Shown here piece by piece: positions 1-48,859 of a stretch of DNA of 48,859 bases. Below the pieces are notes generated by a model. That model saw only the letters and a program-made list of their open reading frames with translations, ran no database searches and had not been told where the DNA came from. Positions within the stretch are counted from its first letter, which is position 1; each line of letters starts with the position of its first letter. Made by a program: the position numbers and the translations under genes. The stretch is from Gemmatimonadaceae bacterium (GTDB taxonomy: Bacteria > Gemmatimonadota > Gemmatimonadetes > Gemmatimonadales > Gemmatimonadaceae): contig JAUQWM010000059.1 in assembly GCA_030835125.1 (NCBI GenBank), forward strand, positions 1-48,859. Reading direction: 5' to 3'.

Positions 1-703
1 CGGCCAGCTCCACGCAATGCCGGGCGAGCGCCTCCAGGACCACGCGCGTGCGCCAGACAAAGATGCCGCTGTTCCACAAGGCGCCATCGCGAAGGAGCAC
101 CTCCGCCCGCGGGCGCGCCGGCTTCTCCTCGAAGGCCACCACGTGGCACGCGCCCCCGTCGGCGAGCGACCGCTCCGCGTCGATCGGCAGGCCGGGGATG
201 ACGTACCCGAAGCCGGTCTCGGCTCGTGCCCCCTGGACGCCGACCGCGACGAGAGCATCCCGGCTGGACGCGATGCGACCGGCCTCGCGCACCACGTGCC
301 GGAAGGCATCCGGGAACGCGACGGCCAGGTCGGCATGCAGGCAGGCGAATACGCTGTCCGGCCCGGCGCGATGCCGCACCTCGCCGGCCGCCCAGGCCAG
401 GGCGGCAGCCGTCCCCAGCGGCCTCGACTCGACCAGGACATTCCGGTCGGGGACGTCGGGAATCGCGGCGCGGATCTGGGGCGCAATGTCGTGGCTCGTC
501 ACCACCAGGATGCGCTCCGCCGGCACCAGCGGGTGCAGGCGGGCCACTGTCTCGGCGATGAGCGGGCGCTCGCTGACCAGGGCGAGCACCTGTTTCGGGC
601 GTGCCGAGGACGAAAGGGGCCAGAAGCGCGAGCCGATCCCGCCGGCGAGGATGACCGCCCACATCGCCGCATCGGCAGGCGCGAGATCCGTCGCCATCGG
701 CAT
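1..703 (-). CDS. manC: Mannose-1-phosphate guanylyltransferase, 3' end outside window
   Basis: This encodes the N-terminal 234 or so residues of a nucleotidyltransferase that makes GDP-mannose from mannose-1-phosphate and GTP in the cytoplasm, for polysaccharide or glycan synthesis. The reading frame stays open to the window edge, so the C-terminus is simply cut off. The signature is the N-terminal loop WAVILAGGIGSRFWPLSSSARPK, written here in two pieces: WAVILAGGIGSRF, then WPLSSSARPKQ, which is the GMP-type glycine-rich nucleotide loop with its conserved PKQ. Further on come PLGTAAAL, ETGFGYV and EEKP with LWNSGIF, all typical of ManC enzymes. Two in-frame ATGs (703 and 697) are possible starts, and a third lies just before the WAVILAGG strand. 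It is divergent from menG/ubiE. Family assignment is strong; whether it is mono-functional or carries an isomerase domain cannot be seen. Confidence 0.88.
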   Translation of the reverse strand, partial: MPMATDLAPADAAMWAVILAGGIGSRFWPLSSSARPKQVLALVSERPLIAETVARLHPLVPAERILVVTSHDIAPQIRAAIPDVPDRNVLVESRPLGTAAALAWAAGEVRHRAGPDSVFACLHADLAVAFPDAFRHVVREAGRIASSRDALVAVGVQGARAETGFGYVIPGLPIDAERSLADGGACHVVAFEEKPARPRAEVLLRDGALWNSGIFVWRTRVVLEALARHCVELA

Positions 704-874
704 CTCTGCCGTGGCGGTCGCTGGCGCGGTGGCGCCGGCGGGATCAGGAGAAAAGTGGGACACCGTGGGGAGAGTCGAGGCGCGGTCAGTCGGCGTAAGG
801 GTAAACTACCGGGGCCTGCGCGATCCGACACCTCCGGGTCACCCGTTTCGGAGCCCCGTGCCCTTCCCCACCCG

Positions 875-1645
875 ATGACCAGCCCGGCCGACCGCAAGGG
901 GCCATCGATCGGCTCACTCGACCTCGAACGACACCTCGAGGATCCTGCCCTTCGCCAGGCGTACGTGACGCCGATGTTCGACCTGATCGCGCCGCGCTAC
1001 GACCAGTTCACGCGCGTGTTCTCGTTCGGCATGGACTCACGGTGGAAGGCCTCGCTGGTGGCGAGGGCGGCGGGGACACTCGAGCGGGGCGCGGTCGTCG
1101 CCGACGTCGCCACGGGGACCGGCGACCTTGCCTTCGCGCTGGGCGTCGCGCGCCCCGACCTGTCGATTGCGGCGGTGGATGTATCGACCCGGATGCTGGG
1201 ATTGGCACGGGCACGCCGTGCGACGTCCGGCGCGCGCGCCAGCATTGCCCATGGCGACCTCGCCGGCCTGCCATTTCCCGATGCGTCGATCGACGGCGTC
1301 ACGGCGGGCTATGCGCTCCGCAACGCCCCCGACTGGCACGCATCGCTGCGCGAACTCGCCCGCGTGATCCGGCCCGGCGGGCACCTGCTCACCCTCGACT
1401 TCTTCCTGCCGCGCCCGGGTCCGTGGCGGGTCGCCTTCCTGTCGTGGCTGGCCGTCGCCGGTCGCGCGGTAGGCTGGTGGTGGCACCGGGAGCCGATGGC
1501 GTACGGATACATCGCGGCCTCGATCCGGCACTTCACGAGCGCCGAGGCGTTCGCCGCCGCGCTCGGGGAGCACGGCTTCACGGTGACGGCGATGCAGCGG
1601 CGCCTGGGCGGCGGGATCGCGCTGCACCAGGCGGTGAGGCGTTAG
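875..1645 (+). CDS. menG: UbiE/MenG-type quinone C-methyltransferase
   Basis: A 256-residue SAM-dependent methyltransferase of the UbiE/COQ5 family, expected to methylate demethylmenaquinone (or the ubiquinone precursor) in the last steps of quinone synthesis. The N-terminal block with VTPMFDLIAPRYD followed by FGMDSRWK is the UbiE entry motif. SAM motif I reads VADVATGTGDLA (about residues 75-86), and later motifs include GYALRNAPDW and ARVIRPGGHLL. Full family length is about 230-250, so the ATG at 875 fits. No good Shine-Dalgarno precedes it. The stop TAG lies inside the 8-mer CGTTAGGC and overlaps the stop of the convergent gene by four bases. Menaquinone is the more likely product given the multihaem respiratory cluster nearby, but that choice is inference. 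Confidence 0.85.
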   Translation: MTSPADRKGPSIGSLDLERHLEDPALRQAYVTPMFDLIAPRYDQFTRVFSFGMDSRWKASLVARAAGTLERGAVVADVATGTGDLAFALGVARPDLSIAAVDVSTRMLGLARARRATSGARASIAHGDLAGLPFPDASIDGVTAGYALRNAPDWHASLRELARVIRPGGHLLTLDFFLPRPGPWRVAFLSWLAVAGRAVGWWWHREPMAYGYIAASIRHFTSAEAFAAALGEHGFTVTAMQRRLGGGIALHQAVRR

Positions 1646-2103
1646 GCGCCGTCGGGCGCGGGGATGGCGGCGCGCCCGTGCATCTCGTCGATGTGGACCC
1701 GGAAGATGATGTTCCGTCCCGGGGTGGGATCGTCCTCCGACAGCGCCCCCGGCACGAGCCGCCGCAGCGCCTCGATCGCCGCCTGCGCCTTCTCGTCGAG
1801 GTCCGCCGAGCCGTCCGGCTCCACGAAGTACACCGTGCCCTTCACCACCACGCTTCGCCACTCGAACAACCCCCGCACCTCGTCGATTTCGAAGGCGACC
1901 CAGGGGTGGTGGGCGAGCTGGGTGAGCTTGGTGCCGGGCGCGGTGCGGCAGACCAGCCATCCGTCGTCATAGACGTAGTGGATGGGTTCGATGTCCACGC
2001 GGTCGCGAAACGTGAAGGCCAGGCGACCATAGGTGTGCGCCCTGAGCATGGACGCGATCTCGTTGAAGTCGAGGTCCCGGAACGCTGGCGCGGTGTTGGG
2101 CAT
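1642..2103 (-). CDS. Pyridoxamine 5'-phosphate oxidase-fold (PPOX/NimA-like) flavoprotein
   Basis: A 153-residue single-domain split-barrel protein of the FMN/F420/haem-binding PPOX superfamily. Visible family features are an N-terminal helix leading to YGRLAFTF, then IHYVYDDGWLVCRTAPGTKLTQLAHHPWVAFEID, given here as IHYVYDDGWL and KLTQLAHHPWVAFEID. This is the conserved cofactor-contact and dimer strand seen in small NimA-like proteins. The substrate cannot be read from sequence. It starts nine bases after the histidine kinase stop on the same strand, so the two are probably co-transcribed, and its TAA stop overlaps the menG/ubiE TAG. Confidence 0.7.
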   Translation of the reverse strand: MPNTAPAFRDLDFNEIASMLRAHTYGRLAFTFRDRVDIEPIHYVYDDGWLVCRTAPGTKLTQLAHHPWVAFEIDEVRGLFEWRSVVVKGTVYFVEPDGSADLDEKAQAAIEALRRLVPGALSEDDPTPGRNIIFRVHIDEMHGRAAIPAPDGA

Positions 2104-2112
2104 GCGATGGGG

Positions 2113-3987
2113 TCAGGTGTGGGATGCGGCCGGTTCCCGCGCGATCGGCACGGTGAAGGAAAACGTGCTTCCCACGCCCTCGGTACTGTCCACCCAGATG
2201 CGCCCGCCGTGCGCCTCGACGATCCCGCGCGCGATCGCCAGGCCCAGCCCGGTCCCGACCGCGCGACCCCGCTTGCGGGAATGCCAGTGGCGATCGAACA
2301 CGTGGGGAAGGTGGTCGGCCGGGATACCCGCCCCGGTGTCCGTGACGTGCACGACCACCTCGTCGGTCTCTCCTTCCGCCGTGACCGATACGGTGTCGCC
2401 CGATTCGCTGAACTTCACGGCGTTGGCCACGAGGTTGGCCAGCACCTGCACGAACCTGGTGGAATCGACCATGATGTCCGGAAGCGAGGCGGGCAGGTCG
2501 CCCTGGAGGACGACCTGTCGCTCCCTGGCGGCGGTGCTGGTCATCTCCATCACCCGCCCCATCAGTTCCTCGAGGCGTTCCGGCGAGGGATCGACCCGGA
2601 AGTGGCCCGACTCGATGGTCGCGACATCGAGCAGGTCCTGGATCATCCGGTGCATCATCTCGGCGGACTCGATGATCGCGGCGATGAGTTCGTCGCGATT
2701 CGTCGTGATCGGGCTGTTGGCCGCCAGGACCCGGGCGCACATCATGATCGCCGCCAGCGGATTGCGGAGATCGTGGGAGACCGCACCGAGGACCTCGTCA
2801 CGGGCCACCTTCGCGCGCTGGGCGGCGAGATACAGCCCGGCATTGTCGATCGCGAGCGCAACGAGCCCCGACACCGATTCAACGAGACGAGCCCGCTCGG
2901 CATCCTGTGGTCGGCTCCGGTCCGTGCACATGAGCGTCAGGACGCCCAGGAGTCGGCCGCGGGCGACCAGTGGAACCGACGTCAGGCTCGCGATTCCAAT
3001 CCGCGCGACGGCCTCAGCGCGCAGCGCGTCTCCGTCGTCGCGCGACGGCCACGAGGGATCGTGCAGGACGACCGACGCACGGGTGGCCTGAACCTTCGCG
3101 ACCGGGAACGGCCAGTCATCCGGCGGAGCCTGCCGGTGCTCGAGTGCCCGCAGCGCCCGGGTGCGGTCGGGATCGTCGTGCACGCTGGCGATGCGCCGGG
3201 TCGTGCCATCCTCGTTGAGCAGGTCGAGGACGCAGCAGTCGGCAAGGTGAGGAACCGGCAGGTGCACCGCACTGACCAGCGTCGACTCGTAATCGAGCGA
3301 TGCGCTCAGCGTGGCACCGGCGTCGGCCAGGAAACGCTCGTCCTGCTGCTGGCGATGCCGCTCGGTGACGTCCCGCAGGACGACGGTGAACAACCGGCGC
3401 CGGGGCAGGTCGAGCCGCGAGATGGAGGCCTCGGCCGGAAACTCCGTGCCGTCCTTCCGGAGGCCCGCGATCGTCTGCCGCTGCCCCATCCGGCGCGCCA
3501 CGTCGGGTCCCTCGCCGAAGCGGGTGATATGGCGTGCATGTGCGTCTCGAAGCCGCTGTGGAAGCAGGACCGAAAGCGGCTGTCCGACTGCCTCGGCCGC
3601 GGTCCAGCCGAAGGTGCTCTCCGCGCCGTGGTTGAAGAGCACGATCCGCTGTTCCTGGTCGACCGTGATGATCGCGTCGACGGCGATCGAGGTGATCCCG
3701 GCGTGTTGCGTCTCGGATTCCTGAAGGCGTGTCAGGAGGGCATGCAGCCGCCGCCGGTCCCGGGCGCTCGCGCGCAGGGACACGATCACCGCCAGTGACG
3801 CGACCAACGCCAGGAGCACGGCCAGCGGTCGCTTCCAGGTCCACACCCCGCCGAGCGGGTGCGCCAAGGCGTTGACGACCTCGATCAGCAGGAAGAGCGA
3901 GACCGCCACCGCGGCAACGACAAGGGGGGCCCTCGCCTGATGATCGGGCCCGGGACCGGCCGGCGGTTCGGGAACAGGGTGGCTCAC
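2113..3987 (-). CDS. Membrane PAS-GAF sensor histidine kinase
   Basis: A 624-residue kinase starting at GTG (preceded by GTAGGA). It has two membrane helices (about 21-43 and 53-72) with almost no periplasmic loop, then a PAS domain (about 95-210, ending in the PAC-like RDVTERHR), a GAF domain (about 220-385), a HisKA dimerisation helix with the phospho-acceptor in AVSHDLRNP (H405), and a full HATPase with an N box NLVANAVKF, DTGAGIP and GTGLGLAIARG. All catalytic motifs are intact. There is no receiver domain and no adjacent response regulator, so its partner must be elsewhere. A short palindrome GACGTTACGTC lies at 3994-4004 just upstream of the start. The signal is unknown; the tandem PAS-GAF suggests cytosolic ligand or redox sensing. 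Confidence 0.88.
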   Translation of the reverse strand: MSHPVPEPPAGPGPDHQARAPLVVAAVAVSLFLLIEVVNALAHPLGGVWTWKRPLAVLLALVASLAVIVSLRASARDRRRLHALLTRLQESETQHAGITSIAVDAIITVDQEQRIVLFNHGAESTFGWTAAEAVGQPLSVLLPQRLRDAHARHITRFGEGPDVARRMGQRQTIAGLRKDGTEFPAEASISRLDLPRRRLFTVVLRDVTERHRQQQDERFLADAGATLSASLDYESTLVSAVHLPVPHLADCCVLDLLNEDGTTRRIASVHDDPDRTRALRALEHRQAPPDDWPFPVAKVQATRASVVLHDPSWPSRDDGDALRAEAVARIGIASLTSVPLVARGRLLGVLTLMCTDRSRPQDAERARLVESVSGLVALAIDNAGLYLAAQRAKVARDEVLGAVSHDLRNPLAAIMMCARVLAANSPITTNRDELIAAIIESAEMMHRMIQDLLDVATIESGHFRVDPSPERLEELMGRVMEMTSTAARERQVVLQGDLPASLPDIMVDSTRFVQVLANLVANAVKFSESGDTVSVTAEGETDEVVVHVTDTGAGIPADHLPHVFDRHWHSRKRGRAVGTGLGLAIARGIVEAHGGRIWVDSTEGVGSTFSFTVPIAREPAASHT

Positions 3988-4034
3988 TCCTACGACGTTA
4001 CGTCAGCAGCCCCTTCCGCATCAAGCGGCCCGGC

Positions 4035-5039
4035 CTAGAAGATCCGCAGGTTGATGTAACGCCGGGGGTTCTTCTGGACGTCGTCGAGGAGGACCTTGAG
4101 CTGGCGCATCACCGAGTCGGCGTTCCGGTACAGGGACGGATCGTTGATCATCATACCTAACGATCCGGTGCCCGAATTGAGCTTCCGGGCCACCGAATCG
4201 CTGTTGGCCAGGAAGGACTCCAGCTTGTCCTGCGACCGGCCCAGTTGCTCCGAGATGGCCAGCAGCCGGCGTCCCGTCTCCCGGAGTTGCCGCGCCGCCT
4301 CGGCGGCATCGTCCACGATGCGGCGTACCTCCCCACGGGACGTCGACGAGTCCACCCGCTCCGACACTGCCCTGAGCAACTCGGCCGACCGCAACAGGGA
4401 CTGCACGCCTCCGCGCACGTCCGACGAGACCGTCGTCAGGTTGTTCGACTGCTCGCGCACCGTCTGCGCGAGCACGGTCGAGAGTTCGGCGAAATTCCGC
4501 AGCGACCCGCGCAGCTCCCGCGCCGCCTGCTCGTCGAACGCGACCTGCACCCGCTCCGCGACCGACGCGACGTCACCGGCAATCCGCCCGGCGACGGCGG
4601 TGAGGCGCGCGATGTCCGGCAAGGTCGCCCCCGGGAGCACGTCCGGGCGACCCGCCGCCTCGGCCAACTGCCGAATGACCTCGGTGTCGTTGCCAACGGC
4701 GTCACGGGTCGTGATGGTCGCCTGCCACTCCCCGAAGAGGCTCGACTCGTTGAGCAGGACGATCGCGTCGACGGGGAGCCCCACCGAGCTCTCGAGGGAC
4801 ATGCGCGCCAGGACGAAGCCACTGTCGCTCAATTCCATCGACTCGATCTTGCCCGCGCGGACGCCGCGCACGACCACGGGCGTGCCCACCTTGGCGCCCC
4901 CGACGTCCCGGAACCGCGCGGTCACCGCGGCTCGCTCACGACCGAAGTCGACCTGCTTCACCCAGAGCGTGGCGGCGATGATGACAAACGACCCGATGAT
5001 GATCGTGAGGCCGACCGAGAAATCGTTGGTGCGCTTCAT
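4035..5039 (-). CDS. mlaD: MCE/MlaD-family lipid-transport substrate-binding protein
   Basis: A 334-residue MCE-domain protein anchored by one N-terminal helix (VGLTIIIGSFVIIAATLWV). The MCE domain follows (about 38-115: VTARFRDVGGAKVGTPVVVRG, quoted here only as FRDVGGAKVGTPV, then VRAGKIESMEL). A long helical region with heptad-like LR/RQLR spacing follows (about 150-290), as in larger MCE proteins. Such proteins form hexameric rings that pass phospholipid or other lipids between inner and outer membranes. The start at 5039 is chosen because its ATG overlaps the mlaE stop as ATGA, a sign of translational coupling; an upstream ATG would extend it 11 residues into mlaE. One codon region carries ACCTAACG, a one-base variant of the recurring 8-mer. 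Confidence 0.85.
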   Translation of the reverse strand: MKRTNDFSVGLTIIIGSFVIIAATLWVKQVDFGRERAAVTARFRDVGGAKVGTPVVVRGVRAGKIESMELSDSGFVLARMSLESSVGLPVDAIVLLNESSLFGEWQATITTRDAVGNDTEVIRQLAEAAGRPDVLPGATLPDIARLTAVAGRIAGDVASVAERVQVAFDEQAARELRGSLRNFAELSTVLAQTVREQSNNLTTVSSDVRGGVQSLLRSAELLRAVSERVDSSTSRGEVRRIVDDAAEAARQLRETGRRLLAISEQLGRSQDKLESFLANSDSVARKLNSGTGSLGMMINDPSLYRNADSVMRQLKVLLDDVQKNPRRYINLRIF

Positions 5040-5827
5040 GGATGGCTCCCGAGCAGCCAGAGGACGGCCCACAACGCGTCGAGCACGAGGATCACCACTG
5101 CCGAGTACACGACGGCACTGGTGGCGGCCTGGCCAACGCCCTGGGCGCCACCGCGCGCGCTCAATCCCTGCATGCAGCCGATCCAGGTGACGGCGGTGCC
5201 GAACGACGCCGACTTCACCAGTCCGTAGCGCACGTCAAACGTGGTGAAGAAGAGGCGCAACCCCTTCACGAACTCCTCGGACGAAATGTCCAGCAGCAGG
5301 ATGGAGGCGACCCAGCCGGCGGCGACGCCGACTACCATGGAGAGGCCGACCACGATCGGGAACATCACGGTGCCGGCGAGGACCCGTGGCACCACCAGGT
5401 ACGCGAACGGGTCGAAGGCGAGCGTCTCGAGCGCGTCCACCTGCTCGGTGACCTTCATGGTGCCGAGTTCAGCGGCGATGTTCGCCCCGACGCGGCCGGC
5501 AAGGGCGAGGCCGGTGAGCACGGGCGCCAGTTCCATCGTGATGGTCTTTTCGACCAGGGTCCCCACGAAATAGAGCGGGACCGCCCCCGTGAACGAGTAG
5601 CTGGCCAGCAGCGACAATACGATCCCGGTGAAGACCGCGATGTAGAGCGCGATCGGCAGCGATTTCACGCCGAGCGCGCGTGCGTGCAGGGTGGCCTCGG
5701 GCCACCACGTCCGGACGTCCCGCGTGGCGACCAGCGTGTCGCCCACGAACCGCCCCGACCGTCCCAGGCCCTCGACGCGCTCGCGTCCCCACCTGCCGAG
5801 CGCAGACACCGACTCCACGGCCGTCAT
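5036..5827 (-). CDS. mlaE: MlaE-family ABC lipid transporter permease
   Basis: A 263-residue permease of the MlaE/YrbE type, the membrane half of an ABC transporter moving lipids across the cell envelope. The family hallmark is the run PVLTGLALAGRVGANIAAELG followed by TMKVTEQVDALE, quoted here as LAGRVGANIAAELGTMKV and EQVDALE. It is followed by PRVLAGTVMFPIV and several membrane helices. It is immediately upstream of mlaD with a four-base overlap. The ATPase gene mlaF, usually between or next to these two, is absent here, so the ATPase must be encoded elsewhere or be shared. Confidence 0.88.
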   Translation of the reverse strand: MTAVESVSALGRWGRERVEGLGRSGRFVGDTLVATRDVRTWWPEATLHARALGVKSLPIALYIAVFTGIVLSLLASYSFTGAVPLYFVGTLVEKTITMELAPVLTGLALAGRVGANIAAELGTMKVTEQVDALETLAFDPFAYLVVPRVLAGTVMFPIVVGLSMVVGVAAGWVASILLLDISSEEFVKGLRLFFTTFDVRYGLVKSASFGTAVTWIGCMQGLSARGGAQGVGQAATSAVVYSAVVILVLDALWAVLWLLGSHP

Positions 5828-5851
5828 GCGCTCCTCCGCGTGTTCGTCGCG

Positions 5852-5869
5852 CCGGCGCTTGCGCGCCGG
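5852..5869 (-). terminator. GC hairpin after response regulator gene
   Basis: CCGGCGC and GCGCCGG form a perfect 7-bp stem with a 4-base loop, ending one base before the stop codon of the response regulator. There is no T-run on the minus-strand side, so it may be a weak or Rho-assisted terminator, or an RNA-stabilising hairpin before mlaE. Confidence 0.4.
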
Positions 5870-6532
5870 TCACTCCTGGGACAGCAACCCGAGCCGGAGG
5901 GCGAGCTGCACGTAGTCGGCGCGATGCGACAGGCCAAGCTTCTCGTTGATGCGTTGCTTGTACGTGTCAACGGTCTTGGGGCTGATGAACAACCGTTCGC
6001 CGATTTCCGGTGCCGAGTACCCCTGCGCGGTCAGCCGCAGGACGTCGCGCTCGCGTTCCGTGAGCCGCTCGAAGCGCTCGCGGTCCTGCTGGTGCGGGTC
6101 TTTCTTCGTCAGGCCCTTGGCCAGGACGCGCGCCGCCGCCGGACGGACATACACGTCGCCCTTGGCCACCGCGCGAACGGCGTCCACGAGTTCCCGGTCC
6201 GCGACGCTCTTCACAAGGTACCCCGCCGCACCGGCTTCCAGCAGCGGCACGAGGTAGTCCTCCTCGGGATGCATGGTAAGCACGAGCACCCGCGAGCCGT
6301 TCTTGCGGGCCACGACTTCCTTGGTGGCCGTCAGCCCGTCCATGCCGTTCATGGAAAGGTCCATCACCACGACGTGCGGATGGAAGCGGTCCACGAGGGC
6401 CAGCGCTTCCTCGCCACTCTTGGCCTCCCCCACCACGTCGATATCCTTGGCCGTGCTCAAGACCGCCTTGAGGCCGGCGCGCACCACGGTGTGGTCGTCA
6501 GCGAGCACCACGCGAATCAGGTCTGCAGACAT
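5870..6532 (-). CDS. NarL/FixJ-type response regulator
   Basis: A 220-residue two-component regulator. The receiver domain has the acidic pair DD (12-13), phospho-acceptor D58 in VVVMDLSMNGMDG, a conserved T in LTMHP and K in YLVKS. The C-terminal LuxR-type HTH reads LTERERDVLRLTAQGYSAPEIG then FISPKTVDTY, quoted in parts: LTERERDVLRL and SPKTVDTYKQRI. It is the second gene of a pair with the kinase that begins upstream (15-base gap), which belongs to the matching NarX-like class. This is a cytoplasmic DNA-binding activator or repressor; its targets are not known, but the divergent MgtC-like gene and its own promoter share a control region with inverted repeats. Confidence 0.92.
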   Translation of the reverse strand: MSADLIRVVLADDHTVVRAGLKAVLSTAKDIDVVGEAKSGEEALALVDRFHPHVVVMDLSMNGMDGLTATKEVVARKNGSRVLVLTMHPEEDYLVPLLEAGAAGYLVKSVADRELVDAVRAVAKGDVYVRPAAARVLAKGLTKKDPHQQDRERFERLTERERDVLRLTAQGYSAPEIGERLFISPKTVDTYKQRINEKLGLSHRADYVQLALRLGLLSQE

Positions 6533-6547
6533 TCTTGCCTCCGTCGC

Positions 6548-7630
6548 CTAGCGCGAACTGGAAACCTTCGTTGCCGGCGCCGCGATTGGCTCCGGTGATG
6601 CCGCCGCCAATGGCACGATCGCCAGTACGCGGGTCCCACCGCCTGCCCGACTGTCGATCGAGAGCCGGCCTCCCACCAGGGCGGCACGCTCCTGCATGGT
6701 GAACAGCCCCATGCCGGGCCGCCTGGTTTCTCCCTCACCCGGCACGAACCCGACGCCATCATCCACGATCTCCAGCCGGGCCTCGCGGCCAAGCTGCAGC
6801 CTGATGCTGATCGACTTCGCCCGCGCATGTTTCATCGCGTTGCCGACCGCCTCCTGGGCCACGCGGTAGAGAGCCGAGCGCACCGCAAGGTCGAGTTCCG
6901 CCGGCGCCTTCGTCGGACCTTCGTACACGACGGTGACGCTTCCGCGTTCGCTCGACTCGCGGGCCAGCAACTGCAGCGCCGCCGTCAGGCCGAGGTCATC
7001 GAGCACGCGCGGGTGGACGGTGTGCGCGAGCATCCGGACCTCGTCGAGCACGTCGGTGACGATCGCGCGGATGCGCTCGATGCGTTCCGCCATGTGCGGA
7101 TCGCGGTTGTGGGCCGCCAGGACACTCAACTCGAGCAGGAGCGCTGCCAGCGTCTGGGCCGTCGAGTCATGCAATTCACGCGCGATGTGCGCCCGTTCGC
7201 GGTCGCCGGCCTGGATCACCTGGTTGGTGAGGGTGTGCAGCCGGGCACGATCGGCGTTGAGTCCGTCGAGGAGGATGTTCAGGGTGTGTCCCACTCGCTG
7301 GATTCCGGCGTCGGCGACCGGGGATTCCGGGACGCGGGCGTCGAGTTCACCCTGCCACACGCGGCGGGCGGTGCTCTCCAGGTCCTTCAGGGGGCGCAAG
7401 GCAACGAACACCAGCGCCGCGTTGACGAGGAGGCTCAACCCCAGGGAAACGGTCAGCAGGGCCGCCAGTTCCCCGGAAGCGACGCCATCGGCCATCGCCA
7501 CGATGATGGTCGCCGCCACGATCAGCGCGTTCGCACCGGCGATCTTGAGCACCAACGGGACGCGCAGCACTGCCCCCATCAACACCGAGGCATTGCCCTG
7601 CCCGTTGGTACGAGAGTCCCCTGTCGGCAT
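6548..7630 (-). CDS. NarX/DegS-like (HisKA_3) sensor histidine kinase with HAMP
   Basis: A 360-residue kinase. Two membrane helices (about 21-47 and 55-78) have a very short external loop, followed by a HAMP linker (LRPLKDLESTARRVWQGEL, about 78-97) and a HisKA_3 helix with the phospho-acceptor in RELHDSTAQTLA (H154). The HATPase has AQEAVGNAMKHARA, VDDGVGF and GMGLFTMQERA. I chose the ATG at 7630 because GAGGAGAA precedes it; the frame stays open another 79 codons upstream, but that stretch runs back through the intergenic region and lacks domain features. With so little periplasmic loop it probably senses membrane or intracellular cues. It is the cognate kinase for the downstream response regulator. 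Confidence 0.9.
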   Translation of the reverse strand: MPTGDSRTNGQGNASVLMGAVLRVPLVLKIAGANALIVAATIIVAMADGVASGELAALLTVSLGLSLLVNAALVFVALRPLKDLESTARRVWQGELDARVPESPVADAGIQRVGHTLNILLDGLNADRARLHTLTNQVIQAGDRERAHIARELHDSTAQTLAALLLELSVLAAHNRDPHMAERIERIRAIVTDVLDEVRMLAHTVHPRVLDDLGLTAALQLLARESSERGSVTVVYEGPTKAPAELDLAVRSALYRVAQEAVGNAMKHARAKSISIRLQLGREARLEIVDDGVGFVPGEGETRRPGMGLFTMQERAALVGGRLSIDSRAGGGTRVLAIVPLAAASPEPIAAPATKVSSSR

Positions 7631-7752
7631 TTCTCCTCGCCTGAGCACGATCGAGCTGGTCACTTCTGGCACCTCCTCCGGCCAACCGGATGGCCTGATT
7701 CCGGCCCGAGGCCCATCTGCGCAGCACCTTAAGTGGCTTCGGGGGGCGGGGA

Positions 7753-7840
7753 TGACAGTCGGATTACCAATAAACGTGTGGGAGATTCCCTGACAGGTGA
7801 ACCTCTCCCGGGAACGGGGATTGGGGAAAACCCTGTCAGG
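7753..7840. promoter_or_regulatory. Divergent control region with TGACAG inverted repeats
   Basis: The region between the kinase and the MgtC-like gene holds three TGACAG elements: 7753-7758, 7791-7796 and, inverted, 7833-7838. The second and third extend to a perfect 8-bp inverted repeat CCTGACAG (7789-7796) and CTGTCAGG (7833-7840), with centres 44 bases apart, or about four helical turns. This arrangement would suit two regulator dimers on one DNA face. Assignment as an operator is inference; no convincing promoter hexamers were identified. Confidence 0.35.
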
Positions 7841-7923
7841 CCCCCGCCGAACCCCGTGCAGGTTCACGCCTTGCCTGCCACCTTCCCACCCGCCAAGTAC
7901 ACAGCAACAGCACGACGGAATTC

Positions 7924-9189
7924 ATGGACGAGACTGTCATTCGACTCGCGGTGGCCGCCCTCTGCGGCCTGGCGGTGGGCCTGGAACGGGAGTGGTCAGG
8001 GCACTCGTCCGGCCCGCTCGCCCGGTTTGCGGGCCTCCGGACGTTCCTGCTCATTGGCGCGCTCGGCGGAGTCGCCGGCTGGCTGGTCTCGATGGGAATC
8101 GAGACGGCGGGTGCGGTCCTGCTCGCCGGTGGCTCGGCCCTGATCATCGCTGCCTACATCCAGGGCGCCCGACCGGGGGGCGCCACCATCGAGGGAACCA
8201 CCGAAGTCGCCGCAATGGTCGTGCTGGCGCTCGGCACGCTCGCCGGGCTCGGATTCGTGGAGATCACGAGCGGCGCCACGGCGGTCATGGTCCTGGTCCT
8301 GAACGAGAAGGAGCGGATGCGCTCACTCGTTGTCCGCATCGGGGACCGCGAGCTGCGCGCGGCACTGCAGTTCGCGGTGCTCGCGACGGTGGTGCTGCCC
8401 CTGCTTCCGGCGGGCACGTATGGACCCCTGGGTGGGATCCAGCCGCGGAGCCTGTGGATCGTGGTCCTGCTGTTCTCCGGCCTGAACTTCGCCGGGTACC
8501 TGGCGCGGCGTGCCGTGGGACCCGAGCGCGGGTACGGGGTGACCGGGCTCCTGGGCGGGCTGATCTCCTCGACCGCCGTCACATTCCAGTTCTCGCGCCT
8601 CAGTCGCGAGGACCAGTCGCTCGCGGCCGGACTGGCCACCGGCGTGCTGGGGGCAAGCGTGGTCCTCTTCCCCCGCATCGTGCTGGTCAGTGCGGTGCTG
8701 AACGTGGAGGTCGCGCTGGCGCTGCTGCCGATCCTGGTGCCGCCGTTCCTCGCCGGCGTCATCCTGCTGGTGCTGGCGTTCGCGCGGCGTTGGGGCGCCT
8801 CGCAGTCCGCCCGGCGCGCGGAGCCGATCCAGAGCCCGCTTCGTCTGTGGTCCGCGATCCGCATGGCGGTGGCGCTGCAGCTCGCGATGACGGTGCTGAC
8901 CGCGATCAGCCGGGCGTTCGGCGAAGGTGGCGTGCTGGCGTCGGCGGCGTTGCTGGGGCTCACCGACCTGGACGCACTGACCCTGGCCATGAACCGGATG
9001 GGCACCACCCCGGAGCTGGTCGGTCTCGCGGCGCGCGCGATCGCGATCGGCGCGATCGGGAACGGGGTGTTCAAGACGACGCTGGCGCTCGCGCTCGGCG
9101 GCCCCGGCTACCGTCGCCTGGCCGCCGCGGGCCTGCTGGCGATGGCCGGGACCGGCGCCATCGCCCTCGCCGCCTCGTGGTATGCCTAA
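7924..9189 (+). CDS. MgtC/SapB-type membrane protein with DUF4010 C-terminus
   Basis: A 421-residue inner-membrane protein with about ten hydrophobic segments. The N-terminal part (RLAVAALCGLAVGLEREW, then LRTFLLIGALGG and GARPGGATIEGTTE) is the MgtC/SapB domain; the C-terminal half (LLGGLISSTAVTFQFSRLS, LLGLTDLDALTLAM, IGAIGNGVFKT) matches the DUF4010 domain usually fused to it. MgtC proteins are linked to magnesium starvation and control of the F-type ATPase, but the MgtC-DUF4010 fusion has no established function. A CorA magnesium channel lies 16 kb away. The stop TAA overlaps the stop of the convergent stress protein inside GCCTAACG. Confidence 0.85.
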   Translation: MDETVIRLAVAALCGLAVGLEREWSGHSSGPLARFAGLRTFLLIGALGGVAGWLVSMGIETAGAVLLAGGSALIIAAYIQGARPGGATIEGTTEVAAMVVLALGTLAGLGFVEITSGATAVMVLVLNEKERMRSLVVRIGDRELRAALQFAVLATVVLPLLPAGTYGPLGGIQPRSLWIVVLLFSGLNFAGYLARRAVGPERGYGVTGLLGGLISSTAVTFQFSRLSREDQSLAAGLATGVLGASVVLFPRIVLVSAVLNVEVALALLPILVPPFLAGVILLVLAFARRWGASQSARRAEPIQSPLRLWSAIRMAVALQLAMTVLTAISRAFGEGGVLASAALLGLTDLDALTLAMNRMGTTPELVGLAARAIAIGAIGNGVFKTTLALALGGPGYRRLAAAGLLAMAGTGAIALAASWYA

Positions 9190-10475
9190 CGGGTGAACTG
9201 CAGGATCGTCTGCCCGCGCCCGTGGGCGATGCGGAGCACCCAGTCCCGTCCCTTCTCGTCCTGCAGCATGTCGATGGCCGTCACGCCCGCGATACCGCGC
9301 GTCAGGTGCCGTCGTACGCCCTTGAAGTCGCCCAGCATCACGTCCACGCGACGGTCGTTGTGGTCCCAGGTCACGCCCAGGAACGGGTAGTCGTGCTCCT
9401 GGGCCTGCGCGCCCATCTCGGGATCGTCGACCTCGAGCGCGGCGATCCGGCCCACGTTGCGCTTGGTGAAGGCATCCAGCTGCGGTCCCCACTCGGCCTG
9501 CGGAATGGGCACGCGCTCGCTGCTGGGCGACCAGGCGAGCCGGCGCTCATTCGCGAGGGCCGGAACCGCCAACACCGCGCACTGTGCGCCGCGCACGAGG
9601 CCCGTCGCCGTGCTGCCGACGAGGATGCGGTCCACGAGGCCCACACCGCGGCTGCCGGTGACCACGAGGTCTGCCTGCGCCGACCGCGCGAACTCGAGGA
9701 TCTCCTTCGACGGCTTGCCGGTGCGCGAGATCGTCTCGACCGTCACGGTCGCGGGCAATGCCAGCTCGGCCTTCATGCGCTCGAACGCGGGACCGAGTCC
9801 TTCGCCGAACAGCGACATCCACGCGGCAAAGGCGTCGGGTTGCAGCTCCATGCGCGGCGCGACGTGGACGAGGTAAGCGATCCGCAGCGTGTCGAACAGG
9901 CCCATCGCCGTGCGCGCGGCCCGGACGCTGGCCATGCTGAAGTCGGTCGCGATCACCACGCGACTGGGGAGGTGCTGGAAGTCCGGCGGCACCGCAAGGA
10001 CGGGCGTCCGGGCCAGCCGCAGCGAATGGAGCGCGGTCTCGCCACCGAAGAGCCGGTCGAGCAGCTCATGGTGTCCGAGGCCCACGACGATCACGCGCGC
10101 GTGGACGTCGCGCGCCATCCGGGCGATCACCGCGGGAGGATCGCCGTCGAGGACCGCGATCTTCCAGGCCGCGGCAGCGGAACCGATCGCCGTCACCTGG
10201 GTCTGGACTCGCTGCGTCAGGGCCTGCCGACGCGCGCGATCGGTGTCGATCGGCGGGATCATCATGCCGTAGTCAGCGGCCACGAGGGGCAGTGTCTCGA
10301 CCACGGCGAGCACCACCACGTCGGCACCTGTGTGGCGCGACAGGAGGGAAGCGGCCCGCATGGCTGCTTCCGCCGACGACGTGCCGTCCGTCGCAACGAG
10401 GATGGGGCCGAGGGTCGTGGACTCCTCGATCGTCGCGGCAAATCCCGTCTCGGCGCGGTCAGTCATGGTTCCCAT
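9186..10475 (-). CDS. Tandem universal-stress protein with DUF5335-like C-terminal domain
   Basis: A 429-residue protein with two UspA domains: about 22-163 (ILVATDGTSSAEAAMRAA, ARVIVVGLGHHELLDRLFGG) and about 172-312 (RVVIATDFSMASVRAARTAM, ADLVVTGSRGVGLVDRILVG). The second has the ATP-binding-type G-x2-G-x9-G(S/T) pattern (GSRGVGLVDRILVGSTATGLV). After that, about 325-429 form a separate domain starting PIPQAEWGPQLDAF and ending DWVLRIAHGRGQTILQF, which I recognise as resembling DUF5335; that call is from memory of the family. The ATG at 10475 is preferred because GGAGG lies ten bases upstream. Tandem Usp proteins act in stress survival; the extra domain is unusual. The stop TAG overlaps the MgtC-like gene's TAA. 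Confidence 0.8.
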   Translation of the reverse strand: MGTMTDRAETGFAATIEESTTLGPILVATDGTSSAEAAMRAASLLSRHTGADVVVLAVVETLPLVAADYGMMIPPIDTDRARRQALTQRVQTQVTAIGSAAAAWKIAVLDGDPPAVIARMARDVHARVIVVGLGHHELLDRLFGGETALHSLRLARTPVLAVPPDFQHLPSRVVIATDFSMASVRAARTAMGLFDTLRIAYLVHVAPRMELQPDAFAAWMSLFGEGLGPAFERMKAELALPATVTVETISRTGKPSKEILEFARSAQADLVVTGSRGVGLVDRILVGSTATGLVRGAQCAVLAVPALANERRLAWSPSSERVPIPQAEWGPQLDAFTKRNVGRIAALEVDDPEMGAQAQEHDYPFLGVTWDHNDRRVDVMLGDFKGVRRHLTRGIAGVTAIDMLQDEKGRDWVLRIAHGRGQTILQFTR

Positions 10476-10605
10476 TGTATTGGTGCCTCCGGTTGCCAGC
10501 TGCGGCGGAACCACGCGGTCCCGTAATGCTCAATCTCCCGACCAGGGAGCGCTGCCACCGTAGTCCCCTCGCTGAATGCTTGTGAGGAACCGGCACGTGT
10601 AGCCG

Positions 10606-12528
10606 TCAGGGGATTCCCGATGGGATCGCCAGGGGACCGCGACGTCGCGCCGGCAGGCTCGCGCGTATGGCGTTCACGATGACGGCGACATCGATGACTT
10701 CCTGCAGCAAAGCCCCCGCCACCGGGGTGATGTACCCGCCAGCCGCGAAAAGCATCGCGATCGCACTCAGCGTCAACCCGACCCAGATGCTCTGTCGCGC
10801 GATCCGCATCGTGCGCTGGCCGATTCTCAGGGCCTCGATCACCCGACTGAGGTCGTCGTTGAGGATCACGATGTCCGCGGCCTCGGCGGTGATTCCGCCG
10901 CCATGTCCCGCCAGCGCGATGCCGACGTCAGCGCGCGACAGCGCGGGTGCGTCATTCGTCCCGTCGCCCACCATGAGGACGGATTGACCGGCCTCCGCCA
11001 TGGCGGCCACCCGCGCGACTTTCTCCCCGGGAAGCAGCAACGCCTCGAACTCGGTGATGCCGACCTGTGCCGCGACGGCGGCGGTGTTGGCGACGTCATC
11101 GCCGGAGAGCAGGACGGTCCGCGTGATGCCAAGCGTCGTGAGGCCGGCGACGAGTTCGCGTGCGCCGGGCCGGACCTCATCCGCGTAGTCGATGCGCCCG
11201 GCGATGGCGTCGTCGATGATCACCCACGCGCGCAGCGCCGTGCCGTCCGGCTCGTCGAGCGGCGTGCCGGGTTCCACACGATCCAGCGCAAAGCGCCGGG
11301 AACCCACGGCGATGCGGCGCCCCTCGACCACGCCCGCGACGCCCTGGCCGGGCGTCTCGTGCACGTCAACCGCCACCGGCAGGAGGGGCGTCGCGACGAG
11401 CGCGGCGTCGACCACCGGCCTCGCGAGCTGGTGTCCCGATCGCATCTCGACGGCCGCGGCGAGCCGCAGGACTTCGCGCTCCGGAAGATCCGACAGGGTG
11501 GCGACGTGCGACACTTGCGGCTGCCCGACCGTCAACGTGCCGGTCTTGTCGAAGACAGCAACGCGGAGCCCGTCGAGGCGCTCCAGCGCACCGCCCGTCC
11601 GGATGATCACCTGGCGCGCCGCCGCGCGGTTGATGCCACCGATGATGGCGATCGGCGTGGCCAGGATGAGCGGGCACGGTGTGGCGACCACCAGCACCGC
11701 GAGCACGCGCACCGGGTCGCCCGACAGGAACCACGCCACCAGGCACCACGCGATGGTGATGGGGGTGAACCAGACCGCATACCGATCGGCCAACCGCTGG
11801 AGCGGCGCCTTGCTCGCCTCCGCCGACCGCACCAGGTCCACGATGCGCGCGTACTGGCTGTCCCTGGCGACGGCCGTCGCGGCCAGGACGAATGCGCCCT
11901 CGAGGTTCAGCGTGCCGCTGAGGAGCCGCTTCCCCGGGACGGCCTCGATGGCCATCGGCTCGCCGGTGATGCGCGACGTGTCCACGTGCGACCTCCCTTC
12001 GTCGACGACGCCATCGCACGGGACCATCTCGCCGGGGCGCACGAGCAACCGGTCGCCGACGACGATGACCTCCACCGGGATGTCCGCAATCACGTCACCC
12101 GCCACCCGGTGGGCGATGCGCGGCGCATCGGCCTCCAGGGCACGGACCGCGCGAGACGCGCGTCCCTCGGCGTAGCGCTCGAGGGCCTCGCCACCGCTCT
12201 GCATCAGGACCACGATCAGCCCGGCGAGGGGTTCCCGCAGCGCCACCGCGGTGAGGATCGCGAGCGTGGCGACGACGTCCGTGGCCAGGTGCCCGCGGGC
12301 GATGCCGTGCAGCGTGCGCCAGGCCAGCGGCAGCCCCGTGACGAGGAGTCCGAGCATCCACGCGCGGACCGCCCACGGTTCACTGCCGAACTGGTAGCGG
12401 AGGACGGCGCCGCTGATGACGAAGGTGAGGGCGACCGCCGGCACCGCCGTCGCCCGCCACACGCCGGCGGCTCGCGCCGCCGGCGCCTCCGGCATGCCGG
12501 GTCGGGCGGGATCGCCCATGGGCGCCAT
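10606..12528 (-). CDS. P1B-type metal-transporting P-type ATPase with TPCP motif
   Basis: A 640-residue heavy-metal pump of the inner membrane. It shows the actuator motif TGEPMAIEA, the membrane metal site VVATPCPLILATPIA, the phosphorylation site FDKTGTLTVG, the nucleotide-domain HQLARPV (the HP-locus equivalent) and the hinge MVGDGTNDAPAL. There is no N-terminal metal-binding domain. The membrane motif is TPC rather than the CPC typical of copper and zinc/cadmium pumps, so the metal is uncertain; iron, nickel, manganese or cobalt are all possible. Start at 12528 leaves a 14-base gap from the 16-haem cytochrome stop, so the gene is probably in the same transcript. A link between metal (for example iron) export or supply and cytochrome assembly is only inference. 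Confidence 0.87.
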   Translation of the reverse strand: MAPMGDPARPGMPEAPAARAAGVWRATAVPAVALTFVISGAVLRYQFGSEPWAVRAWMLGLLVTGLPLAWRTLHGIARGHLATDVVATLAILTAVALREPLAGLIVVLMQSGGEALERYAEGRASRAVRALEADAPRIAHRVAGDVIADIPVEVIVVGDRLLVRPGEMVPCDGVVDEGRSHVDTSRITGEPMAIEAVPGKRLLSGTLNLEGAFVLAATAVARDSQYARIVDLVRSAEASKAPLQRLADRYAVWFTPITIAWCLVAWFLSGDPVRVLAVLVVATPCPLILATPIAIIGGINRAAARQVIIRTGGALERLDGLRVAVFDKTGTLTVGQPQVSHVATLSDLPEREVLRLAAAVEMRSGHQLARPVVDAALVATPLLPVAVDVHETPGQGVAGVVEGRRIAVGSRRFALDRVEPGTPLDEPDGTALRAWVIIDDAIAGRIDYADEVRPGARELVAGLTTLGITRTVLLSGDDVANTAAVAAQVGITEFEALLLPGEKVARVAAMAEAGQSVLMVGDGTNDAPALSRADVGIALAGHGGGITAEAADIVILNDDLSRVIEALRIGQRTMRIARQSIWVGLTLSAIAMLFAAGGYITPVAGALLQEVIDVAVIVNAIRASLPARRRGPLAIPSGIP

Positions 12529-12542
12529 GCGTCCGGAGGTGC

Positions 12543-14033
12543 CTAACGGGCTCCGGGCACCTTGAGGTGGCACAGCAGGCACTGCGTGACGTTGCGGGTC
12601 GCCAGCCGCTCGGCGCGGAAGCCCGGCCCATGGGGGTTCACTCCCCACCCCGTCGTGGAGTGACAGGCGAGGCAGTCCCGCTGTGCATGGCAGGTCGCGC
12701 AACTCTGCAGTCCCTGCCGCGCCGCGCGCCCGTGCTGCAGCAACCACTGTGGCTGCGCGTTGTGGAATGCGACGTCGAGGCGGCCCTTCGAGGCCAGCCC
12801 GGACTCACGGTGGCAGCTGCGGCAGAACAATTCGGCATTGTGGCACGACGCGCACTCCGTCTCGCGTCCATAGGAATCCGCGGCGTGTCGCTGGACGAAG
12901 TTCGCGCGATGGAAGCGGCGCTGGTTGTCGCCCGCGTGGCAGTCGGAGCAGAAGCGCTGGGCGTGGCAACCGGCGCAGGAGACCGGCGACGCGGCGGCGC
13001 GCGGCCCATGGGTCCTGGAAAACCCGGCCTCGTGGACGCGCACGATGCGCGGTGCCGTGGGCGTGGTGTCCGACTGCGCCGGCTGCGCCGGCATCGCCAG
13101 CGCGATCGGGCGGAACCGGGCCGGCTGCAGCTTGAGCTGCACGCCCGGGGCACCGCCTCGCTCCGCCATCGGCAGCCGCGCAATCACGTCGGACGCGCCG
13201 GCGCCGACGTGGCAGCTGGTGCAACTCGGGCGCGCGTGGCACGCGGCACACCGCGCGACATTCGACCGCGCCGCGGGGCCGTGGAGGACGGCGAAATCCG
13301 CGTCGGCGTGATCGGCGGGAATGGGATACACGGCGGGTCGGCCGGCCACGAGGCTCGCCACGCGGTCGTCCCGGCCAAGGGCGGCGATGATCGGCTGCGT
13401 GGACGCATTCACGTGGCAGCGGGCGCAGGACTCCCGCGCGTGGCAGACGGCGCAACTCGCGGCGGCGACGGGGGTGACCGGGCTGTGCGCGGCGGCGAAG
13501 TCGGAGCGCTCGTGCGAGGCCGGCTTCGGCAGCCCCGCGACCTGGTCCCGCGTCAGGCCGGTGGCGGCGGTCAGGGCGACGTGGCAGGTCGCACACCGGT
13601 TGTCGTTCCCGAGGTGCGCCGAGGCGCGATGCGTGTGGCAGCCCAGGCACCCTTCAGGCGCCGCGGGATGGATGTCCATGCGCCGCGTGGCGGTGCCGCC
13701 GTGGCAGGTCGTGCAGGCGCGGCCGGTCGAGTCCACCTGGCGCGCGTGCGCCGGGTGCGAGTATCGCAGCAGTCCGGCGACAGGCGCCGGCCGTTGCCAG
13801 GAGACGGTCCGGGCATCGGTTCCGTTGTGGCACTCGCGACAGGAGGCCTCGGACGGCATGGAAGACGCCGCGTCACCGGTGGCGATGCCGGCGTGGCAGC
13901 TCTCGCACAGCGGGAAGAGGCGCTCATGACGCTGGTGCGGGAACGGCGCCTCGCCGCCGCGACGCTGCGCGGCAACGGGTGCCGCGATCGCGATCGATGC
14001 GCCGACCGCCAACCACCAGGCGCGCGTCGTCAT
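12543..14033 (-). CDS. Secreted 16-haem c-type cytochrome
   Basis: A 496-residue exported protein with a signal peptide (MTTRAWWLAVGASIAIAAPVAAQ) and 16 CXXCH motifs, at about residues 43, 65, 107, 129, 147, 194, 203, 262, 271, 353, 362, 394, 404, 445, 454 and 485. Ten of them form five close pairs with only four or five residues between motifs (for example CAVCHARESCARCH), a repeated module. The protein is otherwise rich in His, providing distal ligands. The ATG at 14033 overlaps the barrel gene's stop as ATGA. A multihaem protein coupled to an outer-membrane barrel is the hallmark of porin-cytochrome conduits, so I infer that this one sits in the barrel or docks on one face of it. The stop codon lies in GCCTAACG. 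I could not place it in a named cytochrome family. Confidence 0.9.
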   Translation of the reverse strand: MTTRAWWLAVGASIAIAAPVAAQRRGGEAPFPHQRHERLFPLCESCHAGIATGDAASSMPSEASCRECHNGTDARTVSWQRPAPVAGLLRYSHPAHARQVDSTGRACTTCHGGTATRRMDIHPAAPEGCLGCHTHRASAHLGNDNRCATCHVALTAATGLTRDQVAGLPKPASHERSDFAAAHSPVTPVAAASCAVCHARESCARCHVNASTQPIIAALGRDDRVASLVAGRPAVYPIPADHADADFAVLHGPAARSNVARCAACHARPSCTSCHVGAGASDVIARLPMAERGGAPGVQLKLQPARFRPIALAMPAQPAQSDTTPTAPRIVRVHEAGFSRTHGPRAAASPVSCAGCHAQRFCSDCHAGDNQRRFHRANFVQRHAADSYGRETECASCHNAELFCRSCHRESGLASKGRLDVAFHNAQPQWLLQHGRAARQGLQSCATCHAQRDCLACHSTTGWGVNPHGPGFRAERLATRNVTQCLLCHLKVPGAR

Positions 14034-15520
14034 GGCACCCGTCCCGCGCCCGTCGCTGCCCCGGGATCCCGTCCGACGGTCCATTCCAGCCTCAGGGAGA
14101 AGCGGCGCTGGCTCCAGTCGGGCGACGGGGCGCCCTGCGTCAGCTTGTGCCGGTAGAACGCCCCGTCCGCCACCAGCCGGACGTCCGTGCCGAGGCGCGT
14201 GCCGCCCTCGACGCGCAGCCCGGTGACCCGTCCGGTGCCGACGCGGAACTCGTAGATGTGCTGCAGGCCGCTGGCCGCGATGCCGAGGTACCGCGACTCG
14301 TCAGGCATCCAGCGCGCCCCCGCGACCATGTCGTTCAGCGAGGCGCCGAAGCCGATGTCGATGTCGTAGTCGGCGTAGACGAGCCACTGGTCGCGCGGGA
14401 TCCACTCGGCGCCCGCGCCGGCGCGCCAGCCGCCCGACTCGAGCGGCATCGACTCGAGGCCCTCGTCGGTGTCGTCGTATTCACGCCGGGCGCCGCGGGC
14501 GTCGACGCTCCACCGCGCGTCGGCCGAGCGCCAGCCCACCGTGGCCCGCAGCTCGTCGAACGCGACCGGGGAGAAGGCGCCCCAGATGGTCCAGGCATCG
14601 AAGAACGGCCGGTGGCGCCTGGCCTCGAGCGACATGGACGTGGAACGCGCCACCGGCCGCGACACGCGCAGGAGGGCGTCGTTGAACTGCCGCTCGCCAA
14701 GGTCCCAGGCCAGGGACCCGTCGATCGAGGCGCCCATCAGGCGCACCGAGGCGTCGGCGGCGACCCGCTCGGAGTACAGCGCGCCCCGGTCGGCGCGGAT
14801 GACGCGCTGCCAGGTGGCGGACGCCACGCCCCGGGTGCCTAACGGTGCCCCGGCCGTGAGGCCGAGCAGCCAGCCATCCTCGTCAGGCGGCAGGTCGTCG
14901 ATGGCGCCGAGTTCGGCGCCGGTCACCGGGTCGTTGAGCCCGACCACGAGGCTCCGGCCCCCGAAGGCCTCGAGGCGCGCCCGGCCCCGGCGCACCAGCA
15001 CCGAGGCGCCGTCGTAGTTGTGGACCCCCAGGCCGCCGGTGGCCCACTGCCGGCCGAGGCGGGTGCGGACACCGCCGCGATCCACCTCCAGCCAGGCCTC
15101 GATGGCGTCGAACGCATCGTCGGAGCGCGGCCACGAGGGCGAGTCACCCAGGGCACCGCGCGCGCGCACGTGCGCCTGCAGGCTGATCCCCTGGCCGAAG
15201 CCCCACGCCACCGCGCGAAGGTCCTGGACCACCGGCGTCGCCATCGCACGGTCACCCGAGCTGCGGAACCGGCAATACGGCTCGTCGCCCACGCACCGCA
15301 CCAGGCGACCGTCCGCCATCGTCCGGAAGGCGCCGGTCCCCGTGGTCTGGCCCACGGGTACGCTATCCTCCACGAGGGGTCGCAGGTCCACCCCCTGCAT
15401 CGAACTCGTCCCGGTGATCCGCACGCCCTGCGCGCCCACGACCGGCGACCACGCCAGCCCGAGCGCGGCGGCCGTCGCCAGGTGCCGCAACCCGGAGAAC
15501 CCGTGAAGGCGCGCGATCAT
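14030..15520 (-). CDS. Outer-membrane beta-barrel protein of the multihaem cluster
   Basis: A 496-residue exported protein: signal peptide MIARLHGFSGLRHLATAAALGLAWSPVVGAQ, then a long series of alternating, amphipathic strands with aromatic ends (for example ISLQAHVRARG, RTRLGRQWA, ARLEAFGGRS, DGSLAWDLG, MSLEARRHRP, LRATVGWRSA, WRAGAGAEWI, QWLVYADYDIDIG, RFSLRLEWTV). There are no haem motifs. Roughly 18-22 strands can be guessed, similar in scale to MtrB/PioB barrels, but no sequence relationship to those families is claimed. One cysteine pair (RCVGDEPYC) lies near the N-terminus. It is translationally coupled at both ends (ATGA overlaps) to the 20-haem and 16-haem cytochromes, which supports a role as the pore of an electron conduit. 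The alternative is a specific porin of another function. Confidence 0.75.
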   Translation of the reverse strand: MIARLHGFSGLRHLATAAALGLAWSPVVGAQGVRITGTSSMQGVDLRPLVEDSVPVGQTTGTGAFRTMADGRLVRCVGDEPYCRFRSSGDRAMATPVVQDLRAVAWGFGQGISLQAHVRARGALGDSPSWPRSDDAFDAIEAWLEVDRGGVRTRLGRQWATGGLGVHNYDGASVLVRRGRARLEAFGGRSLVVGLNDPVTGAELGAIDDLPPDEDGWLLGLTAGAPLGTRGVASATWQRVIRADRGALYSERVAADASVRLMGASIDGSLAWDLGERQFNDALLRVSRPVARSTSMSLEARRHRPFFDAWTIWGAFSPVAFDELRATVGWRSADARWSVDARGARREYDDTDEGLESMPLESGGWRAGAGAEWIPRDQWLVYADYDIDIGFGASLNDMVAGARWMPDESRYLGIAASGLQHIYEFRVGTGRVTGLRVEGGTRLGTDVRLVADGAFYRHKLTQGAPSPDWSQRRFSLRLEWTVGRDPGAATGAGRVP

Positions 15521-17592
15521 GGCCTGGTCCCACCCGGGCCGGTCCACGCGCTGAGATGGCAGGGAGCGCACTCGCGACCCGGCATGTGCTCCTTCTGCTC
15601 GGCATGACAGGCCACGCATGTGGCCCGCACCGGGCTCACGGCCGTTCCGCGTTCCCGCTCGTGGCAGCCGGAGGTCGCGCAGCCCGTCGCGTGCACCTCA
15701 CGCTTGTGCGTCGTGCGCGCGGGAGGATGGCAGCTCGAGCAGTTGCGATCCACCGTGTGATGATCGGCGTGACAGGAAGCGCAGGTGCGCTCCACCGTCC
15801 TGACCCGCGCGTCGGCATGGCACCCGCTGCACTCCAGCTTCGCGTGCTGCCCGTGCTGGAAGCCGAGGGGACGCGTCCGGGGCTGTGGCCACACCGCGAG
15901 GGCGAACGGCACCTGGACCGGGCGGTCGAGACTGATCTCGGCCGCGGTGTGACACCGGACGCAGTCGCGCCCGACGGTGGTGCTGGCGTGATGGCACCCC
16001 TGGCAATCGCGGGCGAGGCGCTTCAGGTCACCGCGGCCGGCAGGCGTGCTGTGGCACGTGGTGCAGGTCACGGACTCGTGGCGGGCGTGCTCGAACCTGA
16101 TCGTGTCACGGCCCTGCGCCGCCGGCGCCGGCGCGTGAGCGGTCAGTGCGGCCGCGGCACCCTCGGGGCCTCGCCATCGATCCCTCCCGGCCGGCGGCGG
16201 TGACTGCACCGCCCCTGCCTGACGAGAAGCGCTCCAAGCGGTGGGACGGAGGAGTGCCCGTGGGCTCCCGGCGGACGGCGCGGGCTGGACGATGTCCAGC
16301 CCACGTCCGGCGGCGGGGGCCGAGGGCGAGTGGCCTGTGGGCCTCATGCCCGGGACCATGGCGTCGACAGGCGACCGTTGCCCCTGTGTCGCAGGTGCGG
16401 CGCCCTCGGGCGGCCGCGTGCGCACCGCCGGATCACGGATCCCGGTGTGGCAACTGCGGCAATCCACCGCGTTCGCCGTCCAGGTGTGGGCACCGTGGCA
16501 CGCGCCACACGTCTCCAGCCGGTGACGGCCAAGGCGGCGGTGCGCGGCCGTCAGCGTATCGGACCGGACGTGGCACCCGGAGGTCCCGCAGGACTGGAAG
16601 GCGCCCGATGGCGTCGTCTGCGAATGCGGATTGTGGCAGGTCCCGCACTTGCCGCCATGGGGTTCCTGCTCCGGCGCGAACGCGCCGAGCCGTTCCCGCA
16701 TTTCGTGGCATCCGAGGCACTGCTGGTCGCCCGGCACGAGGGCGGCACGCGAGGAGTCGATCGGGTTGCCTTCGACCGCCTTGACGGTGAACTCGTGGCA
16801 AACCGTACAGTGGAGGTCGGTCTGCTGCGCCATCTTGCCCAGTTCGACCTTGATGTCGTCATGACAGCCAGACTGCGCGCAGGTCTCGCTCACCGGCTTG
16901 AACCGGTGCACTTCCTGCCCGTGGCAGGTGGTGCACTCGATGCGCGACATGACCGGCGAGCGCGGGTTGAGGTGCACCTGGTGTCCCGCCGTGGCCGAGA
17001 CGCGCTGCCAGGTGCTGTCCGGGTCGCGCTGGATGTGGCACTCGGAGCAGATGGCGTTAGGCACCGACCGGTGCTCGGGGATCTTGTCGGGCCGTTCGGT
17101 GACCTGCACGTACAGCTCGAGCATGCTGGCGAAGATCGACTGCCGGTGGCAGTCGTGGCACTGCAACTTGGCGTGCTCGCTGGTCCCGAACCGCTCGAAC
17201 GGCACGTCCATGATGTGGCAGCCGGCGCAGAACTCGTTGTCGTGCATCATGTAGTTCCACGACCACGAGCCGGCGAAGCCGATGCCGCCCAGGACCACGA
17301 GGGTGATCGCGGCGAACCCCATCTTCCAGGCGCGCGACCGGGCCGAGAACCACGACCCGATCGCGACGCGGTGGCGCCACGCCAGGAACACCACCACCAG
17401 GCCCACCGCGGCGCCGAGGAACACCCCGCCGATCTGGACCCACTGCGGCACGGTGTTGAAGAGGAACCGGATGACACCGAGGGCCGGGCTGGGGAGCGGC
17501 GACTCGACCGCGATGGAATCCGTGCGGAGCGAATCGGCGACCTGGGTGCCCTGTTGGGCGAATGCGGCGACGGCGCTCAGCGTCAGGATCAT
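15517..17592 (-). CDS. NapC/NrfH-like membrane cytochrome expanded to 20 haem motifs
   Basis: A 691-residue protein. It has two membrane helices (about 47-72 and 91-111) followed directly by a NapC/NrfH-type haem module, with CAGCH at 122 and the short-helix context HIMDVPFERF and SEHAKLQCHDCH. In all, 11 haem motifs lie in residues 122-382. A Pro/Ala-rich haem-free linker covers about 383-505, then nine more motifs occupy 510-679. Seventeen motifs are CXXCH and three are CX4CH (CAQSGCH, CGTSGCH, CATSGCH). NapC/NrfH proteins oxidise membrane quinol and pass electrons to periplasmic partners; here the partner domain seems fused on. The ATG at 17592 gives an uncharged leader MILTLSAVAAFAQQ; the frame upstream would encode a basic n-region (DRVRDRSH) but has no ATG, GTG or TTG. 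Confidence 0.87.
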   Translation of the reverse strand: MILTLSAVAAFAQQGTQVADSLRTDSIAVESPLPSPALGVIRFLFNTVPQWVQIGGVFLGAAVGLVVVFLAWRHRVAIGSWFSARSRAWKMGFAAITLVVLGGIGFAGSWSWNYMMHDNEFCAGCHIMDVPFERFGTSEHAKLQCHDCHRQSIFASMLELYVQVTERPDKIPEHRSVPNAICSECHIQRDPDSTWQRVSATAGHQVHLNPRSPVMSRIECTTCHGQEVHRFKPVSETCAQSGCHDDIKVELGKMAQQTDLHCTVCHEFTVKAVEGNPIDSSRAALVPGDQQCLGCHEMRERLGAFAPEQEPHGGKCGTCHNPHSQTTPSGAFQSCGTSGCHVRSDTLTAAHRRLGRHRLETCGACHGAHTWTANAVDCRSCHTGIRDPAVRTRPPEGAAPATQGQRSPVDAMVPGMRPTGHSPSAPAAGRGLDIVQPAPSAGSPRALLRPTAWSASRQAGAVQSPPPAGRDRWRGPEGAAAALTAHAPAPAAQGRDTIRFEHARHESVTCTTCHSTPAGRGDLKRLARDCQGCHHASTTVGRDCVRCHTAAEISLDRPVQVPFALAVWPQPRTRPLGFQHGQHAKLECSGCHADARVRTVERTCASCHADHHTVDRNCSSCHPPARTTHKREVHATGCATSGCHERERGTAVSPVRATCVACHAEQKEHMPGRECAPCHLSAWTGPGGTRP

Positions 17593-17644
17593 GACTGTGG
17601 CTGCTGTATGAGACCTGTCTCGAACCCGGTCCTGGAAGCGATGC

Positions 17645-17678
17645 GGAGCGGATGGGCCTTGGTCGACCCATCCGCTCC
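17645..17678. terminator. Perfect 12-bp hairpin between two cytochrome genes
   Basis: GGAGCGGATGGG (17645-17656) and CCCATCCGCTCC (17667-17678) form a perfect 12-bp stem with a 10-base loop. It begins 25 bases after the stop of the 9-haem lipoprotein gene and ends 52 bases before the start of the 20-haem gene. No T-run follows on the minus strand, so partial termination, mRNA end protection or differential expression of the two parts of the cluster are all possible. Confidence 0.6.
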
Positions 17679-17703
17679 CTTGCCTACACCTGCGGGTACA
17701 TCG

Positions 17704-19179
17704 TCAGTGGGTGGTCGGCGTCGTGATCCGGACCCGCTGGACGTCCCCGGGCGTCGGCGCCAGGCCCGGGGGAAGCGCGATCCCGTATGCCTGGTTGAGC
17801 GCCACGCCACTGTACCGGAGGAGAGTCTTGATCAGGAACGGGTTGTGTGCGGCCGCCCCGACTCCCTTTGCCAACGACGAGTTGAACTTGGCGCCGCGGC
17901 CCGGCGTGACCTTGCCGGCGCCGAACTGGTTGGACGGCACCTGCGCGATCATGCCGTCGAGGAGTGCCGCGAGCCCCAGCACGTCGTTGTTGCCGCTGAT
18001 CCACGCCGACCTGGCCGCGATCTCGCTGTTGCCGTGGCAACCACCCGTTGCGCAGCCCTTGAAGGAGCGGGCCGCAACCGCGCATCCCTGGTCCTCTGTC
18101 GGGGCGCCATTGGCGTCCACGCAGGGGATGGGAAGGAAGCGATGGCCGACCACCGTGACCTGGAACGCACCCGTCACCGCGTCGTTCACGTTGTAGTGCT
18201 GGACGTGGCAGCTGGCGCACAGCCGCGGATTGGCCGCCGTGCCGTGAGTCGACTGCGTCTCGAGGAACTCGACCCCCGGGGGCCACCAGCCGGCATCGCC
18301 GAAGACCAGCGGACCGTGCGGCGCGTGCGGTTCATCCCGCGAGCCGGCCCAGTCGGGCGTCGACCGACGATTGTGGCACTTGGCGCAGAGGTTGGTCTCG
18401 GTATCCTGGGCATCCACCGCGTAGCGGGTCTGCTTGGGGAAGGCCGACCCGTGCGGATCGTGGCAGACGATGCAGGTGACGCCCTCGGAGCCGGCCAGGT
18501 TCGTGGCGGCGTTCTTCTCGACGTAGTTCGTGTTCACGCCCCACGCGGCCAGCACGTACTGCCCGACGTGGCACCCGCGGCACGACGCATTCGGCTCACC
18601 GGTGGTCGCGAACGTGTGGTCGTTAGGCCGCCCGTGGCGCGACGCGCGCCATTCCTCGACGAACGGATGGTGCGTCCCGGAGTGGCACTCCGCGCAGCCG
18701 TTGGTGACCGCGGAGCCGGTGTCGGCGTGGATCGAGGCCAGCATCTGCCCGCGGGCGGGCGCCGTCACGTGATCGAGGCCGGGGCCGTGGCAGCTTTCAC
18801 ACTGCACGTCGTGATATCGCGTGTCGCTGGTGGCCTTGTAGCCGACGTTGGCGTCGACGACCACATTGCCCTCCTCGCCAACCGTGTGGCATCCCTCACA
18901 GCTGGCCCCGGCGTGCCCGCTCGCCTGCAGCGTTGCCCAGGCATCGGCATGAGCCGTTTGCTGCCACTTCCCCTGCTGGGTGACGTGGCAATTGCCGCAC
19001 ACGGTCTTGTTCGTGGTCGTGTCGCTGTACCCCATGAAGTTCGCGGCCGCCGCGGGCGGCGCCACGAACCCTGGTCCGTCGCGATAGACGATCTTCTCGT
19101 CCACGCATCCGCTGGCCGCGATCAGCATCGCCGCCAGAGAGGAGCCTCGCCACACCCGGCCCAGCACGTTGCGCCACAT
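17704..19179 (-). CDS. Multihaem c-type cytochrome lipoprotein (cytochrome c554-like, 9 motifs)
   Basis: A 491-residue lipoprotein: N-terminus MWRNVLGRVWRGSSLAAMLIAASGC with lipobox AASGC (C25). Eight CXXCH motifs lie at about 61, 94, 127, 162, 200, 236, 265 and 321, and a ninth has four intervening residues (CATGGCH, about 376). The first part (CGNCHVTQQGKWQQTAHADA, then SGHAGASCEGCH) resembles cytochrome c554/multihaem family repeats that carry an HxxW-like acceptor region. The last 110 residues have no haem. A strong Shine-Dalgarno (GGAGGAAG) precedes the ATG. As a lipoprotein it may sit on the outer membrane, possibly at the cell surface, making it the candidate terminal donor or acceptor of the conduit; surface exposure is inference. 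It is the first gene of the cluster, downstream of ccmH after a 211-base gap. Confidence 0.87.
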   Translation of the reverse strand: MWRNVLGRVWRGSSLAAMLIAASGCVDEKIVYRDGPGFVAPPAAAANFMGYSDTTTNKTVCGNCHVTQQGKWQQTAHADAWATLQASGHAGASCEGCHTVGEEGNVVVDANVGYKATSDTRYHDVQCESCHGPGLDHVTAPARGQMLASIHADTGSAVTNGCAECHSGTHHPFVEEWRASRHGRPNDHTFATTGEPNASCRGCHVGQYVLAAWGVNTNYVEKNAATNLAGSEGVTCIVCHDPHGSAFPKQTRYAVDAQDTETNLCAKCHNRRSTPDWAGSRDEPHAPHGPLVFGDAGWWPPGVEFLETQSTHGTAANPRLCASCHVQHYNVNDAVTGAFQVTVVGHRFLPIPCVDANGAPTEDQGCAVAARSFKGCATGGCHGNSEIAARSAWISGNNDVLGLAALLDGMIAQVPSNQFGAGKVTPGRGAKFNSSLAKGVGAAAHNPFLIKTLLRYSGVALNQAYGIALPPGLAPTPGDVQRVRITTPTTH

Positions 19180-19390
19180 TTAGCGCTTCCTCCGCTTATG
19201 TCTGAAAACCCCGATGGCCCCGACCCGACCCGCTGAATCCTGAACGCAGCGATCAGGTTCACCGAGCAAAGTGCGTACTAATACCTAATCCAGAAATCGG
19301 GTAATCCCCGACGAGAATTTCAGGATTTCGGGAAGGGCTTTGTGAGGAAACACGGCGGTGTGTCGCCGGGGAAACGCGCCAAAGGCTTGG
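19180..19390 (-). promoter_or_regulatory. Intergenic region upstream of the multihaem cluster
   Basis: This 211-base gap between ccmH and the cytochrome cluster is noticeably richer in A and T than its surroundings, especially 19270-19330. It contains GAAATC (19296-19301 area) and GATTTC (around 19323) inverted elements flanking TAATCCCCGA, which could form an imperfect stem. A promoter for the cytochrome genes is likely here, but I could not identify convincing hexamers, nor an FNR-like or sigma-54-like site. Transcription reading through from the ccm operon is the alternative. Confidence 0.35.
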
Positions 19391-19813
19391 TTAGGCGCCC
19401 TGGGCGGGGCCCGTCGTGGAACGCCGCACGGTGCGGACGACGACGACGCCACCCACCACGATTGCCAGAATCGGCACCAGGTACACGACGAGGTTGAAGC
19501 CTTCGGCCTTTGGTGCCAACAGGATCCACTCACCGTACTTGTCCACGAAGTACGCGCGGACCTCGTCAGGCGTCCGGCCGGCCCGGAGCTGGTCCCGGAT
19601 GACGGAGCGCATCTCCTGGGCGAGTTCCGACGGCGAGTCCTGGATGGAATTCCCCTGGCAGACCGGGCAACGCAGCTCCGAGGCGAGCATGGTCGTCGTC
19701 GCCTCGAGGGCCGAGTCGGACCTCGCCGGCATGCTCGGGATCGCCGAACCCACCTGCGCTTCCGCCCCCGTGGCGAACAGGAGCACCAGGGCGAGCGCCC
19801 AGGAATGACTCAC
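19391..19813 (-). CDS. ccmH: Cytochrome c maturation protein CcmH (N-terminal, CcmL-type)
   Basis: A 140-residue periplasmic thiol protein, the short CcmH/CycL form without the TPR domain. It has a signal peptide ending ATGAEAQ, the redox motif LRCPVCQ (C49 and C52), the family helices with MRSVIRDQL and PDEVRAYFVDKYGEWILLAP, and one C-terminal membrane anchor (about 106-126). It holds apocytochrome CXXCH thiols reduced for haem attachment. It starts with GTG, overlapping the ccmG stop as GTGA, and ends at a TAG inside GGTTAGGC. A TPR-containing CcmI is not seen in this window. Confidence 0.92.
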   Translation of the reverse strand: MSHSWALALVLLFATGAEAQVGSAIPSMPARSDSALEATTTMLASELRCPVCQGNSIQDSPSELAQEMRSVIRDQLRAGRTPDEVRAYFVDKYGEWILLAPKAEGFNLVVYLVPILAIVVGGVVVVRTVRRSTTGPAQGA

Positions 19814-20379
19814 GGTGCCCCGGCGCCGTCGCGGAGCAGTGAATCCAGCTTCTGCGACAACTGGCGCTGCGAAATCGGGCCGATGTGCTTGTATGCCACC
19901 CGGCCATCACGCGAGACGAAGAACGTCTCCGGTACGCCGTAGAGACCGTAGTCGATCGCGGTCCTCGTGCGGGGATCGAGCAGGGAGGGATACGTCTGGC
20001 CACCCATCTCCTGGATCCAGCGCAACCCGAACGATTCCTGGTCGTTGTACAGGAGCCCGTAAAAGCGCACGCCCTTGTCGAAGTACTCGGTGGCCGTGGC
20101 CGACAGGTCGCGGTGCTCGTCTCGGCACTGCAGGCACCACGACGCCCAGAAGTTCAGGACGACGACCTGTCCGGCGTGATCGGCGAGGCGGACGGTGTCA
20201 CCAACGTTGAGCGCCGTCGCCCCCTCGCCGGGCGCGAACACGGACAGCGCGAAGGAGGGCGCCGGCTTGCCGGGCAACGGTGAGACGATCGCCTTCGGGT
20301 CGCGCGTGAGGCCAAAGGCGAGGATGCCGATCACCGGAATCGCCATCGCGACGGCGGTGGTGGCCCGTTTCCAGTTCAT
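19810..20379 (-). CDS. ccmG: Thioredoxin-like thiol reductase CcmG/DsbE
   Basis: A 189-residue membrane-anchored thioredoxin-fold protein facing the periplasm. The N-terminal helix is AVAMAIPVIGILAFGL; the active site is VVVLNFWASWCLQCRDE (WCLQC, C82 and C85), and the cis-proline region is YGVPETFFVSRDGRV. It reduces CcmH or apocytochrome disulfides. The usual CcmG active site is WCxxC with CEP/CVP; CLQC is a slight variant. The start at 20379 overlaps the ccmF stop as ATGA, which rules out the longer frame that would run back into ccmF. Confidence 0.92.
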   Translation of the reverse strand: MNWKRATTAVAMAIPVIGILAFGLTRDPKAIVSPLPGKPAPSFALSVFAPGEGATALNVGDTVRLADHAGQVVVLNFWASWCLQCRDEHRDLSATATEYFDKGVRFYGLLYNDQESFGLRWIQEMGGQTYPSLLDPRTRTAIDYGLYGVPETFFVSRDGRVAYKHIGPISQRQLSQKLDSLLRDGAGAP

Positions 20380-22403
20380 CGGGCCGGCTCCTCCAGCCCG
20401 ACCGGGGTCGGGCGCACGGGGGGCACGGCGCGCACGCGCGCGGCGGCCAGCGCCGGCTCCCGCTTTCCGCCCCCGAGCGACACCAGCGCGCCCAGGCACA
20501 CGATCATGCCGCCGATCCAGATCCACGGCACGAGCGGCTCGACGATCACGCGCAATGTCGCGGTGGAACCGTCCTGCTCGAACGCCTGCAGGTTGATGTA
20601 CAGGTCGCCGGCGGCGCGACTACGCACCGCGGGCGTCGGCACGGGCTGGTCGGAGGTCGGGTAGAAGTTCATCCGCGGTTCCATGCGCCCGACCTCGCGA
20701 CCGCCCTTGAGGACGGTCACCCAGGCGGCGAGCACGCCGCGCTGCGGCTCCTCGCGGTACGTGACCTCGTCGAACCGCACCGTGAACTTGCCGACCTCGA
20801 TGACCTCGCCCTTGCGCAGCGTGGCTTCCCGCTCGGTCCGGAACATCGCCGAGGCGCCGATGCCTAACGTCACGGTGAGGACGCCGAGGTGGGCGAGGTA
20901 CCCGCCGTAACGCCGGCGGTTGGCGCCCACCAGGCGCGCCAGCGCGACCGGTGGCGACTCCCCGTGGGCGCGGCGGCGCGCCAGGGCGCCGTCGATGAAC
21001 TCGCGGACGTTGGCGGCCAGCGCGAACCCGCCGAACATGAAGGCCGCCAGCCCGTACGGGGAGCGCACGCCCGCCAGCAGGCTGAGGACGAGCGCGACCA
21101 CGCCGGCGATCGCCGGCGGCAGCAACTGCCGGCGCACCACGTCGCGGGACGCAACGCGCCACGGCAGCGCCGGGCCCACCCCCATCAGGAAGAGCAGCAT
21201 GGCGCAGATGGGCAGCGTCATCCGGTTGAAGAACGGCTCGCCCACCGAGACCTTCACGCCGCGGATGGCCTCGGCCACCAGCGGGAAGAGCGTCCCCACC
21301 AGGACCGTCACCGTGAACGCGCTGAGGAACAGGTTGTTCAGCAGGAACACCGTCTCCCGCGACACCGCGGTGTCCAGCGACCCGGTCGGCCGCAGCCGTT
21401 CCGAGTTGCCTGCCACCAGCGCGAACGACGCGATCAGGACGATGGCGATGAACGCGAGGAAGTAGCGTCCGATGGGTCCCTCGGAGAACGCGTGCACCGA
21501 CGACAGCACGCCGCTCCGGGTGAGGAACGTCCCGAGGATCGTCAGCGCGAACGTGGAGACGATCAGGTTCAGGTTCCACAGCTTCAGCAGGCCGCGTCGT
21601 TCCTGGACCATCACCGAGTGCAGGAACGCGGTCGCCGTCAGCCACGGGATGAACGAGGCGTTTTCCACCGGGTCCCACGCCCAGTAGCCGCCCCAGCCCA
21701 GCACCTCGTAGGACCACCACATCCCGGCGATGATCGCCGCCGCCAGGAACATCCAGGCCGTCAGCGTCCAGCGGCGCGTGATGCGGATCCAGCCATCGTT
21801 GTCGATGTCCCCCGACAGCACGGCGCCGATCGCAAAGGCGAACGGCACCGACATCCCGACGTAGCCCAGGTACAGCAGCGGCGGATGCACGGCCATCAGC
21901 GGGTGGTTCTGCAGCAGCGGGTTGGGACCCGGGCCGTCCGGGGGCACCGGGAAGACCGCGGAGAACGGGTTGGCCGGCCCGACGAGCAGGATGAGGAAGA
22001 AGATGCTGATCAGCATCAGCACACCGCCGGCGTACGGCACCAGCAGCCCCTCGCGGGCGCGGTTCTGGTACGTCACCAGCGCCGCCAGCGACGTGAGCAC
22101 GAAGATCCAGAAGAGGATCGACCCCTCGAGCGCGCCCCACAACGAGATCACCGTGTAGAACAGCGGCGTGGCACGGCTGCCGACCATGGCCACGTACTTC
22201 ACGCTGAAGTCGTGCGCGACCAGCGCGTACACCATGGCCAGCGTCGCGGCGGTGGCGAGGGCCCACACCGCATAGACCGCCACCTGGCCACTCCGCAGCA
22301 GGCCGGCGTGGCGCCGCCGGGCACCGAGCATCAGCGCCAGCGCGCCGTAGATGGCCACGCCTAACGCCAGCAGCAGCGACCCGGCCCCGATCAGTCGCGT
22401 CAC
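20376..22403 (-). CDS. ccmF: Cytochrome c haem lyase subunit CcmF
   Basis: A 675-residue polytopic membrane protein of the haem-handling superfamily, the core of the haem lyase that attaches haem to CXXCH. The tryptophan-rich haem-binding signature is WGGYWAWDPVENASFIPW (about 237-254), flanked by conserved histidines (NHPLMAVHPPLLYLGY upstream, and SSVHAFSEGPIG downstream). About 14-15 membrane segments are visible plus a periplasmic domain near the C-terminus (EVTYREEPQRG). Start is GTG in a GTGA overlap with ccmE. Two copies of GCCTAACG fall inside the gene (20862, 22359), each encoding Leu-Gly with a rare TTA codon. Confidence 0.95.
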   Translation of the reverse strand: MTRLIGAGSLLLALGVAIYGALALMLGARRRHAGLLRSGQVAVYAVWALATAATLAMVYALVAHDFSVKYVAMVGSRATPLFYTVISLWGALEGSILFWIFVLTSLAALVTYQNRAREGLLVPYAGGVLMLISIFFLILLVGPANPFSAVFPVPPDGPGPNPLLQNHPLMAVHPPLLYLGYVGMSVPFAFAIGAVLSGDIDNDGWIRITRRWTLTAWMFLAAAIIAGMWWSYEVLGWGGYWAWDPVENASFIPWLTATAFLHSVMVQERRGLLKLWNLNLIVSTFALTILGTFLTRSGVLSSVHAFSEGPIGRYFLAFIAIVLIASFALVAGNSERLRPTGSLDTAVSRETVFLLNNLFLSAFTVTVLVGTLFPLVAEAIRGVKVSVGEPFFNRMTLPICAMLLFLMGVGPALPWRVASRDVVRRQLLPPAIAGVVALVLSLLAGVRSPYGLAAFMFGGFALAANVREFIDGALARRRAHGESPPVALARLVGANRRRYGGYLAHLGVLTVTLGIGASAMFRTEREATLRKGEVIEVGKFTVRFDEVTYREEPQRGVLAAWVTVLKGGREVGRMEPRMNFYPTSDQPVPTPAVRSRAAGDLYINLQAFEQDGSTATLRVIVEPLVPWIWIGGMIVCLGALVSLGGGKREPALAAARVRAVPPVRPTPVGLEEPAR

Positions 22404-22861
22404 GAGCCCGCTCCCTTCGTGAGGGACTTGTACATCTCCTGCGGCCGGTCGCCGTGCTCCGGCTTGCGGTACTCGTTCGAGTGCTTGACCATCAGGCCGG
22501 TGGACTGGAACACGCCATCCCGGTGGTACCGGCCCTCCACCACCACGCCCATGCCGTCCCGGAACATCTGCGGCGGCGCGCCGGTGCTATGCACCGTCAC
22601 CGCCTCCCCGCCCGTGTCGGTCACGACGAACCGGAGGTCCAGCTTCTCCGGATCCCACTTCACCGACCCCGGCTGCACCTGCCCGCCCAGCCGCACCGGC
22701 ACGTCGTACGCCGCCGTGCCCCGCTCCAGCAGCTCCTGGGGCGTGAGGAAGAACACGACATTGGAGTCGATGCCGCCGTACAGCAGGAACCCGAATGCCC
22801 CCAGCAGGATCACCGCGGCAACCGCCAGCGCCGACCGCCGCCTCCCTCGTGCCGTGCTCAT
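22400..22861 (-). CDS. ccmE: Haem chaperone CcmE
   Basis: A 153-residue membrane-anchored periplasmic haem chaperone. One N-terminal helix (ALAVAAVILLGAFGFLLYGG) is followed by the OB-fold with VRLGGQVQPGSVKWD, VVVEGRYHRDGVFQ and the haem-linking segment LMVKHSNEYRKPE. The covalent haem-binding histidine is H127 with Y131 as the nearby axial tyrosine (the HxxxY form). It passes haem from CcmABCD to CcmF. The start overlaps the ccmD stop as ATGA. Confidence 0.95.
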   Translation of the reverse strand: MSTARGRRRSALAVAAVILLGAFGFLLYGGIDSNVVFFLTPQELLERGTAAYDVPVRLGGQVQPGSVKWDPEKLDLRFVVTDTGGEAVTVHSTGAPPQMFRDGMGVVVEGRYHRDGVFQSTGLMVKHSNEYRKPEHGDRPQEMYKSLTKGAGS

Positions 22862-23007
22862 ATGTGCCTCCGTGCGTCGACCCGCGACGCCTGTGCCAGC
22901 CGGTGTTTCGCGTCACGCGATACCCGATGCAGCCGCACCGCGTACCCGAGGACGCCAACCCACATCACGACATACGCCGCGACGACAAACCCGTTGCCCT
23001 CAAGCAT
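22858..23007 (-). CDS. ccmD: Small haem-exporter accessory protein CcmD
   Basis: A 49-residue single-pass membrane protein read directly from the gap between ccmC and ccmE. It begins MLEGNGFVVAAYVVMWVG, has one hydrophobic helix (about 7-25, with the conserved tyrosine AAYVVMW), then a positively charged tail (RLHRVSRDAKHRLAQASR). Size, topology and position match CcmD, which holds CcmE to the CcmABC complex. It starts eight bases inside ccmC and its TGA overlaps the ccmE ATG. Confidence 0.85.
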   Translation of the reverse strand: MLEGNGFVVAAYVVMWVGVLGYAVRLHRVSRDAKHRLAQASRVDARRHI

Positions 23008-23734
23008 GATCCCTGCCCTCCAGCGCCGCGCGCTCCTCGAGCTGCTCGGCCAGCCGCTCCACGCGGGCCGCCCGGTACCGCTTCATGATGAAGTATACGA
23101 GGACGAGGAGTACCGCGATGCCGTTGGCGCGCAGCCCGACGACATATTCCGGATCGACGGTGCTCGGGCTCGACTGCATCTGGTGGAGCGTCCGCCACCA
23201 CTTCACCGACATGTAGACGATCGGCACGTTGAGGGCCCCCAGCAGGCCCACCGCCGCGCTCCATTGGGCACGCCGGTCGGCGTCCTCCACGAATGACCGC
23301 AGGGCGAGGTACCCGACGAAAATCAGCAGGAGGACGGCCGTGGACGTCAGCCGCGGATCCCACGTCCACCATACCCCCCAGGTGGGGCGTCCCCAGATGG
23401 ATCCCAGCGCCAGCGTCAGCGCGGTGAATACCGTCCCCACCTCGGCCGCCGATGCGGCCAGCAGGTCGTGACGTTCCTGGCCCTTCCACAGGTACAGGAG
23501 GCTGCAGATGGCGACCACGAAGAACGCGATGAACGAGTTCCACGCCGCCGGCACGTGCACGTACATGATCTTCTGGAGGTGACCCATGTCGCGATCGGGC
23601 GGGCTGGTCAGCACCCCGAGCAACTGCGCACCCACCAGGGCGAGCAAGGCAACCAGGCCCAGCCATTCGATGGGCCGGGTGACGCCCACCGCTGCGGGCG
23701 GGCTTTCGGTTTCCAGCGGGACAGCGTGACTCAT
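23000..23734 (-). CDS. ccmC: Haem transfer protein CcmC
   Basis: A 244-residue membrane protein with six helices. The tryptophan-rich haem motif is WGRPTWGVWWTWDPRLTS (about 118-135), with flanking histidines in QKIMYVHVPAAWN and MQSSPS-preceding WWRTLHQ. It loads haem onto CcmE. The start ATG at 23734 gives the family length and lies two bases after the ccmB stop; a longer open frame upstream overlaps ccmB and lacks homology-like features. Confidence 0.94.
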   Translation of the reverse strand: MSHAVPLETESPPAAVGVTRPIEWLGLVALLALVGAQLLGVLTSPPDRDMGHLQKIMYVHVPAAWNSFIAFFVVAICSLLYLWKGQERHDLLAASAAEVGTVFTALTLALGSIWGRPTWGVWWTWDPRLTSTAVLLLIFVGYLALRSFVEDADRRAQWSAAVGLLGALNVPIVYMSVKWWRTLHQMQSSPSTVDPEYVVGLRANGIAVLLVLVYFIMKRYRAARVERLAEQLEERAALEGRDHA

Positions 23735-23736
23735 GC

Positions 23737-24423
23737 TCAGACCTCGATGACGTAATCGAACGCGAGGAACGACGCTACGACGAATATCACGTCGAAAGCG
23801 GCCAGGAGGCGCACCCACGCGCCGGCATCGCGCATCGGGTCGCCCGCCAACAGGGACGACGAGGCTTCCGCCGATGCCAGGAGGACCGGAATCAGCATCG
23901 GGAACAACAGGAGGGGGAGCAGCACCTCCCTGGCGCGGCTCCGGCTCGCCATGGAGGCATAGAACGTCCCCAGGGACACAAACCCGATGGTGCCGAGGAG
24001 CATGACCCCGATCGCCGGCAGCCATCCCGCGGTCGACTTCACCTGGAACAGGATGATCGCGACCGGCACCACGATCGCCTCGACCAGCAGCACGAACAGC
24101 AGGTTGGCGGCGAGTTTCCCGGCGAAGATCGTCCATCGTGGCGCCGGATACAGGAGCAACTGTTCCAGCGCGCCGCCGTCGAGCTCGAGCTGGTACGAGC
24201 GGTTGAAGGCCAGCACGCCGGAGAACAGGATCGCCAGCCAGAGCGCGCCCGCCGCGGCGTCACGCAGCGCCTCGGCATCCGGACCGAGCGCGAAGCCGAA
24301 CAGCAGGAGGATGAGTACCCCGAGGAAGGCGACCGAGTTGAAGCCCGCCTTCGAGCGGCGCTCGGTCGTGAGGTCCTTCCAGACGATCGCGCGCACGCGG
24401 CGCAGGTCCTGGGCAAACGCCAT
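23737..24423 (-). CDS. ccmB: ABC permease CcmB
   Basis: A 228-residue permease with six membrane helices. Family motifs are the N-terminal amphipathic helix VWKDLTTERRSK, FNRSYQLELDGGALEQLLL and the long stretch around LLPLLLFPMLIPVLLASAEA. With CcmA it drives release of haem-loaded CcmE from CcmC. The start overlaps the ccmA stop by one base (TGATG). Confidence 0.94.
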   Translation of the reverse strand: MAFAQDLRRVRAIVWKDLTTERRSKAGFNSVAFLGVLILLLFGFALGPDAEALRDAAAGALWLAILFSGVLAFNRSYQLELDGGALEQLLLYPAPRWTIFAGKLAANLLFVLLVEAIVVPVAIILFQVKSTAGWLPAIGVMLLGTIGFVSLGTFYASMASRSRAREVLLPLLLFPMLIPVLLASAEASSSLLAGDPMRDAGAWVRLLAAFDVIFVVASFLAFDYVIEV

Positions 24424-25115
24424 CAGGCTGGTCCCGCCGTGGCCACCGCCATCATCCCGTCGACCGCGTTGGTGCCGATGACGGCGCCGCGCCCGAGTTC
24501 GACGATGCGATCGAGGACCCGCTCGCCCTGACGCTTGTCGTGCAGGACCACGAGCGCCGCGCCGCCACCACGTCGCGCATCCTGGATGACTTCATTCACC
24601 AGTTCGATGCCCTGCGGGTCGAAGTTGTTGTACGGCTCATCGAGGAGCAGCAGCCCGGGGGACCCGAGCGTCATGCGCGCCAAGGCGAGCCGGCGCTGCA
24701 TGCCGGCGGAAAAGCCGCGGACGCGTTCGTTCGCCTCCCGCGCCAGGCCGACCCGTTCGAGCGCCGCAGGGATCTGCGCCTCCGGGACGCCGAGCATGCG
24801 CGCCGCGAAGATCAGATTCTCGGTGGCGGTGAGGTCGTCGTAGAGACCCGGAGAATGCGCCAGAAAGCCGATGTGCGACCTCACTTCGACCGCTTCACGG
24901 ACGAGATGCTTCCCGAAGACCCATCCCTCGCCGGCGGACGGCCGCAGGGCTGTGGAAACCACGCGGAGCAGCGTGCTCTTGCCGCTCCCGTTATGTCCCA
25001 TGATACCAACGACTTCTCCCGGCTCGACCTCGAGCGAGACGCCGCGCAATGCCCATCGCATCCCGAATCGTCGCGCGAGTCCACTGAGCTTGAGGGTCTG
25101 GCCGGGTGAGTTCAC
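24423..25115 (-). CDS. ccmA: ABC ATPase CcmA
   Basis: A 230-residue ATP-binding subunit with Walker A GHNGSGKST (40-48), Q-loop region FLAHSPGLYDDLT, signature FSAGMQRRLALAR, Walker B LLLLDEPYNNFD and the switch histidine in VVLHDK. It begins at GTG and is the first gene of the ccmABCDEFGH operon; every junction downstream overlaps or is within two bases until ccmH. Its promoter should lie in the 161-base gap before the divergent corA; TATACG around 25162-25167 is a possible -10 but no matching -35 was found. Confidence 0.94.
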   Translation of the reverse strand: MNSPGQTLKLSGLARRFGMRWALRGVSLEVEPGEVVGIMGHNGSGKSTLLRVVSTALRPSAGEGWVFGKHLVREAVEVRSHIGFLAHSPGLYDDLTATENLIFAARMLGVPEAQIPAALERVGLAREANERVRGFSAGMQRRLALARMTLGSPGLLLLDEPYNNFDPQGIELVNEVIQDARRGGGAALVVLHDKRQGERVLDRIVELGRGAVIGTNAVDGMMAVATAGPA

Positions 25116-25276
25116 AGGTTCGTTGGATTGGTCAGGAGCAACCCTACAGGGACAATGCTGAAACGTATAGTCGAGATTTGCCCCATGCCCGTGTCGGGGG
25201 TTGCCTGACTGCTTACCGTAGCCGGGCGTGCGCTTAGCTTGGCTCGTCGCCGTTATCTCACCCGGGGAACAGGCCC

Positions 25277-26290
25277 TTGTCGACTCCGATCCGTCCGCCC
25301 GAGGACTCGAAGCACGCGCGCTCCTTCTATGGAGAAGGCGGCGGCTCCATCGCCCGCGACCTCTCCCTCAAGGAGCTGACCGCGTGTGTCCGCGACGGGC
25401 GGGGGCCGCTGTGGGTGGACATCGACACGTCGGTCAGGCCGCAACTCGCGCTGCTGGAGAAGGTCTTCGGGTTCCATCCGCTGTCCATCGAGGACGTCAT
25501 GAACCCGCATGGACGGGCCAAGGTGGAAGCGTACGACGGGTACCTGTTCGTTGTCCTGCGCGCGGTGAGCTTCGATGAACAGACGGACGACCCGTATGAC
25601 CTCGAGACCGAGAACATCTACTTCTTCATCGGGCACAACGTACTGGTGACCGCACACGCGGGTCCGTCGCGCCTGATCGACGCGGTCGCCGAGGTGACGA
25701 TCCGCAACGAGGACCTGCTCGCGCGCGGCCCCGGACGACTCGCCCACCAGGTGATGGATGCGGCCGTCGACTCGTTCTTCCCGGTGCTCGACCGCATCGA
25801 CGAGTTCATCGACTCGCTCGAGGAACATGTCTTCCAGCAGTTCAGGGAGGAGTCGCTCCGCGACATCTTCGCGGTGAAGCGCATGGTGCTGTCGTTACGC
25901 CGGTACCTGGCGCCGGAGCGCGAGATCTTCAACGTCCTGGCCAACCGGCCGTCCCCGTTCCTGACGCCGGATCACCAGCTGTACTACCGGGACATCTACG
26001 ACCATGTGCTGCGCATCAACGACTCGCTCGACACCTATCGCGACCTGCTGAGCAGCACGATGGAGAGCTACCTGTCCCAGGTGAACAACCGGCTCGGGCA
26101 GGTGACGAAGGGCCTGACCGTGGTGGCGACGCTCTCGGTCCCGTTCGTCGTCGTCAGCGGCATGTGGGGCATGAACTTCGACCACGTGCCGCTGGCGCAT
26201 CACCCGTACGGGTTCCTGATCATGCTGGTGGTCCAGATGGCGTTAGGCGGCGGGTTGCTGTGGATGCTGCGGAGGATGGGGTTGTTTTGA
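25277..26290 (+). CDS. corA: CorA-family magnesium/cation channel
   Basis: A 337-residue channel. A large cytosolic N-terminal domain (FHPLSIEDVMNPHGRAKVE, DGYLFVVLRAV) is followed by a long helix ending in two C-terminal membrane helices. The signature GMN is intact in SGMWGMNFDHVPL after the first helix, and the second helix is FLIMLVVQMALGGGLLWML. A TTG at 25277 is the best start, giving STPIRPPEDSKHARSF before the domain; no in-frame ATG fits. It may carry Mg2+, Co2+ or Ni2+. The gene ends in the heptad repeat region. CGTTAGGC at 26241 encodes Ala-Leu-Gly with a TTA codon in the second helix. Confidence 0.9.
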   Translation: MSTPIRPPEDSKHARSFYGEGGGSIARDLSLKELTACVRDGRGPLWVDIDTSVRPQLALLEKVFGFHPLSIEDVMNPHGRAKVEAYDGYLFVVLRAVSFDEQTDDPYDLETENIYFFIGHNVLVTAHAGPSRLIDAVAEVTIRNEDLLARGPGRLAHQVMDAAVDSFFPVLDRIDEFIDSLEEHVFQQFREESLRDIFAVKRMVLSLRRYLAPEREIFNVLANRPSPFLTPDHQLYYRDIYDHVLRINDSLDTYRDLLSSTMESYLSQVNNRLGQVTKGLTVVATLSVPFVVVSGMWGMNFDHVPLAHHPYGFLIMLVVQMALGGGLLWMLRRMGLF

Positions 26291-26292
26291 CA

Positions 26293-26333
<41 letters not shown>

Positions 26334-26335
26334 GT

Positions 26336-26352
26336 GGAGACCGGGCGTCTCC
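26336..26352. terminator. Hairpin between convergent corA and VWA genes
   Basis: GGAGAC and GTCTCC make a 6-bp stem with a 5-base loop (CGGGC), directly after the heptad array and 21 bases from the VWA gene stop. It lacks a T-run on either side. A bidirectional terminator is plausible because both genes converge here. Confidence 0.4.
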
Positions 26353-26372
26353 GATTCCCGTCCCCGCCTTCA

Positions 26373-27362
26373 CTACGGGATCGGCCCTTTCCAGGCGGCG
26401 AGCGCGAGTTCCGCCACCAGGGCGAGGAGGGCCAGCGCGAGCGGCCAGCGATACAGCTCGGAATACCGGGTGTAGACCTTCACCCGAACCGGCGTGCGCT
26501 CCAGCCGGTCGATCTCCGCCGTGATCCGGTCGAGGGCCTCGGCGTCGCGGGCGCGGAAGTAGCGACCGCCGGTGCGCTGCGCCACCTCGGTGAGCAGCGC
26601 GTCGTCGATCTCCACGGGCCGGTTCTCGTACCGCAGGCCGAAGACTCCCCGGCCCACGGGCACCGGCGCCATGCCCTCGGTGCCCACCCCGATCGCGTAC
26701 ACCTTCACGCCGATCGCCGCGGCGGCCTGGGCGGCCGTGCGGGGATCGATCGACCCGCGATTGTTGACGCCATCGGTGAGCAGGACGATCACCCGCGAGC
26801 GCCCGGGCGCCCCTTTCAGCCGGTTTGCCGCCGTGACGATCGCCGTGCCGATGGCGGTACCGTCGTCGAGCTGGCCGGGCTGGAGGTTGTCCACCGCGGC
26901 GAGGACCACGGGGTAGTCGGTGGTGAGCGGCACCTGCGTCAGCGCCTCTCCCGAAAAGGCGACCACGCCGATCCGATCGCTGTTCCGCCGCATGATGAAC
27001 TGCTTGACCTTGTCCCGCGCGACCTCGAGGCGGTTCTGCGGCTGGAAGTCCTCGGCCAGCATCGAACTCGAGATGTCGAAGGCAATCACGATGTTGATCC
27101 CCTCCGTATTCGACTGCGCGGAGCGACCCGCGGCGCGTGGCCGGGCCAGCGCGATCACCAGGCCTGCAATCGCCAGGGTGCGCAGGACGACCAGGACCCT
27201 GGTAATCCCGCGGCCCGCCCGCGGGAGCTTCGCCAGAAGCGCGGTCCGCGAATAGATGATCGCCCCCGCGGGTCGTCGCCGACGCCACCACCACCAGAGC
27301 GGCAGCACCAGCAGCAGGACCAGCGCGATCGGGTTCTGGAAGTCGATGTCCGGAAGGACCAC
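26373..27362 (-). CDS. BatA-like VWA-domain membrane protein
   Basis: A protein of about 329 residues. The N-terminus IDFQNPIALVLLLVLPLWWWW is the BatA-type first helix, followed by a second helix (LVVLRTLAIAGLVIALARP), a von Willebrand A domain with MIDAS residues (FDISSSM, then DDGTAIGTAI and LLTDGVNNRGS), and a last C-terminal helix (WPLALALLALVAELALAAW). Bat proteins form MoxR-linked membrane complexes of uncertain function. The usual partners (MoxR ATPase, DUF58, BatB) are not next to it. A GTG at 27362 places the start just before the first helix; the frame is open to an ATG at 27425, adding 21 Pro/Arg-rich residues that look non-native. Confidence 0.8.
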   Translation of the reverse strand: MVLPDIDFQNPIALVLLLVLPLWWWWRRRRPAGAIIYSRTALLAKLPRAGRGITRVLVVLRTLAIAGLVIALARPRAAGRSAQSNTEGINIVIAFDISSSMLAEDFQPQNRLEVARDKVKQFIMRRNSDRIGVVAFSGEALTQVPLTTDYPVVLAAVDNLQPGQLDDGTAIGTAIVTAANRLKGAPGRSRVIVLLTDGVNNRGSIDPRTAAQAAAAIGVKVYAIGVGTEGMAPVPVGRGVFGLRYENRPVEIDDALLTEVAQRTGGRYFRARDAEALDRITAEIDRLERTPVRVKVYTRYSELYRWPLALALLALVAELALAAWKGPIP

Positions 27363-27579
27363 GGCCGGGGGATGGAGACGCCTTGCATGCCGTCCGGCAG
27401 GCCAGCCCGGGTCGGGCCACCCCACTCTCCGGCACGACGCAAGATCGACACCCGGAGCAAGGACCGGAAGTCAAGAGGTACCAATCGTTTTGCGCTGGGC
27501 CGGACTGCAACGACTCGGGCCGTCGTGCGTCTCTACAGGAGTGCCGCACCCCGCAACCGGATATCCCGAGCAACACCCA

Positions 27580-29454
27580 ATGCACCCTGATCGACGACGT
27601 CTCGTCGGCGCCGCCGCCGCGGTATTGCTGACGGTGGGTTCCGGCGCACTGGTCGGTGGTGCGCTGAGCGAGTCGGGATGGCTTTCGATCGTGGGGGCCC
27701 TGTTGCTGGTGGGTGCGACCGCGGTGCTCGGCGTCGCCCTCGGAATGCCGGTATCGGCGGACGGCAGTCGGGCGGAGGCGGTAGCCCCGCGGCCGTCGTT
27801 CGAGATGCACCTGTTCGAACGCCTCTCCGATCCTGTGCTCCTGGTCGATCGACGCGGCAAGGTGCTGCGCGCCAGCGCGTCGACAGCGCGGGTCCTGGGC
27901 CACATTCCCGCCGCACTGTCGGGTCGCACACTCGACCAGATGCTCCACGAGGACGATGCGTCATCTGTCGCGCCGTTCCTCAGCGAAGTGGTCGGGGGCG
28001 CCGATCCCGGCGTCTCACCGCAGTGGCGCCTTCGTCGAGCCGACGGCGGGTGGCATTCGTTCCGTGCCGCGGCCACGAGCCTCCTCGACGAACCCGGCAT
28101 CGAAGGGATCGCGCTGGTGCTGCGCGACCCCGTTTCATCCGCGTCCATGGCGGACCTGCCGGCGGACCCGCCGCTGCAGGATCCGTTGACCGGACTGGCC
28201 AATCGCGCACTGTTTCGCGACCGCGTGGACCACGCACTCGCCAGGGCGCGACGCCAGCAACTGCCGCTCTCGATCGTCCTGCTGGAGTTCGACGATTTCC
28301 GCACCGGAAGCGTCCGCGCGACGTACGAGGAGCTCGAACTGCTGCTCGCCGCCTCGGCCACCCGCATCCAGAACTGCCTGCGCGCCTCGGATTCCGCCGC
28401 GCGCCTGGAAGGCACGCGCTTCGGGATCCTGCTCGAGGACATGCGGGAGGAACGGCATTTCGCGCACGTGAGCGAACGCCTTGCGCGCGTCTTCACCGGA
28501 CCCCTGGCCGTCCGCGAGAAGGAGTTCATCGCCAGCGGCAACATCGGCATCGCCAGCGCGGCGCCCGAGGATGGGACCGAGGAACTGCTCCGCAACGCGG
28601 ATGTCGCGCTCCGGGCGGCGCGCCGGCGCGGGCGGGGCGCGGTCGAGCTGTACGACGCCCAGCTGCACGCGCCGGTGCTCGACCATCGCGTGCTGGATGA
28701 CGACCTTCGCGTCGCGATCGAACAGGGGCAGCTCTCCCTGCTGTACCAGCCCATCGTCCTCCTGAGGAACCGGCGGATCGCGGGGGTGGAGGCGCTGGTG
28801 CGCTGGCAGCATCCGGACCGTGGCGTGATCCCCGCGGCCTCGTTCATCCCCATGGCCGATGAATCCGGCCTCATCGTGCCGCTGGGATACTGGGTGCTGG
28901 CGGAAGCGTGCGGACAGCTCGCACGCTGGCAGGCGGAACTGGGCCCCGATCGCGTGCTCACGCTCACCGTCAACGTCACCGCGCGGCAGCTCCTCGCCCC
29001 CGGATTCGTTGGCGTCCTCCGGGATACCATCGCGACCGCAGGCGTCGACGCCTCCCGGCTCGTGCTCGAGATCACGGAGGCCGCCCTGGCTCGGCAGGTC
29101 ACCGATACGCTGCGCCGCGTGCGCGAAGTCCGGGCCCTCGGGGTGCGGTTCGCCATCGACGATTTCGGGTCGCGCAGCGCGACGCTGGGCGACCCCGCCG
29201 ACATCCCGGTGGACATCCTCAAGATCGACCGGACCTACATCCGCCAGCTCACGCGCCGTCCCGAGGACCACGCCGCCACGCGCGCGATCGTCGCGTTAGG
29301 CCGGCTGAAGCAGCTTCGCACGGTCGCCGCGGGGATCGAGCAGGAGGACCAGCTCGGGGAGTTGCTGCGCTTCCGCTGCGAGTACGGGCAGGGCTCCCTC
29401 TTCTCCGAGCCGCTCGACGCCGAGGGCGTGCGGCGGCTGCTGCTGCGCGACTGA
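27580..29454 (+). CDS. Membrane PAS-GGDEF(degenerate)-EAL c-di-GMP phosphodiesterase
   Basis: A 624-residue signalling protein: two membrane helices (about 8-30 and 35-55), a PAS domain (about 75-185), a GGDEF-fold domain (about 195-350) and an EAL domain (about 365-620). In the GGDEF domain the catalytic signature is replaced by LEGTRFGIL, although the start DPLTGLANRALF is conserved, so it should not make c-di-GMP. The EAL domain keeps GVEALVRWQHP, EITEAAL, FAIDDFGS, ILKIDR and a modified AGIEQE and QGSLFSEP, so phosphodiesterase activity is likely. CGTTAGGC at 29294 codes for Ala-Leu-Gly, and CGTCAGGC sits at the end of the gene. Confidence 0.88.
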   Translation: MHPDRRRLVGAAAAVLLTVGSGALVGGALSESGWLSIVGALLLVGATAVLGVALGMPVSADGSRAEAVAPRPSFEMHLFERLSDPVLLVDRRGKVLRASASTARVLGHIPAALSGRTLDQMLHEDDASSVAPFLSEVVGGADPGVSPQWRLRRADGGWHSFRAAATSLLDEPGIEGIALVLRDPVSSASMADLPADPPLQDPLTGLANRALFRDRVDHALARARRQQLPLSIVLLEFDDFRTGSVRATYEELELLLAASATRIQNCLRASDSAARLEGTRFGILLEDMREERHFAHVSERLARVFTGPLAVREKEFIASGNIGIASAAPEDGTEELLRNADVALRAARRRGRGAVELYDAQLHAPVLDHRVLDDDLRVAIEQGQLSLLYQPIVLLRNRRIAGVEALVRWQHPDRGVIPAASFIPMADESGLIVPLGYWVLAEACGQLARWQAELGPDRVLTLTVNVTARQLLAPGFVGVLRDTIATAGVDASRLVLEITEAALARQVTDTLRRVREVRALGVRFAIDDFGSRSATLGDPADIPVDILKIDRTYIRQLTRRPEDHAATRAIVALGRLKQLRTVAAGIEQEDQLGELLRFRCEYGQGSLFSEPLDAEGVRRLLLRD

Positions 29455-29457
29455 GCG

Positions 29458-30486
29458 TCAGGCCGCCCCGGCCGGCGTCCCGCCGGCGGCGGCGACCCCC
29501 GCGCCATACTCCAGGCGATAGAAGCGCAGCAACTCGAAGAAGTACGCGATCGCGAGCGGACCGAGGAGCAGCCCGGGCAAGCCGAAATACTTGATGCCGG
29601 CGAACGCGCCCACCAGGGTGACCATCGGGTGGATGTTCGAGACGCGCCGGTACACCATCGGGCGGATGAGGTTGTCGACGTTGCTCGCCAGGAGCCATCC
29701 CACGATCAGCATGACCACCATCGCGCCGTAGCGTTCCTGGAAGAACAGGACCAAAACGGCCGGCATCCAGACCAGCCCGGTGCCCAGCACGGGCAGGATG
29801 GACGCGAACGCCGCCATGCTGCCCCACACCAGTGGCTCCGGGAGCCCGACGAGCAGGAAGGCGAATCCGATGAGCGTGCCCTGGGCGATCGCCGTGGCGA
29901 TGGTCCCCAGCAACGTCGCCTGCGTCACGCTGTAGAAATGGAGCCGCAGCGCGTCGGCCGTTCCGCTCGAGAACGGGACGTAGCCGTGAAAGCCGGTCCA
30001 GAGCGCCTCGCCGGAATGGAGCATGTAGTACAGCCCGAAGAAGGCGATGACGAGGTTCAGCGAAGCGCTGGCGGCGCCGCCGAGGAACCCGATGGCCTGC
30101 CCCGAGACCCATTGCACCAGCATGCCCGAGGCCTCCGCGACCTGTGCGCCAAGGTCGATACCGCCGATGCGCACCTGCGACAGGCGCTCGACCAGCAGGC
30201 CACTCTGCAATCCCTGCAGCGCGTCGGGAACGCGGTCGACCAGGACGCCGACCAGCCAGGTGAGGGGGAGCGCGATCACGATGATCGCGATGATCAGCGT
30301 GAGCGCCGAAGCCAGGCCATCCGGCATCACCCGGGCCAGCCGCTTGTACGGCCCGACGAACATCACGTACAGGACGGCGGCGCCGAGCAGCCCGCTGAGG
30401 AACGGCATCAGCGCGATGAGGATCGCCGCGCCGAGCAGCATGATCAGCAGGCCGGCCCGGTCGCGTGGTGATTCCAGGAATCGCAT
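29458..30486 (-). CDS. AI-2E/YdiK-family membrane transporter
   Basis: A 342-residue permease of the AI-2E family with about eight membrane helices. Recognisable parts are VGPYKRLARVMPDGLAS near the N-terminus, a soluble central region (about 100-160), and the C-terminal block LVWGSMAAFASILPVLGTGLVWMPAV and LASNVDNLIRPMVYRR, quoted as FASILPVLGTGLVW and NVDNLIRPM. The ILPVLG and NVDNLIRP motifs are family markers. Some members export autoinducer-2, others are Na+/H+ antiporters or unknown; the substrate cannot be decided. The stop lies four bases from the EAL gene stop. Confidence 0.87.
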   Translation of the reverse strand: MRFLESPRDRAGLLIMLLGAAILIALMPFLSGLLGAAVLYVMFVGPYKRLARVMPDGLASALTLIIAIIVIALPLTWLVGVLVDRVPDALQGLQSGLLVERLSQVRIGGIDLGAQVAEASGMLVQWVSGQAIGFLGGAASASLNLVIAFFGLYYMLHSGEALWTGFHGYVPFSSGTADALRLHFYSVTQATLLGTIATAIAQGTLIGFAFLLVGLPEPLVWGSMAAFASILPVLGTGLVWMPAVLVLFFQERYGAMVVMLIVGWLLASNVDNLIRPMVYRRVSNIHPMVTLVGAFAGIKYFGLPGLLLGPLAIAYFFELLRFYRLEYGAGVAAAGGTPAGAA

Positions 30487-30551
30487 GGCGTCGCCGGTGA
30501 AGTTCAGGGTGAGCCCACAATCTGCGGCGGTGAGAGGAGCGGCGCGACCGC

Positions 30552-33251
30552 TTACGCGCCGCGCACGCCCCATGCCTGCCACGCCCGCCAGGACTGCCCG
30601 GCCACCGCTGGCACCGCGCCGAACGCCACGCAGGCCAGCCACAGCCCGGGCGCGATCGACTGCAACCCGAGCACCGCTGCCAGGCCGGGAATCAGGACCG
30701 TCCCCGCGATCAGGCCAGCGCAGGCAACGACCGCCAGGAGAGCCCAGCGGTTGGCCGTGGCCGCCTGCCAATGCCACACCGGGCGCTCGGACCGCGCGTT
30801 CCCGAGGTGCAGCACCTGCGCGATCGCGAGCGTCAGGAACGCGACGGTCCCGGCCGATGCCGGGTCGGTGCGACCGGCGTACAGGAAGGCCGCCACGGTG
30901 ACGAAGGTCAGCATCACCGCGTGCGCGGCGGCCGAGCGCAGCACCCGGCCGTCCATGATCGGCTGGCGGGGCGGCCGCGGCGGCCGCTGCATAACGATCG
31001 GCGACGCCGGCTCCACCGCCAGCGCCAGCGCCGGCACGACGTCCGTGACGAGGTTGAGCCAGAGGATCTGCAGCGGGGTGAAGGGGACGGGCAACCCCAG
31101 CAGCGGCATGGCGACGAGCGCCAGCATCTCCGCCATGTTGCACGACACCAGGTAGTAGACGAAGCGGCGCAGGTTGTCGAAGACGACGCGGCCATCTTCG
31201 AGCGCGGCCACGATCGTGGCGAAGCGATCGTCCTGGAGGACGATGTCGGCCGCCTCGCGGGCCACGTCGGTGCCGCGGGCGCCCATCGCCACGCCGACCT
31301 CGGCGCGCCGCAGCGCCGGGGCGTCATTGACGCCGTCGCCAAGCATGGCGACGAGCGCACCTCCCGCCTGCAGCGCCGCCACGATGCGCAGCTTGTCCTC
31401 GGGGCCGATGCGGCTGAAGACCGCCGTGCGCGCCGCCCGCTCGACCAGCGCCGCGTCGTCCAGGCGTGCCAGCGCGCGGCCATCGATCGACTCATCGCCC
31501 GGCCGCAGGATGTCCACCGCCCGCGCGATCGCCTCGGCCGTGGCGCGCTGGTCCCCGGTGATCATCACCGGGCGCACCCCGGCCACGCGCAGGGCGCGCA
31601 CCGCCTCGACCACGCCGTCCGCCGGGGGGTCGGTCATGCCCACCAGCCCGAGGAACTGGAGGTCGCCCGCGGGATCGGGCCCGTCAACGGCGGGACCGGC
31701 CGCAAGCGCCAGCACCCGCTCGCCGCGGCCCGCGAGCGTGTCGTTCGCCGCCCCGAGGCGCGCGCGCGCGTCGGTGCCTAACGCCTCGGGGCCATTCGCG
31801 CCATGCCAGGTGGTGCATCGCTCCAGCACCAGGCGCGGGGCGCCCTTCATCCACACGTGCCGGTTGCCGGGGGGCGTCCGGTGCACCGATGCCGAGTACA
31901 TCAGGGTGCTCGAGAACGGGATGTCACGTTCCAGCGGCAGGGCGCGGTGCAGCGCGTGGCGGTCCACGCCGCCCTTCGCCGCCAGGGCGACCAGGGCCGC
32001 GTCGGTCGGGTCGCCGACCGCGCGCCAGGCGCCGTCCCGCTCCTCGACCGACGCGCGCGCGGTGAGCGCGGCCCCTTCGAGCAGGGCGAGGACCGCCGGA
32101 TCCCCGGCGACGTCCCCGTCATCCTCGAGGATCGATCCCACGGGGCCATAGCCGGTGCCCGTCACGCGAAGGAAGCGGTCCGCGCACCAGGCCGACGTCA
32201 CCGTCATCGCCCCGGTGGTGAGCGTGCCCGTCTTGTCCGCGCAGACCACGGTCGTGGACCCCAGGGTCTCGATCGACGGCAGGCGCCTGACGAGGGCCCG
32301 CCGGCGGGCCATGCGGCGCACGCCCACCGCCATCGCGATCGTGGCCACGACCGGCAGGCCCTCGGGCACGGTCGCCACCGCGAGGGCAATCCCCATCTGC
32401 ACCATCGACGGCAGGTCGGCGCCGCGCCACAGCAGCAACCCCGCCACCAGCGCCGCCAGCACGATCGACAGGATCGCGAGCTGGCCGCCGAGGGCGTCGA
32501 GCTTCTGCTCCAGGACGGTCCGACCCGGGCGCACTTGTTCGGCCAGCCGACCCAGTCGACCGAGTTCCGTCTGCCCCCCGGTGGCCACCACCACCGCCCG
32601 GCCGCGCCCGGCGGCCACCGACGTCCCGCGGTAGAGCATCGTCCGGCGCTCGGGCAGGGGTGCGTCGGCATCGGACGGCGGCTCCGCCACCTTGCCGACG
32701 GGGACCGACTCCCCGGTCAGGGCGGCCTCGTCCACGCGCAGCTCCACCGAGGCCATGACGCGGGCGTCGGCCGGAACCATCGCCCCTTCCTCGAGCGCGA
32801 TGACGTCCCCGCGCACCAGCTCCCGGGCATCCACCTCGCGGCTCGCGCCGTCGCGTACCACGATCGCCCGCGGAGTCTCGAGGGAGCGCAAGGCGCGCAG
32901 GGCGCGATGCGCGCCGGCCTCCATGACCACGCCGATGGTCATGTTGAGCACCAGCACGCACCCGATCGCGACCGCATCGATGACGTCGCCGACGGCGAGC
33001 GACAACCCGACCCCGGCGAGCAGGAGCCAGACCACGGCCGAGCGGGACTGCCGGAGCGCGATCCGCCAGACCGGCTCGGCTGGCGTGGACGGGATCTCGT
33101 TAGGCCCCTCCGCCGCCAGGCGCGCGGCCGCCCCGGCGGCCTCGAGGCCGTCGGCGTCGGTCCCCAACGCGGACAACGCGCTGTCCACCGGCATGGCGTG
33201 CCATGGCCGGAGGTCTGCCCGCGGCCCTGCTGCCAGCAGCGTGACCGCCAT
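30552..33251 (-). CDS. P2A-type cation ATPase (Ca2+-ATPase-like)
   Basis: An 899-residue P-type ATPase. It has the N-terminal cation-ATPase domain (LAAEGPNEIP), actuator motif LTGESVPVGK, the ion-binding PEGLP in helix 4 (VATVPEGLPVV), the phosphorylation site CADKTGTLT, nucleotide-domain KGAPRLVLERC, hinge MLGDGVNDAPAL, and helix 6 NLVTDVVPALAL. The helix-4 and helix-6 residues match SERCA/PMR-like Ca2+ (or Mn2+) pumps rather than Na+/K+ or Mg2+ pumps. The second in-frame ATG at 33194 is an alternative start nearer the conserved region. GCCTAACG at 31776 and CGTTAGGC at 33098 both lie inside it. Confidence 0.9.
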   Translation of the reverse strand: MAVTLLAAGPRADLRPWHAMPVDSALSALGTDADGLEAAGAAARLAAEGPNEIPSTPAEPVWRIALRQSRSAVVWLLLAGVGLSLAVGDVIDAVAIGCVLVLNMTIGVVMEAGAHRALRALRSLETPRAIVVRDGASREVDARELVRGDVIALEEGAMVPADARVMASVELRVDEAALTGESVPVGKVAEPPSDADAPLPERRTMLYRGTSVAAGRGRAVVVATGGQTELGRLGRLAEQVRPGRTVLEQKLDALGGQLAILSIVLAALVAGLLLWRGADLPSMVQMGIALAVATVPEGLPVVATIAMAVGVRRMARRRALVRRLPSIETLGSTTVVCADKTGTLTTGAMTVTSAWCADRFLRVTGTGYGPVGSILEDDGDVAGDPAVLALLEGAALTARASVEERDGAWRAVGDPTDAALVALAAKGGVDRHALHRALPLERDIPFSSTLMYSASVHRTPPGNRHVWMKGAPRLVLERCTTWHGANGPEALGTDARARLGAANDTLAGRGERVLALAAGPAVDGPDPAGDLQFLGLVGMTDPPADGVVEAVRALRVAGVRPVMITGDQRATAEAIARAVDILRPGDESIDGRALARLDDAALVERAARTAVFSRIGPEDKLRIVAALQAGGALVAMLGDGVNDAPALRRAEVGVAMGARGTDVAREAADIVLQDDRFATIVAALEDGRVVFDNLRRFVYYLVSCNMAEMLALVAMPLLGLPVPFTPLQILWLNLVTDVVPALALAVEPASPIVMQRPPRPPRQPIMDGRVLRSAAAHAVMLTFVTVAAFLYAGRTDPASAGTVAFLTLAIAQVLHLGNARSERPVWHWQAATANRWALLAVVACAGLIAGTVLIPGLAAVLGLQSIAPGLWLACVAFGAVPAVAGQSWRAWQAWGVRGA

Positions 33252-33369
33252 CGTCGCTCCCTGTCGCGGCCGGTCCCCCCGAAGACTGGCCCGGCGCTCC
33301 CCCGGGATACTGTCGGGGAACGGCGGATGACGCTACCGGACTTCGCTCCCCTGCCGGCGGCCGGACGGA

Positions 33370-33699
33370 CTATTGCGGGAAGAGCCGCCCGCGTGTCCGG
33401 GTCTCCGCCTCGATCCGGCCGCACATGATGTCGCAGAGCTTCAGGACATCGCGATCGGCGAGGGCATAGTAGATGTGCAATCCCTCGCGCTGGCGCTGGA
33501 CGAAGCCGAGCTGGTGCAGCCGTGCCAGGTGCTTCGATGCGTTGGCCTGCGTGAGGCCCGTGTCATCGACGAGTTCTCCCACCGTCCGCGAGCCGTCACG
33601 CAGCGCGCTCAGCAGGCGCACCCGCGCCGGGTCGGCGAGCGCCTTGAAGCGCTCGGCGACCAGCGAGGTCAGTTCCTCGGACATCGGCGTCTTGGCCAT
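33370..33699 (-). CDS. ArsR/SmtB-family repressor, last gene of efflux operon
   Basis: A 109-residue winged-helix repressor. The recognition region is LVDDTGLTQANASKHLARL, quoted as TGLTQANASKHLARL (about 47-61), preceded by ALADPARVRLLSAL. A cysteine pair CDIMC (C89, C93) near the C-terminal helix could bind a metal or metalloid, or act as a thiol sensor; the classic alpha3 ELCVCD site is absent. It follows the DUF2892 gene on the same strand and is probably the last gene of the TolC-adaptor-RND operon. I infer that it represses the palindrome-embedded promoter at 39945-39984, but direct evidence is lacking. Confidence 0.9.
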   Translation of the reverse strand: MAKTPMSEELTSLVAERFKALADPARVRLLSALRDGSRTVGELVDDTGLTQANASKHLARLHQLGFVQRQREGLHIYYALADRDVLKLCDIMCGRIEAETRTRGRLFPQ

Positions 33700-33799
33700 G
33701 CAGGTGCACCAGGGTCAGGTCGCGTCCCACCGCCCTCGCCGCGAGGCTCGGAGGCGGAAAGATACCGGCGCGTTCGTCCGGGTGCTCCGGGGGCCCGCA

Positions 33800-34000
33800 T
33801 CAGCGGGCGTCCCCGAATCGCACGCACCCGGGAAAGCCGAGCCGGCCGAGGATGCGCTCGAGCGGGCACAGGTTGGTGAAGCTCGACTGCAGCAGGTTGA
33901 AGCCGACGAACGCGGTGAAGAGCAGCCACGCCGGGTGGATCCACCACCCGAGGGCCAGGCTCGCCAGCACGAACACACCGGCAAAACGACGGATCAGCAT
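33800..34000 (-). CDS. DUF2892 (YgaP-like) small membrane protein
   Basis: A 66-residue membrane protein starting MLIRRFAGVFVLASLALGWW, with two helices and the family ending FVGFNLLQSSFTNLCPLERILGRLG. The NLLQSSFTNLCPLE motif is typical of DUF2892 domains found alone or at the C-terminus of rhodanese proteins such as YgaP. The conserved cysteine in CPLE may take part in sulfur or metal chemistry. An upstream GTG in frame is possible. It is tightly packed between the PII-like gene and arsR, so it is probably part of the pump operon. Confidence 0.82.
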   Translation of the reverse strand: MLIRRFAGVFVLASLALGWWIHPAWLLFTAFVGFNLLQSSFTNLCPLERILGRLGFPGCVRFGDAR

Positions 34001-34028
34001 CTGGTCACACACGATTCGACTCCACAGG

Positions 34029-34319
34029 TCAGAAGAAGTGTTCCACCGGGAGGACCGCGACATGCAGCCGCTCTCCCGGGACGGCGTCGCCGGCCAGCGA
34101 ACGAAGCGCCCGCTCCAGTTCCGGCACGCGATCGTCAGGCACGACGGTGAACAGCACCGAGGTCTCCCCCGGCCAGGCGCGCGTGCCCTCGACGCGGCCG
34201 GTGGTTCCCCGCCCATGCGCCCGGTCGATCTCGGTGAACGCACGGACGTCATGGGCATCCAGCACGGCGGACACGCGCTGCGGGTCCGAGCCGGCGTACA
34301 GCATGACGAGCAGCTTCAT
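34029..34319 (-). CDS. Small PII-like protein coupled to RND pump
   Basis: A 96-residue cytoplasmic protein with a ferredoxin-like, PII-type pattern: strand MKLLVMLYAG, a helix, strand DVRAFTEIDRAHGRG with a variable T-loop-like region, strand TSVLFTVVPDDRVPELERAL, quoted as SVLFTVVPDDRV, and strand RLHVAVLPVEHFF. Similar proteins occur next to RND pumps and are annotated as PII-family or DUF3240-like. It lacks the canonical T-loop tyrosine and ATP-binding residues of GlnB. The ATG overlaps the RND stop as ATGA, so its amount is tied to the pump. A regulator of pump activity is the obvious guess. Confidence 0.65.
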   Translation of the reverse strand: MKLLVMLYAGSDPQRVSAVLDAHDVRAFTEIDRAHGRGTTGRVEGTRAWPGETSVLFTVVPDDRVPELERALRSLAGDAVPGERLHVAVLPVEHFF

Positions 34320-37300
34320 GGTGTTCCCTCCGAGGGTCGCGGGCGCCGGAGGTCCCAGTAGAGCAGCGGCACCACGATCATGGTCAGCAGCGTTGCGACG
34401 ACGGCGCCTCCCATCAGCGCCAGCGCGAGGCCCTGGAAGATCGGATCCAGCACCATCACGATGCCGCCGATCACCACCGCCGCCGCCGTCAGCGCGATCG
34501 GGCGGAAGCGGACGCTTCCGGCCTCGATCACGGCCACGCGCAGCGAGCGCCCGCGCGCCTGGGACAGCTCGATGAAGTCCACCAGGAGGATCGAGTTCCG
34601 CACGATGATGCCAGCCAGGGCGATCATCCCGATCATCGAGGTCGCCGTGAAGAAGGCCCCGCTCGCCGCGTGCACCGGCAGGATGCCGATCAGCGTCAGG
34701 GGAATCGGCGCCATGATCACGAGCGGGGTGGTGAACGACTGGAACCACCCGACCACCAGCACGTAGATCAGGATCAGCACCACCGCGAAGGCGAGGCCAA
34801 GGTCGCGGAAGACCTCGATTGTCACCTGCCATTCGCCGTCCCACTTGATCGCGGTCTCGTCCAGCGCCTGCGGCGGGACGGCGTTGTAGCGACCGATGGC
34901 CAGGCCGTCGACGCCGATGCTGTCGAGCCGCCGGTTCATGGCCATGATGGCGTACACCGGTGACTCGATCTCCCCGGCGACGTCGCCCGTCACGTAGATC
35001 ACCGGGCGGAGGTCCTTCCGCACCCGCACCCCTTCCCGGAAGACGGAATCCGTCGCGACGAATCGACCGAGCGGCTGGGGACCGGAGGCCGTGCTCACCG
35101 GCAGCGCGAGCAGCGACGCCATCGAGGCGCGGTCGGCAAGCGCGAGCCCCGTCTCCACGACCACCCCTTCGCGCGCCGTCGGCTGCGACGCGAGCGTCAG
35201 CGGCGTCCCGGACAGTGCCATCCGCAGCACCTGGGTGACCTGCGTGGCGCCGACCCCGGCCGCGGCAGCCCGCGCGCGATCGAGGCGCACCACGCGCCGC
35301 GCCTGCGGGGCTTCCTCGGTCCAGTCGACGTCGACCACGCCCGGCGTCGACTCGAAGACGGCCTTGACCTTCTCGGCGGCCGCGCGGCGCGCCTCGTCGG
35401 TCGGGGCGTACACCTCCGCCACGAGGGTCGACAGGACCGGCGGGCCCGGCGGGATCTCCGCCACCTTCATCGACGCGCCGTAGCGCGCGCCGATCGCCGC
35501 GATCCCGGGGCGCAAGGCGACCGCCAGGTCATGGCTCTGACGCGAGCGCTCGTGCTTGTCGGCCAGCGTCACCTGGAGGTCCACGACGTTCGCGCCGCGC
35601 CGCAGGAAGTAGTGCCTGACGAGTCCATTGAAATTGAACGGCGCCGCGGCGCCGGCGTAGACCGTCGTGGCGCGAACCTCCGGCACGTCGCGAAGGAACT
35701 CCGCGACCTCCTGCCCCAGGGCCAGGCTCGTCTCGAGCGACGTGCCTTCCGGCAGGTCGGCGATCACCTGGAACTCGCTCTTGTTGTCGAAGGGCAGCAT
35801 CTTCACCTGCACGGCCCGCACCGCCACCAGTCCCACCGAGACCAGCAGGAGCACCACCGTCCCGGCATAGAACGCGATGCGATTCCGCCCGTGATCCAGC
35901 AGCGGCGACATCAGCCGTCCGTACAGCCGGCCGAACCGCGAGGACTCCTCGGGCTCGTGCGCCTGGTCCAGCGTGCTCGCTTTGGCGTGGACGTGCCCGC
36001 GCAACAGGCGGATCGCCAGGTACGGCGTCACGATGAACGCCACGCCGAGGGAAGCGAGCATCGCGACCGAGGCGCCGACCGGGATCGGCCGCATGTAGGG
36101 CCCCATCAACCCCGACACCACCGCCATCGGCAGGATCGCGGCGATGACGGTCAGCGTCGCCAGGATGGTCGGGTTCCCCACCTCGTCGACCGCCTCGATC
36201 GCCGCGGTGTCGGGGTCTCGCGACCCGCGCACCAGGTGCCGGTAGATGTTTTCCACCACCACGATCGCGTCGTCCACCAGGATGCCGATCGAGAAGATCA
36301 GCGCGAAGAGCGTGATCCGGTTGAGCGTGTATCCCAGCGCGTAGTACACGAACAGCGTGAGCGCGAGGGTCACGGGCACCGCCACCAGGACGACGATCGC
36401 CTCGCGCCAGCCGAGGAAGATCCCCACCAGCAGGGTGACGGACAGTGTCGCGATCAGCAGGTGACGGATCAGCTCCGAGGCCTTCTCCCCGGCGGTCTCG
36501 CCGTAGTCGCGGGTCACGGACAGGCTGACCTCGTCAGGCACCAGGTGCTCGCGGGACTCCTCGACGCGCGCCTCGACCAGCCGCGTGACCGTGGTCGCGT
36601 TCGCGCCCGGCCGCTTGGCGACGCTGAGCGTCACCGCCTGGCGCGGTCCGCCGTCCCCGTCCGCATGCATCACGTAGTCGGAGGGCTCGCCGAATTCCTC
36701 CCGCACCGTGGCCACGTCGCGCACGAGCACCGGCGCCCCGCCCCGCACGCCCACGACGACCAGCGCCACATCGGCTGCACTTGCGAGCGCGGCGCCGGCG
36801 TCCACCCGGACCACGCGGCCGGCGTCCGGGAACTCCCCCGCCTGCACCTTCGCGCCCGCACCGGCGAGCGCCCCCTGGACTTCGGCCACCGAGATCCCGC
36901 GCCCGCCAAGCCGCGCGGGATCGAGCTCCACGCGGATCTTGCGCGGAGCCCCGCCGGTCACCCAGGTCGTGGCCACGTCGCCGACCGTCCGCACCTCGTC
37001 CTCCAGGTGGACCGCCACCGCCCGCAGCGCGTTCGCGTCGTACTGCGCCGAGGACAACGTCAGCGTGTAGACCGGGACGTCATCGATGCTGTGCGGCTTC
37101 ACCATCGGCGTGGTGACGCCCGGCGGGACGCTGGACATCTCCGCCATGAGCTTCGCGTGCACGCGCGTCACGCTGCGTTCCTGGTCCTCGCCCACGCGGA
37201 ACCGCACGGTGACCAGCGACCAGCCCTCGCCCGACGACGCGTACACATGGTCGACGCCCGGGATCTCCCACATGAGGCGCTCGACCGCGCGCGTCACGAC

Positions 37301-37492
37301 GTTCTCGACCTCCGTCGGACCGGCGCCCGGCATGCCGGTGAACACGTCGATCATCGGCACCGAGATCTGGGGCTCCTCCTCGCGGGGCGTGGCGAGGATG
37401 CCGAGGGTCCCCACCGCCAGGGACGCGATGGTGACCAGCGGCGTGAGCTTGGAGCGGAGGAAGGCGCGCGCGATGCGGCCGGCGATACCCAT
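34316..37492 (-). CDS. RND efflux pump, inner-membrane transporter
   Basis: A 1058-residue resistance-nodulation-division transporter with 12 membrane helices and two large periplasmic loops. Markers are the N-terminal helix, ISVPMIDVFTGMPGAGPTEVE, the helix-4 proton-relay segment FSIGILVDDAIVVVENIYR, quoted as SIGILVDDAIVVVEN, and the C-terminal GIIVRNSILLVDF. The first loop has VTRAVERLMWEIPGV. Overall similarity is to the AcrB/HAE superfamily branch common in sulfur and anaerobic bacteria rather than MexB, with TPREEEPQ in place of the usual YP start of the first loop. With an ArsR regulator, the substrate could be a metal(loid) or an organic compound. It follows the adaptor gene with a two-base gap. 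Confidence 0.92.
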   Translation of the reverse strand: MGIAGRIARAFLRSKLTPLVTIASLAVGTLGILATPREEEPQISVPMIDVFTGMPGAGPTEVENVVTRAVERLMWEIPGVDHVYASSGEGWSLVTVRFRVGEDQERSVTRVHAKLMAEMSSVPPGVTTPMVKPHSIDDVPVYTLTLSSAQYDANALRAVAVHLEDEVRTVGDVATTWVTGGAPRKIRVELDPARLGGRGISVAEVQGALAGAGAKVQAGEFPDAGRVVRVDAGAALASAADVALVVVGVRGGAPVLVRDVATVREEFGEPSDYVMHADGDGGPRQAVTLSVAKRPGANATTVTRLVEARVEESREHLVPDEVSLSVTRDYGETAGEKASELIRHLLIATLSVTLLVGIFLGWREAIVVLVAVPVTLALTLFVYYALGYTLNRITLFALIFSIGILVDDAIVVVENIYRHLVRGSRDPDTAAIEAVDEVGNPTILATLTVIAAILPMAVVSGLMGPYMRPIPVGASVAMLASLGVAFIVTPYLAIRLLRGHVHAKASTLDQAHEPEESSRFGRLYGRLMSPLLDHGRNRIAFYAGTVVLLLVSVGLVAVRAVQVKMLPFDNKSEFQVIADLPEGTSLETSLALGQEVAEFLRDVPEVRATTVYAGAAAPFNFNGLVRHYFLRRGANVVDLQVTLADKHERSRQSHDLAVALRPGIAAIGARYGASMKVAEIPPGPPVLSTLVAEVYAPTDEARRAAAEKVKAVFESTPGVVDVDWTEEAPQARRVVRLDRARAAAAGVGATQVTQVLRMALSGTPLTLASQPTAREGVVVETGLALADRASMASLLALPVSTASGPQPLGRFVATDSVFREGVRVRKDLRPVIYVTGDVAGEIESPVYAIMAMNRRLDSIGVDGLAIGRYNAVPPQALDETAIKWDGEWQVTIEVFRDLGLAFAVVLILIYVLVVGWFQSFTTPLVIMAPIPLTLIGILPVHAASGAFFTATSMIGMIALAGIIVRNSILLVDFIELSQARGRSLRVAVIEAGSVRFRPIALTAAAVVIGGIVMVLDPIFQGLALALMGGAVVATLLTMIVVPLLYWDLRRPRPSEGTP

Positions 37493-37494
37493 CG

Positions 37495-38520
37495 TCAGGC
37501 TCCCGCCGGACCGGCCGGCACGATGATGGAGTCACCGGCGGCGACCCCGGAGAGCACCTCGACCATGCCGCCGCGTTCGCGCCCGAGGCGCACCCACCGG
37601 GTGACAGGTCCCGCTCCTGTGCGCACGCGCACCCCGGCCAGGTCGCCGTTCCTGACCACCGCGCCGGCGGGGACCAGCAGGACCGTCCGCGGGGTGCCGG
37701 GGACCGAGACGGTCGCGGCACTGCCTGACGAGAACCTCCCGGCGGCATTGTCCACCACGACCTGGATGTTCACGAGGGATGCCCCCGCGAGCGGGACGAC
37801 CCCCTCGACCGTCCCGGTCGCGGGAACGCCCTCGATCGTGACGCCGATCGCGGACCCGCGGCGCACGCCGACGGCCGCCGACGGCGGCACCGGCGCCACG
37901 ATCCGCAGGCGCGAGGGATCCTCGAGCCGCACGAGCGGCATCCCCGGGGCGGCAAAGGCGCCCGGGTCGAGGAACCGCTGCACAACCACCCCGCTGAACG
38001 GCGCGCGGACCTCGGCGTAGTCCGCGAGGGCCTCGACTTCCGAGGCCCCGGCGCGGGCGGCGCGCACCGCCTGCTCCGCGCGCACGAGGCCGGCCTCCGC
38101 GGCGTCCAGGTGGGCACGTGGCGCGGCGCTGTCGGCGAAGAGCGCGCGCAGCCGGCCAGCCTGCAGGGTCGCCTCGTTATGCGCCGCGCCGGCCGAGCGC
38201 ACCGCGGCGTCGGCCTGCTCGCGCTTCGCGGCCAGGTCGCGGTCGTCGAGCCGGACGAGGAGCGCGCCGGCCGCGACGGCGTCGCCTTCCCGCGCCCGGA
38301 CCTCGAGCACGCGACCCATCAGCTTCGTGCTGATCGTCGCAGTGATGAACGGCTCGGCGGTCGCCGGGGCGTCGACCGCGTCCGGGATGACCGTGTCCCG
38401 GAGGACCAGGACCTGGCCCGGGTCGATCGCGATCGTCGCGGGCGACTCGGTCGCCGGCGCCTCGCCACAGGCGAGGACCGAGGCGATGGCCAGCAGGGAG
38501 AATGAAAGTCGAACAGCCAT
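37495..38520 (-). CDS. RND periplasmic adaptor (membrane fusion) lipoprotein
   Basis: A 341-residue adaptor. The signal peptide has a lipobox-like ASVLAC (C18). It has a lipoyl/hairpin region (ISTKLMGRVLEVRAREGDAV, quoted as KLMGRVLEVRAREGD, then DDRDLAAKREQADAAV), alpha-hairpin 100-150, and beta-barrel and proximal domains (YAEVRAPFSGVVVQRF, LVNIQVVVDNAAGRF, VLLVPAGAVVRNG, GVAAGDSIIVP). It links the RND pump to TolC. It lies between tolC and the pump in the operon order expected for tripartite efflux. Confidence 0.92.
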   Translation of the reverse strand: MAVRLSFSLLAIASVLACGEAPATESPATIAIDPGQVLVLRDTVIPDAVDAPATAEPFITATISTKLMGRVLEVRAREGDAVAAGALLVRLDDRDLAAKREQADAAVRSAGAAHNEATLQAGRLRALFADSAAPRAHLDAAEAGLVRAEQAVRAARAGASEVEALADYAEVRAPFSGVVVQRFLDPGAFAAPGMPLVRLEDPSRLRIVAPVPPSAAVGVRRGSAIGVTIEGVPATGTVEGVVPLAGASLVNIQVVVDNAAGRFSSGSAATVSVPGTPRTVLLVPAGAVVRNGDLAGVRVRTGAGPVTRWVRLGRERGGMVEVLSGVAAGDSIIVPAGPAGA

Positions 38521-38546
38521 GTGGGGGCTCGTTGGGTCAGGAGTGG

Positions 38547-39944
38547 CTAGCGAGTGGTGCTGGTCTCGCCGAGGGTTGCCATCCGCGCGGGTTCATGTCC
38601 CAGCGCGCGCAGGCGTTCCGCGATCGAGGTGATGAGGGCGTATCGGGCGGCCGAGAGTCCCAGCCGCGCCTGCGTCTCCGCGACGGCGGCATCGAGCAGC
38701 TCGACGACGGTTGCCAGGCCGCCCTCGTACTTGCGGGTCACGATGCGATGGGCCTCCTCCGCGTGCGCCACGGTCGTGCGCGAGATGGCGAGGCGCGCCT
38801 CGGCGGATTGCAGCAGCAGGGCGGTCCGCTCGAGATCGAGGGTCGCGTTCGCCACCGCCCCGGCCAGTTGTGCCCGGGCCCCGGCGTTCCGTGCCTCCGC
38901 GCCGCGCCGGTCCGCGACCTCGGACGCCCCGGAGAACAGGGACCACGAGGCCATCACGCCGACGCTCCAGTTGGTCGACCCCGCAAAGGGCCGTGCCGCG
39001 GAATTGAGGTCCCGTCGCGCAAAGGACACCACGCGCGGCACCATGGTCGCGCGGGCACGGTCCACGTCGGCATCGGCGGCGGCCGCTCCCGCGCGCGCAC
39101 CCTCGACGTCCGCCCTGGCGCGCGGTTCGAGCGCCTGGAGGTCGCGAGCCATGCGTTCGATCGTGCTGTCGGCGGGGAACGGACCGAGCGCCGCGGGCAG
39201 CGAGGCGGGGTCGTCGTCCAGCAGGACCGACAGCTGGCGCCGCGACATGATTGAGTCGCGGACGGCGTCGAGCCTTCCCGCCTCCAGTTCGCCTGCACGC
39301 GCGTCCGCGAGGAGGACATCGGACTTCGTCACGAGGCCGGCTTCGAGCATGCCGTCGGCCTGCCGCACGTGGGCCTGCGCGGCGCGTGTCGCCGCGGTCA
39401 TCGTGTTGGCTCGCTCGGCCGCGAGGATGACCCCGAACCAGCCGCCGATCACGTCGGCCTGTGTCGTGACCGCGGTCCACTCGGCGGAGTGCGCGGCACC
39501 ACTGCTCGCATGAGAGCCGGCGCGTGCGGCCAGCCAGCCATCGAGCACGAACAGCGGCTGCTCGAGCACGAGCGCGCCGGTGAAGTTGTCCACGGCGCCC
39601 GGGAAGTTGAGGCGGGCCGGGTCGAAGTCCGCGGCGGTGATCCGCTGTTGCCGGAGCGAGGTGCCGAAGGCACCCACCGGGTCAGTGGTGCGGACGAAGC
39701 CGGCGTCGGCGCGAAGTGACGGGAGGATGGAACGCCAGGCGGCGAGGCGGCCGGCGGCGGCGCCGTCCCGGGTCGCGCGGGCAGCGCGATTGGGGAGCGC
39801 CCTGGTGGCGGCGCGATCGAGGGCATCCCGCAGGGTGAGCGGGGCCTGCTGCGCGTTGGTGGCGGCAGGCACCAGGCCGACGACGGTGGCCACCAGGGCC
39901 AGGCGGCGCCGGCGAGCCGCGGAAGACAGGAATGAAGATAGCAT
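38547..39944 (-). CDS. TolC-family outer-membrane efflux protein
   Basis: A 465-residue outer-membrane channel. The signal peptide is MLSSFLSSAARRRRLALVATVVGLVPAATNAQ; two repeated helical halves follow (LRDALDRAATRALPNRAARA and TNWSVGVMASWSLFSGASE, quoted separately), with typical ends such as YEGGLATVVELLDAAVAETQARL, quoted as KYEGGLATVVELLD. The ATG at 39944 is chosen because the upstream ATG at 39968 lies within the promoter, before the predicted transcription start. With transcription beginning near 39949 the message would have almost no leader. It is the first gene of the efflux operon. Confidence 0.9.
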   Translation of the reverse strand: MLSSFLSSAARRRRLALVATVVGLVPAATNAQQAPLTLRDALDRAATRALPNRAARATRDGAAAGRLAAWRSILPSLRADAGFVRTTDPVGAFGTSLRQQRITAADFDPARLNFPGAVDNFTGALVLEQPLFVLDGWLAARAGSHASSGAAHSAEWTAVTTQADVIGGWFGVILAAERANTMTAATRAAQAHVRQADGMLEAGLVTKSDVLLADARAGELEAGRLDAVRDSIMSRRQLSVLLDDDPASLPAALGPFPADSTIERMARDLQALEPRARADVEGARAGAAAADADVDRARATMVPRVVSFARRDLNSAARPFAGSTNWSVGVMASWSLFSGASEVADRRGAEARNAGARAQLAGAVANATLDLERTALLLQSAEARLAISRTTVAHAEEAHRIVTRKYEGGLATVVELLDAAVAETQARLGLSAARYALITSIAERLRALGHEPARMATLGETSTTR

Positions 39945-39984
39945 AAGAGTATATGACCATATAGGCATATACTCTTACTGTCAA
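39945..39984 (-). promoter_or_regulatory. Promoter embedded in a 32-bp palindromic operator
   Basis: On the minus strand a consensus -35 TTGACA (39984-39979) is followed after exactly 17 bases by TATGGT (39961-39956), four of six matches to the -10. Overlapping this is the inverted repeat AAGAGTATATG (39945-39955) and CATATACTCTT (39966-39976), perfect over 11 bp on each arm with a 10-base centre that also pairs partly. It is strikingly A/T-rich compared with its surroundings. The size and symmetry suit an ArsR-type dimer. A repressor bound here would cover the -10 and start site of the tolC operon. Confidence 0.75.
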
Positions 39985-39992
39985 CTCCTCCC

Positions 39993-40565
39993 TCAGCGCA
40001 CTTCGCGGCCTCCCTGCCGGTTGTCGCGCACGAACCGGTCGCGGGCGGGCATCCGGATCGCCGCCAGCGACGCCGAGTCCAGCGTGGCCCCCGCGGGCAG
40101 GATTTCGTTCGCGACCAGCAGGTGCGCGGTCACGCTGTACACGTCCGGGTCCGACAACGAGCCCGGCGCCGTCAGCGGCATCGTGCGCCTGATGTAATCG
40201 AACAGCGTCGTGGCCTCGGGCCAGTAATTGCCGATGGTGCGCACCAGCTTCGGGTCGTTGCCGAACGGGAATCCCTCGCGCGGCTCACGGCCAACCAGCG
40301 GCGGGTTCGGGGCGATGCCCTCGCCGTTCACGCCATGACAGGTGGCGCACTGCGCCTGGTAGAGCGCGGCCCCGCGGACCGCGTCGCCACTTCCCGGGGG
40401 CAGCCCCGCGCCGGACGGCGCGACATCCAGATCGAGCGTCGCGATGTCGGCCGCCGTCGCGGCCCGCCCGATGCCCCAGGTGGCGGGGGTCTCCGCCGTG
40501 CCCTCGTCCGCGGCCTGGCAGCCCACCACCAGCCCCACGGCGATCCATGCCGGGATCCGTCGCAT
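39993..40565 (-). CDS. soxD: SoxD-like monohaem cytochrome c lipoprotein
   Basis: A 190-residue exported cytochrome, the electron acceptor partner of SoxC. N-terminus MRRIPAWIAVGLVVGC fits a lipoprotein (C16). There is one haem site, CATCHGVNGEG (C73-H77), and the SoxD-type stretch TIGNYWPEATTLFDYIRRTMPL, quoted as GNYWPEATTLFDYIRRTMP, whose methionine (M129) is the likely second haem ligand. Classical SoxD has two haems and about 380 residues; this is a one-domain form. The ATG overlaps the soxC stop by one base (TGATG). The stop is nine bases from the efflux-operon -35. Confidence 0.85.
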   Translation of the reverse strand: MRRIPAWIAVGLVVGCQAADEGTAETPATWGIGRAATAADIATLDLDVAPSGAGLPPGSGDAVRGAALYQAQCATCHGVNGEGIAPNPPLVGREPREGFPFGNDPKLVRTIGNYWPEATTLFDYIRRTMPLTAPGSLSDPDVYSVTAHLLVANEILPAGATLDSASLAAIRMPARDRFVRDNRQGGREVR

Positions 40566-41860
40566 CAGGTCTCCCAATGGAAGGCGATGCCACCGTCGGC
40601 GTCGACCCGCCAGCCACGGATCGCGTTGTTGTGGTAATCCGTGCCCGCGCCCCGCGCGTCCATCAGGGCCTGCCGCGTCGGCTGCACGTACCCCGTCTCA
40701 TCGGTCGCGCGACTGAGCAGGACCGCCGGTTCCCCGGTCCAGTTCCACATCATCGAGAACCGCGTGTGCGCCTTGGGCAAGGCCGGCCCCAGGTCCGCGT
40801 CATGCCAGGTGGAGCCGCTGTCGGCGCTGACCTCGACCCTCGTTATGCGCCCACGCCCGGACCAGGCCACGCCGGACACCGCGTGCCATCCCCGGTCCGC
40901 GAGCCGGGCGGGCACCGCCGGCGTCGTGATGATCGACTTCGCGTCCATCACGAAGCTGAAGATGCGCGCGGTCCCGTCCCGGAGCGGGTCGGTGTACTTC
41001 GACGTTTCCCAGCGCGTCATCCATGGCGCCGTGCCCAGCTCCAGCCGCCGGAGCCATTTCACGTTCGCGTTGCCCTCCCAGCCCGGGAGCAGCAGCCGAA
41101 GCGGGAAACCCTGCTCGGGCCGCAGCGCCTCCCCGTTCTGTCCCCACACCACCAGGGCATCATCGAGGGCCTTCTCCATCGGGACGCTGCGCGTCATCAG
41201 GCACGCGTCCGCGCCCTCGGCCAGGAACCAGGTGGCCTCGCGGCGCGCCCCCGCCTCACGGAACAGCGTCGCCAGCGGGACACCGGTCCACTCGGAGTTG
41301 CTCGTCAGGCCGTCGGTGCGTTGGGGCGTCATGTCCGGCGCCGGGCTCACCCAGGCGGCCCGACCATTGCCCGAGCACTCGACGAAGTGAATGCGCGTCA
41401 CCTGCGGGAATCGCTTGAGGTCGTCGACGCTCAGCGTGAGCGGTCGATCGACCAGGCCGTGGATCACCAGCCGGTGCGTCGCCGGGTCGATCGCCGGCAC
41501 CCCGGCGTGGTGACGCTCGAAGTGCAGGTCCGACGGCGTGAGCGTCCCCGACAGGCTGTGCAGTGGCGTCAATGAACTGCCGACCAGCTGCCCCGTCGGG
41601 GTGCGCGGCGCCGGTGGCGCGAATGCCGAACGGACACCGAGCGCGGACGTTGGCGCTCCCATCAGGCGCCCGGGGGCCGATGCCGCCACTGGCGAGACAC
41701 CGGCTTGCGCCGCCGACGCCACGGGGATGGTCGCCACCAGCGCAACGCCGAGCGTGCCGGCCATGCCTTCGATCGCCTCACGCCTCGAGATGGCGCCGGC
41801 GGGTTGAGCGTGTCCGGGTTCGACTCCAGAATCAGCCACCGTGTGGACCTCCGCGGTCAT
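40565..41860 (-). CDS. soxC: Sulfane dehydrogenase molybdoprotein SoxC
   Basis: A 431-residue periplasmic molybdenum-cofactor enzyme of the sulfite oxidase family. A Tat signal ISRREAIEGMAGTLGVAL, quoted as SRREAIEG, lies at about 25-32. SoxC-specific features include PSDLHFERHHAGVPAID, HGLVDRPL, the molybdenum-ligand cysteine in FVECSGNG (C162), RSVPMEKALDD, RPEQGFPLRLLLPGWEGN and ETSKYTDP. It oxidises sulfur-bound intermediates (on SoxYZ in complete Sox systems) or sulfite, passing electrons to SoxD. The start at 41860 gives a sensible Tat leader; an ATG at 41905 would add 15 residues with an odd CxxC. No soxXYZAB genes are in the window. Confidence 0.92.
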   Translation of the reverse strand: MTAEVHTVADSGVEPGHAQPAGAISRREAIEGMAGTLGVALVATIPVASAAQAGVSPVAASAPGRLMGAPTSALGVRSAFAPPAPRTPTGQLVGSSLTPLHSLSGTLTPSDLHFERHHAGVPAIDPATHRLVIHGLVDRPLTLSVDDLKRFPQVTRIHFVECSGNGRAAWVSPAPDMTPQRTDGLTSNSEWTGVPLATLFREAGARREATWFLAEGADACLMTRSVPMEKALDDALVVWGQNGEALRPEQGFPLRLLLPGWEGNANVKWLRRLELGTAPWMTRWETSKYTDPLRDGTARIFSFVMDAKSIITTPAVPARLADRGWHAVSGVAWSGRGRITRVEVSADSGSTWHDADLGPALPKAHTRFSMMWNWTGEPAVLLSRATDETGYVQPTRQALMDARGAGTDYHNNAIRGWRVDADGGIAFHWET

Positions 41861-41922
41861 GGAAAGCTGCGTGCGGTCGCATATGGTGCAGCCTGCGCAC
41901 GCCATGCGGAAGCCGTCACGGT

Positions 41923-41949
41923 CGAGTTCGTTCACTACGTTGGAACTCG
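41923..41949. promoter_or_regulatory. Inverted repeat between soxC and the divergent Tat protein gene
   Basis: CGAGTTC (41923-41929) and GAACTCG (41943-41949) form a perfect 7-bp inverted repeat with a 13-base spacer, so the half-site centres are 20 bases apart, about two helical turns. It lies in the divergent region between soxC and the gene starting at 42014. It is a candidate operator for a shared regulator. Confidence 0.4.
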
Positions 41950-42013
41950 TTGACCCGATCACGTCTTGGTCTCGGCGAACGATCGAACCAATCGCACCGC
42001 AGGAGGAGACTGA

Positions 42014-42691
42014 ATGGAAACCAACCGTCGCGAGTTCCTCGAGAGGATCACCGCCGGCGCCGCGTCGTTCGGCGCCCTTCCCCTGGCCATGTCGCTGACC
42101 GCATGCGCCGCGGAGGGAAGCAACCAGCCAGCGGGCGAGTTCGACCTCGCCTGGCCGTCCCGCCTCACCGGGAAGCACAAAGCCGTCTTCGACATGGCCG
42201 AGATCGAAAGCGGTTACGGCGTGTGGCGCGGCAACGCGTGGGCAGGCCAGTACCAGCAGTTCATGGGCGCCGCGCCGACGGACATCTCGCTCGTCACCAT
42301 CCTGCGGCACAACGCCATCGCGCTCGCGATGAACCAGGCCTGGTGGGACAAGTACGGCATCGGGAAGGCGAAGGGCGTGATCCATCCGTTGACCGGACAG
42401 CCCACCGACAAGAACCCGGTCCTGCTCTCGACCGCCGACGGCATCCCGGCGCCGTTCGACGCGGCCGCGCTGCCGAAGCAGCAGGAGCGCGGGGTGGTCT
42501 TCCTGGCCTGCAACCTGGCGTTCCAACTGGACTGCGTGCCGGTGGTGGCCAAGGCGGACAACCTGGGCGAGGAGGAGGCCCGCAAGGTCGCGCTGACCTA
42601 CCTCCTTCCCGGCGTGCTCCTCCAGCCGTCAGGCGTGTTCGCCGCGGTCCGCTGCCAGGAGGCGGGCTGCACGTACGTGAAGGCGAGCTAG
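42014..42691 (+). CDS. Tat-exported periplasmic DsrE-like protein
   Basis: A 225-residue exported protein with a twin-arginine signal (TNRREFLERI) and a cysteine at the end of the hydrophobic stretch (MSLTAC), possibly a lipobox. The mature part has LVTILRHNAIALAMNQAWWDKYGIG, quoted as ILRHNAIALAMNQAWWDKY, and GVVFLACNLAFQLD, which resemble the strand-helix pattern of periplasmic DsrE-fold proteins. Four cysteines lie near the C-terminus (CNLAFQLDC and CQEAGC), suitable for thiol or sulfur transfer. It has a very strong Shine-Dalgarno (AGGAGGAG) and is divergent from soxC, which fits a role with sulfur compounds. The family call is moderate; the function is inference. Confidence 0.6.
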   Translation: METNRREFLERITAGAASFGALPLAMSLTACAAEGSNQPAGEFDLAWPSRLTGKHKAVFDMAEIESGYGVWRGNAWAGQYQQFMGAAPTDISLVTILRHNAIALAMNQAWWDKYGIGKAKGVIHPLTGQPTDKNPVLLSTADGIPAPFDAAALPKQQERGVVFLACNLAFQLDCVPVVAKADNLGEEEARKVALTYLLPGVLLQPSGVFAAVRCQEAGCTYVKAS

Positions 42692-42700
42692 CACCGGGTT

Positions 42701-42720
42701 CCCGGGGCCCCGGCCCCGGG
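42701..42720 (+). terminator. Strong GC hairpin after the DsrE-like gene
   Basis: CCCGGGGC and GCCCCGGG form a perfect 8-bp stem with a 4-base loop, starting nine bases after the stop codon. There is no T-run after it. A likely terminator or mRNA 3' end structure. Confidence 0.55.
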
Positions 42721-42848
42721 CCCTGACTCCGGGTGGGAGTTTCCCGGACGCATCGCGCGGCAACTCCGGTGTCTCATACAGCGTGGCCAGGCGTGGCGGT
42801 GACCGACTGGTTGCCCCACGACTGCGCCCGTTGCCGGAGGACATATCC

Positions 42849-43526
42849 ATGCCTGCAGCACGCTTCAGCCAGCGCCGCTTCCTCCAGCTGGCGACGATGG
42901 CGCTCCTCTCGTCGTGCACGCCGTACCAGGTCCGCACCGACTACGACCACGAGGTCGCGTTCGAATCCCTGCGGACGTTCGCGTGGATGGACTCCACGCG
43001 TCGCGTGGAAGAGGAATCCGGGAACCCGTTCCTCGAGCGTCGGGTGCGGCGCGCCGTGGAACTGGCGATGCGCGAACGCGGACTTACCGAGGCCGGACCG
43101 GACCGCGCCGACATGCTCGTCACCGCCTTCGTGATCGGTCCCACGCGCGGGGACCGTCGCGCGCCCCGATGGTCGGCATTCGGGTGCGGGCCGGCGATCA
43201 CGGTGCGGATCGGCCCGCGCTACCCGTTCGGCTACAGTCGCCGTCGCGCGCCATGGTTCTTCCCGAGCCCGTTCTGGGCGGATCCGTGGGGCTACGCCTG
43301 CACGTACCGCATCGGCTATGGCTACGTGTGGCTTCCGCTGTATGAGGCCCCCGGCCAGCGGCTCGAAGGCACCCTGGTGGTGGATATCCTCGACCGGCGG
43401 ACGCACGAGCTCCTGTGGCGGGGGACCGCCGAAGGCGCCCTGATCGACCCGCGGGTCTCGAACCAGCCGCAGGAGGAGATCGACCGCATCGTTCGGGAGA
43501 TCCTGCGGGACTTTCCTCCGCGTTAG
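42849..43526 (+). CDS. DUF4136-type lipoprotein
   Basis: A 225-residue exported protein. The leader MPAARFSQRRFLQLATMALLSSC has a lipobox LSSC (C23). The mature part has the DUF4136 pattern: YQVRTDYDHEVAFESLRTFAW, quoted as VRTDYDHEVAFESLRTFAW, then RRVRRAVELAMRERGLTE, DMLVTAFVI, and a C-terminal strand GTLVVDILDRRTHELLWRGTAEG, quoted as LVVDILDRRTHELLWRG. GGAGG with good spacing precedes the ATG at 42849. An Arg/aromatic-rich insert occupies 105-150. Function is unknown. The TAG stop lies in CGTTAGGC. Confidence 0.82.
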   Translation: MPAARFSQRRFLQLATMALLSSCTPYQVRTDYDHEVAFESLRTFAWMDSTRRVEEESGNPFLERRVRRAVELAMRERGLTEAGPDRADMLVTAFVIGPTRGDRRAPRWSAFGCGPAITVRIGPRYPFGYSRRRAPWFFPSPFWADPWGYACTYRIGYGYVWLPLYEAPGQRLEGTLVVDILDRRTHELLWRGTAEGALIDPRVSNQPQEEIDRIVREILRDFPPR

Positions 43527-43543
43527 GCCCGGGAGAGGGTGAA

Positions 43544-43688
43544 TCGCAGATCGCAGATCGCAGAGCGCAGAGCGCAGATCTGCGGGGTCGTACCACGGAA
43601 GGAGAGGCAAAGGCAAAGCGCAGAGGGGTAGGTTCCTCCTCTGCGCTCTGCACTCTGCAATCTGCACTCTGCACTCTGCAATCTGCAA
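43544..43688. repeat. Inverted heptanucleotide arrays forming a long hairpin
   Basis: The left array is five heptads of the form (T/G)CGCAGA (43544-43578); the right array is seven heptads TCTGC followed by GC, AC or AA (43640-43688). The arrays are reverse complements of each other apart from the sixth and seventh positions. An inner perfect stem AGCGCAGAGG (43617-43626) and CCTCTGCGCT (43638-43647) lies between them. The structure fills the junction of two convergent genes and could act as a two-way terminator. Confidence 0.92.
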
Positions 43689-43701
43689 TCTGATGCCCTT
43701 C

Positions 43702-46638
43702 TTACCTCCCTTCGGGCACCACCGGGGCCGTCCGGGCGGCCGGTCGTCCGGCACCGAGGTCGTTCCAGTTCATGATGGCGTTGAAGCCGAAGATGTAGGT
43801 GCCGTGCGTCTGCCAGCGCCAGTACGGGCGAATGCCGAAGCTGACGACGTGGCCGGTGCCGACCGGGGAATCCACGAGCTGGGCGCGGCCGGCGAGCGAC
43901 CCGCCGCCGACGAGGACGCCCGAGAGCAGCATCTGCGTCGTGTCGGTCGGGAAGCGCAACACGACGCGCGGTGCCGTCGCGGCAGCGTCGCCGCCACCCC
44001 CACCAAAGCCGCCGCGTCCGCCGCCACCACCGCCACCCCCGGCGCGACCTCCACGGCCGCCACCCGCCGCGACCTCACCAAGCCCGGCGCCGCCTAACGA
44101 AGGGAAGGGCGAGACCGCGGGCTGGTTGGCCATCGGCGTGGTATTCTGGCTGGTGCCGGCCCCGCGGCCGCCGAACCCGCCGAAGCCGGCCGGCGCGCCG
44201 CCGGCATTGAGCACCGGCCCCTGGTTGAAGTACACCGGGATCTGGTTCTCCCCGATGCCGTACGCGAGCGGGCTCTTCGGGTCCGCGATGTTGCCGCGGA
44301 TGATCGAGCCGCGCACGAACAGCCCGGCCGGATTTTCCACCGTGACGCCGGGCGTGAGGTTGTACTCCGGGAAGATCGTCGAGGTGGACCCTTCCGTGAT
44401 CAGCGTCCCCCCCTGCTCCACGAACCGGTAGAGGTTCATCAGCCCGTTGATCCCCATGCCGCCGCGGATGTCGCTGGTGGAATCGGGCGTGCCGAACGAC
44501 GGCGTGGCGGCTGTCTTCCGGTAGGGAACCGGCTGCGTCCCCGTCATGGGGACCCCGTTCACCGCCGACTGCGCCGTCCCGCCGACATGGGGATAGATGA
44601 CCACGTCGTATCGCGACCGCAGGTCCGGCATGTTGGCGAGTTCCTTGTCCCCCATGTAGGTGAACGGCACGCCATACGTCTCGAGCGCGGCGCGCACCCA
44701 GCCCTCGTCCTGCGTCCGGCTCCAGCTGTGCAGGTAGAGGATGCGGGGGATGTCCAGGTCATGTGACGCCACGCCCGGTGCGGAGGCGGTTGCCACGGCG
44801 GTGAGACCCAGTTCCTTCAGCAGCGGCTCGACCTGCGCGGCGTTCGCGTTCGGGATGATGATCGCGCCGGCGCGGAAGCGCTTGCCGCCCGCCTCGAAGT
44901 CATCCTCCGCCGCGGACATCTTCACGTCCTTCAGGCGATAGCGGAACGTGACGAGGTTGTTGTCGCCGGTGTGCTCGACGACGATCGTGTTGCCCGATCC
45001 CGTGAGCCCGCCCGGTGCGACCGCGGTCCCCGCGTGCGGCTTCATCGGCGCCTTGAGGACCGAGGGATCGCTCATCTCGCTCACCACGACGTTTCGCGTG
45101 TACTGGAGCGTCCATCCGGTGTCGTCATACGGCGACGGGTTGCCGGGCGCAAAGCGCTGGATGGCGAAGTAGATGTCGGCCACCGTGCGATACGGCTGGT
45201 CGCCGCGGATGATCCAGTCGCCCGGCTGCACGTCGAGGCTGCCCGCCTTGAAGGCCGACGTCGCGGTGTGGAACTCCACGCCCTGGGCCTTGAGGTCGTT
45301 CACGAGCGTGGCCGCATCCGCCTTGCGACGCTGGTTGGCCGGGATCAGCCAACCCTTGATCGGTCCGTCGGTGCCCCGGGCCACCGCCCGCTTGTTCTTG
45401 ATCCAGTAGTTCTCGAGGAAGAACTGGCGGTCCTTCGCGGTCCGGTCGAGGGCGAACAGCAGGGCCGACTGCTGGATGTTCACGTTGTTGCGCGGACCCC
45501 AGGCGACGTTGCGCGGCGTGGGGTTCGGCCGGAACCATTCGCGGCTCTGTCCGCCGCCCACCGTGGTGGTGTCGGGCCCGTAGCTCTGGACCTCGTAGAA
45601 TCGCCCGGTGGCGTTGTGGCCATGGGCGACGAAGAACATGTAATTCGGCGTCCAGCCGTCGTAGAACCCGTAGGTCCAGACGCCGGGCACGCCGCGCTTG
45701 GTCATCTCGATGACGTCGTTCTGCGCGAGGATCCACCACTCGTTGACCGTGATGGCATCGATGCCCTCGTTGTACGGGCCCGTGCCGGTCGACGCGTAGA
45801 GGAGCGTCTGGGCCTCGTGGAGATCATGCAGGATCGTCGGCTTCCACTGCAGGCCGAACTTCTCGATGTTGCGCGTGAGGGCCAGGAACTGCCCCATGCC
45901 GTCGCGATTGTTGTCGTGCTGGACGTACTTGCCCCAGTACATCATGAGGTTGTTGCGCGACACGCCGGGGTTCGCCTTCGAGTAGTTGTAGGCGTCGACC
46001 ACCTTCTCGCGCCCGTCCACCTCGACGACCGGCGTGATCATCGTGATCACGTTGTTGCGGATGTTCTGGATGAGGGGCATCTCGCTGACGACCATGCGAT
46101 ACGCCATCTCCATCAGCATCTGCGGCCCGCCGGTTTCCGGGGAGTGCATGCCGCTGGTCACCCAGTAGATCGGCTTGGCGCGCTTGATGATCTGCTGCGC
46201 CTGGGCCTCGGTCGTCCGCCTCGGGTCGGTGAGCGCGTCGATGTCCTGGCGGTACTTGTCGAGGTTGCGGATGGTCTCCTCGTTCGCGATCACCAGCACG
46301 ACCATGTCGCGTCCTTCCTCGGTCTTGCCGATCTTCCAGAGCTTCGTCCGGCCCGGCGCGGCCTTCGCGATCGCCTCATAGTAGGCGTGCATGGCCTCGG
46401 CCTTATCGAGCACGCCCCACGCGCCCATGATGTGCCCGAAGTGCTTGAGTGGCGTGGGCACCGTGGAGGACGCCGGCAGGTGGTCGACGAGTTCCGTCGT
46501 GATGCGCGGGTCGCGCAGGAATTGCTTGATCTGGCGGGTGTACTCCTCGTCGATTCTCTGTTGCGCAGCGACGGGTACCGCCGCAAGCAGGGCGAGGAAC
46601 GGCAGGGCGAAACGGCTCGCACCGATCCGACGCGACAT
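43702..46638 (-). CDS. Large secreted M14-family zinc metallopeptidase
   Basis: A 978-residue exported peptidase. The signal peptide is MSRRIGASRFALPFLALLAAVPVAAQ. The M14 domain (about 60-400) has zinc ligands in GMHSPETG (H165, E168) and a third histidine in ILHDLHEA (H271 or H274). Catalytic-domain context KIGKTEEGRDM and NNNRDGM-like DNNRDGMGQF is typical of carboxypeptidase A-like enzymes. A long C-terminal part (about 480-978) includes a class-I-amidotransferase-like fold region (YDVVIYPHVGGTAQ, FVEQGGTLITEG) and a Gly/Arg-rich low-complexity linker (about 870-905). AAGAGGA precedes the ATG. It probably digests peptides outside the cytoplasm; the substrate is unknown. TCGTTAGG within the linker region encodes Ser-Leu-Gly. 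Confidence 0.88.
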   Translation of the reverse strand: MSRRIGASRFALPFLALLAAVPVAAQQRIDEEYTRQIKQFLRDPRITTELVDHLPASSTVPTPLKHFGHIMGAWGVLDKAEAMHAYYEAIAKAAPGRTKLWKIGKTEEGRDMVVLVIANEETIRNLDKYRQDIDALTDPRRTTEAQAQQIIKRAKPIYWVTSGMHSPETGGPQMLMEMAYRMVVSEMPLIQNIRNNVITMITPVVEVDGREKVVDAYNYSKANPGVSRNNLMMYWGKYVQHDNNRDGMGQFLALTRNIEKFGLQWKPTILHDLHEAQTLLYASTGTGPYNEGIDAITVNEWWILAQNDVIEMTKRGVPGVWTYGFYDGWTPNYMFFVAHGHNATGRFYEVQSYGPDTTTVGGGQSREWFRPNPTPRNVAWGPRNNVNIQQSALLFALDRTAKDRQFFLENYWIKNKRAVARGTDGPIKGWLIPANQRRKADAATLVNDLKAQGVEFHTATSAFKAGSLDVQPGDWIIRGDQPYRTVADIYFAIQRFAPGNPSPYDDTGWTLQYTRNVVVSEMSDPSVLKAPMKPHAGTAVAPGGLTGSGNTIVVEHTGDNNLVTFRYRLKDVKMSAAEDDFEAGGKRFRAGAIIIPNANAAQVEPLLKELGLTAVATASAPGVASHDLDIPRILYLHSWSRTQDEGWVRAALETYGVPFTYMGDKELANMPDLRSRYDVVIYPHVGGTAQSAVNGVPMTGTQPVPYRKTAATPSFGTPDSTSDIRGGMGINGLMNLYRFVEQGGTLITEGSTSTIFPEYNLTPGVTVENPAGLFVRGSIIRGNIADPKSPLAYGIGENQIPVYFNQGPVLNAGGAPAGFGGFGGRGAGTSQNTTPMANQPAVSPFPSLGGAGLGEVAAGGGRGGRAGGGGGGGGRGGFGGGGGDAAATAPRVVLRFPTDTTQMLLSGVLVGGGSLAGRAQLVDSPVGTGHVVSFGIRPYWRWQTHGTYIFGFNAIMNWNDLGAGRPAARTAPVVPEGR

Positions 46639-46874
46639 GGGTAATCCTCTTGGAAGCGATGACGACAGCAGCCGGCGAATCCCGGCCGGTGGACAGTGTG
46701 GCTCATCCGAGGTACGCGCAACCGTTTCGGATTGCTCGCGTTGCGTCGCGGCTCCCCTGGAACTCGCGGCCGCTCGCCCGAAAGAAGGGGGACCCGTTCT
46801 CCTCCCCTCCGTCATCGTCCCCAAGTGATTCCGCTTGAGGTGCCTCCACCAAGCGATCCCCGACGTAATGTCGC

Positions 46875-46923
46875 TTGACTTTTAGTAAAGTAAACTTTAC
46901 TTATAGTCCAAGTCATTTTACTT
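46875..46923 (+). promoter_or_regulatory. A/T-rich promoter-operator of the membrane/XRE pair
   Basis: A -35-like TTGACT (46875-46880) is followed by the palindrome AGTAAAGT-AA-ACTTTACT (46884-46901). TTTACTT recurs three times: inverted at 46888-46894, direct at 46896-46902 and direct at 46917-46923. Possible -10 elements are TACTTA (46898-46903, 17-base spacer) or TATAGT (46902-46907, 21-base spacer). The site is strongly A/T-rich against the GC-rich background. The XRE regulator encoded by the second gene of the operon is the obvious ligand, giving autoregulation; that is inference. Confidence 0.7.
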
Positions 46924-46936
46924 CAGGAGGATCGTT

Positions 46937-47341
46937 ATGTCCGCCAAGTCCGCCGCCAAGCCCACCCCGCTGCTGGCTCACCCCCTCCTGTGGACGGGGA
47001 CTTGGTTTGCCGCCTGGGTCGGTGCTCGAGCAGTACTCGAAAGCACGACCGTTCCGGTCTGGGCACGAGTTGCGGCCGCACTCGCTCCTGTTCCCCTCGC
47101 CACGATGGCGCTGCTCACGACCATCCGAGGAGCGCGGGAAATGGATGAACTGGAACGGCGGATCCAGCTGGAGGCGCTGGCAATCGCGTTCATCCTGGCT
47201 TTGCTGCTCATCATGACGCTCGGCCTGATGGAGCTTGCCATCACGCTCAATCGCGATGACTGGAGCTACCGCCATGTCTGGGCGATGCTCCCAATGTTCT
47301 ATTTTGGCGGCGTTGTCTGGGCGAGGAAGCGCTACTCGTGA
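46937..47341 (+). CDS. Four-helix membrane protein upstream of an XRE regulator
   Basis: A 134-residue inner-membrane protein with four hydrophobic segments (about 13-33, 42-62, 81-103, 113-128) and a charged loop REMDELERRIQLEALA between helices 2 and 3. I do not recognise a named family; similar small proteins of unknown function sit beside XRE regulators in many bacteria. GGAGGATCG precedes the ATG. The stop overlaps the start of the regulator gene as GTGA, so the two are translationally coupled, suggesting that the membrane protein modulates or is controlled by the regulator. Confidence 0.75.
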   Translation: MSAKSAAKPTPLLAHPLLWTGTWFAAWVGARAVLESTTVPVWARVAAALAPVPLATMALLTTIRGAREMDELERRIQLEALAIAFILALLLIMTLGLMELAITLNRDDWSYRHVWAMLPMFYFGGVVWARKRYS

Positions 47342-47535
47342 AGAACCGCCTCAAGGTCCTACGCGCGGAGCGCGACTGGTCGCAAGCCGACCTGGCCGAT
47401 CGGCTGGCAGTCTCCAGGCAGACCATCAACAGCATCGAGACCGGCAAGTACGATCCGAGTCTCCCCCTCGCGCTCCGCATCGGGAAGCTGTTCGACCAGC
47501 CGGTCGAGGTGATCTTCACCCTCGACGGCGAATAG
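47338..47535 (+). CDS. Small XRE-family HTH regulator (YozG/SinR-like)
   Basis: A 65-residue single-domain DNA-binding protein beginning at GTG. It has a Cro/CI HTH: LKVLRAERDWSQADLADRLAV, quoted as RAERDWSQADLADRL, then SRQTINSIETGKYDPSL and IGKLFDQPVEVIFTL. This short form with the SRQTINSIE recognition helix is common in stand-alone regulators co-transcribed with a membrane protein. It probably binds the palindrome at 46884-46901. Confidence 0.92.
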   Translation: MKNRLKVLRAERDWSQADLADRLAVSRQTINSIETGKYDPSLPLALRIGKLFDQPVEVIFTLDGE

Positions 47536-47568
47536 CGGGGCACGGGCGCACGCCGTCGCCATCGGTGT

Positions 47569-47592
47569 GCACCACGCTGTGGTGCGCCTTTC
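47569..47592 (+). terminator. Terminator-like hairpin after the XRE gene
   Basis: GCACCAC and GTGGTGC form a 7-bp stem with a 3-base loop (47569-47585), extendable by a G-T and a G-C pair, followed by GCCTTTCGTT. It lies 34 bases after the XRE gene stop and is the closest thing in the window to a classical intrinsic terminator. Confidence 0.55.
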
Positions 47593-47669
47593 GTTCGCGA
47601 GTGCGGGCGGGCAACTTGTCGGGACGCGCCATCGTTGCGGCGCGCGCCCCCGGATCGGAGCCGCTTGCC

Positions 47670-48809
47670 ATGCGCCAATTCCCTGCCCTGTCCACCCTCG
47701 TTCAACCGGCCCTCTTCGTCGCGCTGCTCGCGACGACCGCGGCAACGCTCTCGGAAGCGCAAGGCACCGGGCGAGCCGGTCGCGGTGGTGGTCGCGGTGG
47801 CCCGCCGGTCGTGATGGACACCGCGCGGGCGCGGCAACTCTACGTCAGCAACAAGCCCGAGGATCATCCGCAGGCGAACTTCGAGCAACAGATCGCGCAG
47901 CGCCTGGTCGCCGAGAGCACGACGGTCGCCAAGAGCCGCGGGATCATGGACTACAAGACGGTCACCTACAAGAGCAGCGCCGACGGGATGGAAATCCCGG
48001 CGTCGCTCTACCAGCCGCTGACCAAGCGCGGCCCCCGCGGCCACGCCGCGATGGTGTGGGTCCATGGCGGCGTGCATGGGAGCTGGTGGAGCTACCGCCT
48101 CTTCCCGTTCGTCAAGGAAGCGATCGAGCGCAACTACGTCATCATCGCGCCGGAATACCGGGGCAGCACCGGCTTCGGCGCGGCGCACTACAACGCGATC
48201 GACTACGGCGGGAAGGAACTCGACGACGTGGTGGCGGCCGTCGAGTACCTCAAGACCCTGCCCCACGTCGACCCTGAACGCATCGGCATCATGGGCTGGA
48301 GCCACGGTGGCTACATCGCCTCGCTGCTGCTCTTCCGCGACCAGCACCCGTTCAAGGCGGGCGCCGCCATGGTCCCCGTCTCGAACCTGATCTTCCGCCT
48401 CTCGTACAAGGGGCCCGGATACCAGCGCTCCTTCTCCACGCAGGCGGGAATCCAGGGTCTGCCGTTCGAGAAGCGCGAGGAGTACATCAAGCGCTCGCCG
48501 CTGTATCACGTGGACAAGCTGAAGGTCCCGATGCTGGTGCACGTGGCGACGAACGACACCGACGTCGACTTCGTCGAGGACGAGCAGCTGGTCTGGAAGC
48601 TCCGCGCCCTCAAGCCGGACCTGGCCGAGACGAGGGTGTACGTGGACCCGGTGCCGGGCCCATCCAGCGCCGGCCACACGTTCAACCGGCGCGTCAACCC
48701 GGCGACCTGGGAGCGCGACGACTCGCCGGACCAGATCGACTCGTGGAACCGCACCTGGACGTTCTTCGACTGGTGGCTGCGGCCGTATGAGGACCGCGGG
48801 AGGAAGTAA
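47670..48809 (+). CDS. Secreted prolyl oligopeptidase-like (S9) serine hydrolase
   Basis: A 379-residue exported alpha/beta hydrolase with a signal peptide and a Gly/Arg-rich stretch (TGRAGRGGGRGG) just after it. The catalytic serine is in MGWSHGGY (S211); the oxyanion region is WVHGGVHGSWW, and the acid and histidine probably come from NDTDVDF (D298 or D300) and AGHTF (H336). The domain lacks the N-terminal propeller of full S9 peptidases, so it could be an acylaminoacyl-peptidase-like or esterase-like enzyme. GGAG stands ten bases before the ATG at 47670. Secretion together with the M14 peptidase suggests peptide scavenging, but substrates are not known. Confidence 0.82.
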   Translation: MRQFPALSTLVQPALFVALLATTAATLSEAQGTGRAGRGGGRGGPPVVMDTARARQLYVSNKPEDHPQANFEQQIAQRLVAESTTVAKSRGIMDYKTVTYKSSADGMEIPASLYQPLTKRGPRGHAAMVWVHGGVHGSWWSYRLFPFVKEAIERNYVIIAPEYRGSTGFGAAHYNAIDYGGKELDDVVAAVEYLKTLPHVDPERIGIMGWSHGGYIASLLLFRDQHPFKAGAAMVPVSNLIFRLSYKGPGYQRSFSTQAGIQGLPFEKREEYIKRSPLYHVDKLKVPMLVHVATNDTDVDFVEDEQLVWKLRALKPDLAETRVYVDPVPGPSSAGHTFNRRVNPATWERDDSPDQIDSWNRTWTFFDWWLRPYEDRGRK

Positions 48810-48811
48810 CC

Positions 48812-48845
<34 letters not shown>

Positions 48846-48859
48846 GCGGTCCCACTCTC

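Follow-up and report, generated by a model that had tools for sequence, protein, structure and literature searches.

The locus analysed here raises the question of whether Gemmatimonadota, common soil and sediment bacteria whose anaerobic respiration is poorly understood, can carry electrons taken from quinol out to the cell surface. In the literature consulted, hints of extracellular electron transfer (EET) in this phylum are scattered, comprising the only Gemmatimonadetes genome reported to carry MtrCAB (PMC8805035), one 'mto-like' metagenome-assembled genome (MAG), and a few ImcH and CbcL homologues. Within a 48,859-nt stretch of a Gemmatimonadaceae genome (hereafter the window), four adjoining genes on the minus strand at 12543-19179 encode a nine-haem lipoprotein (9H), a 20-haem NapC/NrfH-type protein (20H), a beta-barrel, and a secreted 16-haem cytochrome (16H). 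We put the probability that these genes form a porin-cytochrome type conduit linking the quinol pool with the cell surface at roughly three in four, a reading supported by prediction and comparative genomics.

A recount of open reading frames (ORFs) and motifs bore out the initial annotation, which had called four genes with 9, 20, and 16 haem motifs, 45 in sum over the three cytochromes, and ATGA overlaps joining the last three genes. The barrel gene starts with the ATG at 15520, within its overlap with the 20H gene (15520-15517), and its stop ends at 14030, within the overlap with the 16H gene (14033-14030). For 16H, the ORF finder placed the start at 14084; the ATG of the overlap at 14033 is likelier (Table 1). 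Haem loading would fall to the products of the neighbouring ccm genes. Pfam matches in this block were CcmH, the only such match in the whole genome, AhpC-TSA/Redoxin, CcmF_C, CcmE, and Cytochrom_C_asm, while the names ccmB and ccmA rest on sequence and position. No sigma-70-like promoter was found, a null result that says little in so GC-rich a region, and searches with the barrel and 20H gave no match for plasmid carriage.

Table 1. Features of the candidate conduit locus and the adjoining accessory genes, in window coordinates.
Feature	Position	Strand	Remarks
9H c-type cytochrome lipoprotein	17704..19179	-	8 CXXCH + 1 CX4CH; OcwA/6qvm profile matches
20H protein, NapC/NrfH-type + c7-like module	15517..17592	-	17 CXXCH + 3 CX4CH; PF03264
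22-strand outer-membrane beta-barrel, no plug (predicted)	14030..15520	-	AlphaFold2 model; ATGA both sides
16H secreted c-type cytochrome	12543..14033	-	16 CXXCH; coupled to barrel in relatives
ccmH-ccmG-ccmF-ccmE-ccmC-ccmB-ccmA, cytochrome c maturation, accessory	19391..25115	-	directly upstream of the four-gene set

The annotation had named a gene order found nowhere else as evidence against itself, but 9H-20H-barrel-16H recurs in that order, and with unchanged haem counts, across dozens of genomes. Since the same motif counts recur in relatives at roughly 35-55% identity, chance or mis-called ORFs were ruled out as the origin of the set. Exactly 20 motifs were present in all 37 full-length 20H homologues, nine were kept in 42 of 45 9H homologues, and 56 of 65 complete-looking 16H copies had 16. 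Conserved candidate ligands approximate the haem number in each cytochrome, with nine non-motif His for nine haems in the 9H homologue alignment, 19 plus a proximal Met for 20 haems in 20H, and 15 plus Met119 for 16 haems in 16H, as expected of low-spin wires. Across 298 Gemmatimonadota genomes, the barrel was present in ~28% and co-occurred with both 16H (phi 0.97) and 9H (phi 0.90), and of 71 non-truncated relatives, 69 had 16H directly after the barrel. The 72 loci all came from MAGs of uncultured soil and sediment Gemmatimonadota, with no isolates among the named loci. No cluster was found outside the phylum in a contig scan keyed on one peptide pattern, by which relatives elsewhere that lack this motif would be missed.

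At the inner-membrane end of the path, sequence and alignment place two hydrophobic helices in 20H ahead of haem 1. The protein matched PF03264 at 24.5 bits, over the cut-off of 24.1, and NrfH with an E value of 1.6e-8. Its quinol-site motif, CAGCHIM, retains Met128 in 90% of 39 homologues and conforms to the CXXCHXM of the menaquinol-site haem in NrfH (PMC8840924). An 11-haem NapC/NrfH-type module (~1-385) is followed by a variable linker and a nine-haem c7-like module (~500-680), the latter resembling the multihaem c7 polymer 3ov0 in profile comparison. NrfH, NapC, and CymA share the PF03264 domain and the menaquinol haem motif with 20H but carry four haems, compared with 11 + 9 in 20H and its fusion to a c7-like wire module. 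Like 20H, ImcH and CbcL are multihaem inner-membrane quinone modules of EET. ImcH has N-terminal helices, seven haems, and an atypical CX3CH (PMC6295460), whereas 20H has 20 motifs and no CX3CH; unlike CbcL, 20H has no C-terminal cytochrome b. At least 11 relatives encode the 11-haem membrane module and the nine-haem module separately, and in some others a 19-haem + b561 CbcL-like protein replaces 20H, with the barrel and 16H kept. From its sequence, we propose that 20H may combine a quinol dehydrogenase and a periplasmic wire in one fused protein. Its N-terminal module would oxidise (mena)quinol at the CXXCHXM haem, and electrons would travel along the 11 + 9 haems of a protein anchored in the inner membrane and reaching into the periplasm. 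More tentatively, and with the odds somewhat against it, 20H might be a hard-wired bridge, a single polypeptide leading from inner-membrane quinol to barrel-bound 16H without a diffusible periplasmic carrier, and as such a phylum-specific respiratory trait. The fusion would offer a direct test case for a quinol oxidase that is connected by wire to the outer membrane and needs no soluble carriers.

At the opposite end, 9H has a lipobox-like AASGC, the Cys25 of which is invariant across 46 homologues. Its profile matched 6qvm (E 4.6e-18) and OcwA (6i5b; E 7.3e-15), in pieces rather than end to end, and on this similarity 9H is related to OcwA and the Carboxydothermus surface cytochromes. Terminal reductases of the OcwA type have nine haems and a C-terminal three-helix bundle. 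The OcwA of Thermincola shares nine haems and sequence similarity with 9H but sits in a Gram-positive cell wall. By analogy, 9H is proposed to be a terminal reductase at the cell surface, where it would pass electrons to an extracellular acceptor such as a metal oxide, humics, a shuttle, or a partner cell. The same conduit could be imagined running in reverse, from an external donor, e.g., Fe(II) or a partner cell, to the quinone pool. CymA (NapC-type) and CbcL-type proteins have been implicated in both directions (PMC6295460), and the 'mto-like' MAG is an iron-spring Gemmatimonas, for which the authors' label signals only that they had found no extracellular cytochrome (PMC6137239). Against electron uptake, 9H resembles the terminal reductases OcwA and 6qvm, and the hydrogenase genes that adjoin the cluster in two loci (L019 and L021) fit electron export; we consider reversed flow unlikely.

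How electrons would cross the outer membrane depends on the barrel and its partner. AlphaFold2 predicted a plug-less outer-membrane barrel of 22 strands (pLDDT 86.7, pTM 0.82) and not a non-porin enzyme, another outcome that had been named as counting against a conduit; an ideal 22-strand barrel is calculated to be ~40 A across. In VIA-align, the model matched the barrel part of 22-strand transporters with Z up to 19; TonB-dependent receptors and substrate porins headed the list, and no cytochrome porin was among the 50 matches listed. Foldseek ranked MtrB (6r2q_B) fifth, with a TM of 0.44. Searches of Pfam, NCBIfam, and the PDB with the barrel sequence returned none of the named porin-cytochrome barrels, no solved structure in the PDB was related to it by sequence, and PF11854 (MtrB_PioB) had no match in the window barrel, 69 homologues, or the whole genome. 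A barrel without a plug would leave an open hole in the outer membrane unless something fills it. We propose that the modelled barrel would be the sheath of the conduit and 16H the wire through it: electrons from 20H would pass to 16H, inserted in or lying under the 22-strand barrel, and so cross the outer membrane. The 16H profile hit HmcA and ActA instead of MtrA. Similarity to HmcA is weak; both have sixteen haems, but 16H scored 20.9 bits against NCBIfam NF045713, with a cut-off of 400, and HmcA is part of a transmembrane complex of sulfate respiration rather than of a barrel. The structural model of 16H was poor (pLDDT 72.6), and because of this weakness a fold search with it returned no match.

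Alternatively, 9H may fill or cap the barrel, with 16H acting as a periplasmic or secreted partner. Weak profile similarity of 9H to MtrA (6r2q_A; E 2.1e-7) and the presence of two 9H lipoproteins directly ahead of the barrel in three loci (L019, L023, and L061) are consistent with this arrangement. However, 16H is more tightly coupled to the barrel, being present in 83 of 84 barrel genomes compared with 75 of 84 for 9H, and a distant Gemmatimonadota class keeps a 16H homologue beside the barrel without a 9H of this OcwA-like family, which makes insertion of 9H quite improbable. In that class, the gene after a distant barrel homologue (hhalign 95.8%) encodes an 11/12-haem homologue of 16H (99.7%), and next comes a lipoprotein-like protein bearing 24 motifs (at least 10-11 where contig-truncated), an order that, as read from these homologies, is the classical layout of barrel, periplasmic cytochrome, and surface cytochrome. 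That a dissolved substrate simply passes through the barrel as through any ordinary channel, with the cytochromes serving as a periplasmic reductase of a chelated metal or oxyanion and the outer membrane not crossed, is very improbable, for although no signature of a cytochrome porin can be recognised in the barrel, its best fold matches are general transporters, and OcwA slowly reduces nitrite and hydroxylamine (PMC6703420), an unfilled plug-less 22-strand barrel would make the outer membrane leaky, barrel and 16H stay tightly linked even where the quinone module changes, and conserved His supply ligands for all the haems, none of which is obviously left open for catalysis.

Among the closest known systems, the porin-cytochrome conduits Pcc (OmbB-OmaB-OmcB) and OetABI, from Geobacter and syntrophic sulfate reducers, share with this locus a barrel, an adjoining secreted multihaem cytochrome, and a multihaem lipoprotein (PMC4245776, PMC10553843). 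The 22 predicted strands fall within the 18-22 reported for Pcc porins (PMC4245776). In contrast, the partner cytochrome has 16 haems here, compared with 5-14 reported for Pcc periplasmic cytochromes, and the gene set includes a nine-haem OcwA-like lipoprotein and a 20-haem NapC-type quinol module. MtrCAB, MtoAB, and PioAB follow the same principle of a cytochrome threaded through a barrel and have CymA, a quinol oxidase of the NapC type, placed earlier in the electron path, but here there are 22 strands and no MtrC. Membership of the Mtr/Mto/Pio group was ruled out by the missing PF11854 and a partner of 16 haems, not the 10 of the decahaem MtrA type. The annotation had found no match to any named system; this stands for Mtr and Pio, but the porin-cytochrome conduit is already known as a type, so the newness lies in this variant. 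The four-gene set is, on its sequence features and compared with OmbB, ExtB, and OetI by description only, best classed as a variant of the porin-cytochrome conduit that is not Mtr/Pio.

The path from quinol to the outside that had been read from the four genes was upheld by the NrfH signature, the OcwA-like lipoprotein, and the kept gene order. From these and the other computed properties (gene content, motif counts, barrel shape, family relations, and co-occurrence), we infer subcellular positions, insertion of 16H in the barrel, electron transfer and its direction, and the acceptor or substrate. Such a conduit, if true, would let these Gemmatimonadota respire on substances outside the cell. 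Present in ~28% of sampled genomes, with fixed haem counts and a swappable quinone module, it would represent a concrete, testable respiratory pathway, and the barrel gene could serve as a marker for tracking it. Separately, FNR-type sites were matched nine times in the window at two mismatches compared with 3.4 expected, and nine was reached in 1 of 100 shuffles; as none of the sites lay inside the four-gene cluster, they were given no weight.

The initial annotation had described four adjacent minus-strand genes with 45 haem motifs on three proteins and ATGA links, all of which direct counting bore out. The genes encode a nine-haem lipoprotein (9H), a 20-haem NapC/NrfH-type protein (20H), a predicted outer-membrane beta-barrel protein (the barrel) and a 16-haem secreted cytochrome (16H). 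The ATGA at 15520-15517 is common to the 20H stop and barrel start, and that at 14033-14030 to the barrel stop and 16H start. The CcmH match upstream of the cluster is the sole one in the genome. P-type ATPase, universal stress protein, and MgtC-like genes adjoin the conduit (window 7924-12747) and also occur near it in region L016 and partly in L020 of relatives; the ATPase gene possibly starts just downstream of the 16H stop and may be cotranscribed with the conduit.

Conduit genes in the window and adjoining ccm genes
Feature	Position	Strand	Length	Haem motifs or basis
Four-gene cluster	19179-12543	minus		ORFs and direct motif count
9H lipoprotein		minus	491 aa	8 CXXCH + 1 CX4CH
20H		minus	691 aa	17 CXXCH + 3 CX4CH
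Barrel	from ATG 15520	minus	496 aa	none
16H	from ATG 14033	minus	496 aa	16 CXXCH
ccmHGFECBA	19391-25115	minus, just upstream of cluster

The barrel search retrieved this protein from 27 of 60 relatives. Neighborhood conservation was confirmed, the order 9H-20H-barrel-16H recurring in most of the 20 regions fetched around the barrel, with haem counts unchanged though barrel identity drops to about 27%. A single pattern-based contig scan, the one search covering taxa beyond the phylum, yielded 72 loci, all from MAGs and none from isolates; two titles give no more than "bacterium", and the others name Gemmatimonadota/Gemmatimonadetes, Gemmatimonadaceae, Gemmatimonadales or Longimicrobiales. Among the 72 loci, 16H directly followed the barrel in 69 of 71 nontruncated loci. 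Every full-length 20H copy immediately upstream of the barrel had exactly 20 motifs (37/37), while 56 of 65 16H copies had 16 and 42 of 45 9H copies had nine; because relatives' gene calls are automatic, haem numbers may be underestimated at contig edges. Of 298 genomes spread over the phylum, 84 had the barrel at strong E-values, a count that omits four weak matches from another class and a fragment from the same order; the barrel co-occurred with 16H in 83 genomes (phi 0.97) and with 9H in 75 (phi 0.90). On one contig (L054) two conduits lie in opposite orientation, one comprising 9H, a split 9-10-haem half, barrel and 16H, the other 20H, barrel and 16H.

The window barrel matched no Pfam family above cut-off, no NCBIfam model and no PDB sequence, and its homologs matched no porin-cytochrome family. 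Structure prediction (AlphaFold2 on 69 sequences; pLDDT 86.7, pTM 0.82) upheld the annotated barrel, with 22 transmembrane strands in the DSSP list (32-46, then 92-483) and no plug in the model; conserved Cys76 and Cys83 lie in a short cluster of strands (49-88) that separates strands 1 and 2. The model superposes on the barrel part, after the plug, of 22-strand TonB-dependent transporters (VIA-align; Z up to 19.2, rmsd 4.0, 346 aligned), and MtrB (6r2q_B) was the rank 5 Foldseek match (TM 0.44). A 22-strand barrel of ideal geometry measures about 40 A in diameter at C-alpha, and a hole of that size, if left unplugged, would need an occupant, the same logic as for MtrB. Pcc porins are reported to have 18-22 strands (PMC4245776). 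The two Cys, nearly invariant and placed in the barrel's first loop (window about 15270-15295), are absent from the f3 family (L025-L028) and possibly form a disulfide at the extracellular face.

The NapC/NrfH-like identity assigned to 20H also stood, its N-terminal part matching NapC/NirT (PF03264) just over cut-off and NrfH with E 1.6e-8, in an alignment covering FCAGCHIM...SEHAKLQCHDCH. In NrfH, CXXCHXM supplies the Met ligand of the haem that interacts with menaquinol (PMC8840924); Met128 of 20H is 90% conserved, and 19 nonmotif His are conserved in an alignment of 39 full sequences. A variable linker separates 11 motifs from the following nine, and the nine-haem half resembles the c7-polymer cytochrome 3ov0. 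At least 11 relatives encode the halves separately, one as an 11-haem protein with two helices and the other as a secreted protein of 9-10 haems, sometimes kilobases apart (L105, L052, L066). Beside the barrel of L031, L074, L093 and L101 is a protein with 19 haems and C-terminal helices; by sequence it is CbcL-like, since cytochrome b561 Pfam matches were obtained in the three tested (L031, under cut-off, L093 and L101). In L019, L023 and L061 the barrel is preceded by a pair of 9H genes and by no 20H. The quinone module is thus exchangeable around a constant barrel-16H core, as a conduit predicts. L023, from the same genus as L019, carries 11-haem, b561 and 14-haem genes after 16H. Genes for [NiFe]-hydrogenase small and/or large subunits (group 1-like) and maturation adjoin the conduit in L019 and L021 (genomes G035 and G008), which suggests that hydrogen oxidation is coupled to it there.

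For its 16 haems, 16H has 15 conserved nonmotif His and Met119. Its nearest profiles were HmcA, scoring far under cut-off, and ActA of alternative complex III; the 16H model was weak (pLDDT 72.6) and a fold search with it gave no match. The 9H lipobox Cys25 is invariant, and nine nonmotif His and a Cys pair (353/366) are conserved. Profile matches of 9H were to 6qvm (E 4.6e-18), OcwA 6i5b (E 7.3e-15), MtrA 6r2q (E 2.1e-7) and the hydroxylamine oxidoreductase group. Of these, OcwA is a surface reductase with nine haems (PMC6703420). We infer that 9H lies on the outer surface.

Electrons would pass from quinol to the NrfH-like haem of 20H, along its 11 and nine haems to 16H in or at the barrel, and then to 9H at the surface and an external acceptor. 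Family evidence lends good support to the quinol step and to the parts list, while we infer transfer between proteins, their positions and the acceptor; bridging of the periplasm by 20H alone would depend on its extended length.

Weak barrel matches in another class (G061, G064, G066) are barrels of 411-427 aa. Directly after the barrel comes an 11/12-haem protein, then a lipoprotein-like protein that carries 24 motifs in L109 and at least 10-11 in two cases where the contig cuts it short. By profile-profile comparison, homology is supported both between the barrels across classes (95.8%, E 7e-9, 380 columns) and between 16H and the 11/12-haem protein (99.7%, E 3e-25). The distant class has the familiar layout of Pcc and OetABI, namely barrel, periplasmic cytochrome and surface cytochrome (for OetABI, PMC10553843), and because its barrel and 11/12-haem protein are homologs, the window's family is tied to that layout. 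The candidate conduit, initially proposed as new, is of a kind already known; its gene set is classed here among porin-cytochrome conduits, as a new variant that may belong to Pcc/Oet by sequence, and not as Mtr/Pio. In their available portions, published sources report MtrCAB in one Gemmatimonadetes genome (PMC8805035), a few ImcH/CbcL homologs in Gemmatimonadota (PMC6295460) and a Gemmatimonas MAG with a "mto-like" set whose genes the text leaves undescribed (PMC6137239), and a recent PCC survey names other phyla (PMC13264449); those portions, from a search outside subscription papers and preprints, do not describe the present gene set.

The window's own genome (G000) holds a second multihaem/barrel locus (L118, G000:C45:172500-190500, at 4530-13908), encoding a membrane protein, a Fer4/FAD pyridine-nucleotide oxidoreductase, two proteins with 23 and 43 CXXCH motifs, the latter built of three-haem tandem repeats, and a start-stop-overlapped barrel-like protein with an aromatic last residue. 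This second barrel matched in five of 60 genomes, its own included. Oxygen is probably respired as well, since the gene layout at L119 (G000:C12:183500-196651) points to a likely operon for alternative complex III that includes a pentahaem cytochrome.
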